Below, in pieces: positions 1 to 56,309 of a DNA stretch of 56,309 nucleotides. Numbering within the stretch: position 1 is the first letter of the stretch; every line of letters begins with the position of its first letter. The notes under the pieces are model-generated. The model was not told the DNA's origin, searched no databases, and saw only the letters and a program-made list of their open reading frames with translations. This DNA is from a virus. The translations under genes were made by a program, and so were the position numbers. The stretch is from IMG/VR virus record IMGVR_UViG_3300031957_003334, positions 1-56,309 of that record; one strand, 5' to 3'.

Positions 1-562
1 CTCGGAACTCGTTAACATATTTGTCACGGTCGTCAATCAGAAGTCCTTGTTTTCCGTTCCAAACTCCGTAGGGTTTCTTGCTGTCAGACAAGTTGACTTT
101 TTCTAACGGGACACCCAGTTCCCGCTGGACCCAGATTTTCTTGCCGAGCTTGGAGCCCTCTGCCATCGGAGCCGACAAGATCTCCAACCCTGGGATGTCT
201 TTGATGTAATCCCACAGTTCTTTGCCGCCACGCTCCCAGCCGAGGTTAGCCCAGAGAGAAGCGTTGTCTTCAACCAGTCGGTACATAAAGTCTCGGATCC
301 GCTTGTTGCGTCCGAGGCTGCCTTCTTGGTCAGAGCGAGCGATGTGCCACCTGTTGATCTCTACGTCCCAGCCGCCAAGTTCTCTGGCTGCTGCTCGGGC
401 AAGTTTGTAGAGCTTGTAATCAGGGCTGCCAGAGCCTTTCAGGGCTTTGTACTTTTCCTGATTGTTCGCAATCTCTTGGAACTTCTCGTTCATATATTCT
501 AGAACACCGCCCTCAAAGTTGACGAGGACGCCATCCATATCGCTAAAGACTTGGTACTTCAT
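1..562 (-). CDS. HAD-superfamily phosphatase / nucleotidase-like protein, 3' end cut by window edge
   Basis: The 187 visible codons start at ATG 562 and run off the left edge, so the C-terminus is missing. Residues 8-14 read DMDGVLV, which is HAD motif I (nucleophile D8, acid/base D10). Near the cut end LLIDDRD resembles motif IV with the metal-binding Asp pair. The family includes 5'(3')-deoxyribonucleotidases and other small-molecule phosphatases; the substrate is not readable here. A strong Shine-Dalgarno, GGGAGGTG, sits 5 bases before the ATG and fixes the start. Base composition is unlike most of the window: the line 121-180 is 37/60 GC, against roughly 27-40% for most genes sampled. It is the most downstream gene seen on this strand. 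Confidence 0.75.
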   Translation of the reverse strand, partial: MKYQVFSDMDGVLVNFEGGVLEYMNEKFQEIANNQEKYKALKGSGSPDYKLYKLARAAARELGGWDVEINRWHIARSDQEGSLGRNKRIRDFMYRLVEDNASLWANLGWERGGKELWDYIKDIPGLEILSAPMAEGSKLGKKIWVQRELGVPLEKVNLSDSKKPYGVWNGKQGLLIDDRDKYVNEFR

Positions 563-567
563 AGGAG

Positions 568-575
568 CACCTCCC
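568..575 (-). promoter_or_regulatory. Strong ribosome binding site of the HAD-like gene
   Basis: On the minus strand the bases read GGGAGGTG, five bases before ATG 562. It is a near-perfect anti-Shine-Dalgarno match and shows that a gene truncated by the window edge is really present. Confidence 0.7.
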
Positions 576-617
576 TTCAACATCATAATACCACTAGTTT
601 TTACGAAGTCAAGAAGT

Positions 618-1055
618 TTATTTATCTTCTTTTGCGTCAAGATAGGCTGCTATAGCCATCTGTTGCTTTTTCTTTTTTGATTTGCCCTTGAACTGCGGGG
701 CATCGGAATCTTGAAAGTCTTTGACATAATCGCCTGCTGTGGCATTTTTGTCAAGTTTCTCTCCCATAACGTGGTCGTACTCAAGGTAGTGTTTGACTGC
801 GCCGATGTAGTCTGCTATCTTTGTCATCTTACTTTGAATCCAGGCTGGGAACTCATCATCATCGCTAATGTTATCAAATATCTCAGCGGCATACTGGGCT
901 GTTTTAAACATCTGGCGTTTTGCCATACTGCCCTCGTGGTCATCGTCGTCGTTATGATTAACGTTCATATCGATAGATTGCATGCTGTGATCGCCGCACA
1001 TTTCATCAATTTGTTCTTTAATCAGTAGGCGAATAATATCTTTCGAGATCTTCAT
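618..1055 (-). CDS. Small conserved-type phage hypothetical protein (145 aa)
   Basis: The 145-residue protein has an acidic, Asp-rich stretch near residues 34-41 and a helical middle with a WIQSKMTKIADYIGAVKHYL-type segment. It ends in a basic patch (KGKSKKKKQQ) followed by MAIAAYL. I recall similar segments in small proteins of marine T4-like phages, but I know no established function. No catalytic motif, signal peptide or membrane segment is visible. It lies 12 bases downstream of the RuvC-like gene on the same strand and is probably co-transcribed with it. A DNA- or capsid-associated role would fit the mixed charge but is only a guess. Confidence 0.75.
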   Translation of the reverse strand: MKISKDIIRLLIKEQIDEMCGDHSMQSIDMNVNHNDDDDHEGSMAKRQMFKTAQYAAEIFDNISDDDEFPAWIQSKMTKIADYIGAVKHYLEYDHVMGEKLDKNATAGDYVKDFQDSDAPQFKGKSKKKKQQMAIAAYLDAKEDK

Positions 1056-1067
1056 GCCTTATATAGT

Positions 1068-1703
1068 TTATTGATCACCAATGTAATCCATTTTTTCTAA
1101 AAATGGTTTGTCGTTTTTTACTTTGATTGCAAATTCGCCAAAGCGTGCTACAACAACAGCATCGGCTCGGTCGTCTACACCTGTGGCATAATTTTTGCCA
1201 CCACGATTAAATGACCATTCAAATTTGTCTCCCTCTTTCTCGACTACATTTTGTACAATAATCCTTTTTCTTTCCGGGGATTTTGCTCTGCGAGGAAAGG
1301 ATATACCGTAAGTTGACCTTGCTTTGCCGGCTGCAACCGGAATAGCCTTAACTTCCAACACATCATAACAAGCCCAACGAACCAGACCATTAAACATCGC
1401 TAATTGCAACAAAATTCTTATGTTACTATTCCTGGCATGGAATGTTCCCTTAACGTGCTCCTCGATATAGACATCAGTAATCTCATATTCAGATCTTATG
1501 GTTGACAATTCAGCCATAACCACTTCCATTTTAGATTCCATATCAGGATATTTTTTGGTATCAAGATCCCAATACTCAGTTAGCAAAAGTTCTCGTCGCT
1601 TTTTTGGAACAATAGAACCATTCACGTTTATAGGAGAATCTATCGGGTCGCTTAAAATAGCAACACCTATTTTAGTAGTTGAGACGTCTAATCCTAAGAT
1701 CAT
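1068..1703 (-). CDS. RuvC-like Holliday junction resolvase (RNase H fold)
   Basis: The 211-residue protein opens with LGLDVSTTKIGVAIL, the first RNase H-fold strand with catalytic D6. It continues with VYIEEH (E81/E82) and ends with DDRADAVVVAR (D177, D178, D181). These match the acidic quartet of the RuvC resolvase family in order and spacing. Length is slightly above cellular RuvC (about 170-175 aa), with an insertion in the middle. Such enzymes resolve branched DNA during phage recombination and before packaging. The ATG at 1703 sits just before the first strand, leaving no room for an alternative. It lies 11 bases downstream of a tail gene, a common T4-like arrangement of DNA-metabolism and late genes. 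Confidence 0.82.
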   Translation of the reverse strand: MILGLDVSTTKIGVAILSDPIDSPINVNGSIVPKKRRELLLTEYWDLDTKKYPDMESKMEVVMAELSTIRSEYEITDVYIEEHVKGTFHARNSNIRILLQLAMFNGLVRWACYDVLEVKAIPVAAGKARSTYGISFPRRAKSPERKRIIVQNVVEKEGDKFEWSFNRGGKNYATGVDDRADAVVVARFGEFAIKVKNDKPFLEKMDYIGDQ

Positions 1704-1714
1704 ATCTCATATTA

Positions 1715-2935
1715 TCACATATCTAGTTTTAGTTTAACAGTAAAAGAGTCAGATTCTTTTTTAAGCACTGGGTTGGCTAATTTTGCGATTGCTAACAGAT
1801 TACGCTCTTCATCAAAAATACCCACCTGATCAACAAAAACTTGTTTTTCAAATTTGTCCTCGTAGTCACAATACTGACTTTGTATAGTATTCTTTATAGG
1901 GCTTTCGGTTGGCTCTACATAACTTCCAGAGTTATAGCGAATATCACTTCTCCAATTCAAAACCGAAGAAGACACCCATGTTGGGTTTTGTGAATTGTTG
2001 TACAAGCCAGCGTCTAAATTTGTGAACATAGTCAGAACGGGTATTTTGTGGGTTCCCTTAAAAGATACAGAACCTAGGCTTGCCGTTGCATAGGAGCCAG
2101 CAGACCCTCCAACCACTGCATTTGAATATGCTCCAAAGAAAGTCCAATTGGCATTTTTTATAACGCCTGTACCTGTATAATCATCTTTTGCATATTCACC
2201 GGCTTGAGGTATTGTGACAGATGATGTTAATAAAATTATACCCTCATTATAGAGAACCATCCCTACGGTTGACCCGCTAGTGCCCCTCATAGTTGAAATT
2301 AGGCGTCCATCCTTGTTGGAGTCTTTTGCCTCATCTAGTAGAGACCCAGTGTAGTAAAATTTAAGACTAACAGATCCTTGGTGGATTTTGGAACCATACA
2401 TCACAGATGGAATCTGAATCATATTTACTGTACCTGTGTCAATCCAAGAACCAGAGTAATCGGGTGATAAAGGCATATTATAATAAAGAGTGTTCTTTAA
2501 GGCTAGCATTTTTTTACGAGTATTGAAGTAACTGTCTTGATCCGTGGTGAAGGTTGACATTGCTACAGGAGATATATATTCCCGACTAACAGTTGCACTT
2601 AAAGGCAGAGAACCAGTAAGCACATCCCCATAAGAAGCAGAATTAAACTCGCTTGTACTAATCGAAGAAAAAGATCGATAAGTTCCATCTTTTACCAAAA
2701 ATCGATAAATCAAAGAACCAGGGTGTTCAGCCGTGCCTGCTCGATCAACATTCATTTCAAACAAACTTATTGTTCCGCTGGGGATATTTACCCCCTGAAA
2801 TCTTCTGTTGTTTATTAATACGGTCGGATCAGCAACCCCCTGCTTACCAGGGTAGAGGAGGACCTCGTACTGAGGTCTTGTCTCCATTCTGTTTATTAGT
2901 TTGTCGTCAGGTCCGAACTTTCGGAGGTATGCCAT
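1715..2935 (-). CDS. Virion structural protein, tail-fibre/baseplate type (paralogue of the next gene)
   Basis: The 406-residue protein is rich in Ser, Thr, Gly and Tyr and in short beta-type repeats (SGSW, TGSL, GSYAT), typical of phage fibre or baseplate proteins. Its last 40 residues carry VGIFDEERNLLAIAKLANP, then charged residues and KLKLDM. The 378-residue upstream neighbour ends the same way (VGLYGADNELLASAKLSEP, then RVRLDY), so the two share a C-terminal module and probably arose by duplication. There are no enzymatic motifs. Function is inferred from composition and position in the baseplate operon. A host-recognition fibre is possible but not shown. Confidence 0.8.
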   Translation of the reverse strand: MAYLRKFGPDDKLINRMETRPQYEVLLYPGKQGVADPTVLINNRRFQGVNIPSGTISLFEMNVDRAGTAEHPGSLIYRFLVKDGTYRSFSSISTSEFNSASYGDVLTGSLPLSATVSREYISPVAMSTFTTDQDSYFNTRKKMLALKNTLYYNMPLSPDYSGSWIDTGTVNMIQIPSVMYGSKIHQGSVSLKFYYTGSLLDEAKDSNKDGRLISTMRGTSGSTVGMVLYNEGIILLTSSVTIPQAGEYAKDDYTGTGVIKNANWTFFGAYSNAVVGGSAGSYATASLGSVSFKGTHKIPVLTMFTNLDAGLYNNSQNPTWVSSSVLNWRSDIRYNSGSYVEPTESPIKNTIQSQYCDYEDKFEKQVFVDQVGIFDEERNLLAIAKLANPVLKKESDSFTVKLKLDM

Positions 2936-2947
2936 AACGCACCTCCA

Positions 2948-4084
2948 CTAATAGTCTAATCTTACCCGCAAAGTGAACTCATTAGATGAAGTCTTCTTCA
3001 AAGGTTCGCTCAGTTTCGCAGAAGCCAACAATTCATTATCCGCCCCATAAAGACCAACCGTGGTAATATAAGAAATAGGCTGATCAGTTGCCACTTCTTT
3101 CACTCGGATTTGGCTAGCGGTGAGATAAGTAGGGTTACTGCTATAATTGAATTCTCCAGCATTAGCCCTACAGAAATAGATCGTAGAGTTCAGCTCTGTT
3201 GTATTTGCGAAATAAATATTGTGAATACGGTGACGCAAAGAATCAGCAGCGGTTTGGATAGAAGCACTAGCAAATAACCAATTAAAATTGTTGGCTGGTC
3301 CTTTTGTTCCGTAACTATTGGCAACATATCCTTTTTGGTTTACCGCCTGAGAAGCAGAGGGAGCAGTTAAATACCCATTCACACTGGATCCGGTCATAAA
3401 GAGGCTACTAGTAATTGCAACAACTCCTGCTTGATAATATATCAAACCACACACAGCCGTATTGTCCATGTTGATAACAGTAGAGGAGGCACTAGCATAC
3501 AAAAGACCATATTCTCCAGCCGGTGAATCTGTTCTATAAGTTGTTGACCCAGAAGCATCAACAACCCTGACCCTTCTCGAACTGAGGGTTGCATCAGTGA
3601 CATAGTTAGCCCCGACACCCACATCCATATAAAAGGTGCCTTTTTGTATTTCATCTTTGCCTAGCAAGCGAGCAAAGTTAATAAAATACAGGTCGGTCAT
3701 ATTCACGCCCGAAGAGGTTGAACCAGATAGCGGAAAAGGCTTGATTGTGCCGTCAGAGTTGTAGCCCACCAACTGTTGAGCCATATTATTATAAATTTGA
3801 AGTTTTTGTGGATCTTGAGTATTGGCAGCAACAGCATTAACGGAGGAAGTGTGATACCCATTGGTGATGTCAAAAATATGATTTGCCGAGGAGCTTAAAT
3901 AAGGGTAGTCAAAAACCATCTGGAACATACCGTGCGCTGGATTCTTAACGTTTGTTGGAGCCAATGCGTGAGAATAGGTTCCCGAAACAATCGTGCCTGT
4001 AACTGGGATTGCTTCGTGAAGGTTTGTCCTGTTCCGAACGATATCAGAACTAGGAGTTAGGGTTTTATAAGTCTGGTTTGCCAT
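2948..4084 (-). CDS. Virion structural protein with the same C-terminal module as its downstream neighbour
   Basis: The 378-residue protein is Ser/Thr/Asn/Tyr-rich and lacks catalytic motifs. Its C-terminus (ITTVGLYGADNELLASAKL, ending RVRLDY) closely parallels that of the gene at 1715-2935. The middle of each protein also carries a similar run about a voluntary insertion of small residues before an NFNWLFASAS / NANWTFFGAYS segment, supporting paralogy over most of the length. It begins at an ATG 3 bases after the stop of the upstream gene at 4088-5134, so the two are probably translated from one message. Likely a tail or baseplate component; the exact position in the virion is unknown. Confidence 0.8.
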   Translation of the reverse strand: MANQTYKTLTPSSDIVRNRTNLHEAIPVTGTIVSGTYSHALAPTNVKNPAHGMFQMVFDYPYLSSSANHIFDITNGYHTSSVNAVAANTQDPQKLQIYNNMAQQLVGYNSDGTIKPFPLSGSTSSGVNMTDLYFINFARLLGKDEIQKGTFYMDVGVGANYVTDATLSSRRVRVVDASGSTTYRTDSPAGEYGLLYASASSTVINMDNTAVCGLIYYQAGVVAITSSLFMTGSSVNGYLTAPSASQAVNQKGYVANSYGTKGPANNFNWLFASASIQTAADSLRHRIHNIYFANTTELNSTIYFCRANAGEFNYSSNPTYLTASQIRVKEVATDQPISYITTVGLYGADNELLASAKLSEPLKKTSSNEFTLRVRLDY

Positions 4085-4087
4085 GTT

Positions 4088-5134
4088 TTAGATCTTCCTA
4101 ATAATTTGTAACGGTACAGTAACTCGATAGCCAGTGGTGTATCCTGTTACTCGGGCAACAGTGTCAATAGCATAGAAGTTAGCCCCAGTAACGCCATATG
4201 TTTGTCCTGTTGTTCTTCCAAGTTCTGTAAAGAGTCGAGTGCTTAATTGTATAGAATCTGACGATATCAACTTGAATCCAAACCTAGTTCCGTACTGTCC
4301 TGTGTTGGTGTTAGGATTACCCAAGACAGAATTCGAATCAGCTTCGCCATTGGGACCTAATTGATACGCTGGAAAAGCATTGTCTCCACCAGCAGTGGGG
4401 AAGAAGCCCTGGTCAGTATTTATCGACAAAAAGTAAGAGGCAATATTATCATCATCAATAAAGGCAGGAGATACAGGATTGCTGGACCCCATCGCTGGTA
4501 CTAGTTTCAAAAAGCGATTGTCTAGTTCTACCAAGTATTGAGTCTCTCTACGAGGATCGCCATCACGAAGCATAGCAGAAACAAGATCTGTGGAGTCAAG
4601 ACCTTGGTCAAACAAAAGAGGCGTTTGCGCCACTTGGACACCCGCCCCAACATAGCCGTCTTTTATCCCTAGTGCATTACCAGCATAAGGAGTATTAGCA
4701 GCAGCCAAAACAGAGGTTGCCGAACTTTTGTTAGCGGTTATAATATAGCCTCCATTTGGAGCATAAGAGCTTATGGTCGCATTGTCATTTGCCGTTCGTC
4801 TTCCGTCGCCTTTGTTGTTCAACTTGATAACAGGCAGATAAAGCCAGTCATTACGGCGATAACTCACAAGTTTAGAATTCATTGTGGAAGTATTATTTGT
4901 AAAAGCCTCTAAGATTGGCGTTTGAAGAATATTCAGATCATAATAGGCTGATCCCGAAGGGTGCCTGCCTGCACTGTTGTTATTATTCCGATAAAGAGCG
5001 TAATCAATTTCGTCATCACCAAGAGCAAATTTTACAATGCGAAAGCTCCCATCTCCTTGTGCTAGTCTCTTTCGTCCTTCGTCAGTAAGGACAGCATCTA
5101 GTATAATGTCGCCTGTGTTATCCAAAAAGGCCAT
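4088..5134 (-). CDS. Virion structural protein with N-terminal 'LT-x-x-G' module
   Basis: The 348-residue protein begins with GDIILDAVLTDEGRKRLAQG, followed by FRIVKFALGDDEIDYALY. I recall this opening in tail/virion proteins of large marine phages. The opening of the 305-residue protein at 12198-13115 follows the same pattern (DVIDLQLTPYGKSKFAQG, then a hydrophobic stretch and an acidic pair), which suggests a shared assembly module. The rest is Asn/Thr/Ser/Gly-rich and beta-like, ending LPLQIIRKI. It is preceded by the longest gene-free gap in the window (105 bases) and followed within 3 bases by the paralogous pair. Role: tail or baseplate component, by context only. Confidence 0.8.
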   Translation of the reverse strand: MAFLDNTGDIILDAVLTDEGRKRLAQGDGSFRIVKFALGDDEIDYALYRNNNNSAGRHPSGSAYYDLNILQTPILEAFTNNTSTMNSKLVSYRRNDWLYLPVIKLNNKGDGRRTANDNATISSYAPNGGYIITANKSSATSVLAAANTPYAGNALGIKDGYVGAGVQVAQTPLLFDQGLDSTDLVSAMLRDGDPRRETQYLVELDNRFLKLVPAMGSSNPVSPAFIDDDNIASYFLSINTDQGFFPTAGGDNAFPAYQLGPNGEADSNSVLGNPNTNTGQYGTRFGFKLISSDSIQLSTRLFTELGRTTGQTYGVTGANFYAIDTVARVTGYTTGYRVTVPLQIIRKI

Positions 5135-5239
5135 TGTTAATTTCCCCTTATCTTGTTGATTGATTTCATAAATATCGAATCATTTTTAATTAGTGTTGTA
5201 AACCGTTATTTTTAAATTTTAATGTTACTTTGCTTTTCC
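5135..5239 (-). other. Largest intergenic gap in the window (105 bases), no gene
   Basis: This is AT-rich leader DNA between the 903-residue and 348-residue structural genes. On the minus strand there is a TTTACA hexamer, but no convincing -10 box at 16-18 bases, and no TATAAATA late element on the coding strand. The pair TGATT/AATCA flanks an AT-rich loop and is too weak to call a terminator. An AAGGGGA Shine-Dalgarno-like run precedes the ATG at 5134. A promoter is possible because the gap is unusual here, but I cannot identify one. Confidence 0.4.
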
Positions 5240-7951
5240 TCAGGAGTCTGGTATTATATCCTTAGAAGTAAAGCTAAGGTTTATATCAAATTTTCTAGCC
5301 GTATCTAGCGAAGTAACTCGAACAACAAATTTATTGTCCAACACTTGTTCTTCTGCCAGTCCTTTTTGTCCAAGTTGACGCTCTTCGTCGGTTGGTGCGA
5401 ATAGTGGCTCATATACTTGTGTCTGTATATCAGAGGCTTTAACCTCAAGGAATCGAGCGAACTTCTTTTCTTTTTTAGTCTTTGGAACAATGGGCGGAGT
5501 AAACACATCAATTCTTGGTATATAAATTCCATCCCTATAAAGTAACTCTACTTCCCACACCAATGAGGGGTTCGAACGGTTGCCGTGAACATCTATTGCC
5601 CTGACTGTGTAATAGTACTTCTTGTTGGGCTCAAGCGTATCTCTAAAGTCAAACCCTAGTGCTCTCTCTTCTTCTGGGACGAGAGGGTTTCCAGAAGTAT
5701 CTAAGACTTTGTGAAGATGTCCGCCGAACAAGCGATAAAGATCCCTTGTGTTACCAAGTTCTGCCGGCAAATCATCTTCTTGTATTCGCCAGATTTCCAT
5801 CCTGCGGACCTCAGCACCACCTTCATCTGAAAACTCCATCTGCGGGTAAGCCAAACTATAATTTTCATATTGTTTTTGATGACGAATTATATCATTAATA
5901 CTAGTTGTGTCGCCAGAGGCTAGATCTTCGGGCTCAATAATATACCAAGGTCTCGCTCTGTCGCCCACAAAAGGAGATACTTCACCCCCACCAGACTGTA
6001 TATTTATCAAAACCTGCCGAGGATTATTTTGATATGGGTGAACCTGAAACGACGGTGGCATCGGTGGACGATCCTTAACCGCTATTGGTCGGTAGTTTAT
6101 TCCGTAAAGTTTAAGCCCTGCCTGTAGACTATTAAAGATTGGGTACTCAACTATTTTTGGGCACGGGGATGATTGTATGTTAACCACCGCCCCAATGGGC
6201 TCAAATTCAGTTTCTCCACGGGGTACAAGACTTAAATTTGTTTGATTTTCGTTAACCCTAAAACTAAACTTAGTTCCGTAAACTACAGCATATGCGTACA
6301 ATTCAAACGTATATTTTTTATTGTATTTTACTTGTGTATCAACATATTTGATAATATCTTCTTGACTTGTGTTTGGAAAATAGAAATTCTGAATAACGTT
6401 ACCTTTTGTTCCGTTTTCGGTAGTTTCGCACTTTGTAAGTTTGTATGCTATTGTTTCATGTTGACACATACTATTATCAAGATATTCTTGATAGGTTTTA
6501 CTATTAGTTTGTGCCATATTTTCAATCATATTTTCAATAGCCCTTAATCGGGCACGGTTTACAAAATCATCACACCCAAGTTGCTGATCTTGTTCAGGGT
6601 CACCCGACATAATGGCGGCGTCTACATCCTGTCGGACGCCAGCGAGCCACTGCTGGTAATCAATTATCTTTAAGTTTTCCGTATAAGAAACTTCAATAGG
6701 CTCGGATGATAGGAGGTCTCGGGCTCCAATACCAAACCAGATAAGTTCTGCTTCTTCGGGTTCTGAGCCAAGAGCATAATACATCCAAATGGGGTCGTCT
6801 TCTAACCAGTTTCTTAATCTCTGGTTGTTGAAACGAGTTCCAATCCCTTGAGTGGTCAAGCACATATCTTCATTAATCGACTGAGCGTTTGGGCTAAATA
6901 ATCCGTTTACAAAATTTACACTAGTGTTTGTACTCTCGATAGCCCTACCCAAATTTCCAATTGGCAAGGTGGGGAATCCCATTTCAATATACATTGGGAA
7001 GGCATTCTTGTGAAAATTAAATCGAGAATAAATATCCATTTCAGATGCCGGTGTTATTGAATTATAATACTCAGAGGCAAATTGGCTTGTCATATCAATC
7101 GAAGCATTTTGTGCATTTTGTGCATAATTTTGAAGCCAAGTTTGATCTCGCCAGCAAGCCTGGGGTCCATTGTCTACGCAAGAATAAGCAGGCAATATTG
7201 TCTCTTTAAACTCAGACAGTTTTATTAATCTGTCAAAACCTCGGAGGGTTTCATTGTCGGATTCTTGCCACCCAGGAGCACCAAGATCATTGTCACTAGC
7301 AAAACTATAGATATACATATTTGGCAGAACTGCCTCTGGTATATTTGAAGATGCCACTGCCTTTTCATATTCTGGCACATAAAAATTATACTCAGGGTTT
7401 ACAGTTCCAAATTCTAAAGTTGGTGTCAGGTCTCGTCCTAGTACTGCTTCTCGGGCTTCATATCCTAACATTGCCAAACTAGAAAAATAATCAGCAAGCC
7501 AAGGTACCTCTGTCTGAAAATTATAGGCTTCAAATTCTACTCCGTCTAAGGCACCGAGAGAACTCAAAAGATTAAACTCCATCTCGTTGGCATCTTGACA
7601 ATTTCTAAATTTCCAGCGTAGTCGAGCAGGTCCTTCTACAGGTATATCGTCTGTATCACGGGTTGCTCCCTCATGAGCATCTTCATAGGTCCAGTCGCCG
7701 CCGCCACGGAATCCTCTAGGTACAGGATTTCTTGCCTCTCCTTCAAAACCTGCCCAAGACCAATCTACGTTTATAGAATTAGGCACATCAACAAATTGTT
7801 CCTCGCTCACACGAAGATAAGGCGGCAGCACTCCTTGTGCTACAAAAGGGTTGCTAATTCCACGAAAAGAAAAATAATTAGAAATAGGGTCACGGGTACT
7901 TCGATTCCGAGATACTTTTAATGTTCGCCTAAAAGGTACTTGTCTTGGCAC
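5240..7951 (-). CDS. Large virion structural protein with a C-terminal fibronectin type III domain
   Basis: The 903-residue protein starts at GTG 7951, with GGAGA seven bases upstream as its ribosome site. Most of it is unrecognised mixed alpha/beta sequence. Between about residues 690 and 800 it contains an FnIII-type unit: a strand with MEIWRI, a DTLEPNKKYYYTVRAID core and HGNRSNPS before the last strand. FnIII domains are common in phage tail proteins as spacers or surface-binding modules. The C-terminus holds a Lys-rich KTKKEKKF segment and ends in a beta-like tail. It lies between tail genes on the same strand. Exact place in the virion is unknown; a baseplate or fibre protein is the best guess. 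Confidence 0.8.
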   Translation of the reverse strand: MPRQVPFRRTLKVSRNRSTRDPISNYFSFRGISNPFVAQGVLPPYLRVSEEQFVDVPNSINVDWSWAGFEGEARNPVPRGFRGGGDWTYEDAHEGATRDTDDIPVEGPARLRWKFRNCQDANEMEFNLLSSLGALDGVEFEAYNFQTEVPWLADYFSSLAMLGYEAREAVLGRDLTPTLEFGTVNPEYNFYVPEYEKAVASSNIPEAVLPNMYIYSFASDNDLGAPGWQESDNETLRGFDRLIKLSEFKETILPAYSCVDNGPQACWRDQTWLQNYAQNAQNASIDMTSQFASEYYNSITPASEMDIYSRFNFHKNAFPMYIEMGFPTLPIGNLGRAIESTNTSVNFVNGLFSPNAQSINEDMCLTTQGIGTRFNNQRLRNWLEDDPIWMYYALGSEPEEAELIWFGIGARDLLSSEPIEVSYTENLKIIDYQQWLAGVRQDVDAAIMSGDPEQDQQLGCDDFVNRARLRAIENMIENMAQTNSKTYQEYLDNSMCQHETIAYKLTKCETTENGTKGNVIQNFYFPNTSQEDIIKYVDTQVKYNKKYTFELYAYAVVYGTKFSFRVNENQTNLSLVPRGETEFEPIGAVVNIQSSPCPKIVEYPIFNSLQAGLKLYGINYRPIAVKDRPPMPPSFQVHPYQNNPRQVLINIQSGGGEVSPFVGDRARPWYIIEPEDLASGDTTSINDIIRHQKQYENYSLAYPQMEFSDEGGAEVRRMEIWRIQEDDLPAELGNTRDLYRLFGGHLHKVLDTSGNPLVPEEERALGFDFRDTLEPNKKYYYTVRAIDVHGNRSNPSLVWEVELLYRDGIYIPRIDVFTPPIVPKTKKEKKFARFLEVKASDIQTQVYEPLFAPTDEERQLGQKGLAEEQVLDNKFVVRVTSLDTARKFDINLSFTSKDIIPDS

Positions 7952-7986
7952 TATCTTTTCTCCATTATATAAGTATCACATACTTT

Positions 7987-10900
7987 CTAATATGAACTTC
8001 CGCCAAATCTTAGCCCAACCCCAGGTCTCGAAATGGAAATGGGGAGATCTGGAGGTATAAAGACAGCTGGTGTAAAGTCTTGCCCTATGAGTCCCCCAAG
8101 GTTAGGGGGGCTTGTCTCAGGAGGCGGATTAATTTGTGGCTCTGGAAGGTCCTCAGGGTCTGGGCGGCGACGAGGTGGCTCTTGTTCATCAGCCGGCGCT
8201 GCCTGATCAGACGGTTGTAAAATAAAATATTCGTTATACACTGGTAACTCAAACATTTCGTTAGTCTCTAGTACATCAATTTGCTCGGATGGCTTAAATG
8301 GTGCTGGAGGCGGAGACCCCACTCCCTCAATTGTATCTTGATCTGGACTTGAGGCGTTCGGAATAACACTTCTTGGTAATGACCTGGCTATATCTTCCTG
8401 GGTTAAGGTTCGAACTCTACAGATTAATCCGCCGCTTTTTAGGCGAGACATCGCAGTTTCATCTAGGCGTCGCCACTCTGGCATACTGACTTTCGACTTT
8501 GAGATAAAACCATCTTTAAAATTGTTTGGAGCCGATCGATTTAGATTTTTAAAAGTCTCCAGATATTCAACAACACACAATTGCTTATAGTTCATCCAAA
8601 AGGTCAACATCTTAGCATAGACTTTCATCGGGTCCTTAGTTAAGGAATATACAGGATCATTAGGCATACCTGGCTCATAGTATGAAACTTTTTGATTTTC
8701 TTGTGAATCGTCTTGGTCAAGCAAAAGAATTCTTCGAGCCTCTATATTTGGCGTCAATTGAACAGGGTCTGGTGTAGTGGCACAAACCAACATAGATTTA
8801 AGTTGATTTGGAAGAGGATTCAAAGGACCATCTATAGAAGCAGCAACATTAGCAAAGTTAAGTCCAAAGTTGTCCCGTAATCTAACCATAGAATTAAGAG
8901 ACATTTGTTCATACACGGGACTGGCAGTCGCTGCTATTTCAGGATTCAGCTCTAGTTCTCCTAAAATTCCAAAAGTTAGTTTAAGAGGTGGCAAGCCTGG
9001 TGGTGGTGGCTTTTGTGGTGAATCAGGTCCTTGTGCGCCAAAAATCGACTCTAAGTTATTCAATGTTTGACTATTCAGTATACTTGTGGCTGTTGGGTTA
9101 TCATCAAGAATTCCACCTTCGATTGCTATCTGTGCAGAGTACGTAAATAGTTCTGATGAAATTTGTATAGTCGATCTGGGTTTTTTAGACAAAGATGGCT
9201 TAAGTTGTTCTATTTCATCTAAATATTCTCTCTCTTTGCCAAAAATTTGAACATCGCATTCGTGTTCAAGTCCGAGGGAATTTAATACAGATGCATAAGT
9301 CGGATTACCATCCTCAAAATCTTTTTCTCCCCTATAAAAAACCCGATTAAGATACTTCATCTTATACTTGTACTCTATGATATCTGCAAAGAGATCGGCA
9401 TATTCATTCACATTATACCCAGCAAATTGAGCATTTACTATGTAACTTGGCTGAACAATGGGTGAAGTTTGCTCTGACTTAGGATCATTGTCTATTGGCG
9501 AAGATCCCCTAAGGATAGTGTGGGGCGTAAAATAAGAATAACCTGACTTAAGATACGGCTCACTAAGTGCTACTTGAGAAATGTTCGCAAGATCTCCCTT
9601 CCCTGTGATAAAATACTTATTAAATTCTTCGACAATCCGACGTTTATAGTAGCCATGGGTTATGCGAGCGAGACCATATTTTCCATCGGAAGCCCCAGGC
9701 TCCTCTCCTCCAAACTGATTTCCTAACAAATAACTGTATCCGTATTTGTTTTTTATGCCGTAGGTAAAAGTCTCATTAAAATAATGCTTATGTCGCAACA
9801 AAATTAACTTACGCTGGCAAATGCCCGCTTGCTCAAGAGTTGATTTTGATTTTGTGTTATCAGCAGCATTTAAGTCATTGAAATAAGATGAAACTACCGT
9901 CTCTAGTGAAGAAGATAAAAGATCTACTGCTTTAGCGATTTCCAAAATAATCTGAGGGTTTAAGGTCGGAGCGGATATGGCTTCGTATAAACGCTGCTTT
10001 AACTCGTCGTAATTTGGAACAAGATTACCATCTGCATCCATCATAAGAAAACGACGTGTCATCTGCGCTTCATCAATAGTCTCGATAAAGTTAGGAGAAT
10101 TGTTTTGAAATTGGATTTGTAATTTTTCTAACAGTTCTACATAAACACATATCTGATCTTGAAGAATTTTTTCTACAGTAACTGAGCCTTCATATTCGAT
10201 AAAGTTTAGTTCATACGTACTTCTATTAGGATTATAGATAATACGGCTTAGTTCAATTTTTGTTTTTCCCGTTTCATAATCATACAGCCCTCGACCATCT
10301 TTCACTAAAGGAGGATAATTAGTCGTGCGAGGGGGAGAATTCACAATCATATCATAAATTCCGAGGATAATTTCTCGTGAATTTTCTATCACTTCATAGC
10401 ATTTTCTAAGATAAACAGGAGCGCCGTCTACAGCAACCACCTCAGCCCCATATTGATATTTTGCCACACTTTCTGGTAGAAGTTTGTCGCCAATTAAAGG
10501 TCGGTCTCCACTATATAATTCAGTAAAAAAATCGCTTCCTTCGTATGTGTATACACCATTCGTTGGTCCGGGTCCCACCGGAAGCCCTATATCTTCTCCC
10601 CAACTCAACAGTTTGGGAGCGTTGATAACATATTCGGGGTAATCCTCAGATGGACCAATGGTCTTTGAATTATTTAAACTTGGCAAATCATTTGAAACCG
10701 ACTGGGCAAGAAAAGATGTTTGGCGGCGGTAAATGTTCATGTCCATAATTTCAGTCTTGGTTTCAAGGTCTATATTTATAGGAACGTTTCTGAAGTGTAG
10801 ACGACCCTCTTCTATGAGATCACGAGCAGTAGAAACATCTCTATAAAGTTTTGGAAAATGGCTTCTTTGCGCCATATAATCTACCAGATCAAAATGAAAC

Positions 10901-12195
10901 AAGAAGCGGGCATTATCCCCTAATCCCCGAGACAAATATAGGGAAGAAAAAGAGTCATCACGGTGAACACCCCTTAGTGCTTGTTGATCTAATGAAGAAC
11001 CCTCCAAACTATTGAATATAGTATCATAAAAATTGTAAACAATATTCTGAGGTGATAAGTCCTCTGCAAATCTTAGGTCCTGTAAAATTCTTCTGTCTGG
11101 AGAATCTATCGGCTCGCTATTGGGGGTAAAGTTAGGTCCAGATTCTGCTATTATTGAAGCCTGGACCAAAAGCTGCGGATCAGGAACCAAGCGGATTCCT
11201 TCCTCGGGAACGAATGGTAAATCTATATTCCCTCTTTCATTCTGTGTGTCTCCCAACAGTCTCCAGTCTGCTGGCTCTTCTTTTAAAATAATTTCTGGAA
11301 ATTTGTAGCCATTTCCTAGAACTGTGACGCAAGAAACAGGACCCATACCCCCATTAAGCATATAAAAATTTGGTTCTGGTCCCCGCTCCCCAGTAAGACT
11401 CTTTAAAAATCGTGGATAATCTAGGTACACAACAGCGTGAACACTCAAATGATTACCAACCACCTGAGGTATTCCCGCAATAAGATCTTGTTGACTGGGT
11501 AGTCTCAAGGTAACTGGGCTTATTTCTAGTGCATCAGAAAAAAACTGCGTGTTTCTACCAGTTCTTCGAGAAATATTAGTGATATTAGCATCCGTTTCTG
11601 GATCAAATGGCAGCAAATCTACCAGTGCTCTATCAAAGTAAACTAAGTCCTGATATTCGGGAGATAAATCAGCACCACGAGGAATAGAAGCATCAGAAGG
11701 AAAATAGAAGCCATCCACGTTAGCCATAAGATGGACGTGTTCTGACGTATAATAAGGACTTATTGGTCTGATAGATTGATTCAATAAATGCGACATTGGT
11801 GGCTGAAAGTTTGAGAGATACTCACTTTCCATCATATCGTTAAGGTCGGCTGGCGTCAGAGGAATATCCTGCTCTCCTTGACCAACTCGACCCATTGTTC
11901 TAAGGACTGGTTTACTAGACATTAAATATGCATTGTACACATCCTTAATATAATAAAGACCTTGTGTTTGTGTCTCGCTGAATGAGAAGATCAATCGTAA
12001 ATTTAAGAAATTTAAATAATTTGTGTCTTCGTACCAACTTAATGTGGATCGACCTGTGACACGTTCAACAAAACTTCCCTCAACGGTAATGAGATCAGAA
12101 TTCTGGTCTCTATTTGTTTCCAGGGTAACTTGTTCAATAGCAAATTCTGGTGCTATTAAGTCCGTCCCGCATATTATTCTACGACCTTCTGTCAT
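7987..12195 (-). CDS. Very large virion structural protein (1402 aa) with proline-rich C-terminus
   Basis: I do not recognise a named family. The N-terminal 60 residues look like a compact beta domain (ICGTDLIAPEFAIEQVTLET, then ITVEGSF). The middle is long and mixed, with several YY-, NP- and DP-rich turns. From about residue 1320 onward there is a proline-rich, acidic linker (PPRRRPDPEDLPEPQINPPP) ending in a Gly-rich tail, which suggests a flexible connection or docking arm. No protease, lysin or ATPase motif was found. The gene starts at ATG 12195, 2 bases after the stop of the 305-residue structural gene, and is followed 35 bases later by the FnIII protein. Structural role is inferred from the operon. 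Confidence 0.75.
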   Translation of the reverse strand: MTEGRRIICGTDLIAPEFAIEQVTLETNRDQNSDLITVEGSFVERVTGRSTLSWYEDTNYLNFLNLRLIFSFSETQTQGLYYIKDVYNAYLMSSKPVLRTMGRVGQGEQDIPLTPADLNDMMESEYLSNFQPPMSHLLNQSIRPISPYYTSEHVHLMANVDGFYFPSDASIPRGADLSPEYQDLVYFDRALVDLLPFDPETDANITNISRRTGRNTQFFSDALEISPVTLRLPSQQDLIAGIPQVVGNHLSVHAVVYLDYPRFLKSLTGERGPEPNFYMLNGGMGPVSCVTVLGNGYKFPEIILKEEPADWRLLGDTQNERGNIDLPFVPEEGIRLVPDPQLLVQASIIAESGPNFTPNSEPIDSPDRRILQDLRFAEDLSPQNIVYNFYDTIFNSLEGSSLDQQALRGVHRDDSFSSLYLSRGLGDNARFLFHFDLVDYMAQRSHFPKLYRDVSTARDLIEEGRLHFRNVPINIDLETKTEIMDMNIYRRQTSFLAQSVSNDLPSLNNSKTIGPSEDYPEYVINAPKLLSWGEDIGLPVGPGPTNGVYTYEGSDFFTELYSGDRPLIGDKLLPESVAKYQYGAEVVAVDGAPVYLRKCYEVIENSREIILGIYDMIVNSPPRTTNYPPLVKDGRGLYDYETGKTKIELSRIIYNPNRSTYELNFIEYEGSVTVEKILQDQICVYVELLEKLQIQFQNNSPNFIETIDEAQMTRRFLMMDADGNLVPNYDELKQRLYEAISAPTLNPQIILEIAKAVDLLSSSLETVVSSYFNDLNAADNTKSKSTLEQAGICQRKLILLRHKHYFNETFTYGIKNKYGYSYLLGNQFGGEEPGASDGKYGLARITHGYYKRRIVEEFNKYFITGKGDLANISQVALSEPYLKSGYSYFTPHTILRGSSPIDNDPKSEQTSPIVQPSYIVNAQFAGYNVNEYADLFADIIEYKYKMKYLNRVFYRGEKDFEDGNPTYASVLNSLGLEHECDVQIFGKEREYLDEIEQLKPSLSKKPRSTIQISSELFTYSAQIAIEGGILDDNPTATSILNSQTLNNLESIFGAQGPDSPQKPPPPGLPPLKLTFGILGELELNPEIAATASPVYEQMSLNSMVRLRDNFGLNFANVAASIDGPLNPLPNQLKSMLVCATTPDPVQLTPNIEARRILLLDQDDSQENQKVSYYEPGMPNDPVYSLTKDPMKVYAKMLTFWMNYKQLCVVEYLETFKNLNRSAPNNFKDGFISKSKVSMPEWRRLDETAMSRLKSGGLICRVRTLTQEDIARSLPRSVIPNASSPDQDTIEGVGSPPPAPFKPSEQIDVLETNEMFELPVYNEYFILQPSDQAAPADEQEPPRRRPDPEDLPEPQINPPPETSPPNLGGLIGQDFTPAVFIPPDLPISISRPGVGLRFGGSSY

Positions 12196-12197
12196 TT

Positions 12198-13115
12198 TTA
12201 ATCCTCGAACTCAATCCCTGCTTCTTCACAAAGTCTTACTATTTGTGCTTCATAATCGGACCTATACAACAACGAACCTTTTCGTTCTAGCCCTTCATCT
12301 ATCTCTCCATCAACATTTACAGATAGAAAATAATTAACATATTCTGGTGTTAGATCTGGGAATGCCTCGCCTATGGCTGGGTCGGTTCCACCGATATGGT
12401 CTTCGAGTCCAGCCTCACGGGCGTCTTCCTGTCTTTGACTAGAGTAAGATCCATCAATCAAGAATTTCAGAGGAACCAAGTTATCCTCTTGTCCGGGCAT
12501 TCTGCGAAAAACTTCGATTTCATAATTCGCACTACCTTTAAATACTGTATTAAGCTCTAACACATCCAGTAACAGGCGCTCATTTTTATGTAGAGAAAAT
12601 TCTACGTATGTTTGTTCTTCGCCTTCATCGTCAACATACGGTATTTCTTTCTTGTTATATTCAATTCCCAAAGAGGCAGTAAAAACAGGAATCGCCAGGT
12701 TTGACCGAAAAACATAATTTCCAGCAAACCCATTGCTGTCCTCTATATTATTTATCAACCAAGATGGAGCATAGTCTGACCAAGGGCTATTTCTACCTAA
12801 GAACCTGAAAAACTGGGCATTTGCTTCTGTGACATTATCAAATTGGTACTCTTGTATGTCTACAATGTTTTCTTCTGATGCCGAGCCTGTAAAATTTGCC
12901 TGAACTCGTAATCGGGGTGTTTGTTCCTTTATCCTTGTTACGATATTGTTTTGGGTCTCACCGTAGATTCCAGCGTATCCTGAATCATAGACGATATCAG
13001 TATCATAGAACCCATAATAGATTGGATTAAACAAACCCTGAGCAAACTTGCTTTTTCCGTAGGGAGTAAGCTGCAAGTCTATGACATCTTCTTTTTGATT
13101 AAAAAACTTTACCAT
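12198..13115 (-). CDS. Virion structural protein (305 aa) with N-terminal 'LT-x-x-G' module
   Basis: The opening reads FFNQKEDVIDLQLTPYGKS, then an FAQG turn and a YYGFYDTDIVYD run. I recall this opening in virion proteins of large marine myoviruses. It mirrors the N-terminus of the 348-residue protein at 4088-5134, pointing to a common fold. The remainder is acidic and ends EEAGIEFED. No enzyme motif is visible. The gene sits 28 bases after the 3176-residue giant protein and 2 bases before the 1402-residue protein, inside the baseplate/tail operon. A Shine-Dalgarno-like AGGAAG lies upstream of ATG 13115. Confidence 0.8.
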   Translation of the reverse strand: MVKFFNQKEDVIDLQLTPYGKSKFAQGLFNPIYYGFYDTDIVYDSGYAGIYGETQNNIVTRIKEQTPRLRVQANFTGSASEENIVDIQEYQFDNVTEANAQFFRFLGRNSPWSDYAPSWLINNIEDSNGFAGNYVFRSNLAIPVFTASLGIEYNKKEIPYVDDEGEEQTYVEFSLHKNERLLLDVLELNTVFKGSANYEIEVFRRMPGQEDNLVPLKFLIDGSYSSQRQEDAREAGLEDHIGGTDPAIGEAFPDLTPEYVNYFLSVNVDGEIDEGLERKGSLLYRSDYEAQIVRLCEEAGIEFED

Positions 13116-13143
13116 ACTATAAGTATCTTCCTATCATAAAATA

Positions 13144-16100
13144 CTACAGAGTTGGTCGGGGCATTGATCGCTGAAGCGATAAATTAGAAACGTCTGAGGG
13201 GTCAATTGTTGGAGGTCTAAAAATAAATCCTTGCCCTGGTAACTCTGTAGTTATTGGTCTTCCGTCCTGTAGTTCTTTTTCCATATCTGGTCGGAATCCA
13301 ACCTTAGTATTAATTTTTGCAAGTTCTACCAAAGAACAATAATCATATGGCCAGTTATACCCTGGGGCGTGATCCACTTGATATTTTAATTCTTCCCAGG
13401 TTCTTCTCTGTTCCTCTGTTTGTTCTGCTCTTATTCCAAATCTTGCCTCTGCCTGACGAACCAGGGCATCAAAAGTCAGGTTGCTTACTCCCTCTACTTC
13501 GTTTTGTATTAATTCAGTATAACTCCTAACACCTCTTTCCTTGACCTTAAACACCATCCAGCGAATCTTAGGTTGGAACCCGTTTGAGCCAAACGAAGTA
13601 TCCAATAAATCATGTCTTGGGACCCCTGTGCGATCAACTCCCAAGATTTCTTGGGCTTTCAAGACCTCTGGAAAAACGTTTGCGCCGATGCCTTCCGTCT
13701 CTTCGGCTGGCATATAGTGATCAATAGCAACCATACTCTTTTGCACCCTTGTAGACGAATTGGGCATTATACCTTGCCAAATGTCTGCCAAGTCTTGTTC
13801 TGAAAAATTAACTGTATGCTCCATCAAATATATAACGGGAACCGCAAATTGATCCTCGGGAGGAGGGGCATTACTAATACTATCAAAAGTGTCGGGTCCG
13901 AAGGGGTTAATAATATTTGGAACATCTGGGTAACCTGATGGTACCATTGGTTTTAGTCTTTCCATCAGCCCTGGCGGGAAAGAATATTTTGTAAAAGATC
14001 TTCTAAACTCTTTGACCTTTGGTCCCAGGATAGAATAATCACCTCTTAAAGTCATCAACCTAACAATGTTATCTTTATCTCTGTAGAACGGAATTGCTAC
14101 TATACCTTCAGAGAATGTTTTTTGGTTTGTTCCGGCGTCTTGAAGTTCTCCGAGACGTTTTGCCCTGCTGGGGTCCCAACCTCCTCGCATAATTTCACTC
14201 TCATCAAACCCTACCAATGTAGCCAATGATTCAATAGGCGGATTGTCTCCAAGTCTATCATAAACATATTTAGGTACTTTAGAGCAGAACCGATATCGAC
14301 CTGTGCTTGATGGTCCTGCGCTTGGGTCGCCGACCAGTCTATAGTCTAAATCTTTAAGAGAGACATCTCTCAAAAACAGGTAGATACCCTCATTGTCTTG
14401 CGGTTTTTGACCGCTGGTGTGCCACATCCCAAAGGTTTCTGAGTTGAACGCCCCGACCTCGACAGATGAGGAAAAATTCCATTTACCAGCAGCAGTTGTT
14501 GAGGTATTTCTGTGATCTAAAATAGGACATTCCCACTTAGGCATAATTACCCACTTATTAGGATCTAGTGTAACATAGGTCCCATTATCAGTTGGAAAAA
14601 TATTATCAATAACTATAGATCGATCGATATCCATCCGATTTTGCCACGCTCGATTCCAGTTATATGGAGGTGTTCCGGTAGTACTCACATAAGCACCCTC
14701 ATCAGGGCACCAAAAGGAACCAGACGAAAAGTCATAATAGCTACCGCTTTCATTTATGAATTCAACAAAACTTTGATCTAATATCTCCTGTAAAGATACC
14801 TCTGTGACGCCGGCTTCAGGAATATAGGTAAACCTTGCTATACTTGGTCCATAATAGTACGGTGGCGTAAATGGCGCAAATTCTCCACGGTGGTGGGGCC
14901 ATTCGGCTTCCTTTGGTCTCTGCCCATTGGAACTGACTGCCTCGGTGGCTATACTGTATCCTGTAAAGGTGGTCCCTGTTGATCCTGTTGCCGTTGGCAC
15001 ACCAAATGCATAAGGGTTGCTGTACAGGTTCATATTTGAAGTTTTTTGTAGTCCAACTTCCATCATATAAGCCACATTTTCATTTACTTGGACTTTGTTT
15101 ATGCCTCCCTGTAGTTGGTCTCCTGTTCCTGTAAAATCCTTAGGATTCCCAAATTTTGCCACAAATTTGGTCATATACCCCGCCTCAGCGTTAGCGGTTT
15201 CTTTCTTTTTCAAGAAGAATTTTGGTGTTGCACCTAAAAAGTTAGAAATGGCATTTCGATAAAGAGTGTCTTCCGAACCCTCTTTGGTAGACCCTGAAAC
15301 ATCGTTGAACAAATACTCATTAATATCAGACAACAAAATATCAGCGCTATTATTCCTTTTCAAAAATTCTTCAGGATTTAATATTGATTCGAAGGGGAAT
15401 CTTTCGGACCACCAAAAAGCAGCCAAATCACTGCCAGTAAGATTATCAGCAAAATTCCACTGGGCATAGGCATCTGTTGCCGACGGTCGGCGAGTGTTGC
15501 CCGGAATATTACCCGCAGTTATAGCAGAACTCAAGGATCCACTCTTAATCCCCGAAAGTGGCTGTGTAGCAGGGATAGGGTATATTGTCTGGCTTTGATT
15601 TCCATCTCGAAGCACTGGATAATCAACTGCTATACCCGACTTGATTGAATTATACATAATACCAGGGGCAAAGAATGGTCTTAGAAGAGTCCGCCAGCGC
15701 ATACCAGAACTGCCGGAAGCCCCCGAGAATATAGAGGAGGGACTATAAGAAGAAGAAAACAAAGTAGCGATTTGCAAAGATCTATCCTGAGGATAAAAAC
15801 CATCGTAAGGCAGGAACTTTATTAGGGCATCTGAGCTTATCTCTAGGTGTTTAGGATACTTGTTAAACAGCAAGTCAATCCCATGATCCATAAAGTCTTC
15901 CAAATTCTCGACGTGATCGGTATAGACATACCTTTCATAAAAATCATCAAAAGAACTGTTATAATTGTCGTGATTAGAGCCAGTAATAGACAAGGTTGAT
16001 GTTACTCTATTTAGAGGATCCCTGTTTGATAAGTAAGTTGGGTAATGTTCGCTAACCCTGTATTCTGGAACTATTGTATATTCTTGTCCGGCGAGGCGGG

Positions 16101-19100
16101 TATCTTTATGATACTCCTCATAAGAATTGTAAAAAGGATATTGTCGAGCGACCGCATTTCCATAGATACCAACTCGGCTTCGACCCGCTGACCAAAATGG
16201 TCTAGATATTGGTCCGCCAGGTGCATGCCACGCTGGAGAGTAATCATAACTCTTGCCTGTGTTGATAAGGCGAGAAGGAACGGTGTAAACATACTGACTG
16301 CTCACTGTGTTTGCTCGGGTTACCTGCTGCGGAGAAGTGAGTGGTGCTGCGGTATTGTACGCTGTGCCATAATGTGTTAACAGCAATTCTCCGCAAGGCA
16401 AACCACCAGCAGCACCTGCCAAATCCAAATATAAGGATGTGCCATCAATATTGTTAAATTCAGAAAACAACCAACTGTCTAATGGCCATATTGAACCTGT
16501 CCCAGCCCCTGTCGGCACAATGCTACCATAAGGCTGTTGTTCCGAGTTTTGAAGCACGTATCCTTGAGAAGTTGTGAAGGCAGATTTCCAGCGATTTTTA
16601 TTTCTGCTAACAATTGTCTGGTTTCCCACAGAGGAAAGGTCAGTGACACTTGTGAATCCTGCCATAAGAGAGGTAGCATAAGAAGTATTTATGTTTACAT
16701 CATCTTTCCAGAAGTTTATTTTGAAATTTTGTCTAGCCCTAGACTCTGAAAAATATGTATATATTTCTCTTGGATAAATTGTTTCCTTATAACTGTTCAT
16801 TTGAACTGTCTGAACACCATCTACAACAGCCAATACATTTTGCACATAGTGATCTCTTAAGATCTCATAAGGTCTTTTTATTTCCCCGTGCTGCCACTTC
16901 CATCTCTTGAAATGACGGTTGAGTGGGCGATTTGCAAACCCCATCAAAACGTTACCGTAAGAATAATCCACAGAAACATTTACTTCATCTTGCCTCCCGT
17001 ATTGAGTTTGTGCAGCGGTACCTGGGTTTGTTTTTATGAAACTTCTCATTGGTTTATAGCGAGAGGTTATTGGCGTTTCCTTGTAAGAATTTGCGAAACG
17101 GCTAATAACAGAACCACCTACTCGATTAACATAGGTGCTTTTTTTCGCCCCTTCTACTACAACAATCCCCCCGTTATCTGGATTTTCATCCGGTCGAAGT
17201 CTTCGAGGATTTAAAGGCAGACGGTACATAAGGTTTTTATTTAAACGTCGAGCAGCCTTTATTTCTCCAGACCTAAGTTGAGAAAAGACTGAATAAAAAG
17301 GCTGCCGAGCCCACAAATATCTAACAGATCCTGCGGAGCCAGTAAATGCACTTCCAGGGAACCCAGGAGAGGTTCCAAGACTACTAGTATAAACAGTTAA
17401 ATTTTCAGGCAACATAGTGCCGGATAGGATGTATTCTTGGTAACTTGGATTATTGCTGCCAGATATTGACCATAGCCACAACATATTATCTGCCGCAGGG
17501 ATAGGACGAGTAACAAAACCATTATCCCTTACAGATCCAGTCTTATACAACCAAGGGTCTGAGGCAGGAGTGCCCTGCCAGACATCTATAACTCGTCGAA
17601 GAGTGGTATTTCTTTGTGTTTTATGTAGGGCTGCTAGCCCTCCGCCATTCATAGGAAATTTAGCAGAAAATCTATAATAACCATCACCACGAGAAGCATT
17701 TATTATATTGGGCTCTGATATAGGAGGAGTAAATGTTAGAGAATATCCTCCATTATTAAACCAAGATAGTGTATTGCCGCCTTTTACCGCACTAGTAAAA
17801 TTAAATTCTGTGGTAGAACTCCCTATTGTTGAGTTAACTAAATTTTGCTGGAATCCACCCCACCCCGTATAAATTTTAAGGTATCCTTGTAGTCCAGCAC
17901 CGCCCCCAAGTGACTGCCCCATTGTTCTATTTGTTATGTTTCCAACTCGTCTGACTGCTTCATTTCTAAAGGGCAGGGCATTATTGGGAGAAAATTGATC
18001 TGTTGGTATATCACGAGTCTGTTGGCTTGAGTCCTGCTTACTGCCGGGCGAAGCAAACTGGTTAGCAATAATACTCTTAGTTATACGACGACCCGTTTTT
18101 TGGCGAGGAGAAGAGTATATAAATGCACCAAAAATACCAGAACCAGAAGGGGATGCGGTCAACAGTGTCCTAGAAGATGGTGGCGTAACAAATATTGTAG
18201 GCATCGCAGAAGCCGTAGTTGGAAGCGATGACTGATCTAAAGAATAATCAGAGGTTTGATAGATAAAATCAACATTGGCTAAGGTTCTGTCTCCGCCTTC
18301 AATGACTTCATAATTTTCAGAAAAGTTGCCGACTGGGAGAGCACCCTCCCAGGCTTGAATAGAGCCTGTAAAAGTTCTAATGTTCTCTATATTTACAGGG
18401 GACTTTGAGGCTAATCCTCGAAGATAATTGCCCTTGGGCGTAATCCCGGTCGTAATGCGATTTAAAGCAATCTGGTCTGTGCTAAGTGCGAGTGTATGTG
18501 ACTCAAGTCGAGGAAACGTAGAAATAAACTTCCTCATTGGATTCGCATGGCGTGCCTGAATTCCACCAACGTGCTGTTGGGTAAAAGGACCCTGCATAGG
18601 AACACTATGCTCTACAGGATGAATACTATCTTCGTGAAGGTTTGTTAATTCTACATTTGTTATCCCGTGAGATACCAAGGCTGCTTTGTAGTCGTTGACG
18701 TTTCCTACAGTTGCCGAAGAGGAAAGTGCAGTAAATGGAGACAACAGTTGTCCTTTATAATTCTGATATCCATCGGACGCCTTAAAAGATACGCTCTTTT
18801 TTTGAAGTTCGGGTGGTGTCAGTGGATCGTCACATGCTTCTTGGTCAAAGGCAAACTCAGTATAGATAACGTCTTTGACGTTTCTTTTTTTGTTAAGATA
18901 TTGGTTTATTCCACCTACTATTGGGGTCTCGAATTCTCCACTAAAACAGTAGACATTACTGGCGGTGTGGAGTGTCTTAACCGCTCGTAAAATAGAAGTC
19001 TTATCTGAGTTGACCCCCGTTACCGAAGATGATATATTAATGTTATTTCTTTTTGCTTTTGTTCTCCACCACCAACAATTTTCAGACTGACTTTGTATTC

Positions 19101-22100
19101 CGGCAGTATTTGGCAAAGGTGCGTGATTATATTTCCAGCCTGGAACGTCCGGGCATACACTGCCGTCATTATTTTCTATGGTTGCTGTTGGGCTCTTAAC
19201 ATTTCTTTTAAATTGTCCTGGGTATCCAAACCGAACTTTTGGTCTCTCCAGTACGTGGCTTTCTACGACTGTCCGAACCTCTTTAGCAAAACGAGCGGAA
19301 GCAGGGAAAAGTTGCTCAATCAATTCCGACATCGATGTATCGATCCACTTATAGAAATTAACATATTTTTCAAAATCTATTATACGAGTATCAGAATTGC
19401 GGAAAAATATTTCCCTCATTTTTTCTAGAGACTTATAGTCTTGTCGATATTTGTATACGGGCTCACCAATTAAATTGTTCATCTCCTCAATGGATGCGAA
19501 AAGTTGTAACATTCTTTCAGATATGTTTTTGTAGAGGCTCTTTTCTACTGCATAAAAGTAAGATACAGGTCGTTGACTACGGTTAAATACTTCATCATCA
19601 CTTACTACAATATTTACCATATCGCTGCTGACACCGTATTCTGGGACCTGAAGTTTTTGAGAATAGGTATATTGTTTTAAAGCCGTAGTTGAGTTGGGTT
19701 GGAAAAAGTCTCCACGACCCGTGTGCTGCCTGAGATTTAACTTAGAGAAATTGTCTCCCTGATAGTTACTCAAATAATCAGTGGAGTTTGAACCAGATGA
19801 AAAATCGTCTACCCAAAATCTACCAGATGCGTCACTTCCTGTTACATTATTAAAATCCCAATTTAAAGCAAGTGTTTGAATCTCTGGAACAAACACGCCT
19901 GGAGCGTTGTTTTGAAATTTATAAGCGTTTCTGTACGGATTTAGTCTACCAAAACTATCTGTTTCTTTTGCGTGTAGGTCCACTGTCCCAGTCGGAAGGT
20001 AATCTGTCCAATACCTGACACTAGAGACTCTTACATCACTTGTAACGAGATAAGATCCTGTAAAGTCTGTTCTTTCGGCTCCCGCATAAATTCTTTTAGC
20101 AAGGTTAAGATACTGAGAGCCTGAAATATAACTTACTTGCTTTTGTTCTGTGAAGCTATTTCTTAGTAACCCAGTGTTATAATTATAGCCGCACAACTCT
20201 ACAGTATAAGAACTTGAGGCAATAGAAGACCCATCGCTAATATCTGTACCAAAAACTCTTTGAGCGAAAGGATATTTTGGGGCTCTAACACTGAGTGCTA
20301 GGTTCCATTTTTCATTTTCATACACGTTTTGGAAAATACTACTAGTAAGGATTACATTATTGTTTCTGTCCAAAACCGCAAAGTAAACATCTTTTACCTC
20401 GCTTGTAGGCGAAAAAATCTCAGCATATGTACTTGGTGACCTAATTGCTTGAACTCTTAGACCGAAGTCCATATATTGTGTCGCCCATTGTAGGGCTGTA
20501 GATTTGGGGGAATTATATTGGGGTGTATGAAACCCAAAAAGCGACGAAGTTTCAACAACTGGTACAGTGTATGATAATGTGTCTTTGGTGCTCTTATCGG
20601 GAAAAACAACTTCGCCTTCAAGGGTAAACGCAAATTCATTAAAAGTGGTTTCGTGACTTCCAGTGGGAGATGATCCAGAAATTAACCCAAAAGAAGATTG
20701 TGGTCTAGAAGAATCATAATACTGATACACTGTGCCGAAGGCATCTTGCTGGTTTCTCAGCCCAGAAAAGTCAACATACTTTTTATTACTTACACCATCC
20801 AAATAATTGCTTCGAAGAATAAAATCTTCATTGTTTGGGTAGATGTTAACTGCTACAATATTTTCACCAACACCGAGACATCGAATAAAGTTACGAATAG
20901 CCTTCTCGGTGCCCTTTGATTTGTAGATATAAACTAAGTTATTATATATGTTTTTGTAGATTGAGTTTTTTATGGAGAACAACGCCTGGTCAAAATTGAT
21001 TTGCTCATCTCTTTGAATAAACTGTCCTAAAGTTCCAATGTTTTCGAAAAGTTCTGGTGCTTCTGTCCCTAGTGTTTCGATGAGTCTGTCATTATAAGGA
21101 AATTCGTTAAGACTCCCCGTTTGACTCCCGCTTGCATATGTGTTGTTTCTTAACTTTGAAACCGCACTTATTTGAGCATGTAAAACATCAAAATAGTTCG
21201 ATATAACCTGAACCAAGTCTCCTAGTTCTTGAGAGTTTTGATTGTCTTGTTCTCTAATCCACTTTGGAAAGGTGTTAATAAGACCGGCTGAGTTGTTCAA
21301 GTCATAATAATTTCCGAGGCTTATTAGTGAATTTTTGTTGGTGTCATACGGGATAGTTTGACGAACCGCCGGGTCCTTAGTTTCGAATTTAGATGTCAGT
21401 GACATCTGATCAATAGCGGAAGAGGTGTTACGAGTCAGCGTACTGCTATAACCTGTAAAGGAGCCATTTGATATACGACCCGAATAATCGAGAACAACCT
21501 TATCTACACTTCCAGTTCCCGTAATGCCTTCATTAAACTTATAATATAGACCTAAAGCAACGTTTGCGTCATACTTGTTTGTGCCGCCATTTACGTGCGT
21601 AAACCAATATCTACCGATATCTTCTGCGCTTCGATTGGTCTTCCAAAACCTGAACTCGTCTAAAGACGCAGATAATTTACCTTGACCCACCTGATCGGCG
21701 GCGGCACCAAATTGATCTGCTAGCGCATAAGTTGTAGACGAAGTGACAAGTGCTCCAAGGTTTGCCCTTAAGGATCCTGTAACTAAGCCTATTTCAGCAC
21801 CGGCAACAATATCCTTTTGAAAACAAACACCATCAACATAAAAGTCAAGTTTTGGCTGTTTCAGACTTGTGTCAAAAGCAAAAGCATAATGATGCCAACT
21901 ACCACTCGATAAATCAAGCCCACCTGTGGTCGGAACTGGAGTAGAAAAATAAGGAGCCGGTGCTGTTGCACCAGACTGAACAGTTACATAAAACCTATCT
22001 TGTGCCCCGCCATTACTAGCAGATATATAAATCTGAAAACGACCATAAGAATTTGAACTAGCAGTAACTCCGTTCCATAGGTCAAGTATGACCTGGCGGT

Positions 22101-22674
22101 CGGAAGAAACTGTGGTGTCAGTAATCGCATCTTTTTTAAAGAAAAATTCAACAGTAGACCCGCTAGGACCGCCAAATTCTAAGTTGTTTGTCCTATCCTG
22201 AGCAACACTGTAAATGGTGCTTTTTTGAGGTCCGCCCTTAACGTTAATATACTCAGGATTAGAAGAAATGTCATACCCGTTTACTCCCGCAGTTATAGAT
22301 TCCGCCGCCGAGTTGGCTCCAATAGTAACAAATCCTGTAGATCCTGGGTATTGTTCGTCGAAAATGTATTTTTCAAACAAATTTAAATCATTATAAAATT
22401 TTTCTTTTTCGAATGCCGAGCCATCATAAGGGTAATATCCTTGGATGTATTCAAAAGAATCTTTATAATATTTTTCTGCTGATCCAAACTTAGCAAAATT
22501 TTCTGGCTTTGAATAATCGACAGAAGGGATGAAAGTTTCTCTCTTTTTAAAACTTTCAGAAAGATGCCCGGCTGATTCCATACCGGGACCTGGGCTCCCA
22601 ATGTCACTTTTCTTCAGATATTTACTAACAACAGTAGTTTGTTTGTTTTTCTCAAATAACCTTTTTATGGTCAT
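13144..22674 (-). CDS. Giant virion protein (3176 aa) with LamG-like lectin domain(s) and tail-protein-I-like segment
   Basis: This is the largest gene in the window. Residues about 140-400 form a concanavalin/LamG-type unit: VEFFFKK strand, the typical SGSWHHYAFAFD core, LDFYVDGV, then LDEFRFWKTNRSAEDI. Around residues 560-620 the run YIYKSKGTEKAIRNFIRCLG resembles the core of P2 gpI/baseplate tail proteins. A second LamG-like beta block follows to about residue 900. The remaining roughly 2200 residues are Ser/Gly/Tyr/Pro-rich and unrecognised, with repeated TGS and SGS turns. LamG domains bind glycans, so host-surface contact or fibre attachment is plausible. The start at ATG 22674 overlaps the upstream stop (ATGA), indicating coupled translation. 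No frameshift is seen over 9.5 kb. Confidence 0.82.
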   Translation of the reverse strand: MTIKRLFEKNKQTTVVSKYLKKSDIGSPGPGMESAGHLSESFKKRETFIPSVDYSKPENFAKFGSAEKYYKDSFEYIQGYYPYDGSAFEKEKFYNDLNLFEKYIFDEQYPGSTGFVTIGANSAAESITAGVNGYDISSNPEYINVKGGPQKSTIYSVAQDRTNNLEFGGPSGSTVEFFFKKDAITDTTVSSDRQVILDLWNGVTASSNSYGRFQIYISASNGGAQDRFYVTVQSGATAPAPYFSTPVPTTGGLDLSSGSWHHYAFAFDTSLKQPKLDFYVDGVCFQKDIVAGAEIGLVTGSLRANLGALVTSSTTYALADQFGAAADQVGQGKLSASLDEFRFWKTNRSAEDIGRYWFTHVNGGTNKYDANVALGLYYKFNEGITGTGSVDKVVLDYSGRISNGSFTGYSSTLTRNTSSAIDQMSLTSKFETKDPAVRQTIPYDTNKNSLISLGNYYDLNNSAGLINTFPKWIREQDNQNSQELGDLVQVISNYFDVLHAQISAVSKLRNNTYASGSQTGSLNEFPYNDRLIETLGTEAPELFENIGTLGQFIQRDEQINFDQALFSIKNSIYKNIYNNLVYIYKSKGTEKAIRNFIRCLGVGENIVAVNIYPNNEDFILRSNYLDGVSNKKYVDFSGLRNQQDAFGTVYQYYDSSRPQSSFGLISGSSPTGSHETTFNEFAFTLEGEVVFPDKSTKDTLSYTVPVVETSSLFGFHTPQYNSPKSTALQWATQYMDFGLRVQAIRSPSTYAEIFSPTSEVKDVYFAVLDRNNNVILTSSIFQNVYENEKWNLALSVRAPKYPFAQRVFGTDISDGSSIASSSYTVELCGYNYNTGLLRNSFTEQKQVSYISGSQYLNLAKRIYAGAERTDFTGSYLVTSDVRVSSVRYWTDYLPTGTVDLHAKETDSFGRLNPYRNAYKFQNNAPGVFVPEIQTLALNWDFNNVTGSDASGRFWVDDFSSGSNSTDYLSNYQGDNFSKLNLRQHTGRGDFFQPNSTTALKQYTYSQKLQVPEYGVSSDMVNIVVSDDEVFNRSQRPVSYFYAVEKSLYKNISERMLQLFASIEEMNNLIGEPVYKYRQDYKSLEKMREIFFRNSDTRIIDFEKYVNFYKWIDTSMSELIEQLFPASARFAKEVRTVVESHVLERPKVRFGYPGQFKRNVKSPTATIENNDGSVCPDVPGWKYNHAPLPNTAGIQSQSENCWWWRTKAKRNNINISSSVTGVNSDKTSILRAVKTLHTASNVYCFSGEFETPIVGGINQYLNKKRNVKDVIYTEFAFDQEACDDPLTPPELQKKSVSFKASDGYQNYKGQLLSPFTALSSSATVGNVNDYKAALVSHGITNVELTNLHEDSIHPVEHSVPMQGPFTQQHVGGIQARHANPMRKFISTFPRLESHTLALSTDQIALNRITTGITPKGNYLRGLASKSPVNIENIRTFTGSIQAWEGALPVGNFSENYEVIEGGDRTLANVDFIYQTSDYSLDQSSLPTTASAMPTIFVTPPSSRTLLTASPSGSGIFGAFIYSSPRQKTGRRITKSIIANQFASPGSKQDSSQQTRDIPTDQFSPNNALPFRNEAVRRVGNITNRTMGQSLGGGAGLQGYLKIYTGWGGFQQNLVNSTIGSSTTEFNFTSAVKGGNTLSWFNNGGYSLTFTPPISEPNIINASRGDGYYRFSAKFPMNGGGLAALHKTQRNTTLRRVIDVWQGTPASDPWLYKTGSVRDNGFVTRPIPAADNMLWLWSISGSNNPSYQEYILSGTMLPENLTVYTSSLGTSPGFPGSAFTGSAGSVRYLWARQPFYSVFSQLRSGEIKAARRLNKNLMYRLPLNPRRLRPDENPDNGGIVVVEGAKKSTYVNRVGGSVISRFANSYKETPITSRYKPMRSFIKTNPGTAAQTQYGRQDEVNVSVDYSYGNVLMGFANRPLNRHFKRWKWQHGEIKRPYEILRDHYVQNVLAVVDGVQTVQMNSYKETIYPREIYTYFSESRARQNFKINFWKDDVNINTSYATSLMAGFTSVTDLSSVGNQTIVSRNKNRWKSAFTTSQGYVLQNSEQQPYGSIVPTGAGTGSIWPLDSWLFSEFNNIDGTSLYLDLAGAAGGLPCGELLLTHYGTAYNTAAPLTSPQQVTRANTVSSQYVYTVPSRLINTGKSYDYSPAWHAPGGPISRPFWSAGRSRVGIYGNAVARQYPFYNSYEEYHKDTRLAGQEYTIVPEYRVSEHYPTYLSNRDPLNRVTSTLSITGSNHDNYNSSFDDFYERYVYTDHVENLEDFMDHGIDLLFNKYPKHLEISSDALIKFLPYDGFYPQDRSLQIATLFSSSYSPSSIFSGASGSSGMRWRTLLRPFFAPGIMYNSIKSGIAVDYPVLRDGNQSQTIYPIPATQPLSGIKSGSLSSAITAGNIPGNTRRPSATDAYAQWNFADNLTGSDLAAFWWSERFPFESILNPEEFLKRNNSADILLSDINEYLFNDVSGSTKEGSEDTLYRNAISNFLGATPKFFLKKKETANAEAGYMTKFVAKFGNPKDFTGTGDQLQGGINKVQVNENVAYMMEVGLQKTSNMNLYSNPYAFGVPTATGSTGTTFTGYSIATEAVSSNGQRPKEAEWPHHRGEFAPFTPPYYYGPSIARFTYIPEAGVTEVSLQEILDQSFVEFINESGSYYDFSSGSFWCPDEGAYVSTTGTPPYNWNRAWQNRMDIDRSIVIDNIFPTDNGTYVTLDPNKWVIMPKWECPILDHRNTSTTAAGKWNFSSSVEVGAFNSETFGMWHTSGQKPQDNEGIYLFLRDVSLKDLDYRLVGDPSAGPSSTGRYRFCSKVPKYVYDRLGDNPPIESLATLVGFDESEIMRGGWDPSRAKRLGELQDAGTNQKTFSEGIVAIPFYRDKDNIVRLMTLRGDYSILGPKVKEFRRSFTKYSFPPGLMERLKPMVPSGYPDVPNIINPFGPDTFDSISNAPPPEDQFAVPVIYLMEHTVNFSEQDLADIWQGIMPNSSTRVQKSMVAIDHYMPAEETEGIGANVFPEVLKAQEILGVDRTGVPRHDLLDTSFGSNGFQPKIRWMVFKVKERGVRSYTELIQNEVEGVSNLTFDALVRQAEARFGIRAEQTEEQRRTWEELKYQVDHAPGYNWPYDYCSLVELAKINTKVGFRPDMEKELQDGRPITTELPGQGFIFRPPTIDPSDVSNLSLQRSMPRPTL

Positions 22675-24179
22675 GGCTCTTCTTCACTTATCCTAAACTT
22701 GAAAATTTCTGGCTGTATGACGTATTGTCCGTTTAATTTGTACGCCACTTGAATCCCATATGAGTATCCCTTGTCTAGATATGAAGTATCTAGATCAAAA
22801 TAATTACCACTAACGTCATAAGACATAAGGGTTGAGTTCGTGCTCCCTGTACCAAAAGCAATCACGTCACTCTTGTCTATTGTCCTAAAAACTCGATAAT
22901 ACGCATTTTTTATAACCTCTGGCTTTACAGTGGCTACAGCGATATTGTATATATTTGGGTTCCAGTCATACGGTCGAACAAAAACACGAAGTCGAGGTTG
23001 CTGTCCTTGTGTGTATGTGGTATCTAAATTAGTTATAGCAGAAACTTTTCGGTCTTCGTAAATCACAGCCGAAGCCTTTACAACTTTCGGCTCATATGAC
23101 CCCGTAAAATATTGAACAGGAGAGGAAGAAAAATCAGGTCCTCCAGAGCCTGTGTACCACACATCATACAGTACATCTTGGGTGCCCGTGGAAGCAAAAG
23201 AGGCTGTGTAAATTCCTGCAACATCGTTACCTCCTTCGTGGAGGAGACTTGCTGTTACATACGTTACACTATTGTTATTTGAGTCCACCAGTAATGTAGG
23301 CGTGGCAGAGTTACTCAAAGCCGTATAGACTGCTACTCGGATGCGATTTCTCTTAATGTGTGGAATGTTTGTCAATTGTCCGTTGATAACATTGTAGAGG
23401 TACAGGGTGTTAAGGTTATCGGGTCCTGTTAACAAACTGCTGCTAACAAAAAACCTTCCTCTGTCATCCTGCCTACTACTATTCCACTCGGCTTGAATGT
23501 AAGGTCTTTTAAGAAAGTACTCACTTGTTCTTCCAAAGAATTTCTTAGTATAAAATGTCCCCAAGGCACCTGATATGGCTTGGTCACTGTTCTTAATTAA
23601 GAATCCGTAGTTGTTTACTCCACCGCCTCGCCAGCGATCCATAGCAAAACCAACATCAACTGTCAGGTCTTCTACGCCCCCTGAGAAAAAATAACTTGCT
23701 GATCTTGGGACATTTGTGAAATCTGTGTCTCTATAATAATCTCCGCCAGCGGTGGTCCAGCTTGTATTTACTTTTCGTTGCCCCCAGTTAGAAGCCCCGA
23801 TATCAGTATAATTATCCATATCAAGTCCACGACCCTCACTCCACTCTGTTTTGGCTATAGCAACGTCCAAACTGTAGCTCAAAGGGGTTGTTCCTGCGTG
23901 AGGGGCATTGAACATTTTCAATGTATATGTAACACTCGAAGAAGGAACGATACCATTAGAGATATCGCTGATTATTTTATCTACAGGAAATTGTATTAGG
24001 ACTCTAGATTGTTCTGCATTGGTCGCATTAATTGAAGCCGAGGTTTGACCGTGTATGACAAAAGCCTCTAGAATATCAGCAGCGCCCATATTAGAACCTG
24101 TACCACGGGTAATTAAATTGTTCTTATACGCATTGGTTATCGTATTGTCAATAGTAGCATAATATCTTTTTATAGCCAT
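22671..24179 (-). CDS. Virion structural protein with DNRLRE-like N-terminal beta domain
   Basis: The 502-residue protein starts MAIKRYYATIDNTITNAY. It then carries features of the DNRLRE/CBM-like fold: SRVLIQFPVDKI early on, then AKTEWSEGRGLDMDNY, SWTTAGGDY and a VDVGFAMDRW strand. Bacterial surface and phage tail proteins use this fold as a binding or scaffold unit. The second half consists of Ig-like or FnIII-like beta segments ending FKFRISEEEP. It is coupled at both ends: TAATG with the gp6-like gene upstream and ATGA with the giant LamG gene downstream. That position next to baseplate wedge genes suggests it is a baseplate or fibre-attachment protein. Confidence 0.78.
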   Translation of the reverse strand: MAIKRYYATIDNTITNAYKNNLITRGTGSNMGAADILEAFVIHGQTSASINATNAEQSRVLIQFPVDKIISDISNGIVPSSSVTYTLKMFNAPHAGTTPLSYSLDVAIAKTEWSEGRGLDMDNYTDIGASNWGQRKVNTSWTTAGGDYYRDTDFTNVPRSASYFFSGGVEDLTVDVGFAMDRWRGGGVNNYGFLIKNSDQAISGALGTFYTKKFFGRTSEYFLKRPYIQAEWNSSRQDDRGRFFVSSSLLTGPDNLNTLYLYNVINGQLTNIPHIKRNRIRVAVYTALSNSATPTLLVDSNNNSVTYVTASLLHEGGNDVAGIYTASFASTGTQDVLYDVWYTGSGGPDFSSSPVQYFTGSYEPKVVKASAVIYEDRKVSAITNLDTTYTQGQQPRLRVFVRPYDWNPNIYNIAVATVKPEVIKNAYYRVFRTIDKSDVIAFGTGSTNSTLMSYDVSGNYFDLDTSYLDKGYSYGIQVAYKLNGQYVIQPEIFKFRISEEEP

Positions 24180-25972
24180 TACTTCACAACTCCCTTGACA
24201 TCCACATCGGGTATCAATATTTCTGCAACTGAGTCATGCGGAATAACCACAAATCTTCCATCATCTGAGAGGTTGGAACGAACATCAAAAACATAGTCGC
24301 TATAGACTCCTCCAGATTTGTTTTCAAATTCAACGTTAGTGGTGTCTGTAACACCAGGGACGTCATTTAAGAGCTTGTAAATCTCTGATATATAAACTGG
24401 TTCTCCTATATCTCTTTTAACATTTAAATAATTGTTTTTGAGATATTCGACACAATCTTGCAAAACCTTATAACGATTAACATCTAAATCAGCGAGGATC
24501 TCAAAGTTAATCCCAAGATTAATAATCTTTGCATCTAGGATATCAATTGTATCATTTACCATACGGTATCGGTTGAGCCAAACTTTTAAGTTGTTACGCA
24601 AAGTATCATTAGGCGCAACAAAATTTCCTGACGTATTCTCGCACAAGGTATAGATATTCAAGTTTCTCTTGAAAGAACTAGGGTCTTGTATCACGTTTAC
24701 TCTTTTTAGTTTACCAAACTTTGATGGCATGCGATAACACAAGTTAATGTAATCGCTGCGAGTAACCGCCCTGTTCTGGGTAGCAAAAGTAGCATACGCT
24801 CGGGTCCTAATCTCGTCTCCTGTAAGCGTGCTACTATCTCCCAAGATGGGATTCTCGTTATCTACTTCCAGAGAGTCTTGCACTGTAGAAACTAATGTTG
24901 GGTCTAAGTTTCCTTGATTTTGAAAAGTAAAACGTGGAAAAGATGGAGTGACAACAGTTCCGACTGGAGCATTTACATTTTCAGAATCATTGGCAGTATA
25001 CTCAATGGTTAAGGTAGTGTTTACTGGTACAACACCAAACTTATCAGACGTTATTAAATTTGAAGGATCAAAAGTCTCGTCAGCAATATAAGATCGCCCA
25101 GTAGTTTTAAGAACCACGTCTGAAGGGTCAGCAATAATATCGCCAGTTAAATTATCCGCAGAGCCATAACCAAATTGCAAGGTTGTAGTTCCGTCTACGC
25201 CGTGTTCCACTGTAAACCTTCTGGGGACTGGCATTGCGGTCAAAACATACGGAGTCACACTCATATCAGAATTAAAGTTGGGCTGCTCTTTATAGACAAT
25301 ATCTTCAGTTAGATAGTTGACCTCGAAGTATTCGTTACCTTGAGAATCTTTAACAGATAATATTTCTGATATGTTTTCTGCTTCTATAAAAACTCGTCTA
25401 AATCTTTGATAATCTCCCACCGTGACATTGGTTTGAAATCTTCTCCCGGAAATGACTTTCCCATATGCCTTGACGGCAAAAGTTAGAGGAGCACCAGTTG
25501 TTGTATCGACAGTTGCTACTGTGACCTCGTTTGTGCTTTTTGCAAAGTCTACATTCTCTATCAGCGTATAGCTAGCACCTCCGTTAGAAGTCAGAATACT
25601 ACCCCTTTGCAAAATAGGAAAATAAGATAGATCAGGTCCACGAGATGTAGCATTAGCAGGAACTGTCACATAGAAAGAACAGATTCCTGTAGAAACTGCT
25701 GCGCCTGGGTTCTTGTATCCCAATTGTTGTGCAAGCCGAGAAATATTGGAGAATTCAATGGCACTATCTAAAAAACTTTCATTTGCTTGATAATCTGTAT
25801 AAAAAGACAACTGGTCGCCGACATACGCCACCATATCCAACATCAATGAACCAAAGGATGCTTCATTGAAGTCTTTAAACGTTGTTGGATAGTACCGCTT
25901 GGCGTAATTCACCAAGTCATTTTTAATAGTTTCGAAATCTCGACTAGTATAATTAATAGGTCTTTTGGTCAT
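24179..25972 (-). CDS. Baseplate wedge protein, T4 gp6 / baseplate J family
   Basis: The 597-residue protein begins NYTSRDFETIKNDLVNYA, then FGSLMLDMVAYVGDQLSFYTD and SAIEFSNISRLAQQLGY. These are the classic N-terminal signatures of gp6-like baseplate wedge and baseplate J proteins. In the middle, RAYATFATQNRAVTRSDYINL is the conserved AVT-x-x-DY element of the same family. Length is close to T4 gp6 (about 660 aa). gp6 dimers form the inner ring of the baseplate that triggers sheath contraction. Directly upstream lies the gp25-like gene, its structural partner in T4-like and simpler contractile tails. Strong call. Confidence 0.93.
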   Translation of the reverse strand: MTKRPINYTSRDFETIKNDLVNYAKRYYPTTFKDFNEASFGSLMLDMVAYVGDQLSFYTDYQANESFLDSAIEFSNISRLAQQLGYKNPGAAVSTGICSFYVTVPANATSRGPDLSYFPILQRGSILTSNGGASYTLIENVDFAKSTNEVTVATVDTTTGAPLTFAVKAYGKVISGRRFQTNVTVGDYQRFRRVFIEAENISEILSVKDSQGNEYFEVNYLTEDIVYKEQPNFNSDMSVTPYVLTAMPVPRRFTVEHGVDGTTTLQFGYGSADNLTGDIIADPSDVVLKTTGRSYIADETFDPSNLITSDKFGVVPVNTTLTIEYTANDSENVNAPVGTVVTPSFPRFTFQNQGNLDPTLVSTVQDSLEVDNENPILGDSSTLTGDEIRTRAYATFATQNRAVTRSDYINLCYRMPSKFGKLKRVNVIQDPSSFKRNLNIYTLCENTSGNFVAPNDTLRNNLKVWLNRYRMVNDTIDILDAKIINLGINFEILADLDVNRYKVLQDCVEYLKNNYLNVKRDIGEPVYISEIYKLLNDVPGVTDTTNVEFENKSGGVYSDYVFDVRSNLSDDGRFVVIPHDSVAEILIPDVDVKGVVK

Positions 25973-26004
25973 ATTTTAAAATTCCAACGAATTATTATTT
26001 GTAA

Positions 26005-26406
26005 TTAGTCCCCTGCGGAAGTAATTTGTAGGGTGTCTTGCAAGTTCAGGCTGCCTATGTTATACTCTATAGAAACCTTCACTTCGTTGGCGTCCAAAAG
26101 ATAGTCTGTTTCTGCGGTGCTGAACCTTACAGCCAGTATGTCAATAAATGGCATATATCTTTCTGTTTGCTCGTAAATTCTTGTCGTTATTTCCTGATAA
26201 GTCTTGCCTGCCATTGGTTCAAACAACATCTGATATAATCCAACCCCAAACTCCGGAAGCATAATCCTTTCGCCTGGTACAGTCAGAATAAGATTTCTAA
26301 AATTTTGCCTGACGTTTTCGCCGAGGGTTTTGTTTAGAGCATAGGGACCATCTTCATTACTATACGAAAGTGGTAATTTAACTGCTATTCCTTCCATTTT
26401 ACTCAT
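26005..26406 (-). CDS. Baseplate wedge protein, T4 gp25 (gpW/gp25) family
   Basis: The 133-residue protein has the family core NVRQNFRNLILTVPGERIMLPEFGVGL in two parts, followed by a YQEITTRIYEQTERYMPFI helix and the final beta strands. The LxTxxGERxMxPxFG pattern and the length (T4 gp25 is 132 aa) are diagnostic. gp25 forms the core bundle of the baseplate wedge with gp6 and gp53 and nucleates the sheath. Although once called lysozyme-like, the family is structural. An AGGAG ribosome site precedes ATG 26406. The TATAAATA string found just upstream (26418-26425) could drive it, but may be chance. Confidence 0.95.
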   Translation of the reverse strand: MSKMEGIAVKLPLSYSNEDGPYALNKTLGENVRQNFRNLILTVPGERIMLPEFGVGLYQMLFEPMAGKTYQEITTRIYEQTERYMPFIDILAVRFSTAETDYLLDANEVKVSIEYNIGSLNLQDTLQITSAGD

Positions 26407-26417
26407 ATTTTGTCTCC

Positions 26418-26425
26418 TATTTATA
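26418..26425 (-). promoter_or_regulatory. Candidate T4-type late promoter element (TATAAATA)
   Basis: The coding strand carries an exact TATAAATA, the T4 late-promoter -10 consensus, 11 bases before the gp25-like start. The window encodes a gp55-type sigma factor that would read such elements. Against it: it overlaps the stop codon of the upstream gene, a start site would leave almost no leader, and AT-rich phage DNA makes this octamer by chance. Confidence 0.3.
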
Positions 26426-29400
26426 TATCACCAAAAGCTGCCTGTTGCTCTCTTATTGACTGAACTAGGTCCTCTATCTGTTGTACTTCTTTGTTCTCCT
26501 TTGCTACCGCCCGACGGAAATCGTCCGGAGTCCTTGGTTCATCCCCTGGTTCAACCCCTCTAGCCTCGGCGTTAGCGTCTGCCTCCGTATCAATAATAAC
26601 ATCGTAGGAATATTCCACAAAATTTTCCTGCGCTAATTTTCTTACACTCGTAGCATATTCTGCATATAACCTAAACTGAGTCATAAGATTTGTGTATAAA
26701 TCATTGATGGTGTTTTGAACTTCTTCAGGCTCGCCCAGTCTGGATATATTTCTTCCTGCTTTTACGGTATCACGCAAAATTCCAGAAGTCTGAAATTGGG
26801 TCAATTTCCTGTCGTTCCCGATTAGACCTAAAAATGCTGCTGGCTCCAGAACTGTATCTAACATATCTTCAATGTCTAATTTTATAATTCTCTTTGCATA
26901 ATTGTGCCACTGTTGTATAGCAACAATGTTCCCGTTGGTACCCTGACGGTCTTGATCTAGGACACCGCCGAGGGTGGGGATCCACCGGAGCCACTCCGCA
27001 GGATTAACAAGCCTATCAGCGATGCCGGCAGTTCTTGCTGCTTGATCGACCAAATTTTGTGCTTCCAGGGCTAATCGTGCTAGTTCGGGTCGCTGGGCAT
27101 TTATCTCGTCTAAAATTTCATCCATACGCTGTATGGCAGCATTTCCAGCAGCAGCCTCTTGTTGCTGTTCGGCAAGATAATTTTCTAGATCCTCCATAGT
27201 ATAAAAAGTTATACCCTGAATAAATACTGGGAAACCTTGGTATCCGACAGAATATACAGGTAACCGAGTAGGATTAACCGCAGACAAAAAAGAATCGTCA
27301 GCAATTGCTATCTTTGAATTTGTTTCGAATTTGTATTTTCGATACCTGTCCATTATGTTAGCAATTTTGTCGTACATAATAATTTGTAAAGCCGTAAACA
27401 AAGGAACTGGAAGGTAATATAACGCATCGTGAGAAAACCAGTTTTCTGGGGTGTGGTCAAAAATTGCTTGATTGTTTACAGGGTTTTCTCTCCACCCTGG
27501 ACCGAGAATATAATCTTTTTGCTCGTCGGTGGCTTCAACCATTTGTTGCGGAACTGGAAGACCTGCTGCTCCGTAAAGCCATCCGCCCATTCCACGATTG
27601 CCAACAATAGAAATCAAATCATCACCGCTATTCAGCATATTTTCTTTCAATTGCAGCAGCATAAGTTCTGCCATCTGTCTATATCCGTTCTCTATGTTTT
27701 CGAAAAAATTACTATTAATAGCACTATAAGGGGTAGTATCTTGTCTTCTTATTACAAGGGATATAGACTGGACAATTGTCTCCCGAAATTTATCCTCGGC
27801 ATTCATGTCGTTTGTGAATATTATTTTTTCGTTAGAAAATTGTCTCTGTTCATACTCTTGTGTGGAAACACGACCAAAGACTTTTTCTACTTTGTCTATG
27901 TTTTGTAGAAATACTCCATATAACTTTTTTTCTTCAAGCTCTTTTTTGATTTTTTCAAACATATAAGAGCCTATCGCCCGAACAGTGTCTGGAGTGTTCC
28001 AAAACAGATACATTCTCATCAAAGGAGCAACGTTCATAAAGAATTTAGCCACTCTTTTTTCAATAGAACCCAACAATGCCTTGGCAATTGCCTCCTCAGG
28101 AGTTGTAATACAATCATCGTCATTCGCTACAAAATAAGGTTGATAAAATGATCTAATAGTAGAAGGCAGACGAGTTCTGCCTATTGGAGAAAAGTAAAAA
28201 GTTGATATGTTCTCATAAAGAGTTTCGCTAGCATTGGCTGCCACTTTTATAGCATTCTGCGAAGCGTCCACATTGGACCAGTTAAAAGTTCTGAGAGTGG
28301 TATTAAAAAGTTCAGGGTACACTTCTGGCAAATTAACCCTAAGTTCTGGTTGAGGAATTAAAGAGTATCCTGGGGCATCTTGGCTTGGAAGGTTTGAAAT
28401 CTCCAGGGGTGCTTTGAGGATTGTTTCTGTTTCGCCATCTGGTAGCATAATCTCGTAATCATAATCTTGTTGGAAAAGATTTAATTTAATTCTTCCATCT
28501 ACTGGTGATGGCTGCCCTTCGGCAAACGGCGTCAGCATCAGTCGCACGCCAGCGCCTAATTCCACAAATGCATCACCGTCTGTTGCCGCAGTATTGCTTA
28601 AAAATGCACGATTCCCATTATTACCGCTAAATAACAGATTTTCTGGTATTGCTCTTCTAAACAGACCAAATTTATCTCTTTGGTCGAACAATTCACCCCC
28701 AAATGCTGATTGATAAAATGCTGGTGCTCGGGGTTGTGGAACTCGGTCATCGTCATTAAACATATCGGAAATAGAAGCAGCAGCAGCATTACTTAAATCA
28801 GCAATCCACCGAAGAATAGCATCATAAATTCCTGCGTTTGGAATGCTATCTAGAAAATCCTCAAGCTCAAGTTGAAAATTAAATTTTCCTTCCAACATAG
28901 AACAAAGACTAATGAGTTCTAGCCTTTTCGAGTTGACTGCCTCTTCCATTTGTTGCTGCTTTTGCACATCTGAAAGGTCAAACTCCCAGCGCAAATCGGG
29001 AGGCACAGCCTCCCTATCGTCACAATATGATTGAATCGCAGTTATGGGATCTTCTCCGTAGAGTGCCTCTCTTGCTCCCTCTGACAATTGGTTTCCTATT
29101 TCACCAAAGTAGTTTACTATATTATCCTTATCAAACCCCAACACAGCGTATCGAACATCTGGCTGATCATATGGTGGGTCTGCTCCTCTTCGAGGACTTA
29201 AAGATTCTTGATACATGCTAACAACTATTTTATCGTCCCACTCTATTTGTGGTCTTTCGTTGAATAGTGCCTGGGTATCTACCTCTCCCGCATTTATCAT
29301 TTCATCAATAGTGTTTATAAGAACTTCAGAGGCTGTACCATCAAGAAGTTTTCCTAATTCGGTGGGAGTAACAATAGTAGAAACGTCTCTGTGAAGTTGT

Positions 29401-31874
29401 AGAAGCTGATCTTGTCGAGGAGGGGAAGTTATTACCCGTCGATCCTTATCTTCATTGTAAGAAACTTCTTTGTTTGTGAGATTTAAATCCGTAGCAATTT
29501 CTACAACATCAATACCTCTAATAAGATCATTGAGCATGATGCGACCATAGTTTACGCCCTTCCTAGAATCTGCTAGTCCAGCAGCGGCATTATATGGATC
29601 ATCTGGTCCACACCCTAACGCAGCCTTGAAAACATCCTTAAGAACACCCAAAATTAACTGCTTTATAAATGCTATAAGCATGAGTTGAATTTGTTTTTTC
29701 CAGAGCGACCAAAGATTGCTGTTAAACCCTTTTTTAAAACTAAATCTTAGTGGGGGATTTACAATTCCTCGTGTTACTAATTTATTAATTTCCTTTGGGG
29801 TACCAGCAGGCTTAAGGATTTGATCTTCAATAGCAGTTCCAATAAGATCAGTGATACAAGATATCTCACTATTAACCCAGTTCTCAGCATCTCTGGCTAT
29901 AGCAGATGGATCTTCGGCATAGCGAATGGCATCATTTAATCTCTCTTGATTTATTTTTTCTTTTATAAGTTCATCACGCACCAACAAGGCAGCATACTTT
30001 GTGAGGCTCCAAACTGGCGCTCTACCATTAATTAATCTATAGATGGTAAATGCTTCCTTGAGAAGCGTTGATTGCACGCTGTCACACGAGCCCATAGCAC
30101 TGGTTACAGAATAAAAAAGATCCTTCTGGCTTACCGCCATCCGAGATAAATCGCCGGGGGGTGGGTTGTCTGTTAACTGATCTATCTTTTGAAAGATATT
30201 AGGTGGTTTAGCAATTCTAAAATCTTTTCGGTCTCTTTTCCTTTGTTGTGTTGTCGGGGAAATCTTAATTTTTGGAATAACATAGGTGCTTAAAAATTCA
30301 TCCCACAAAGGTCTCTCTGATTGGTTTTGGGTACCTATTACATTATCAATCAACAAACTGTTAAAAATAAACCCAAAAGTTCGATTTCCAAATGTAGCAA
30401 AAACATCAACTGCTTTCTGAGAGGTCAAGGGGGCTTCTTCATCAACCAAAGACGAGGGAAGAAGAAAGGTGGCACCTAAACCCTTTGAATACAAAACTCC
30501 ATCAAGAATGATATAAGATATTCTCATATCCTCTCTAAAAACAAATTCAATTAAATTTGATAAATCATCATCTGTGGTTATATCGTTATACAGAAAAAAC
30601 GAACTCAAGCTGTCGTAAAAAGTTTCTAGTTTTAATATCTCTCTTTCAATGTCAAATCCCGAAACAACATCTGGTGTTATTTGTTCCGCTATCATAATAT
30701 TTTCATAGTCTTTTAATACTCTAATGGTTCCTCTGATTGATTCTTGTAATCCTCTTAGCGTAAACGTACTATGTCTTAGGCTCGTATTTTTATCAGGGTC
30801 TATTAAAAGTTCTGCCTTTTGGTACGGCTCAAAATCAATATCTTGAGTTGATTCATTCTGCGCCACGTCCTCCAAGAGATCTCCATCGATCATCGCCTTT
30901 GGAATAATAACAGCATAAACCCAACGAGAGGATGGTCTTTTGTTAAGGTATGTTCTCACCTCTACTTCATTGCGAGGAATCAATGTGAAATTTTGGGAGG
31001 AAAACTTTCCTACTAGTTTCAGTATTTCTTCAATTCCTTTCTCTTTAGCAGAGGCAATAGCGTTTCGGGTCGCTTCGCTTGAGTCTAAGAGTCCAAGGTC
31101 ATATGTTTGTTTGTTGCGAGTATTTGTTCTTTTTACAAAATAATAGTTTTCATCATTGGGGTTATAATAATATGTTTGGGATGCTTCGCCAGGCAATGCA
31201 TTATTGTACCAGTTGTAAAGATCGATCGTATCAGACTGCCCCCTAAAAGGTATGACATTTTGGTCTTCGACTGTAGAGACCGTTGGTTCAAGTAGCGATG
31301 TGATAGGGTTCCCAAAGGAGGCTCTTATTTTTCTTCGGCGAGATATTGAAAAAGTATAAGGAATAGAAATCAATTGAGAAGTGGTTTGTTTTAATAGGTT
31401 CTCTTCAGAGACATTGAATGGAACATCTGCTCTGTTTAGATCGTCGTCTATTAGGTGTTCAACCCCACTAGATCCAGTGATGGCTGCTTGGTTTTCAGGA
31501 TCTTGAGCCTCCTTGGATGTTGGAGATGTGTAGGCTTCCTCTCCACCGATGTTTAAAATTGCGCTAGAAATACGATTGAGTTGATTTATTGCTTCATTGT
31601 CTGATAGCATGTCCAAAGAAGAGTTTCCAACTCTGGCGTTTTGCGGGTAAACAGAAACATACGCTTGTATGTCTTGTATTTTTATAGAATCACCTTCGGG
31701 GATAATTCCTGGCTCCGCAGAAATTTCTAGACCGACTTCTGGGAAAAAACCAAAGTTAAGATAAGTGTCTTGAATGCCTGCCAAAACCCATTGGTTTCTA
31801 ACATTAGACCAATCATATTCAAATTGGCTGTAGAATGGGTTTATGATATTTTTTTGTCTGTTGGTTAGTGCCAT
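26421..31874 (-). CDS. Very large virion structural protein (1817 aa), family not recognised
   Basis: The protein starts TNRQKNIINPFYSQFEYDWS. It is mostly acidic, Asn/Gln-rich alpha/beta sequence without enzyme motifs. Near residues 725-755 there is one strongly hydrophobic helix (LMLIAFIKQLILGVLKDVF), an amphipathic or membrane-like segment unusual in an otherwise soluble protein. Further on are long predicted helices with Ala/Glu/Gln content (about 1560-1620 and the last 60 residues), suggesting coiled-coil parts. It sits immediately upstream of the gp25-like gene and downstream of the spike-like gene, so a baseplate or central hub role is likely. A classical tape measure is less likely because helical content is not dominant. 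Confidence 0.75.
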   Translation of the reverse strand: MALTNRQKNIINPFYSQFEYDWSNVRNQWVLAGIQDTYLNFGFFPEVGLEISAEPGIIPEGDSIKIQDIQAYVSVYPQNARVGNSSLDMLSDNEAINQLNRISSAILNIGGEEAYTSPTSKEAQDPENQAAITGSSGVEHLIDDDLNRADVPFNVSEENLLKQTTSQLISIPYTFSISRRRKIRASFGNPITSLLEPTVSTVEDQNVIPFRGQSDTIDLYNWYNNALPGEASQTYYYNPNDENYYFVKRTNTRNKQTYDLGLLDSSEATRNAIASAKEKGIEEILKLVGKFSSQNFTLIPRNEVEVRTYLNKRPSSRWVYAVIIPKAMIDGDLLEDVAQNESTQDIDFEPYQKAELLIDPDKNTSLRHSTFTLRGLQESIRGTIRVLKDYENIMIAEQITPDVVSGFDIEREILKLETFYDSLSSFFLYNDITTDDDLSNLIEFVFREDMRISYIILDGVLYSKGLGATFLLPSSLVDEEAPLTSQKAVDVFATFGNRTFGFIFNSLLIDNVIGTQNQSERPLWDEFLSTYVIPKIKISPTTQQRKRDRKDFRIAKPPNIFQKIDQLTDNPPPGDLSRMAVSQKDLFYSVTSAMGSCDSVQSTLLKEAFTIYRLINGRAPVWSLTKYAALLVRDELIKEKINQERLNDAIRYAEDPSAIARDAENWVNSEISCITDLIGTAIEDQILKPAGTPKEINKLVTRGIVNPPLRFSFKKGFNSNLWSLWKKQIQLMLIAFIKQLILGVLKDVFKAALGCGPDDPYNAAAGLADSRKGVNYGRIMLNDLIRGIDVVEIATDLNLTNKEVSYNEDKDRRVITSPPRQDQLLQLHRDVSTIVTPTELGKLLDGTASEVLINTIDEMINAGEVDTQALFNERPQIEWDDKIVVSMYQESLSPRRGADPPYDQPDVRYAVLGFDKDNIVNYFGEIGNQLSEGAREALYGEDPITAIQSYCDDREAVPPDLRWEFDLSDVQKQQQMEEAVNSKRLELISLCSMLEGKFNFQLELEDFLDSIPNAGIYDAILRWIADLSNAAAASISDMFNDDDRVPQPRAPAFYQSAFGGELFDQRDKFGLFRRAIPENLLFSGNNGNRAFLSNTAATDGDAFVELGAGVRLMLTPFAEGQPSPVDGRIKLNLFQQDYDYEIMLPDGETETILKAPLEISNLPSQDAPGYSLIPQPELRVNLPEVYPELFNTTLRTFNWSNVDASQNAIKVAANASETLYENISTFYFSPIGRTRLPSTIRSFYQPYFVANDDDCITTPEEAIAKALLGSIEKRVAKFFMNVAPLMRMYLFWNTPDTVRAIGSYMFEKIKKELEEKKLYGVFLQNIDKVEKVFGRVSTQEYEQRQFSNEKIIFTNDMNAEDKFRETIVQSISLVIRRQDTTPYSAINSNFFENIENGYRQMAELMLLQLKENMLNSGDDLISIVGNRGMGGWLYGAAGLPVPQQMVEATDEQKDYILGPGWRENPVNNQAIFDHTPENWFSHDALYYLPVPLFTALQIIMYDKIANIMDRYRKYKFETNSKIAIADDSFLSAVNPTRLPVYSVGYQGFPVFIQGITFYTMEDLENYLAEQQQEAAAGNAAIQRMDEILDEINAQRPELARLALEAQNLVDQAARTAGIADRLVNPAEWLRWIPTLGGVLDQDRQGTNGNIVAIQQWHNYAKRIIKLDIEDMLDTVLEPAAFLGLIGNDRKLTQFQTSGILRDTVKAGRNISRLGEPEEVQNTINDLYTNLMTQFRLYAEYATSVRKLAQENFVEYSYDVIIDTEADANAEARGVEPGDEPRTPDDFRRAVAKENKEVQQIEDLVQSIREQQAAFGDI

Positions 31875-31885
31875 ATTGTTATATA

Positions 31886-32782
31886 TTAATTTGTCGTGTT
31901 GTGGTCACTATTAATATATCCCTCTCCCCAGGGAAATAAGTAATTATTTACCCAATTGAATAGATTCTTTTCGTGGTTTTGCATTTTAGCAGTTAAAATA
32001 CCTAGACCCACAGATTGTCCTACTGATGCACCTTTTACTACTGGATCGACTGCACCAGCAGCCATAGGGGTAACCAGTGCTGTATATTGAAGCATAAAAT
32101 CTGTTAACAAAGAGTGGGTATCAGAAATAAGTTCAGCCATTTCATAAAGGGCGTGCTGAAGAGAATCTCCTTTAACAAGAGGCTCTTGATTGGAATCATC
32201 ATTGCCGGCAATAAGATCTATACCCTGAACTGTGTCGCTAATATTAAACCCTGGGGAATTATAAACATTTCCGCCAGTGACAAGTTTTATCCCCTGTCTT
32301 CCCACTATCCTAACTCCATCTGCTTTTATGGCTATGCCAGAGCCTCCTCTCATATTCCCAATGTTTCCGTCTACAAGAGAAAAGTTATCATCAATGTTTG
32401 TTTTCTGGCTTATGTAAATGCGAGCGGCATCTAATTCCGGACTTTTGTCCGTTACAACTGCAATTCCATCTTCTTCCTCACGACACATAATGCCGGTCAT
32501 TCCTGCCACTATATCAATACAACCAGCATGAGTATGTCCATTTCCCCCATAGCCACTGCTTTTTCCTCTTGGTCGGTCTCTGCCTAATATGATAAAAGTG
32601 TTATTGTTGCCCTGGAAAACTTTTTCGATGGGCGTACTGTTATATATTGGATTTGGTTCGACTATGTTTTGATTATAAAAACCACTGTTATACGAATTGG
32701 GAGAAGATTGGTCTCTCAATTGAGATCTTTTTTGTTCGCTTATATTGTCAGGTATGTTTTTTCTTTGTTTTCTGCCGGACAT
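31886..32782 (-). CDS. Virion structural protein, probable tail/baseplate spike component
   Basis: The 298-residue protein has a Ser/Asn-rich N-terminus, then FIILGRDRPRGKSSGYGGNGHTH, split by a Gly/His cluster. It continues with SGIAIKADGVRIVGRQGIKLVTGG, a Gly- and hydrophobic-alternating run like that in beta-helical or beta-prism spikes. I recall this arrangement in virion proteins of marine myoviruses, but without an assigned role. The C-terminal third is helical and His-containing. It overlaps the upstream muramidase gene through TAATG, so the lysin and this protein are probably made together. That coupling favours a place in the tail tip or puncturing device. Confidence 0.75.
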   Translation of the reverse strand: MSGRKQRKNIPDNISEQKRSQLRDQSSPNSYNSGFYNQNIVEPNPIYNSTPIEKVFQGNNNTFIILGRDRPRGKSSGYGGNGHTHAGCIDIVAGMTGIMCREEEDGIAVVTDKSPELDAARIYISQKTNIDDNFSLVDGNIGNMRGGSGIAIKADGVRIVGRQGIKLVTGGNVYNSPGFNISDTVQGIDLIAGNDDSNQEPLVKGDSLQHALYEMAELISDTHSLLTDFMLQYTALVTPMAAGAVDPVVKGASVGQSVGLGILTAKMQNHEKNLFNWVNNYLFPWGEGYINSDHNTTN

Positions 32783-34188
32783 TACCTATTTTTCCTCCAG
32801 AAATTGTACATCTTTACGTCATAAGCATTGACTGCATAATTTGGACCATTATAAATCTTTGCAAATGCCGCAAAATTAGGAGGACTACTGTTAGCAGCTC
32901 GTTTGGCACGGGGATTCTTGTTCATCCAAGCAATCAGCATCAAATCTGATGCTTCGGCAGGATTGTTTCGGAACCCGTCCCAGGCTTTTTGAGGGTCTCC
33001 ACCATATGCATCTAAAAGAGCCCAACCCATAACCTGATACAATCCAAACGATGTACATTCTATCGCCATTGCTGGATCAAGTTCGAATGCCCGAGCGAAT
33101 GCTAATTTTCCCGTCTCTGACGCTGTAGTAGAAAATCCTTTTGATGGGTTTCGAGTATAAGGAATCCTATCCCTTAAATCTGGGCGGCGGCGGTGCCATA
33201 AATGTGGCTCAAACCTAAGAGCGCCGGGATTTCCTCGGCTTTCTACATGACGAACTGCTGCCAAAACTGCACAAGGAATCCCTGCTTTTTCACAAAGCTG
33301 ATCATCGCTCAAGGACCGTTTTGCGCTTTCAGAGACAGTATATTTAGGACCACACCCAGGAATCTCAAGTTGTGGTAACGGAGTTGGAGACTCAAGGGGC
33401 GCTTTTTTAGTTTTTTGCCCAGGCTCTGGGGTAGAAGCCTTAGCAACTGTAGTTGTTCGAGGGGGTGAATCGGAGTATGAGGAGGGTGTCTTTTTGGGTG
33501 TTTTTGGTAATATGCCCCAAAATTCTCCTGCTGTTTGCACGATATCAGCAGTTACTTCCGATGCAGAATCAAAAGCAGAAGAGGCAGCGTCTAGAGCAGC
33601 AGAAGTTTTTTCTAGCGTCCATTCGGCTACACTAGGTTCCGGCTTTGTATCCTCGCAAGGGTTTTTGAAAACTCCTTTCGAGGTTTTTTTATTAGTGCCG
33701 TTAACACTATCATTTTCTAACCCCGCTACACCAGTTTTTATAACCTCAACAACCCGACCACCAATGGCTGGGTTGTGTTTATCATACAGGGTAACTACCA
33801 CATAATCACCGGGCTCCGGTGTTTCTAGCCCTACTCCTGAAAACTCTCCGGGCATAGTATCTTTTATACCTGAAACGTTTTTTATTCCTGGCGGCAAATC
33901 ATCGGGAGACAGCAAATGAGGAAATAAAGCCCTAAGATCTATTTTTACAGAATACGCTTTAGTTGTAGGTGGAAGAAAAGAAGCATACCAAGGAGAACTA
34001 GCAACTTGAGAGTCAATAACTCTTGCTCTAAATTCTTGTGTACCCTGGTGAACAGTGCTTACGTGTGTTTTTGCTTGCGCTAATTTTGAAGCGTGGGCGT
34101 TACTAGATAAACCAGGGACGTATGCCGGTTTGGACGCTGGGCGGTTAGGATTAATTCTCTTTCTGGTATTGTACTTGGGGACTGCCAC
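32782..34188 (-). CDS. Tail lysin: gp5-like OB-fold domain plus N-acetylmuramidase domain
   Basis: With the GTG start the protein has 468 residues. Residues about 50-155 look like an OB-fold (FRARVID, YSVKIDL, PEPGDYVVVTLYD, GGRVVEVI), as in gp5/VgrG hub proteins. Then comes a low-complexity Ser/Thr/Pro/Lys linker (about 155-280) and a C-terminal lytic domain. That domain matches the N-acetylmuramidase family: catalytic-type E316 in AVRHVESRG, SFGLYQVMG at 380-388 and IYNGPNYAVNAY near 445-456. It would cleave peptidoglycan locally during injection. The GTG at 34188 is preferred over TTG at 34212 because AAGGGGG lies six bases before it and it follows the upstream stop by one base. Confidence 0.85.
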   Translation of the reverse strand: MAVPKYNTRKRINPNRPASKPAYVPGLSSNAHASKLAQAKTHVSTVHQGTQEFRARVIDSQVASSPWYASFLPPTTKAYSVKIDLRALFPHLLSPDDLPPGIKNVSGIKDTMPGEFSGVGLETPEPGDYVVVTLYDKHNPAIGGRVVEVIKTGVAGLENDSVNGTNKKTSKGVFKNPCEDTKPEPSVAEWTLEKTSAALDAASSAFDSASEVTADIVQTAGEFWGILPKTPKKTPSSYSDSPPRTTTVAKASTPEPGQKTKKAPLESPTPLPQLEIPGCGPKYTVSESAKRSLSDDQLCEKAGIPCAVLAAVRHVESRGNPGALRFEPHLWHRRRPDLRDRIPYTRNPSKGFSTTASETGKLAFARAFELDPAMAIECTSFGLYQVMGWALLDAYGGDPQKAWDGFRNNPAEASDLMLIAWMNKNPRAKRAANSSPPNFAAFAKIYNGPNYAVNAYDVKMYNFWRKNR

Positions 34189-34189
34189 T

Positions 34190-34486
34190 TTAGTCCCCCT
34201 TAATGAGATCAAAAAGTTCTTTCTTATCTAAGTCACTAAGAGAGCCATCTTTTGCGGCGGACTCTTTTTTATAGACAAGGGTGGCTAACTTAACCAATTG
34301 TTCATTGCTGCGCTGTAAAGTTTCTACGTACTTGGCAGCAATAGGTCCAGAGTCTGAGTATCTATCTTGGTTTCCTGGGACTCCCATATACTCTTTTAAT
34401 TCTTGGAGCAAAATCTCTGTTTCTTGACGGTCATTTTTTATGTTGTCAAGTGCCTGCTCTATGAGTGATTCTAAATCTTTACGCAT
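34190..34486 (-). CDS. Small hypothetical protein (98 aa), helical
   Basis: The start is set at ATG 34486 (MRKDLESL) because GAGGGGGGG lies seven bases before it; the ATG 18 bases further upstream lies in the ribosome site itself. The protein is mostly helical and charged: an N-terminal helix (SLIEQALDNI), then AAKYVETLQRSNEQLVKLATLV, and a C-terminal DKKELFDLIKGD. It lacks catalytic motifs and membrane segments. I recall similar small proteins near tail and sigma genes in marine T4-like phages, without known function. A chaperone or adaptor role would suit its size and helices, but this is speculation. Its stop is one base before the lysin start. Confidence 0.72.
   Translation of the reverse strand: MRKDLESLIEQALDNIKNDRQETEILLQELKEYMGVPGNQDRYSDSGPIAAKYVETLQRSNEQLVKLATLVYKKESAAKDGSLSDLDKKELFDLIKGD
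34195..34201 (-). promoter_or_regulatory. Ribosome binding site deciding the GTG start of the tail lysin
   Basis: AAGGGGG on the minus strand, six bases before GTG 34188 and inside the last codons of the upstream gene. The alternative TTG at 34212 has no comparable site. Confidence 0.55.
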
Positions 34487-34493
34487 ATAGTAG

Positions 34494-34502
34494 CCCCCCC
34501 TC
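34494..34502 (-). promoter_or_regulatory. Ribosome binding site with a run of seven G
   Basis: GAGGGGGGG, seven bases before ATG 34486. The G7 run is exceptional in an AT-rich genome. It decides the start of the 98-residue gene. Confidence 0.5.
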
Positions 34503-34519
34503 ATACAATAAATAGATCG

Positions 34520-35209
34520 TCAGTGAATTTCTCCGTTGTCCCATTTGTTTTTAAACGTTTTGTATCTTTGCCGCATTTTATTCAAACAGCTCACTATTTG
34601 TTTAGTATTGAGTCCCGTTATTTCTCTCATATAAAGATAGATTGCTTTCTTGTTAAAGATTTCTATTTGCTCTATGTTTGTCATCAAAGTTAGAACAGCA
34701 TCTAAAACCTTCTTTTCATTTTCTTTTAGTGCTAGACGATCCCAACTTTCAACCTCTCTGAGCAACGTCAACCAAAACTCTTTTTCCTCTTGTTCTTCCA
34801 GTGCATCTTTGTTGTTGTCCTGCTCTATGGCTTCAACTTCACGTAACATAAGGTCATAATTTATTTCACGTCTATTTTTGACGGCTTGTTTTTTTGCCTT
34901 ATGTGTGAACCAGTTCTTGGTTACTACCGAAAAGTAAGAGAATGCTTTTGTCCCTTGGTCCGGATTGAATTTCCCCAATATGGTCGTAAGCCATATTTTA
35001 CACTCATCCCTAAGTTGGTCAATGTTTTGGAGATTCGTAAATTTATACGTATAAACAATCTTATCAACTAATTCGTTAAAAGCAGGTTGGATTTCTTCTA
35101 CGTACAATTTTGTTCGGATAGTATTATCAAGAGTAGAACAGTATTTTACAATTGCTTCTTCCGTAGCAGTAGTAAAATAGTATTTTTTATTCTTCGCTTT
35201 GCGGCTCAT
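34520..35209 (-). CDS. RNA polymerase late sigma factor, T4 gp55 type
   Basis: The 229-residue protein contains a sigma region 2-like segment, KFNPDQGTKAFSYFSVVTKNW followed by FTHKAKKQ, the hallmark of gp55-type late sigma factors in T4-like phages. The N-terminal part (LRDECKIWLTTILGKFNP) is the preceding helix. The C-terminal half has a helix-turn-helix-like stretch (MREITGLNTKQIVSCLNKM), which is longer than in T4 gp55 (185 aa). It would replace host sigma70 to read TATAAATA-type late promoters with the sliding clamp. It overlaps the upstream membrane-protein gene by 23 bases. Its place between tail genes and the glycan island suggests both are in late transcripts. Confidence 0.88.
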   Translation of the reverse strand: MSRKAKNKKYYFTTATEEAIVKYCSTLDNTIRTKLYVEEIQPAFNELVDKIVYTYKFTNLQNIDQLRDECKIWLTTILGKFNPDQGTKAFSYFSVVTKNWFTHKAKKQAVKNRREINYDLMLREVEAIEQDNNKDALEEQEEKEFWLTLLREVESWDRLALKENEKKVLDAVLTLMTNIEQIEIFNKKAIYLYMREITGLNTKQIVSCLNKMRQRYKTFKNKWDNGEIH

Positions 35210-35489
35210 CTAAACTATCTCCTTGGAACAAACTAAAAATTTGCTTATATTCTCTTATGTCACTCCTCATGTCCTTTGTGTGGCGTAGTAAATTTTCTAA
35301 GGTACCATCCCCGTAATACGCTTCCATATTATAGACAACATCTAGGTGATCATGATATTGGGTTACTACAGACAACAATTTGTCTGAGATTTGTGAATGA
35401 TAGCGGAAGCGAACCAAAAGTTCACGGATATACCAAACACAAAATATGTTCAAAAAAACGCTTACACAAAAAATTCCCCACCAAATCAT
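35187..35489 (-). CDS. Small single-pass membrane protein (100 aa)
   Basis: Residues 2-22 form one hydrophobic helix (IWWGIFCVSVFLNIFCVWYI) followed by Arg residues (RELLVRFRYH), so the N-terminus is probably periplasmic or short outside and the body cytoplasmic. The rest is helical, with YGDGTLENLLRHTKDM, a pattern I recall from small conserved proteins of marine T4-like phages found close to the sigma factor. Function is unknown. It is coupled to the zinc-ribbon gene upstream by ATGA and overlaps the sigma gene by 23 bases, so all three are surely co-translated. Confidence 0.75.
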   Translation of the reverse strand: MIWWGIFCVSVFLNIFCVWYIRELLVRFRYHSQISDKLLSVVTQYHDHLDVVYNMEAYYGDGTLENLLRHTKDMRSDIREYKQIFSLFQGDSLDEPQSEE

Positions 35490-35746
35490 TTCTTGTAAAC
35501 TCTCTTTTTCAAGTTCTTTTTCAAACCAGATAGGGCGTGACGATTATCCTCAATGTGTTCTTCTACAACTTCCCCAGTTTTTTTGTTTTTTGTTTGATTT
35601 TTTTTGTTTATTTTTATAGGGGACATAATCTTCTTAAGCGAACCAGAAGTTTCACATTTTTCACAATCCGTAAGCGTGTCACGATATGAGTGCGTTTTTT
35701 CAAGCACTATATCACAACTTATACACCTGTAGGAATATCGAGGCAT
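35486..35746 (-). CDS. FmdB-type zinc-ribbon protein (86 aa)
   Basis: The N-terminus PRYSYRCISCDIVLEK with C8 and C11, followed by C28 and C31 (CEKC), forms the four-cysteine zinc ribbon of the FmdB family. The C-terminus is Lys-rich (NKKNQTKNKKTGEVVEEHIEDN) and likely disordered. FmdB proteins are proposed regulators or accessory nucleic-acid-binding proteins; phage versions have no proven role. The gene starts with TAATG coupling to the 65-residue gene and ends with ATGA coupling to the membrane protein. Late-transcription or packaging accessory roles are possible. Confidence 0.82.
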   Translation of the reverse strand: MPRYSYRCISCDIVLEKTHSYRDTLTDCEKCETSGSLKKIMSPIKINKKNQTKNKKTGEVVEEHIEDNRHALSGLKKNLKKRVYKK

Positions 35747-35943
35747 TATTCAGTCTCAAAGACTGGCTTCGTATTATTTGTATTCAATTCAAAGGCTGGT
35801 GGATTAGTCACAATGATTTCAGAAGTATTGTCATCTACTTCAAGGTTCCAGTCTTTTAACAATTCTGTAATATCTGTTTGTTCCGCCAAACACTTTTGCA
35901 GAGTCATCAGGAGTGCCCCGACTGCTTGATTAGATAATTTCAT
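35746..35943 (-). CDS. Small hypothetical protein (65 aa)
   Basis: The protein opens MKLSNQAVGALLMTLQKCLAE and then has ITELLKDWNLEVDD, a central IIVTNPPAFEL and an acidic C-terminus. I recall a similar opening and a VxNPP segment in small proteins beside the sigma factor of marine T4-like phages. No function is known. It is one base ahead of the nucleotidyltransferase stop and is followed by TAATG coupling to the zinc-ribbon gene. Its size, ribosome-site spacing and perfect packing support it being real. Confidence 0.72.
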   Translation of the reverse strand: MKLSNQAVGALLMTLQKCLAEQTDITELLKDWNLEVDDNTSEIIVTNPPAFELNTNNTKPVFETE

Positions 35944-35944
35944 T

Positions 35945-36349
35945 TTATTCCTCCAATAGGTATTTTTGAACTAAAGTGTGGATAGAACCATCAACAATGT
36001 TCTTCCACGAATCATCCTCATTGATAATTTTTTCCCTGATACTTGTCGCTGAAATAAATCCTATGTCCTTGGGTGGTACATGTTCATTGATTGCATACCC
36101 AACCCCTCTTCCATAGTTTACGCTGGAAATATCTGGGATAGCCATAACGACAACATCTTGGTCTCTATAGACTTGCTCAATCATTTCAATAGTTTGTTCT
36201 GTGGTGAAGGGGTTTTTCTCATCGGGCGGAATATCTCGAACAGCAATAAGAACAGGGTCGCCCTCGGATAGCCTTTGTTCTATTAGCCATTTATGCCCAT
36301 CATGAAAAGGTTGCCACCTTCCCACAAACATTGCTCTTTTAGTAGTCAT
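35945..36349 (-). CDS. Cytidylyl/adenylyltransferase-like protein paired with APS kinase
   Basis: The 134-residue protein has the nucleotidylyltransferase HIGH-type motif as FHDGH (H16-H19) after VGRWQP, and a second motif ISATSIREK at 99-107. The segment SVNYGRGVGYAIN lies between. It is close to NadM/cytidylyltransferase-type enzymes, which transfer a nucleotidyl group to a phosphorylated substrate. I recall the same small protein adjacent to adenylylsulfate kinase genes in other phages. The substrate is unknown. Involvement in making a CDP- or ADP-linked precursor is one idea; an APS-forming activity is a weaker one because canonical ATP-sulfurylase motifs are missing. Overlaps the APS kinase stop by 11 bases. 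Confidence 0.82.
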   Translation of the reverse strand: MTTKRAMFVGRWQPFHDGHKWLIEQRLSEGDPVLIAVRDIPPDEKNPFTTEQTIEMIEQVYRDQDVVVMAIPDISSVNYGRGVGYAINEHVPPKDIGFISATSIREKIINEDDSWKNIVDGSIHTLVQKYLLEE

Positions 36350-37292
36350 TTCTTTCTTCTCCTAAGATATCGGTAAGTGTCTTTTTCCAAGTTTTAAATG
36401 TATATCCTCGATCATCAATATAGATGTCAGCAGGTATTTTGAAATTAGATATTTCATCAAAATAGTGGAGCATATCATTGTCCTCAAGCCACTTCTCAAT
36501 AACAACAGCGGGTCTGGATGACATAACCACAAGACGCTTACCAGCGAGTTTTAACTTTTCGAAGGACTCTCTGGCATTTTCCATTGGCTCATCATAGGCA
36601 TTGAACAGACCCTTAAAACCTTGACTATATTTGTGGATAACTCCATCAAAATCTACAGCGATAGTTCTTTTCTTTTCGAGCACGTTAACTTCATTTACAC
36701 TTGAAAAATAATTATTTTTTTCCAAATAATCAACAATCATTGTAGCGCATTGTTCAATTGTATTAAGCGACGTATTCACAGTTATTTCCGGATCATACGG
36801 TTGTTCATAAGGAGCACTAACTCCTGTAAAACTTGGTATTTCGCCAGACCTAGCCTTTTTATAAAGTCCTTTAGGGTCACGCTCCTCGCAAACTTCTAGC
36901 GGCGCATCCACATAAACCTCTATAAAACAATCACCGATTACTTCACGAGCGGCGAGCCGGTCCTCAATATAAGGGGATATAAACGCTGTACAAACAATAT
37001 CGCCGGATTGCGCAAAAAGATTAGCAACTTCAGAAATACGGCGAATATTTTCTTTTCTATCCTCTGGTTTAAATCCTAAGTCTTTATTAAGACCCATTCT
37101 TACGTTGTCTCCATCCAACAGGTGTGTCTTGCACTTCTTCCTATGAAGCAGGACTTCAACAGCGTTTGCCAGCGTTGATTTACCTGAACCGGACAGTCCA
37201 GTAAACCACAACACAGCGGGCTTATGCGTGTTTTGCAGGATCTTGTCTTTAAGGGATACCGAAGTTTTGTGATAATGCAGATTTTTGTTCAT
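36339..37292 (-). CDS. cysC: Adenylylsulfate (APS) kinase fused to a HAD phosphatase domain
   Basis: The 317-residue protein (start ATG 37292, overlapping the DUF2061 stop as ATGA) has two domains. Residues about 23-190 are a full APS kinase: Walker A GLSGSGKST (32-40), DGDNVRMGLNKDLGF (60-74), the ENIRR arginines, FISPY (S106) and DPKGLYKKAR with FTGVSAPYEQP. It phosphorylates adenylylsulfate to PAPS. Residues about 208-310 are HAD-like: DFDGVIHK (D214, D216), VVMSSR, K285 and DDRG (D293, D294). The kinase product PAPS is the donor for the sulfotransferase at 44560. The HAD domain might remove PAP left after sulfation, but this is inference; no homologue with that role is known to me. Confidence 0.9.
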   Translation of the reverse strand: MNKNLHYHKTSVSLKDKILQNTHKPAVLWFTGLSGSGKSTLANAVEVLLHRKKCKTHLLDGDNVRMGLNKDLGFKPEDRKENIRRISEVANLFAQSGDIVCTAFISPYIEDRLAAREVIGDCFIEVYVDAPLEVCEERDPKGLYKKARSGEIPSFTGVSAPYEQPYDPEITVNTSLNTIEQCATMIVDYLEKNNYFSSVNEVNVLEKKRTIAVDFDGVIHKYSQGFKGLFNAYDEPMENARESFEKLKLAGKRLVVMSSRPAVVIEKWLEDNDMLHYFDEISNFKIPADIYIDDRGYTFKTWKKTLTDILGEERNDY

Positions 37293-37498
37293 TTTTTTTC
37301 TACCCCGAACTTGGATAGATTGTACCATAATCTTTCATGTCCGTAATATAAAATTATTTTAGTTATCAATTCTACAGCACCTATCTTAACTCCAACCATA
37401 GGATCTCCAGAGATTAGCCAACCCAAAAGAATCGTGTCGAGCGTACCAACTATGCGCCAACTTATTGCTTTTGCTAAATGTCTTTTACGAGCAACCAT
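37289..37498 (-). CDS. DUF2061 small membrane protein
   Basis: The 69-residue protein starts at ATG 37498, which overlaps the dehydrogenase stop (TAATG); an ATG 36 bases upstream is less likely. The sequence has AISWRIVGTLDTILLGWLISG, then VGVKIGAVELITKIILYYGHERLW, the typical DUF2061 two-helix pattern. The family has no established function and is often encoded next to sulfate or sugar-nucleotide genes in bacteria and phages. It overlaps the APS kinase start by four bases, so translation is coupled. It may anchor or assist the sulfation enzymes at the membrane, but there is no direct evidence. Confidence 0.82.
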   Translation of the reverse strand: MVARKRHLAKAISWRIVGTLDTILLGWLISGDPMVGVKIGAVELITKIILYYGHERLWYNLSKFGVEKK

Positions 37499-38331
37499 TA
37501 TTCTGTAACCGCCCTTCCTTTTAAATTTTCCCAATCTTTCTGCGGTCTTACCTCAAGATTTTTTTCCCAGACCGCACTCATAACCAATGGATTAATATCA
37601 CAGTCTCTCATTACCTTAATGATGGCATTGACATCTTTAGGAAAACAAGATCCCCCAAAACCATACTTTCCATCTGGTCCCGGCGTAGATAAGTGTGTTT
37701 TCCCGATTCTATTGTCATAAAGCGAATACTCCACCACCTTATCATAATCAATGTTTTTTTGTTCGCAGATTTGTCTCATTTCGTTAGCAAAAGAAACCTT
37801 GGTAGCCAAAAAACAATTACAAAAATACTTTACCATTTCTGCTGTTTTTGATCCAGTCTTTAAAATAGGTGTTGACGGGAATCTTTTGCGATACAGATTT
37901 TTAACGATCGTTGTTGCAGGTCGTGGTCCCCCTACTATAATTCTGTCTTGATTTTTAAAGTCTTCAATAAAGTTAGCCTCAGTTAAAAATTCAGGGTTAA
38001 AAACAATTGAGAGGTTTTTGTAATTCAAGGATAGCCGTTCAGTAGTTCCAGGGGGGATAGTTGACTTAATCACAGCAATATGACCTTTAGAGAGGTGGTT
38101 TAGGTCTTTTAACACACTTTCTACAATGCTTGTGTTACATCTACCGTCTTTGTCCATCGGGGTTGGAACACAAACAAAAATAACTTTAGATTTTTTGCAC
38201 AACTCTTCTAGTGTGCCACAAGTAGATTCTTTACTGATATCATAAGTATGAACATTAAATACGCCCTCAAAACCAACTCGCACAGCAGTACCGACAAAGC
38301 CCTGACCTACAACTCCAATGTCATTTTCCAT
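37498..38331 (-). CDS. UDP-sugar 6-dehydrogenase, short form lacking the C-terminal domain
   Basis: The start is ATG 38331 (MENDIGVVGQGFVG), overlapping the end of the epimerase gene. Residues 6-14 give the Rossmann GxGxxG. CVPTPMDKDGR, KSTIPPGTTERL, FNPEFLTEANFIEDF and GFGGSCFPKD (C229 catalytic) are UDP-glucose/GDP-mannose dehydrogenase signatures. The protein is 277 residues long, against roughly 390-450 for cellular enzymes, and stops soon after the central domain, so the UDP-binding C-terminal domain is missing. It would oxidise UDP-glucose or UDP-GlcNAc to a uronic acid if still active. I recall short versions like this in other phages. Neighbours suggest a WbpA/WecC-like or Ugd-like role. 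Confidence 0.87.
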   Translation of the reverse strand: MENDIGVVGQGFVGTAVRVGFEGVFNVHTYDISKESTCGTLEELCKKSKVIFVCVPTPMDKDGRCNTSIVESVLKDLNHLSKGHIAVIKSTIPPGTTERLSLNYKNLSIVFNPEFLTEANFIEDFKNQDRIIVGGPRPATTIVKNLYRKRFPSTPILKTGSKTAEMVKYFCNCFLATKVSFANEMRQICEQKNIDYDKVVEYSLYDNRIGKTHLSTPGPDGKYGFGGSCFPKDVNAIIKVMRDCDINPLVMSAVWEKNLEVRPQKDWENLKGRAVTE

Positions 38332-39199
38332 CGATCTCTTCCTTAAGTTTTTTAAAACATTGATGAATTCCGTCCACAATATTTACTTCGGTTTCCCAAC
38401 CGATTGATTTTAAAGAACTAGGTTGGGCTTTTGTTTCCATAACATCCCCAGGTCTATCCTCCACATAGTCAAAAACAATATCAGGAAAATATTGCTCAAC
38501 TATTTTTCTCATCTCATTTAAGGAAATATTAGTTCCAGTCCCGGTATCATAAACAGCGCCTGAGAAATTGCCCTTATATTCCATAGCAAAAATATTGGCA
38601 GATACGGCGTCCTTCACATTCAACATATCTCTTCGTTGCTCACCATCACCTGTGATGAATGGATTTTTTCCTTGTCTAATATATTCCATCCAATTTGCCA
38701 CTGCTGTAGCGTATGCTCCCCCCGCTTTTTGGTCCGGCGAATAAACGTTAAAATACCTCAAACAAACTGTATCAATACCATACAGTTTAGAATATAGAGT
38801 TGTTTCTATTTCCGAGGTTAATTTCTGCAATGCATAAGGGCTCTCTGGTCCATCTCCGTTACCCACAACAGAAGAAGAGCTGGAATAAATTACTCTCTTA
38901 CAGCGTGCCTCTCTAGCAAAATCTAACACAACTGAAGATGATACCACATTATTTATCATAGTTGATAGCGGGTTCTCAACACTATATGCCACTCTGGGCC
39001 AACAAGCAAGATGAAAAATTACCTCTGGCTTGAACTTCAAATACTTGTCCCTTTTGCCCGGAGTAAGAATATCTTTGATATCTCCAGAATTTTCATCATC
39101 AAGGTCAATTCCTAAAACTTCATAGCCTTTGTTTTTAAGGGCTGTATAGAGGTGGTTTCCAATATAACCTTTATAGCCAGTTACAAGACATCTAGTCAT
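38321..39199 (-). CDS. NAD-dependent sugar epimerase/dehydratase (extended SDR)
   Basis: The 292-residue protein has the extended-SDR signature: TGYKGYIG (G8, G11, G14), IDLDD for NAD ribose binding, HLACWPRVAYS, SSSSSVVGNG, the catalytic pair Y122/K126 in YALQK, and the LRYFNVYSP segment. Lengths and motifs match UDP-sugar 4-epimerases and related dehydratases (GalE/RfbB/WbpP types). The substrate cannot be fixed from sequence alone. It lies between a dehydrogenase and a Gfo/Idh oxidoreductase, so it likely isomerises a nucleotide-sugar intermediate in the same pathway. The stop overlaps the dehydrogenase start. Confidence 0.88.
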   Translation of the reverse strand: MTRCLVTGYKGYIGNHLYTALKNKGYEVLGIDLDDENSGDIKDILTPGKRDKYLKFKPEVIFHLACWPRVAYSVENPLSTMINNVVSSSVVLDFAREARCKRVIYSSSSSVVGNGDGPESPYALQKLTSEIETTLYSKLYGIDTVCLRYFNVYSPDQKAGGAYATAVANWMEYIRQGKNPFITGDGEQRRDMLNVKDAVSANIFAMEYKGNFSGAVYDTGTGTNISLNEMRKIVEQYFPDIVFDYVEDRPGDVMETKAQPSSLKSIGWETEVNIVDGIHQCFKKLKEEIDGK

Positions 39200-40034
39200 T
39201 TTGTGTTTCCTTTAGGAGTGTTAAAAACATTTTATGTGATTCGTAGGCATCTATAGGAGGGTTATCTCCCAAGAAATATAAAAGCTCTTCCAAGAGAGGA
39301 GAGGATTTTTCCACGAATTTTTCCTCTGTTGAATTTACATATCCCTCAGAGATTGAATATTTCATTACCACCTGTGAAGATAGGTCGGCAACAAGATTGC
39401 AGTTTCTTTGCCTAACACATATTTTACGCTCTTTATAAAACGTTTCATTGCTCCAAATAAAACGAATAATTTCTCCACTTAACATATTAAGTGTTAGACA
39501 AAAAGTGTTCTGATTATTGAGTATATGGGTGCTTTTGACCTCATCGCCCGAATATAGCTCACAAAAAAGATCTAAATCATGGATACCAACGTCCACAAAA
39601 CTACTGACATCCATCCGTGAAACTGGTCGTGCTGAACATCTTATAAAATCAATACTGATTGCTTCTTTCTTATTCCAATTTTGTACAAGGGTTTTAAAAG
39701 AAGGATTAAATCGCTCAACCATCCCAACAGATACTCTTGGGTCTTTCAATAGTTCTATGTTTTGCGGATGTATGACTCCAGGCTTTTCTACTAATATTTT
39801 CCCTCGATAATCACCATCTAATAGCGTCTGTAAATACTCGTCGTGGGTCTCTGTCGGTGAAGCAATGATAATATGAGAAAAATCCTGAACTTCATCAAGA
39901 CTGTTGATTCTTCCTGATATTCCAGACTCAGGAACATAAGGATCATACCATTTAAACCCTTGACCAATCTTATGTAAATATTTTTTATGAAGTGATCCCA
40001 TTTTTCCAGAACCAATCAATAAAACGTTATTCAC
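39192..40034 (-). CDS. Gfo/Idh/MocA-family sugar oxidoreductase
   Basis: The Rossmann fold LLIGSGKMGSLH begins right after the start, IIIASPTETHDEY and the EKPG dinucleotide motif follow, then MVERFNP and DVGIHDLDLF with the catalytic His/Asp pair. Length (280 aa) is slightly short for the family (about 310-390). I set the start at GTG 40034, coupled to the deacetylase stop (TAGTG), because GGAG lies ten bases upstream; the ATG at 40043 is only one base from that site. Family members oxidise C3 of UDP-GlcNAcA (WbpB/WlbA) or other sugars. The neighbouring DegT and acetyltransferase suit the WbpB role. Confidence 0.85.
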   Translation of the reverse strand: MNNVLLIGSGKMGSLHKKYLHKIGQGFKWYDPYVPESGISGRINSLDEVQDFSHIIIASPTETHDEYLQTLLDGDYRGKILVEKPGVIHPQNIELLKDPRVSVGMVERFNPSFKTLVQNWNKKEAISIDFIRCSARPVSRMDVSSFVDVGIHDLDLFCELYSGDEVKSTHILNNQNTFCLTLNMLSGEIIRFIWSNETFYKERKICVRQRNCNLVADLSSQVVMKYSISEGYVNSTEEKFVEKSSPLLEELLYFLGDNPPIDAYESHKMFLTLLKETQND

Positions 40035-40690
40035 TAGTAGCATTCTCCAGGGTTTATATTATACCACCACACAGGATGTGTTAATACATATATTTTATTA
40101 TGTTTACCTATGTGCTGATGTAAGCACCCCTCTCTCCAATTACAACTACTGTCAGAGATATATTTGTATTCTTCAAATATCTCACCATCATAAGCATCGT
40201 ATAAAACATTTTTGTTGTTTTTCAAATGCTGAATAACACCGGCTTCAACCTTGTTGTTTCTACTGGGCTCGTGGGGACAAATACACCTAAAAGTATTTTT
40301 CCCAAAAACGGTTCTTAGTAAATCTAGAGTATGTTCCATATACTGTATATAAGACTCGGTATCGTGGATATACCTTTCGTAGTGAAGACCTACTTCGTGC
40401 CCCATCTTAAGAATTTTTTTAACTGTGTCTATTCCCTCCCAAGAAAGCAAGTTGTAGTTTCTAGCAGAGATTCTAAAGAAGTATGTTGAAACAACCCCAC
40501 GTCTTTTTTCTAGGGATGCCATATTCATAGCCAAATCTAATTGATGATCAACATCATGTCTCATCATTAGTGTCTTGGTGTGGTTATTTTTACAAAAAGA
40601 GTCAGACATTGTAATAAAAGAATATCCCTGTTCTTTTGCCTGCAATAAACACTCTTCATAGTGTCTTAGGGTAAAATTACATTCGCTCAC
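40034..40690 (-). CDS. Polysaccharide-deacetylase-like (NodB-type) protein
   Basis: The 218-residue protein, GTG start 40690 with GTGA overlap of the WbqC stop, has MMRHDVDH (metal-binding Asp pair), GHEVGLHYE (His pair) and an FRCICPHEPS segment. These fit the NodB-homology deacetylase fold in the form seen in many glycan operons. Such enzymes remove N-acetyl groups from sugars, creating a free amine that can then be formylated or re-acylated. The end (YVLTHPVWWY) contains the last strand His. Within this cluster it could act on an acetamido sugar before the formyltransferase, but order of action is not readable. Confidence 0.78.
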   Translation of the reverse strand: MSECNFTLRHYEECLLQAKEQGYSFITMSDSFCKNNHTKTLMMRHDVDHQLDLAMNMASLEKRRGVVSTYFFRISARNYNLLSWEGIDTVKKILKMGHEVGLHYERYIHDTESYIQYMEHTLDLLRTVFGKNTFRCICPHEPSRNNKVEAGVIQHLKNNKNVLYDAYDGEIFEEYKYISDSSCNWREGCLHQHIGKHNKIYVLTHPVWWYNINPGECY

Positions 40691-41391
40691 AACAGATACT
40701 CCTTTTGATAGTCTTTACATATGGAGTGAAATTGTTCTGGCGTATCGTCACCGTAGATCGATATAAAATCTAGAATGCCAGACTTGCCGGGGTCCAGATC
40801 AATCTCTGCAAGTCCAATGGGTCTATAGTTGTACTCTTCAAGTGATTCAGAACTCATATAATTTGCAGCACCGCTTCCGCTAATATACTTTGTAATATTT
40901 AGAGAATCACACAGGTACCTTATAAGTTCTTCGCCAGATTTTTCACCTAAATTCAGGATATCTGATGATTTTATAGTTTTGGTATTTGTGCCTAAAAAAC
41001 TACAAATTTGATCTACAAGTTTAATATTGACAGAACACAAACTTTCTGTTTCTAGGCAAAGCGCCTCTACATTTTCCAAAATATTCAAAACATTTTTAAA
41101 ACCATCCCTTTTGGACCACTTATGATGAAGTGTTGTTTTTGTTTTTCTGAAAACAGATTTCCAATTCTGGGATATTCTTACTCTATGAATGGGCAAAGAA
41201 CTATCCTTTTTAACAACGGGCATTGTTATGTATGTGTGCTTCTCAGAGTCTAAAGAAACAGAGCACCTATTTGTCCAGCCATTCTTAGAATACTCTACAT
41301 GATCTAAGTGAATATGGAGATCTGCAACGGCAATCTTTACAAAGTAAGGAACCCACGGGAGAAAGTTAGGTTGGTGGATGGAGCCGATCAC
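40687..41391 (-). CDS. WbqC-family protein
   Basis: The start is GTG 41391, overlapping the DegT stop as GTGA; the ATG at 41439 would make a 48-base overlap. The protein (234 aa) opens IGSIHQPNFLPWVPYFVKIA, then a DLHIHLDHVEYSKNGWTNR strand, the signature of WbqC family proteins. These are frequent in O-antigen and other surface-sugar operons, but no biochemical activity is established. A thioesterase/hydrolase-like or acyl-CoA-dependent role has been discussed only loosely. Here it lies between the deacetylase and the aminotransferase in a perfectly coupled run. Confidence 0.85.
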   Translation of the reverse strand: MIGSIHQPNFLPWVPYFVKIAVADLHIHLDHVEYSKNGWTNRCSVSLDSEKHTYITMPVVKKDSSLPIHRVRISQNWKSVFRKTKTTLHHKWSKRDGFKNVLNILENVEALCLETESLCSVNIKLVDQICSFLGTNTKTIKSSDILNLGEKSGEELIRYLCDSLNITKYISGSGAANYMSSESLEEYNYRPIGLAEIDLDPGKSGILDFISIYGDDTPEQFHSICKDYQKEYLL

Positions 41392-42242
41392 TTTTTCATA
41401 TTCCGAATATCTCTTGCTGCCTTTTCTGCATTGGGGCAATCTCCAGTTATCCCAAGTCTTTTATAAGCAGGCTGCTCATAAACAACATTGGGATAATGTC
41501 CGTGAGACTCGTCCCTCATTCCAAGTTCGGCAAGATATGCTTTTTCGTGAATTTTTAAATTCTCTAGTCCTAAAAGGCACAGCGGTTCAGCCAACCTAAA
41601 ATTGAAACCCACATATTCATGGTTATATTTACCAACTTGCCCCTGGTCGCAGATGGAACGTATTTTATCGCCATCCAGCATAGAATTTTCATTAATAGTT
41701 ATCATACCCCCTTCAAACGTAGAAAAGTTCTTTGTCTTGTAGAAACTAAAGCACCCAACATCACCCATAGTTCCTGCCAATTGTCCATCGGGATCCTTGC
41801 AGGGGTAACATTTTTGTTGTCCTGTTTCAAAACAAAAATTACATCTGGCTCCTAAAGCCTGTGCTGTATCTTCAATAACTACCAAATTATGCCTCTTGGC
41901 TACTTCCATTATTTTGGGCATGTCACAAACCCGACCATACAAATGTACTGGTATGATTGCTTTAGTTCTCGGAGTTATGGCTTCTTCTATTTTGTTGGCG
42001 TCTATCAATTTAGTAACGGGATCTATGTCCACAAAAACAGGTGTTGCACCAGCGATAAGAATAGCATTAGAAGTTGCTATAAAAGTAAATGGTGTTGTAA
42101 TAACCTCATCCCCAGGCTTTAAGTCCATAGACCACAAAGGGGCGATCAGCGCACTGGTTCCATTGTTAACCGCAATAGATTGCTTAACTTTAAACCTTTT
42201 TGTAAATTCTTCCTCAAATATTTTTCTAACTATTGCTGGCAT
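41388..42242 (-). CDS. DegT/DnrJ/EryC1-family aminotransferase, reduced form with a Cys4 insertion
   Basis: The 284-residue protein holds the core of the PLP-dependent sugar aminotransferase fold: NNGTSALIAPL, PFTFIATSNAI, EDTAQALGA (D125) and SFYKTKNF with the PLP lysine K171. It lacks the usual N-terminal SGWLT-type segment and roughly 60 residues between LKIHEKAYLAEL and the HYP motif, and its C-terminus is shortened (family about 370 aa). It carries C134, C137, C145 and C148 as a CxxC-x7-CxxC insertion, a possible zinc site. A strong GGAGAGG lies six bases before ATG 42242, so the start is real. The likely reaction is transamination of a 3- or 4-keto nucleotide sugar. Confidence 0.82.
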   Translation of the reverse strand: MPAIVRKIFEEEFTKRFKVKQSIAVNNGTSALIAPLWSMDLKPGDEVITTPFTFIATSNAILIAGATPVFVDIDPVTKLIDANKIEEAITPRTKAIIPVHLYGRVCDMPKIMEVAKRHNLVVIEDTAQALGARCNFCFETGQQKCYPCKDPDGQLAGTMGDVGCFSFYKTKNFSTFEGGMITINENSMLDGDKIRSICDQGQVGKYNHEYVGFNFRLAEPLCLLGLENLKIHEKAYLAELGMRDESHGHYPNVVYEQPAYKRLGITGDCPNAEKAARDIRNMKK

Positions 42243-42699
42243 CTTTTACCTCTCCTTGAATCTTAGCTGGGTTGCCATAAACTAAAGTGTTTTTTGGTAT
42301 ACTTCTAGTGACTACACTGCCGGCACCTACTAAGGATTTAGAACCTATCGTAATTCCACACAAAATCGTGCTGTTTGCCCCAATACTAGCACCTCTACAT
42401 ATTAGAGTTTTACGAAACCGATCTTTCCAATCTCCAACTGCTCTGGGATATATGTCGTTTGTTGTTACAACATTTGGACCGATGAAAACGTCATTTTCAA
42501 CTTTGACACCTTCATATATTAAGGAGTGGTTTTGAATTTTTACATTATCCCCGATGACCACATTTGGACCAATGTATACACCTTCTCCAATCACACAATT
42601 TTTACCGATTTTTGCCCCTTGGCATATATGAGAAAAAGCCCAAATTTTAGTGTTGTTTCCAACTTGTTCTGTTTCTACGATAGCAGTTTGGTGTATCAT
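42226..42699 (-). CDS. Left-handed beta-helix acetyltransferase, WbpD/WlbB type
   Basis: The 157-residue protein is built of hexapeptide repeats (IGKNCVIGEGVYIGPNVVIGDN and on). It has IWAFSHICQGAKIG, KIQNHSLIYEGV, DVFIGPNVV and a TLICRGASIGANSTI run, ending GAGSVVTRSIP and VYGNPAKIQG. This matches UDP-2-acetamido-3-amino-dideoxyglucuronate N-acetyltransferases (WbpD/WlbB) closely in length and motif order. It would use acetyl-CoA to acetylate the amine made by the DegT protein. It follows the formyltransferase with ATGA coupling and overlaps the DegT gene by 17 bases. Confidence 0.88.
   Translation of the reverse strand: MIHQTAIVETEQVGNNTKIWAFSHICQGAKIGKNCVIGEGVYIGPNVVIGDNVKIQNHSLIYEGVKVENDVFIGPNVVTTNDIYPRAVGDWKDRFRKTLICRGASIGANSTILCGITIGSKSLVGAGSVVTRSIPKNTLVYGNPAKIQGEVKDASNS
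42249..42255 (-). promoter_or_regulatory. Ribosome binding site fixing the short N-terminus of the DegT protein
   Basis: GGAGAGG on the minus strand, six bases before ATG 42242. It lies inside the acetyltransferase coding end and shows the reduced aminotransferase is translated from this start and not as a broken remnant. Confidence 0.6.
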
Positions 42700-43442
42700 T
42701 TTCTCTCTCCATTTAGAACTTGATATATTCTTTCTGCCTTCTCAAGACTTACAGGATACGAAAGTTTAACTTTTTTTTGCTGTTCTGTATAGTAAAAAGG
42801 TCTAGGCCACGGAGGGGGAAGAGCCCTTGATAAATTATAGATGTCAATGGGGTTCATATTTTTAGTTATTTCTCCATCTTTATCCGACCTTTTTGAGCAT
42901 TCAAAAATTATTTTTTCTTTGCTTTGTTCCACGGGATGTAAATCGTTGTCTCGATATTTTTTTAAAAACACGTCCCACATTTTACAAGATGTTGTTACCC
43001 CTTTTCTTAAAACATCGTTAGCATCCTCGTCAAATTCTATTTGAAAATCTTTCTGTAAGAAGATCTTTCCCCCGTCTATTTTATTTGTTAGTTCGTGAAT
43101 AGTTACGCCACTAACATTCTCTCCGTTTATTAATTGCCAATTCAAAGCATGGCTTCCAGCATAATCAGGTAGCAACGATCCGTGAAAGTTTATTGATAAA
43201 CGGTGTTTATCTAGAAGCGTACTTTGTATGACCCTGTTATAGTAAAAAGATACTAAAATATCGGCAGAAAATTTAATACACTCTTGTTTAAAATTTTCAA
43301 ACCCCTTGTCTTTGATGCGTGGGTGATTATTAGGATAAACTATTTTGAGAGTGCAATCTTCTTTTAACTTATCAATAAAAGGAAAATAATGCTCATTATT
43401 TTTGGTAAATAAAAGTACTTTTATGGGATCATTTTTAGGCAT
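42696..43442 (-). CDS. Formyltransferase-family protein (sugar N-formyltransferase-like)
   Basis: The 248-residue protein carries the formyltransferase core INFHGSLLPDYAGSHALNWQ with N85 and H87, then GVTIHELTNKIDGGKIF with D123, giving the Asn-His-Asp triad. The N-terminal Rossmann fold is short and diverged (KVLLFTKNNEHYF). Family members use N10-formyltetrahydrofolate to formylate Met-tRNA, ribonucleotide precursors or amino sugars. Among sugar genes, an N-formyl aminosugar such as Qui3NFo or Qui4NFo is the likely product. It overlaps the upstream glycosyltransferase by 22 bases. Confidence 0.82.
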   Translation of the reverse strand: MPKNDPIKVLLFTKNNEHYFPFIDKLKEDCTLKIVYPNNHPRIKDKGFENFKQECIKFSADILVSFYYNRVIQSTLLDKHRLSINFHGSLLPDYAGSHALNWQLINGENVSGVTIHELTNKIDGGKIFLQKDFQIEFDEDANDVLRKGVTTSCKMWDVFLKKYRDNDLHPVEQSKEKIIFECSKRSDKDGEITKNMNPIDIYNLSRALPPPWPRPFYYTEQQKKVKLSYPVSLEKAERIYQVLNGERK

Positions 43443-44563
43443 CTTTTTAACACATATTCACAATGATCCTCCATTGAATATGATCCCCATTTAAATGTAT
43501 TGATATAATCAGGACTTCTAACTATATCGATACATTTTTTTAGTTGTTTGTTTAAGTCCTGCTGTTTTTCCTCGTCGTAAATTAAACAAGATTCTTGATA
43601 GTAAGATGGTACTGTAACTGGCTTATTGCATAAAGTAATACATTTTGCGGCGATGCTTTCTCCCAATGTTCTTGGGTACCCTTTTGGCTGACCATATACT
43701 CGCATATCCATTGGTATAACAGAAATTTTTGAAAGGTATTTAACTTCACGAGCAAATTTTTTGTTGACTTGTCCAAGTATAAAGTAATCTATTTTTTTCT
43801 GCTCGCATATGCTTATTATGTCTTTTACATATTCGGCGTCCCGCAAAGGACCCATAAAAACTAAGACATAATCACTACACAATGTTTCATCGAGGTCTTT
43901 TATCATTTGTAATTGATTCTTTACATACCACATTGTCCCGCTGACTAAAATGATGTTTTCTTTTTTGTGTTTCGATAAAAATTCTACACACTGTTCTACG
44001 TAATCCGGACTTGCCGGAGGACACATATCTTCTTCTTCGAAATAGTAATCGGCATTTTTCAAGTTAGGTGCATAGGACATTGTTTTTATATTGACTCTGC
44101 AACCGCTTTTCTCCCAAACTTTATTATCATACGGTCTGCTCTTCATCGTATTAAAAACCGCTGATCTTCCGATGATAATATCATACGCTTCATTTAATGT
44201 TTCTATGGGGTTGATTTTTGTTTCTTGTATTTCATACCTGAATACATTTGTACCCCCTTTATCGTAGGTAAAATGTATCTTTGAATTTGGCAATACCTTA
44301 GAAGCATACAGCGGCAAACCCAAGGCTTCCATCTCTGCGTCCAGTGGGGAAAAGTGAGCAAATAACAGGTTGTATTTATGAAGGGATATTGTCTCTGCTG
44401 TGATACTGTTTAATAAATCAGAAACACAAAAAGAGTTGCAACCAAGCCTCTCTTGATTATATTGGCGAGGAGTTAATCTAAGTTCTGGTGAGTTTTTCCA
44501 ATGATGTAAGGCGGCATACTTATTAATGAACGCCGATAAATTATTAGAAGTGTTTATTCTCAT
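43421..44563 (-). CDS. GT-B-fold glycosyltransferase (GT4-like)
   Basis: The 380-residue protein has a poorly conserved N-terminal half and a C-terminal Rossmann half with IILVSGTMWYVKNQLQMIKDL, DYVLVFMGPLRDAEY and GESIAAKCITLCN, the place of the nucleotide-sugar EX7E region in GT4 enzymes. The second acidic residue is not clear. Donor and acceptor are unknown. It is the first glycosyltransferase gene downstream of the sulfotransferase, which it follows with ATGA overlap, so a glycan carrying sulfate is a natural substrate or product, by context. Confidence 0.72.
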   Translation of the reverse strand: MRINTSNNLSAFINKYAALHHWKNSPELRLTPRQYNQERLGCNSFCVSDLLNSITAETISLHKYNLLFAHFSPLDAEMEALGLPLYASKVLPNSKIHFTYDKGGTNVFRYEIQETKINPIETLNEAYDIIIGRSAVFNTMKSRPYDNKVWEKSGCRVNIKTMSYAPNLKNADYYFEEEDMCPPASPDYVEQCVEFLSKHKKENIILVSGTMWYVKNQLQMIKDLDETLCSDYVLVFMGPLRDAEYVKDIISICEQKKIDYFILGQVNKKFAREVKYLSKISVIPMDMRVYGQPKGYPRTLGESIAAKCITLCNKPVTVPSYYQESCLIYDEEKQQDLNKQLKKCIDIVRSPDYINTFKWGSYSMEDHCEYVLKRCLKMIP

Positions 44564-45318
44564 ATTGTTGTGAAATATCTCTTAAAAATATTCTTTGTAT
44601 CATCAGACAGCATAATTTCCTTTGCCCTGCGTAGGTCATCCATATCGGTCTCAGAATCATTCTTGTTTAAGGTTTTTTGAATATGGAGTAACCATTCGGG
44701 ATCTGTCTCTAATCCAAGCCAACTGTTTATGTTCTTGGTGGTTATGCTAAAATCGTCTAAAAGGTCCTCATAATAAACCCTTAAATACAAATCAGGGTCA
44801 ATATAATCTTCCACAGTAGAAGCAAGAATAGAATCATCTAAAACTTTTTTACAAGCCTTTTCATAGGTTTCAAATCCGTGAGATTTCATATAAGAACGAG
44901 CAGCAACAGCAGGGTTTCTAATCAGATGCAAAAAATAGAATTTATTTTTCGTGACAAAATCTAGGAATTCTTGCTTATGTTCCCTAAAGATAGAAGTGGT
45001 GCCGCCGGCTTTTTTGTCTCCTATTACCATGATTTCTTTTTTATTGAATTCTGGTAGTTCTGACAAGTGTCCCATCTCTTTCCATCTTTTTTGGTACTGG
45101 GACATTTTATACCCTGTGTTTTCTAATCCACTCTCAAACTGCCTTGTTGCCTCTTCATATAGATGACTAAAAGCCAAATCAGTAGAACACTTTTGTTTTA
45201 CAACTTTGTCTAAAAATCGAGACTCGTTGGAGATCAAACAATTTGGGTGATAGTTTAGTACTTGACCGAGGAAGGTGCTTCCCGTTCTTCCGCTCCCTAT
45301 AAAAAACAAGTACTTCAT
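44560..45318 (-). CDS. Sulfotransferase (PAPS-dependent)
   Basis: The 252-residue protein begins FFIGSGRTGSTFLGQVLNYHPN, the 5'-phosphosulfate loop (GSGRTGST, residues 8-15). LIRNPAVAARSYM further on is the 3'-phosphate-binding segment with the Arg and Ser. Lengths and order fit carbohydrate/protein sulfotransferases of the Sulfotransfer family. It transfers sulfate from PAPS to a hydroxyl or amine, most likely on a sugar given its neighbours. The PAPS would come from the APS kinase encoded 7 kb downstream in the same strand. It directly follows the GT-A-type gene (stop and start adjacent). Confidence 0.87.
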   Translation of the reverse strand: MKYLFFIGSGRTGSTFLGQVLNYHPNCLISNESRFLDKVVKQKCSTDLAFSHLYEEATRQFESGLENTGYKMSQYQKRWKEMGHLSELPEFNKKEIMVIGDKKAGGTTSIFREHKQEFLDFVTKNKFYFLHLIRNPAVAARSYMKSHGFETYEKACKKVLDDSILASTVEDYIDPDLYLRVYYEDLLDDFSITTKNINSWLGLETDPEWLLHIQKTLNKNDSETDMDDLRRAKEIMLSDDTKNIFKRYFTTI

Positions 45319-46056
45319 TTAATACTCCATAAAATTGTTTTTACAAAACATCAGCGCCTCTTCCAAAGATCCTACCTTGTACTGTCCTTGGTTTATTTTG
45401 GGGTCAGCGTGCATATGATATATTCTTGGTTTTAGATGAGATTCTCCGAATTCATGTTTGAATTTGTTTTGTTTTTCCCTATTGCCTCTACTTCGGATGT
45501 TATATTCAACAGGAAGTATATAATACCTCATATTTGAATGCCACAGTGCCGTTCTAAAAGTTGGTTGCTCGTAAGGCCATCGTGAAAAATAATGATAAAA
45601 TAAATCCCTCCACGATTGGAAAAAATCCATAACTGGCTTTGATTTTTTAAATACCATAACACCAGGGTTAACTTCAGGGAAAGCGTATGGAATCGCAGCA
45701 TATTCCGGTATTTTAGCAGAGATACTTTCTCTTTTTCTGGCTAAATCGTGACAAATGGCAAAATCAAATTTCTCTAGTATACCAAACATCTCCTCTATAT
45801 TGTGATCAACAATAGTATCAGTATCTAGAAAGATAGTTTCATCGTAAGGTGTTTGATCTACATAATCTACTTTTGCTCGTATATGATTAACACTAATAAC
45901 TCGACAGTCATCTACAAATTCTGAATCTACTAACCTGTCGCTATAAAAGGTTACTGGAAGATCTGGGCAGTTCTTTTTGACAGATTCCGCAGAGATTAAT
46001 GCCTCTTTAATAAACGGCTCGTTGAAAGCAATATATAATACTCCTCTAGATGTCAT
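45319..46056 (-). CDS. GT-A-fold glycosyltransferase (GT8-like)
   Basis: The 245-residue protein starts with a short Rossmann-like strand (GVLYIAFNEPFIKEALISAESV). The metal-binding DxD lies in ETIFLDTDT (D78, D80), followed by NPGVMVFKKS and an HMHADPKINQGQY stretch near the end with the second metal-site His. These fit nucleotide-diphospho-sugar transferases of the GT8/GT-A type. Donor and acceptor are unknown. It lies between another glycosyltransferase and the sulfotransferase. Confidence 0.78.
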   Translation of the reverse strand: MTSRGVLYIAFNEPFIKEALISAESVKKNCPDLPVTFYSDRLVDSEFVDDCRVISVNHIRAKVDYVDQTPYDETIFLDTDTIVDHNIEEMFGILEKFDFAICHDLARKRESISAKIPEYAAIPYAFPEVNPGVMVFKKSKPVMDFFQSWRDLFYHYFSRWPYEQPTFRTALWHSNMRYYILPVEYNIRSRGNREKQNKFKHEFGESHLKPRIYHMHADPKINQGQYKVGSLEEALMFCKNNFMEY

Positions 46057-47041
46057 TCCGAATCTCCTTTATATTATCATACAGTTTTTTTGCCCATTTT
46101 ATAGGGTCATATTCTTGGTCAAATTTATTTTTAGCGGCTGTTGCTATTTTATTTCTTTTGTTTGCACTCGACAGAGATCTTAAAGCATTCAACCAACTGT
46201 CTGTATTATGGGCTACATAGCCGCAATTTTCGTCACCAAGAATATGAAAATTACTTGGTGTAATATCTGCCACAACAGGGATCCCTACTTGGTGAAAAAC
46301 AAACGATCTTCCTGCATTAGACTTATTTTTAAACCTAATAATGAAGTCTGTTTCATATAGTCCCATTTCTGGGTTTGTTTTTATACCCATAAACTGGTTT
46401 GGGGTTATAGATGTTATATTGGGGACTAACCCAATGTCGCACTTCTTTATTTCTTCTACAATAGTATCTTTGTTCCAGTGAGATAGTTGTATATTTTTTA
46501 TTCGTGGAACGCCAATAGACCACCCATTATAGCCTGGGGATGTTATTACCTTCAATTCAAAAGGCTGCTCTTTTTCAAAGGATTCAAGTGCTAACGATAA
46601 ATACGGTGAAAATTTACTTAAATGAGTAAAACTACCATGATACCCAAGAGTTAAAATTTCTTTGTCTGTATGTTTTTTAATCTCAATATTTTGAAACATA
46701 TCTTCAATCAAAGGGTAATAAAATACATTTGGATAACGAGAAAGACTTATTTTTTCTTCTAAGGATCCTACGATTACAAAATCACACAAGATGTTTTCTT
46801 TATCCGCTGCAAGATTTGTAACTCCTATAATTTTATCTGGATATTTTCTCTTTAAAATGTCTGCCCACTGCCAATCATTCTTGGATAAAATGATTACGTC
46901 TGCCTCTTCTATGTTGTCAAGAGATTCAATAAATTGTGCATCTATTCCTGCAATTTTAAAGTAGTTACATAAATCATTACACCAAATACGATAAGAACCA
47001 ACCTTAATATCCCTCACGGTACTGTAAAAACGAATATTCAT
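46046..47041 (-). CDS. GT-B-fold glycosyltransferase (331 aa)
   Basis: The protein has an N-terminal half with DVIILSKNDWQWADILKRKYP and a C-terminal half with LTLGYHGSFTHLSKF, a sugar-nucleotide-binding loop, CDIGLVPNI and FVFHQVGIPVVADIT in the position of the donor-site motif. It belongs to the GT4-like GT-B group by fold signatures, though motif conservation is modest. It overlaps the upstream end of the DxD glycosyltransferase by 11 bases. Confidence 0.7.
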   Translation of the reverse strand: MNIRFYSTVRDIKVGSYRIWCNDLCNYFKIAGIDAQFIESLDNIEEADVIILSKNDWQWADILKRKYPDKIIGVTNLAADKENILCDFVIVGSLEEKISLSRYPNVFYYPLIEDMFQNIEIKKHTDKEILTLGYHGSFTHLSKFSPYLSLALESFEKEQPFELKVITSPGYNGWSIGVPRIKNIQLSHWNKDTIVEEIKKCDIGLVPNITSITPNQFMGIKTNPEMGLYETDFIIRFKNKSNAGRSFVFHQVGIPVVADITPSNFHILGDENCGYVAHNTDSWLNALRSLSSANKRNKIATAAKNKFDQEYDPIKWAKKLYDNIKEIRNDI

Positions 47042-47044
47042 ATC

Positions 47045-48286
47045 TTACATACGACCAAAAATAATCACTTGATGAGTGGGATTTCCAGATGCTGTTTTTC
47101 CAACATTGTGGACTCGATAGTTTTTCTTCATCTTACAAATTCTTTCAATATCATAATAGCATCCAAATCTTTCATCATAATCATCTAAAACCCAGATAGG
47201 GTTTTCGGATTGGAATTGTTTAAGGTTGATTATGTCTGCTATAACGGCTCCCTTATCGTGAGAGGCATCAATATAAAATAAATCTACATCTTTAACGTTG
47301 TGTGATTCAAGATGTTCTTTCAGGTCTTTTGAAGTCCCGCTAACAAAAGTTGTATTGTTTTGAAATTTTTCAACATATTTTTCATTTCTAACATCTCTAA
47401 TATCAGCACTCCAAACATGCCCTTCTGTATCTGACAAACCCTCAGCAAAAGTGTAAAATTGCCAACCTTCGGCTGTTCCCATTTCTACTATTTTTTTACA
47501 CCCTGCTATCTTAGCCAAAGATGACAAATAAAATCCACGTTTTGGCAGAATCTCTAAACACTCTTTTGCGGTTTCTTCAGTAAGTTTATAATTTTTTGTT
47601 TTTTGTATCTGTATGAGAAGATTAATATCATCCCATATTTGTTTATATTCTGAAGGAACTGTGAGTTCTTTTATTTTTCCAACTTTTTCATATGTTTTTG
47701 AAAGTAAATCGTTTTTTTCCAGGACTATTTCCCAGTTCATACCAAAAACATTTCGAGGTATTGATTCGTTTTTGATACATAAACTCTGATGAAACAAGGG
47801 CAACAGATCATGATCTGGCTTATTAACATAAAATTCTGTATATTCATCTTGGTCTACGTCTATCTGAAACTGGAAGAGTGCCTTGCCTCCAACTTTTAAC
47901 ACTCTTTCAATTTCAGATGCTTTTTTTTCAGGGTAAAGCGAATGATCATAGACGTTGCTAAATACAAAATCAAATTCGCCGTCTTTATATTGAAGATTGT
48001 GCATATCCCCCTCGACGACGTGCGGAGGACACGGGACAATATCTATACCACAAGCGTCTACGCCCAATTCTTTTAATGCTACCACTTCTTGACCAGTTCT
48101 AGCACCTATACATAGTGCTCTTTTGTTTCCCGTGTCAAGACCGTGGCGTACAAACAACTCCTTAAATCCCTGTAACTTGAGGTTCCATTCTTCGTTGAGC
48201 CATTTTTGGCGACGGACTGGATCTTCTGTTTTTGTTTTTTGAAACCTTATATACTCTTCATAAGATTTATGCCTACCTGTCGTCAT
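47045..48286 (-). CDS. Two-domain SAM-dependent methyltransferase
   Basis: The 413-residue protein contains two class I methyltransferase units. The N-terminal one (about 50-160) has ALCIGARTGQEVVALKELG (motif I) and GIDIVPCPP plus FDFVFSNVYDH. The C-terminal one (about 260-405) has KKIVEMGTAEGWQFYTFAE, then VDLFYIDASHDKGAVIADI and WVLDDYDERFGC, in the style of the MTase_24/FkbM-like and macrocin-type families. The fusion could place two methyl groups or use one domain for binding. In a glycan island O-methylation of sugars is the likely use. Confidence 0.82.
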   Translation of the reverse strand: MTTGRHKSYEEYIRFQKTKTEDPVRRQKWLNEEWNLKLQGFKELFVRHGLDTGNKRALCIGARTGQEVVALKELGVDACGIDIVPCPPHVVEGDMHNLQYKDGEFDFVFSNVYDHSLYPEKKASEIERVLKVGGKALFQFQIDVDQDEYTEFYVNKPDHDLLPLFHQSLCIKNESIPRNVFGMNWEIVLEKNDLLSKTYEKVGKIKELTVPSEYKQIWDDINLLIQIQKTKNYKLTEETAKECLEILPKRGFYLSSLAKIAGCKKIVEMGTAEGWQFYTFAEGLSDTEGHVWSADIRDVRNEKYVEKFQNNTTFVSGTSKDLKEHLESHNVKDVDLFYIDASHDKGAVIADIINLKQFQSENPIWVLDDYDERFGCYYDIERICKMKKNYRVHNVGKTASGNPTHQVIIFGRM

Positions 48287-49184
48287 TTGTTTGCTCCGTT
48301 ATAAATTTCAAATACGCTTGAGATACTTTTTTCATATCATACTCACTATCATAAGAATTTTTAAGTTTTTGTGAAAAGTCTATCTGTGGGGGAGAATAGA
48401 GACGAACAGGCTCTAGGTCCCATTCATCTTCTTTTATGACAACGGCACCAATCCCAGCAATCTCTTTTGTTCCTCCAGAAGAGGAGCAAATAACTTGCGC
48501 ACCGCACGCCCTAGCATCAACTACAACATTTGGACAATGATCAAGCCACGCTAAATGGATAAAATAATCAGATGCCTTCAATATAGTTAAAACATTTTCA
48601 TATTTTAAATTCCCTAAATATCTTATCCTAGGGTCATCAATTGGTTTGTCATCGGTTTTCCCCATTACAAACAAAACGTCATTATCGTGACTGTGTTCTA
48701 GGAAATACCTTATATTCTCTTGTAGTCTTTTGTGGGGTCTCCAATGAGAAGCACAGGACCATATTTTGTTGTGTTTATTTTTTATGTGTTCTGGGACATC
48801 TGGAATTGATTGTATCAGCTCAAGACTGGCACCATTGTGAATAATCGTGCTGCTCTTATGTTCGCCAAAATATTTGGTCACTAATCTTTTATTAAAATCA
48901 CTCTGAAAGATTACACCATCTGCAACCTTATACGTTTCTAATATTGGTTTGTTTTGTTGGGTATAGTTTTGTTCTGAATTAAAATATATCCCATCTAGTC
49001 TTTGGAATAGTTTTCCAGATGATGGAACTTTGATTTTCTGAATAAACGCCAACGTTGCCACTGGGTCCTGTAAGGCGTTGAATGTAATTCCCTGGTTCCT
49101 CAGGCAATCAAAAAGTTTCCTTCCAAAACAATTGGGACCGGAGTTGCTCGTAAGATCTACGTTCTGGAGATGAATGTTTGTCAT
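48273..49184 (-). CDS. GT4-family glycosyltransferase (303 aa)
   Basis: The short GT-B enzyme has IIHNGASLE (donor-side His/Asn/Gly), WSCASHWRPHKRLQENIRYF and DYFIHLAWLDHCPNVVVDARACG followed by SSSGGTKE, the GT4 donor-binding stretch with a conserved acidic and Gly-rich region. The N-terminal half is short but Rossmann-like. Donor and acceptor are unknown. It is coupled with ATGA-like overlap to the upstream GT2 fusion and overlaps the methyltransferase by 14 bases. Confidence 0.85.
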   Translation of the reverse strand: MTNIHLQNVDLTSNSGPNCFGRKLFDCLRNQGITFNALQDPVATLAFIQKIKVPSSGKLFQRLDGIYFNSEQNYTQQNKPILETYKVADGVIFQSDFNKRLVTKYFGEHKSSTIIHNGASLELIQSIPDVPEHIKNKHNKIWSCASHWRPHKRLQENIRYFLEHSHDNDVLFVMGKTDDKPIDDPRIRYLGNLKYENVLTILKASDYFIHLAWLDHCPNVVVDARACGAQVICSSSGGTKEIAGIGAVVIKEDEWDLEPVRLYSPPQIDFSQKLKNSYDSEYDMKKVSQAYLKFITEQTNDDR

Positions 49185-50812
49185 AGGCTTGCCCGAGAGT
49201 ATTTGTTTTTTGCTCTAATTTCTAGCATATTCTTGTGCTGTTGCTCTTGGGCAGTCTTATTAACAGCATTCGGATTTCCTACGTTATAAACGCACAACAC
49301 CTCTTTAACATAAGAAGATTTTTCTCCTGCCATTTCTAGTGCAGGTAACATTATGGCTTGATCATAGGATGATTTAAAATATTCACCAGTTGAATTTAAA
49401 AAATCTCTTTTATCTATATTTTTCCAGACCTTAAACTTTAGCGTCTTTAGGTGAGATGCTCTCCAAGTATCGTCTCTAAAACTATTCTCGACAACAACCT
49501 CATCGGCGTATTTACTTGATTCTTGTCCTACTCTGCCAGTTGGAAACTCAATAAAACTCCCATAAGTCACCAAAGACCCATTATCATAATGCTTATCTAA
49601 TACATCCAGTACATATTTATTAGACAACCAATCATCACCATCTAAAATAACAATAACCTCATCATCTTCAGGGGCGGCTAGATCTACTAGATCACTAATA
49701 TTTTTCAGTGCATATTTCTTTTCTTCGTTTTTAACTAACACAAAGCGAGGATCGTCTCCTATCAACTCTTTGGCATTATTAAACGTTTTATCCGTGGATA
49801 TATCGTCCCCTACATAACATCTCCAACGTTGCTTCTTCTGATCTTTTATGCTTTTGAGTGCGTGAGATATCCAAGACTCAGAATTATAGACAGGCACAAT
49901 GAAGACATATTTTGTATTACTGTCTTCTTCACTAGGCTTTGGGACCAAGGATGCATTTGTGTTTTGGTGTAATATTTCCCAAAAATAGTCTGCTCTGCTT
50001 CCCAAGTAATTACATATCTTTGATGGATCTGTATCCTTAAACCAATCTTCATTTTTGTGTTGAACATTGTTATTAAGTCTTAGATCACATCCGAGCAAAG
50101 CTGCCTCAATCACTAGTCTTGGGCAAGTATCTGACCCTTTGGGTAAAAAAATCAACCCTTTATGTTGAGATATTTTTTGTAGCATATTGTCATAAGGAAT
50201 ACCTTGTACCACTTCATATTCTAAGTTATTTTCTGTAGCATACAATATAGCGTCCTCAGTTCCCTTGATCCAAGACTGTGAACCCATTATAAGGTAAGAA
50301 TTTTTCTTATCTTTGGGCGTCTCTCTGAGGGTGCTTAACTTGTCTAGCAAATCATCATTAAAAATAGAACTCAAAACATAATTTTGCTTGTTTCTCAAAA
50401 CTGGAAACCTGCTAAAGTATTTTTCGCTTTGGTTTTTGCTCATCCAAAAAACACTTGATGCTTTTGCTAAAAAAACAGCAAACAACTTTCCAAAAGAGCT
50501 ATTTTCACATCTACATTCGCCTTCTACTTCTTCATGTTTCTCAACAGATCTCATAGAGCAAAATTTATAATCAAATTCAACTACAGAGTAATTTAATGTT
50601 TTTATTGCTTCCAAATAACAATTTTTTGCCATAAACGAAGTGTTAGTAAAAACCCAATGATAATCTTTCAGAGAATTTATTATGTCGGGAGTTACTTGTG
50701 CAGAATACAAATTAATTATCGGGCTCCAAGCCTTATCTAGAAGACCCTGTGTTGAAAGTTCTGCCCCTCCAGTGTAGTCTTTTAAGAAGGCATCCGAAAC
50801 AAATACATACAT
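49181..50812 (-). CDS. Bifunctional glycosyltransferase: GT-B (GT4-like) plus GT2 domain
   Basis: The 543-residue protein has two catalytic-type units. Residues up to about 270 resemble a GT-B enzyme: YLIMGSQSWIKGTEDAIL, IFLPKGSDTCPRLVIEAALLG. Residues about 300-540 are GT2: FIVPVYNSESWISHALKSI, GDDISTDKT, then ILDGDDWLSNKY with the DxD-type metal site. GT2 enzymes polymerise or transfer sugars from UDP donors, and the fusion suggests that two successive linkages are made by one protein. It begins at ATG 50812, coupled to the next GT4 gene by a one-base overlap. Confidence 0.83.
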   Translation of the reverse strand: MYVFVSDAFLKDYTGGAELSTQGLLDKAWSPIINLYSAQVTPDIINSLKDYHWVFTNTSFMAKNCYLEAIKTLNYSVVEFDYKFCSMRSVEKHEEVEGECRCENSSFGKLFAVFLAKASSVFWMSKNQSEKYFSRFPVLRNKQNYVLSSIFNDDLLDKLSTLRETPKDKKNSYLIMGSQSWIKGTEDAILYATENNLEYEVVQGIPYDNMLQKISQHKGLIFLPKGSDTCPRLVIEAALLGCDLRLNNNVQHKNEDWFKDTDPSKICNYLGSRADYFWEILHQNTNASLVPKPSEEDSNTKYVFIVPVYNSESWISHALKSIKDQKKQRWRCYVGDDISTDKTFNNAKELIGDDPRFVLVKNEEKKYALKNISDLVDLAAPEDDEVIVILDGDDWLSNKYVLDVLDKHYDNGSLVTYGSFIEFPTGRVGQESSKYADEVVVENSFRDDTWRASHLKTLKFKVWKNIDKRDFLNSTGEYFKSSYDQAIMLPALEMAGEKSSYVKEVLCVYNVGNPNAVNKTAQEQQHKNMLEIRAKNKYSRASL

Positions 50813-52059
50813 TACTCTAATTGAGAGAAAAGATTCTCTATTTCCTCATCGGTGGTATCGACCTCTAAAACAGAATCTACATACTTTTTATAGATATTTT
50901 CTTCTGAAAACTCTTCATCTAAATATTCTTTGAGTTGTTGAGCCATCTTCTGCTTGGAGTTAATTGCTTCATAAGAGTTTCTCAGTGCTTTTTTGTAAGA
51001 GTCTTCTTCAACATAACACCACTTTGTACCTTCATTGATAACGCCTTTCCAAACAGCCGCCGGCTCAACTTCTTTCAAATCATATTTGATTTTTGTAAAG
51101 AGGGGCGTTTTTTTGACTTTTCCAGATTTTTCATTTTTAACAGGAGCATATAGAAAATCTACCTGCCCTGACCATGCCGGTGCAACAACTGGTAAGCCAC
51201 TATAAGCCGCCTCAAAAATAGGCAACCCGTACCCCTCTCCGTGTGTCGTAGTAATATAGGACTTAATCCCAGGATGTTTATAGAGAGAATGTATTTCTTC
51301 CTCAGAGAGATTACCGTGAATTAGATAAACTTGACACTTACGGTCTGGATATTTATCACACCAGCCTTTGACTTTTTTTGTTGTCATAGCATCATCAATG
51401 ATCGAGTGGTTTCCTGTGTGAAACTTCAAAACAAGACCAATCTCTTCGTCATCGTGAAATTCCTCAATAAATTGTTTTACAAGGACACCAACATTTTTCC
51501 TTGGCGATATTTGGGCTATAGCAAGAAAGTTAAAATCAGTATCTAGCTTTATGTCAATATCTACTGTATTTTTTTCTTTTACTGGGTATCCAATAACTTC
51601 TACAGGTGTTTCTAAATTAAGAATTCCTGATTCACCTGTTTTGGTGTTTTGATAAGGGTATGAAACATTCATCGATGTCTTGGAGTGCTCAGAAACTACA
51701 ATAATTTTATCAACTTTGTTGCACGCCTGGAGCCATTCCGGAGATATTTTGTCCGTTTCAATACCAGCCGTTACACCGATATTAACTGTAGCATGATTCT
51801 CCCATTCTGTTGGCACAGTTACCTGCAACGACACATCAAACTGACCGTTTGTATGTGCCATTTTATTCATACACTGCAATATGTCCTGTACTTCTGGGTC
51901 AGAAACGTTTATGGGCCAATTTGAAACGCCCCATTCAATAGGCACCACATACAAGTCAAATTTGTCTGGTCGGCTCTTTAATGCTCTATACACTAATCGA
52001 GCGTGTTCACCGTACCCGCTTTTACTTAGGATTGGTCCTTTTAATAAAACTCGAATCAT
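50812..52059 (-). CDS. GT4-family glycosyltransferase (415 aa)
   Basis: N-terminal motif LLKGPILSKSGYGEHARLVYRAL has the Gly-rich acceptor loop seen at the start of GT4 enzymes. The donor domain has NFLAIAQISPRKN, VYLIHGNLSEEEI, TTTHGEGYGLPIFEAAYSGLPVVAP (the EX7E-type region) and then a Trp/Gln pair (WSGQVDF). Length is normal for the family. A phage enzyme of this kind likely uses a host nucleotide sugar. It overlaps the upstream GT4 gene by four bases and belongs to a tandem of three GT genes. Confidence 0.85.
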   Translation of the reverse strand: MIRVLLKGPILSKSGYGEHARLVYRALKSRPDKFDLYVVPIEWGVSNWPINVSDPEVQDILQCMNKMAHTNGQFDVSLQVTVPTEWENHATVNIGVTAGIETDKISPEWLQACNKVDKIIVVSEHSKTSMNVSYPYQNTKTGESGILNLETPVEVIGYPVKEKNTVDIDIKLDTDFNFLAIAQISPRKNVGVLVKQFIEEFHDDEEIGLVLKFHTGNHSIIDDAMTTKKVKGWCDKYPDRKCQVYLIHGNLSEEEIHSLYKHPGIKSYITTTHGEGYGLPIFEAAYSGLPVVAPAWSGQVDFLYAPVKNEKSGKVKKTPLFTKIKYDLKEVEPAAVWKGVINEGTKWCYVEEDSYKKALRNSYEAINSKQKMAQQLKEYLDEEFSEENIYKKYVDSVLEVDTTDEEIENLFSQLE

Positions 52060-53321
52060 AACTTTTTAAATCTCCATTTAATGTGATTTTTTCTATTCTC
52101 CCAAGAACCATGCTGCTCGTATATATTAAGCATACATTGGACCCACTTATTGCCAAAATCAGAGAAATTATAGTTTTCCTCAACGTGTTTCCTGCCGGCT
52201 TTTCCAAGTTTTTGGCGCTCCTCAGAGGATAAATCATAAATTTTCTTAAGGGAGTTAATAAAATCTTCTTTAGAAATCCGGTCCTCGTAGATCCAAGGCA
52301 CCTGCTGTGATCCGATTACTGATTTTGAAGTTGGCTCAATACCTACACCAAACCAGTCTGTTCCGTTTGTGACCTGCTCTTGAAGTCCTCCAGTCATATT
52401 TACAATAATTGGAGTTTCGCACGATAACGATTCAAGAGTTGCTAAACCAAAACCCTCAGCATCTGATATGTTAATAGTACAATCTGCAAGATTATAGAGC
52501 ATCGACAAGTCTTGAGGAGACATCTTGTTTATAGAAAACCCTATCTGACCATCTCGCAGACCTAAGTGTTCAGCAATAACGCCCAGTGGCTGTCCGTGGG
52601 GATCATCTAGATCTGTGTGCATCAAAAGGGTGGCTTTATCATGACCTACTTCATCTAGAAATTCTTTAAACCAATAGATAAGCGTTCCAGACTGTTTTCT
52701 TCGGGCGTTACGATTATTCCAAAAAAAGACGACCTTGTTTTCCATATTATATTGTTTGCGAATATTTGAAATAATGTCTCGGTCTTCTTGGGAAAACCTT
52801 CTCTTGAAGATGCTTAAGTCCACAGCGTGAGGAATATATTGTTCATCCACGTTAGGACTAACAGTTTGTACAATATCGCTAGTGACCTTAGAGATGGTCA
52901 CTATTTTATCATTCGAGTTATATTTTGACTGATTAAACGTTGGGTAAGGGTAATTGTCCCAAACGTGATAATAAACCATCGGGACATTCTCTCTAATTTC
53001 ATCCTCCATATGCCACAACCACTCATAAAAACGAGGATCAGTCATAAAATATAAAATGTCGGGCTTAAACTGTAGCATAAAGCGGCGAACATCCTGCTGG
53101 GTTCCATACCCTTTTACAGGGAAAATTAGCCAATCTTCGCCGTATCCATCTACCTTAGTAGGTTCATATGATGGGTGGTCTACAGCACCACCAAGAGATA
53201 TAACTTGAAACTTTCCAGACTTTAGAAGTGCCTCAATTACATACTTTGTTTGTGTTCCAACCCCAGATGGCAAAAGAGGGTGGTCACTAATCGTTAAAAC
53301 TTTTATTTTCTTGTCGGACAA
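52056..53321 (-). CDS. GT4-family glycosyltransferase (421 aa), TTG start
   Basis: The start is TTG 53321 because AGGAGG lies seven bases before it, at the nuclease stop; the upstream ATG at 53366 would place 15 residues inside the nuclease gene. Motifs: SDHPLLPSGVGTQTKYVIEAL (acceptor loop), FFWNNRNARRKQSGTL, then ISDAEGFGLATLESLSCETPII (donor-site EX7E region) and NMTGGLQEQV. It is a canonical GT4 enzyme and the most upstream glycosyltransferase in the island. Donor and acceptor are unknown. Confidence 0.86.
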   Translation of the reverse strand: MSDKKIKVLTISDHPLLPSGVGTQTKYVIEALLKSGKFQVISLGGAVDHPSYEPTKVDGYGEDWLIFPVKGYGTQQDVRRFMLQFKPDILYFMTDPRFYEWLWHMEDEIRENVPMVYYHVWDNYPYPTFNQSKYNSNDKIVTISKVTSDIVQTVSPNVDEQYIPHAVDLSIFKRRFSQEDRDIISNIRKQYNMENKVVFFWNNRNARRKQSGTLIYWFKEFLDEVGHDKATLLMHTDLDDPHGQPLGVIAEHLGLRDGQIGFSINKMSPQDLSMLYNLADCTINISDAEGFGLATLESLSCETPIIVNMTGGLQEQVTNGTDWFGVGIEPTSKSVIGSQQVPWIYEDRISKEDFINSLKKIYDLSSEERQKLGKAGRKHVEENYNFSDFGNKWVQCMLNIYEQHGSWENRKNHIKWRFKKL

Positions 53322-53328
53322 AATTGTT

Positions 53329-53334
53329 CCTCCT
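53329..53334 (-). promoter_or_regulatory. Ribosome binding site fixing the TTG start of the GT4 gene
   Basis: AGGAGG on the minus strand, seven bases before TTG 53321. It overlaps the nuclease stop codon (TAG), so the glycosyltransferase is expressed by reinitiation from the nuclease message. Confidence 0.55.
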
Positions 53335-54172
53335 ACGAACAGTATTCCGTCTGGTAAAACTCGCAAGTACCGAATCGGTCTTTACAGTTCGTACAAGCAG
53401 CACGGTTTTTAATATAGTTCTCTTTGTTAATATTATGCAACGCTTTTGTTAAGGCGTTAAGAGCATCTGTTGTTCTTTTTTTCGCTGCCGTCACCCGCAC
53501 GAACTCGGCTTTCTTTCCAGCCTTCGCAGTTCGTTTGAGCAAAACGAAGTGACAGTCAACGTCTTTCGGGTCAACTTCATACTTCTGGGCATAGAAGTGT
53601 TTATAGAATACGAGTTGGTAGGCGAGGATCTTGTCGCTCTTCTTTTCACGACGCCATCCCCAGGAGCAGGTCTTCCAGTCAATCAGGTGGATTTTCTCAT
53701 CCTTCTTGGAGTAGACTACAAGGTCAATAAAGCCTTTGAACTTTTTTTCTGCTTCCGTGAATTCTGTGATGGGTTCGTAGAGTTGCTCTTCGGCTGCCAA
53801 CACTTCCCAGTCCTCACCCAGTTTACCGAACTTGTCGGCAAGGCAGCGGTAAAGGTCGGGAATGATTTGAACGCCATTTAGCAGCCACTCTTTGAGGGCG
53901 AAATCCCTTTTGGCTTCTAGTTGGGCATCATCGGGCAGGGCGTTAAGTTCGGCGATGAATTGCTCTTTAACTAATGCCTCAATCGTGCCCGGCTCTCTGT
54001 ACTTTTCGGGGGAAGTCAAAGTAAATTCACAAACAGTGTGAATCGCCTTCCCAAAAGCAGTGTAGATATTGCCCTCAAACTGGGCAACCTTGTCAATGTA
54101 AGTGAGTTTGTGGTAGTGAGGGCAGATGTGCCAGTTCTTCCACTCGGAGTAGGAAATGTGTTTGCCAGCCAA
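53333..54172 (-). CDS. PD-(D/E)XK nuclease, RecB/Cas4-like with cysteine cluster
   Basis: The 279-residue protein, start TTG 54172, opens with SYSEWKNWHICPHYHKLTY (family Cys C17). The active site is GKAIHT (H45), FKGFIDLVV (D150) and IDWKT (D165, K167), with a following Tyr/Gln helix (AYQLVFYKHF). C260, C263, C270 and C278 form a cluster at the C-terminus that, with C17, suggests an Fe-S or zinc site as in AddB/Cas4. It is probably a DNA exonuclease in replication or recombination. GC content is higher than neighbours (30/60 in line 53641-53700, against 16/60 in line 43741-43800), a sign of different origin. Confidence 0.85.
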   Translation of the reverse strand: MAGKHISYSEWKNWHICPHYHKLTYIDKVAQFEGNIYTAFGKAIHTVCEFTLTSPEKYREPGTIEALVKEQFIAELNALPDDAQLEAKRDFALKEWLLNGVQIIPDLYRCLADKFGKLGEDWEVLAAEEQLYEPITEFTEAEKKFKGFIDLVVYSKKDEKIHLIDWKTCSWGWRREKKSDKILAYQLVFYKHFYAQKYEVDPKDVDCHFVLLKRTAKAGKKAEFVRVTAAKKRTTDALNALTKALHNINKENYIKNRAACTNCKDRFGTCEFYQTEYCS

Positions 54173-54196
54173 TGTAACCTGCTTTCTTACTTATTC

Positions 54197-54868
54197 TTAT
54201 TTATTATAGAGATCTTTGTGTATTTCGTCAATTTTTAAATACAAAAATGGGCTAATTTTTTTCAATGAATCTTGCTTGTCTAAATAGTATGCCTCAAAAC
54301 CAGTAGCAAAATATTCCCGTAATGATACCGCAGCATACGGTCTAATAAAGAGACCAGAAGTGAGCATTTTTAACATACTTTTTCCAACCCTTTTGTACAA
54401 GAAATTGTCAAAAGCCGTAGAAAACCTAACGTCACTAAAATCAAATTCATCAGTCCAATATCCCTCGGACCTAATTTCATATTCTAATTGCTTTCTTTTT
54501 TTGAGAAATTCTTTCTTAATACTTTCGTCGCCATATATCTTTTCAAGATGGAGTGTCTCAAGATGGTGTGCAAATTCGTGGACGATATCATCCAAAATGT
54601 CCTGATGATTGTCTTGTTGATTTGTTATATGGAGATAACCATCTCGGTAGAGAGCGTTAACTTCTCTTTCGTCGAAGTCTTTCAGGTGGTTGATTTTTAT
54701 ACCTTTCACTCCTTTGAAATAATGAGAAGGAAAGTTTTTCTCTAAAGCCTTGAGTATATGGTCTAAATTTATTCCATTAGGTAAAAGATCTATCTCTTCT
54801 ACTTCAATCCCCCCAAGACGAAATCTTTTTGGGCTGTTTTCCATTTTTTCTAAAATATATTCTCTCAT
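54197..54868 (-). CDS. Putative zinc metallopeptidase-like protein (HExxH)
   Basis: The 223-residue protein has HEFAH at residues 97-101, the HExxH zinc motif, in a helix beginning DDIVHEFAHHLET. A downstream acidic residue in REYFATGFEAYYL (about 187-199) could be the third ligand. The preceding strand NALYRDGYLHITN resembles the substrate-side edge strand of metallopeptidases. No signal peptide is present, so it acts inside the cell or virion. It overlaps the PhoH gene by ATGA. Similar proteins are found in phages, but the target is unknown; an anti-toxin or host-protein protease role is only a guess. Confidence 0.7.
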   Translation of the reverse strand: MREYILEKMENSPKRFRLGGIEVEEIDLLPNGINLDHILKALEKNFPSHYFKGVKGIKINHLKDFDEREVNALYRDGYLHITNQQDNHQDILDDIVHEFAHHLETLHLEKIYGDESIKKEFLKKRKQLEYEIRSEGYWTDEFDFSDVRFSTAFDNFLYKRVGKSMLKMLTSGLFIRPYAAVSLREYFATGFEAYYLDKQDSLKKISPFLYLKIDEIHKDLYNK

Positions 54869-56172
54869 AGTATTTCCGCAGCCAATGTTGCTAGTTTTGA
54901 TCTTTCTCCCTTATAAAGAGTGACGTGACCAGAGATTTGAAATTCTTTAAACTTTTCAACAGCATGAGTTAATCCATTCGAAACAGCATCCACATAGGAA
55001 TTATCGATTTGTTGAATATCGCCTGTCAAAACTAACTTAGTACCGTGACCAACCCTTGTTATTATAGTTTTTAACTCGTGGGCTGTTAAGTTTTGTGCCT
55101 CATCAACAATCATAAATGCGTTTGAAATTGATCTGCCTCGGATATACGTCATTGCCTCTATTTCTACTACTCCTTGTTCTATTTGCATATCTAGAGCAGT
55201 CTTGTCTCCAAATAGATATTCTAAGTTATCACGCAAAGGGGCAACCCAGGGCATCATTTTTTCTTCCAGGGTTCCTGGTAAAAATCCGATATCTCTACCC
55301 ATTGGTTGAACTGGTCGTGTTATGATTAACTTGTCGTATCCGCCTTGAGATCTGGTACTATGAAGGACTTGTTCTAAACCACAGGCGGCTGCGATGAGTG
55401 TCTTTCCAGTGCCGGCTTGTCCCGTTAAAGATACGATATGAACATCTTTATCGAAAAGCAAATCCATAGCAAATTTCTGTTCTTTATTGTTAGCAGACAA
55501 TCCCCAAATATCTTTATAGGTAAGAATCTTTTTTAGGGGAGAATTTTTATTTGTAAATCTGGCAATGGCTGACTTACTTTCATTAGATTCTGATTTTAGA
55601 ATCAAAAAATGATTGGGATAAAGTTTTGTTTTTTGTTCAGGTAAGTTTATTTCACCACCATTATAAAATTTGTCAATTTGGTCGTCCGGCAAAAAAATCT
55701 CTGAGATTCCATCATATAACTTTTCTACCGACTTGACGGCTTGTTGTGGTTGGTAATCATAACACTCGATCCCGAAAGAATCACATTTGACCCTCATATT
55801 CAAGTCTCTGGATATGATTGCTACATCATGTCCCTCTAATTTTAGTCTTAGTGTGACGGCAATTATTTTATTATCTGCATCATTTGGTTCCATTCCTGCT
55901 GGCATATATCTTGGATCATATTGTGCTGCAAAAACTCTTCCTTTGCCACTTCCAAGTGGAACACCTGCAAATAAACTTCCTTTTTTTCTTAAATTGTCCA
56001 AAACACGATTCATCATCCTGGCGTTTAAACCGGCTGTATCCTGTCGATGTTTGTGTTTATCTATCTCGTCGAGAACCATTGTTGGAATAGCGATATCGCT
56101 GCGACCAAAAGAGAACAACGATTGAGCCTCTGTTAAGTAAACATTTGTATCTAGTATTAGAGTTTTAGTCAA
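54865..56172 (-). CDS. phoH: PIN-PhoH fusion ATPase (PhoH2-type)
   Basis: Residues 1-130 form a PIN nuclease domain with the acidic set D8 (LDTNVYL), E36 (VLDEID), D98/D100 (NDADNK) and D123 (SRDLN). From about residue 210 there is the PhoH ATPase, with Walker A GQAGTGKT near residue 250, DKLIITRPVQPMGRDIGFLPG and Walker B FMIVDEAQN, then TGDIQQID. The combined protein (435 aa) is the PhoH2 form, an RNase/helicase in cellular work; the phage-typical form is the ATPase alone. The start is TTG 56172 with AGGAGG nine bases before it. It is the first protein gene after the terminator. Confidence 0.9.
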   Translation of the reverse strand: MTKTLILDTNVYLTEAQSLFSFGRSDIAIPTMVLDEIDKHKHRQDTAGLNARMMNRVLDNLRKKGSLFAGVPLGSGKGRVFAAQYDPRYMPAGMEPNDADNKIIAVTLRLKLEGHDVAIISRDLNMRVKCDSFGIECYDYQPQQAVKSVEKLYDGISEIFLPDDQIDKFYNGGEINLPEQKTKLYPNHFLILKSESNESKSAIARFTNKNSPLKKILTYKDIWGLSANNKEQKFAMDLLFDKDVHIVSLTGQAGTGKTLIAAACGLEQVLHSTRSQGGYDKLIITRPVQPMGRDIGFLPGTLEEKMMPWVAPLRDNLEYLFGDKTALDMQIEQGVVEIEAMTYIRGRSISNAFMIVDEAQNLTAHELKTIITRVGHGTKLVLTGDIQQIDNSYVDAVSNGLTHAVEKFKEFQISGHVTLYKGERSKLATLAAEIL

Positions 56173-56181
56173 AATTTCGTG

Positions 56182-56187
56182 CCTCCT
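56182..56187 (-). promoter_or_regulatory. Ribosome binding site of the PIN-PhoH gene (TTG start)
   Basis: AGGAGG on the minus strand nine bases before TTG 56172. It supports the non-ATG start, which puts the first PIN strand directly at the N-terminus. Confidence 0.55.
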
Positions 56188-56218
56188 AAAGGCTTATAGT
56201 AAATAGATTCTTTAAAAT

Positions 56219-56241
56219 AAAAAAGCCGCCCGAAGGCGGCT
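56219..56241 (-). terminator. Intrinsic terminator after the RNA gene
   Basis: On the minus strand AGCCGCC-TTCG-GGCGGCT forms a seven-pair stem with a TTCG tetraloop followed by six T. It begins at the CCA end of the RNA gene, with the final A shared. This is a textbook Rho-independent terminator and separates the RNA gene from the PIN-PhoH operon. Confidence 0.92.
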
Positions 56242-56309
56242 GGTGGAGGTAGGGAGAATCGAACTCCCGTCTTGTCTAGTTCCGCAGAAAGGTCGTTCAC
56301 AAGGTTAGG
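56241..56309 (-). ncRNA. ssrA: 3' end of a tmRNA-like RNA gene (5' part outside the window)
   Basis: Only the last 69 bases are visible. They end in an encoded CCA with discriminator A, a 3' acceptor strand TACCTCC, and a perfect T arm (GGGAG-TTCGATT-CTCCC, 56252-56268). No anticodon stem can be formed at the place a class I or class II tRNA needs one, though about 41 bases lie before the T arm. Instead the upstream bases read CTAACCTTGTGAACGA and ACTAGAC, like the 3' pseudoknot and P2 parts of tmRNA. tmRNA rescues stalled ribosomes. A diverged tRNA remains possible. Confidence 0.55.

Follow-up and report, generated by a model that had tools for sequence, protein, structure and literature searches.

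The tmRNAs of mycobacteriophages and of Bacillus phage G are one-piece molecules. According to excerpts of the published work, ten phages with a tmRNA were listed in 2014 (PMC4131195), and in 2022 tmRNA was reported in 402 phage genomes with 133 unique structures (PMC9004378). The portions of two further reports at hand describe huge phages with tmRNA and SmpB (PMC7162821) and phages of Bradyrhizobium elkanii with tmRNA (PMC12656738). The DNA analyzed here, referred to as the window, is an IMG/VR virus record of exactly 56,309 bases that ends where a tmRNA gene is cut. Its right edge carries the 3'-terminal 69 nt of a one-piece tmRNA gene (Table 1), which we regard with high confidence as a complete, functional gene of a lineage of large uncultured phages, truncated in this record by the right end of the contig.

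Table 1. Coordinates of the tmRNA 3' end and its neighbors at the right end of the window.
Feature	Position	Strand	Basis and remarks
tmRNA, 3' 69 nt	56241..56309	-	RF00023 match; missing 5' part (about 255 nt) past contig end
Acceptor stem, 3' strand UACCUCC + ACCA	56241..56251	-	Sequence; U70 is the partner in the G3-U70 pair
T arm, 17 nt, GGGAG-UUCGAUU-CUCCC	56252..56268	-	Sequence and fold; covarying stem (helix 10) in relatives
Helix 2, 3' strand, from tRNA-like domain to pseudoknot ring	56285..56292	-	Homology: alignment and pair counts
Intrinsic terminator straight after CCA, between tmRNA and phoH	56219..56240	-	GC-rich hairpin and T run; fold; similar hairpin in relatives
phoH, PhoH-like ATPase, 435 aa, next gene downstream	54865..56172	-	PHROG 2765, E 3.9e-110

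The tmRNA 3' end was identified by searching the final 410 bases of the window against Rfam with permissive settings. The match to RF00023 covers all 69 nt, corresponds to model positions 307-374 of 374, is flagged as 5'-cut and reaches 28.3 bits at E 8.8e-10, with the next-best rivals in these bases at E 0.39 or worse. Scaled to the length of the whole window, the E-value is about 1e-7, so the match is not due to chance; the score of this cut copy compares with an RF00023 cut-off of 47 bits. Because the gene is cut, ARAGORN called neither a tRNA nor a tmRNA in the whole window and Rfam at the gathering threshold returned nothing for it. The first-pass annotation had described a phage-borne tmRNA 3' end with encoded CCA, T arm and terminator and no tRNA with an anticodon stem, and this description is confirmed by the RF00023 match and by full-length relatives. 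CCA, T arm and terminator all lie on the minus strand with the hairpin and T run directly following the CCA, ARAGORN calls no tRNA and the T arm comes without an anticodon arm. The interval proposed there is exact for the tmRNA, while the terminator falls just outside it (hairpin stem at 56224-56241, minus strand). The 69 nt differ at 3-4 positions from the corresponding 3' ends of the nearest relatives, and the exact 31-nt tmRNA 3' end is present in 32 viral contigs. phoH starts 68 nt past the CCA end on the same strand. Upstream of the tRNA-like part, the window continues with CCUAACCUUGUGAACGACC, a stretch that can be aligned to the ring region in full-length relatives. The alanine acceptor features visible in the window are U70 and CCA only. 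Because the 5' four-fifths of the gene, the promoter and the tag lie past the contig end, the window copy may be an inactivated one. Elsewhere on the minus strand, the window contains very long open reading frames of 3176, 1817 and 1402 aa (13144-22674, 26421-31874 and 7987-12195, respectively), none of which has a PHROG match at E 0.001, and a glycosyltransferase-like gene cluster (48273-53366) adjoins the exonuclease/phoH region.

The window record ends at the cut, and the roughly 350 further bases that the first-pass annotation had called for were supplied by relatives. Using PhoH as query, we identified 76 loci in viral contigs. All 43 loci whose PhoH shares 69% identity or more (L002-L042, L047 and L077) have a tmRNA 3' end immediately upstream of phoH; 42 of these tmRNA copies are complete and one (L002) is cut by the contig end. 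No tmRNA was found beside phoH in five loci with 39-54% PhoH identity (L043-L046 and L048), three of them on contigs shorter than 15 kb, and 28 partial PhoH matches (L049-L076, 38-49% identity) are left out of the tmRNA counts. A search with the PK1 block returned 49 contigs. phoH lies downstream of the tmRNA in all seven contigs found only through the 31-nt end or the PK1 block (L086, L090, L095, L096, L109, L143 and L153). The covariance-model check suggested earlier was carried out on relatives: 48 of 51 records score above the RF00023 cut-off, and those falling short are the window, G001 (L002, cut by the contig end) and G049 (L043). The 5' ends likewise agree with what had been anticipated, GGGGGTA/GGGGGTGA starts being found. 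The relatives are full tmRNAs with tag frames, and a tRNA with an insertion, which the first-pass annotation had named together with a missing tag frame as grounds for abandoning its proposal, was rejected. ARAGORN missed 12 of the 43 relatives, namely the cut L002 and eleven complete copies, so one-piece phage tmRNA genes of this type are probably under-counted.

Several neighboring observations were made in these contigs. The window (at 56309) and L002 (at position 1) are two closely related contigs that both end inside the tmRNA, possibly because near-identical tmRNA alleles in coexisting phages break assemblies. The phoH match of L143 (3232-5784) is split, with residues 1-342 at 3232-4230 (43% identity) and residues 301-435 at 5380-5784 (73% identity), and the gap of about 1.1 kb between the parts possibly represents an intron, an intein or an inserted gene. 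A six-gene tRNA cluster in one relative includes a tRNA-Ala with anticodon AGC (L138:319-394), which is unusual in bacteria. The 284-kb contig of L048, from a distant phage, carries a different one-piece tmRNA (L137:1896-2259) with the tag ANDNVEYDYALAA that is not beside phoH.

The fold of the tmRNA among the relatives is pseudoknotted and shows strong covariation. With identical sequences merged, the 47 complete copies give 38 distinct ones, 322-341 nt long and with a mean column identity of 82%. The scored structure consists of the acceptor, T arm, helix 2, two pseudoknots, a tag-end hairpin and two further helices, and 94.9% of cells pair in it across the 38 distinct copies. Both sides change with pairing kept in 24 of 56 pairs, compared with a shuffled mean of 11.9, and 0 of 500 shuffles reach 24. 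Slid-structure controls gave at most 10 such pairs, a comparison that favors the scored structure because it was derived from the same sequences and from RNAalifold run on them. The third acceptor pair, G3-U70, is G-U in all 38 distinct relatives and is the known alanine identity element. The T arm is paired in 100% of cells and the nearly invariant PK1 strands in 99-100%; since PK1 and most of the acceptor hardly vary, there is little covariation in these parts. In the second pseudoknot, five of eight pairs changed on both sides. Weak spots are pair 261-283, unpaired in 30 of 38 copies, and pair 37-306, unpaired in 18 of 38. The sequence and structure features that define RF00023 membership are present in the relatives, comprising a score above cut-off, an alanine-type acceptor with CCA, a T arm without anticodon arm, pseudoknots and a tag frame ending in Ala-Ala and stop.

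A tag frame, the other element that the first-pass annotation had placed beyond the right edge, is found in 46 of 46 parsed copies, and in every one the tag ends in Ala-Ala followed by a stop. This tally leaves out the cut L002 and L016, the latter with the tag ANDNFNLEMAA. Tags are mostly 11 residues long and follow the pattern ANDDF....AA, with GCN as resume codon and UAA as stop. The most frequent are ANDDFQLAQAA (17 copies), ANDDFNMEMAA (8), ANDDFEMEMAA (5), ANNNAELALAA (5) and ANDDFQLALAA (4); six others occur once each and one copy (L038) encodes Ala-Ala only. Among 37 distinct copies, with L038 left out, tag codons 1, 2, 10 and 11 show synonymous changes only, which points to selection acting on the encoded peptide. 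At the third-last position, Met stands in 13, Gln in 15 and Leu in 9 of 37 distinct copies; ClpX classically favors Leu-Ala-Ala. In L038 (tmRNA at 5607-5933 of contig IMGVR_UViG_3300009129_001478), the resume codon GCA is followed by GCU and UAA, giving a two-residue Ala-Ala tag, and GCAGCTTAAAAAC occurs twice in this tmRNA, one copy lying at the resume codon and the other where the tag usually ends. A pattern scan for further two-residue tags among this phage tmRNA lineage returned only the contig of L038, so a single assembly underlies the Ala-Ala tag. Two-residue tags are described, in the available part of the source, for 25 sequences of a tmRNA database, especially from Fermentibacterota (PMC11915505).

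Most copies are preceded by a probable promoter of their own. In 34 of 38 distinct copies, a near-consensus promoter of the sigma-70 type matches TTGACA-N17-TATAAT at 10 or more of the 12 positions, and 9-17 nt separate the end of its second hexamer from the mature tmRNA 5' end. For those 34 copies, a score as high came up in 0-2.75% of 400 draws of random 60-mers taken from the respective loci. In the other four (L003, L034, L036 and L039) no promoter scoring at least 10 was found. At the opposite end, the CCA is followed by a terminator hairpin in the relatives listed. A strong sigma-70-type promoter in most relatives suggests transcription by the unmodified host polymerase, and judging from these motifs the tmRNA unit is probably transcribed on its own by the sigma-70 host polymerase. 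The use during late infection that had been proposed for this tmRNA is not supported, as most relatives have the promoter just upstream; it argues against a late role, without excluding one.

No SmpB gene was found in 49 records, mostly fragmentary contigs, in a search whose control was positive in 10 of 14 genomes, and host SmpB is therefore presumably used. We infer that the phage tmRNA fits the SmpB and AlaRS of its host. Blast searches across several genome groups found no host for the tmRNA phages. The tmRNA of L004 had no match in 10 genomes at E 0.001 and matched 26 of 398 genomes in the phylum of G051 at E 0.01. With the tmRNA of L039 at E 0.001, matches were obtained in 20 of 395 genomes (phylum of G052), 15 of 301 (phylum of G054) and 66 of 288 (phylum of G053, where the best match spans 79 nt at E 3.8e-7). 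In the class to which G408 belongs, the tmRNA of L008 matched 31 of 369 genomes at E 0.01, the best match spanning 31 nt at E 1.7e-7; as the queries differ, these genome counts are not strictly comparable. Most of the matches cover only the conserved T-arm/acceptor end and some are tRNA-Ala genes. In E. coli genomes, a phage tmRNA query matched nothing at E 10. A tmRNA-like pattern was found in 17 stretches of genome contigs, with a tmRNA called by ARAGORN at the matched place in three (L110, L119 and L120), and L118 looks by eye like an unrecognized tmRNA.

The tmRNA and its neighbor phoH agree poorly in their divergence. Distances of PhoH and tmRNA correlate with a Spearman coefficient of 0.17 (595 pairs, 35 distinct copies), and near-identical tmRNAs occur beside diverged phoH genes, as in L005/L020 (2.2% vs 33.6%) and L010/L021 (3.1% vs 30.3%). 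On the phoH tree, the five tag classes imply no fewer than 15 changes; the shuffled mean is 20.3, and 1 of 200 shuffles is as low. This poor agreement, together with the tag-class changes, suggests that tmRNA alleles may have been exchanged between phages, with slower tmRNA evolution as a contributing factor. In a tree of 8 phage copies and 12 cellular rows with low inner support, the phage tmRNAs form a separate clade and share no more than 55% identity with the cellular ones in the comparison; they were thus not recently copied from any host gene included there. A broader and, in our judgment, rather unlikely interpretation is that the tmRNA acts as an exchangeable proteolysis-tag cassette. 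Ribosome rescue would be the reason for keeping the RNA body, while tag alleles (LAQAA, MEMAA, LALAA, NNNAELALAA and bare Ala-Ala) would be recombined between phages with diverged neighbors, because selection would act on the fate of tagged proteins across hosts, including tags that weaken recognition by host ClpXP.

The unit seen in the relatives, a sigma-70-type promoter, a 322-341-nt tmRNA and an intrinsic terminator directly upstream of phoH, is consistent with a role in ribosome rescue. The transcript would be processed by host RNase P and charged by host AlaRS, and host SmpB and EF-Tu would bring it, during infection, to ribosomes that have stalled on broken mRNAs. Such a ribosome would then move to the tag frame and release at UAA, handing the tagged fragment to host proteases. 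The likely benefit would be that ribosomes are kept free while host and phage mRNAs get cleaved during takeover. Improbable in our estimate is a genuine tmRNA that serves mainly some purpose other than quality control, with supposedly altered or minimal tags evading or redirecting host proteases or with host proteins being tagged for recycling. The spread of third-last residues relative to the ClpX preference, the Ala-Ala-only relative and the number of tag-class changes on the phoH tree all speak for such a role, and amino-acid recycling is an idea raised in the available part of PMC9004378. However, the terminal Ala-Ala is kept in all parsed tags.

The remaining alternatives concern what the window itself contains. 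With only a tmRNA 3' end visible there, it could be an attP-type remnant, that is, a 3' fragment of a host tmRNA on a temperate phage or island integrating into ssrA, a frequent integration site of which fragments occur in prophages (PMC9004378 and PMC11915505, as excerpted). This is very improbable and largely refuted, given the full gene in 42 of 43 close relatives, the low identity to compared cellular tmRNAs, which excludes a recent host copy, and the result of a search for tyrosine integrase (PF00589), which covered 23 records out of the 49 and found it in none, its control being positive in 14 of 14. The visible tRNA-like-domain and helix-2 sequence would also suit a decoy consisting of that domain alone, titrating SmpB and inhibiting host trans-translation, and such a molecule exists in mycobacteriophage DS6A (PMC4131195, in the part at hand). 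The continuation of the window into ring sequence and the tag frames kept across the lineage make this extremely unlikely; it was rejected on the full-length relatives with tags, a decision that the window alone cannot provide. That a host stretch was misassembled onto a phage contig might be suspected from the tmRNA lying at the very contig end, in L002 as well, but 42 relatives contain the complete gene inside the contig upstream of phoH. The probability of this explanation is vanishingly small, host contamination being refuted for the lineage, and the window shows the phoH-terminator-tmRNA order of the lineage. A permuted two-piece tmRNA was likewise rejected, since the coding part precedes the acceptor end in complete copies and the CCA is followed by the terminator. 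A complete one-piece tmRNA gene cut by the contig end remains the preferred reading.

Compared with the standard one-piece bacterial tmRNA (ssrA, RF00023), the present genes share the G-U third acceptor pair, the T arm, the lack of an anticodon arm, PK1, a GCN resume codon, a tag ending in Ala-Ala and the UAA stop, and differ in being phage-carried, 322-341 nt long, equipped with their own PK1 signature and at most 55% identical to the compared cellular tmRNAs. Mycobacteriophages (Bxz1, Wildcat and others) and Bacillus phage G also encode tmRNA (PMC4131195, in the part available) but belong to a different phage lineage. When one copy (the L004 tmRNA) was compared by blastn with 50,697 annotated phage records, no match reached E 1e-5. 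Methylophilales phage Melnitz and pelagimyophages resemble the present phages in having a tmRNA without integrase, and an early promoter was proposed there; their tmRNAs are permuted two-piece molecules, in Melnitz with a glutamine riboswitch, whereas the present one is in one piece with the terminator directly after the CCA (PMC9004378, as excerpted). The permuted tmRNA Rfam model scores 15.5 bits in the window against a 47-bit cut-off. L038 is similar to the Fermentibacterota with two-residue Ala-Ala tags but occurs in a phage among siblings with 11-residue tags (PMC11915505, in the portion available). DS6A, too, carries a tRNA-like domain in a phage, described in the available parts of PMC4131195 and PMC11915505 as having no tag frame, while the genes described here are full tmRNAs. 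The present lineage was not found in open-licence literature, and searching that literature for the tag string led to unrelated subjects only, among the matches listed. The lineage adds a coherent, synteny-anchored family of one-piece phage tmRNAs, and its natural tag variants, including a two-residue tag, offer a way to ask why phages carry tmRNA, for ribosome rescue or for the fate of tagged proteins. Phage tmRNAs being already known, it is a further lineage of one-piece phage tmRNA and not a new kind of system. What is new is the lineage itself, tmRNA alleles that fit the phoH phylogeny poorly, and Met or Gln as third-last tag residue in 28 of 37 copies.
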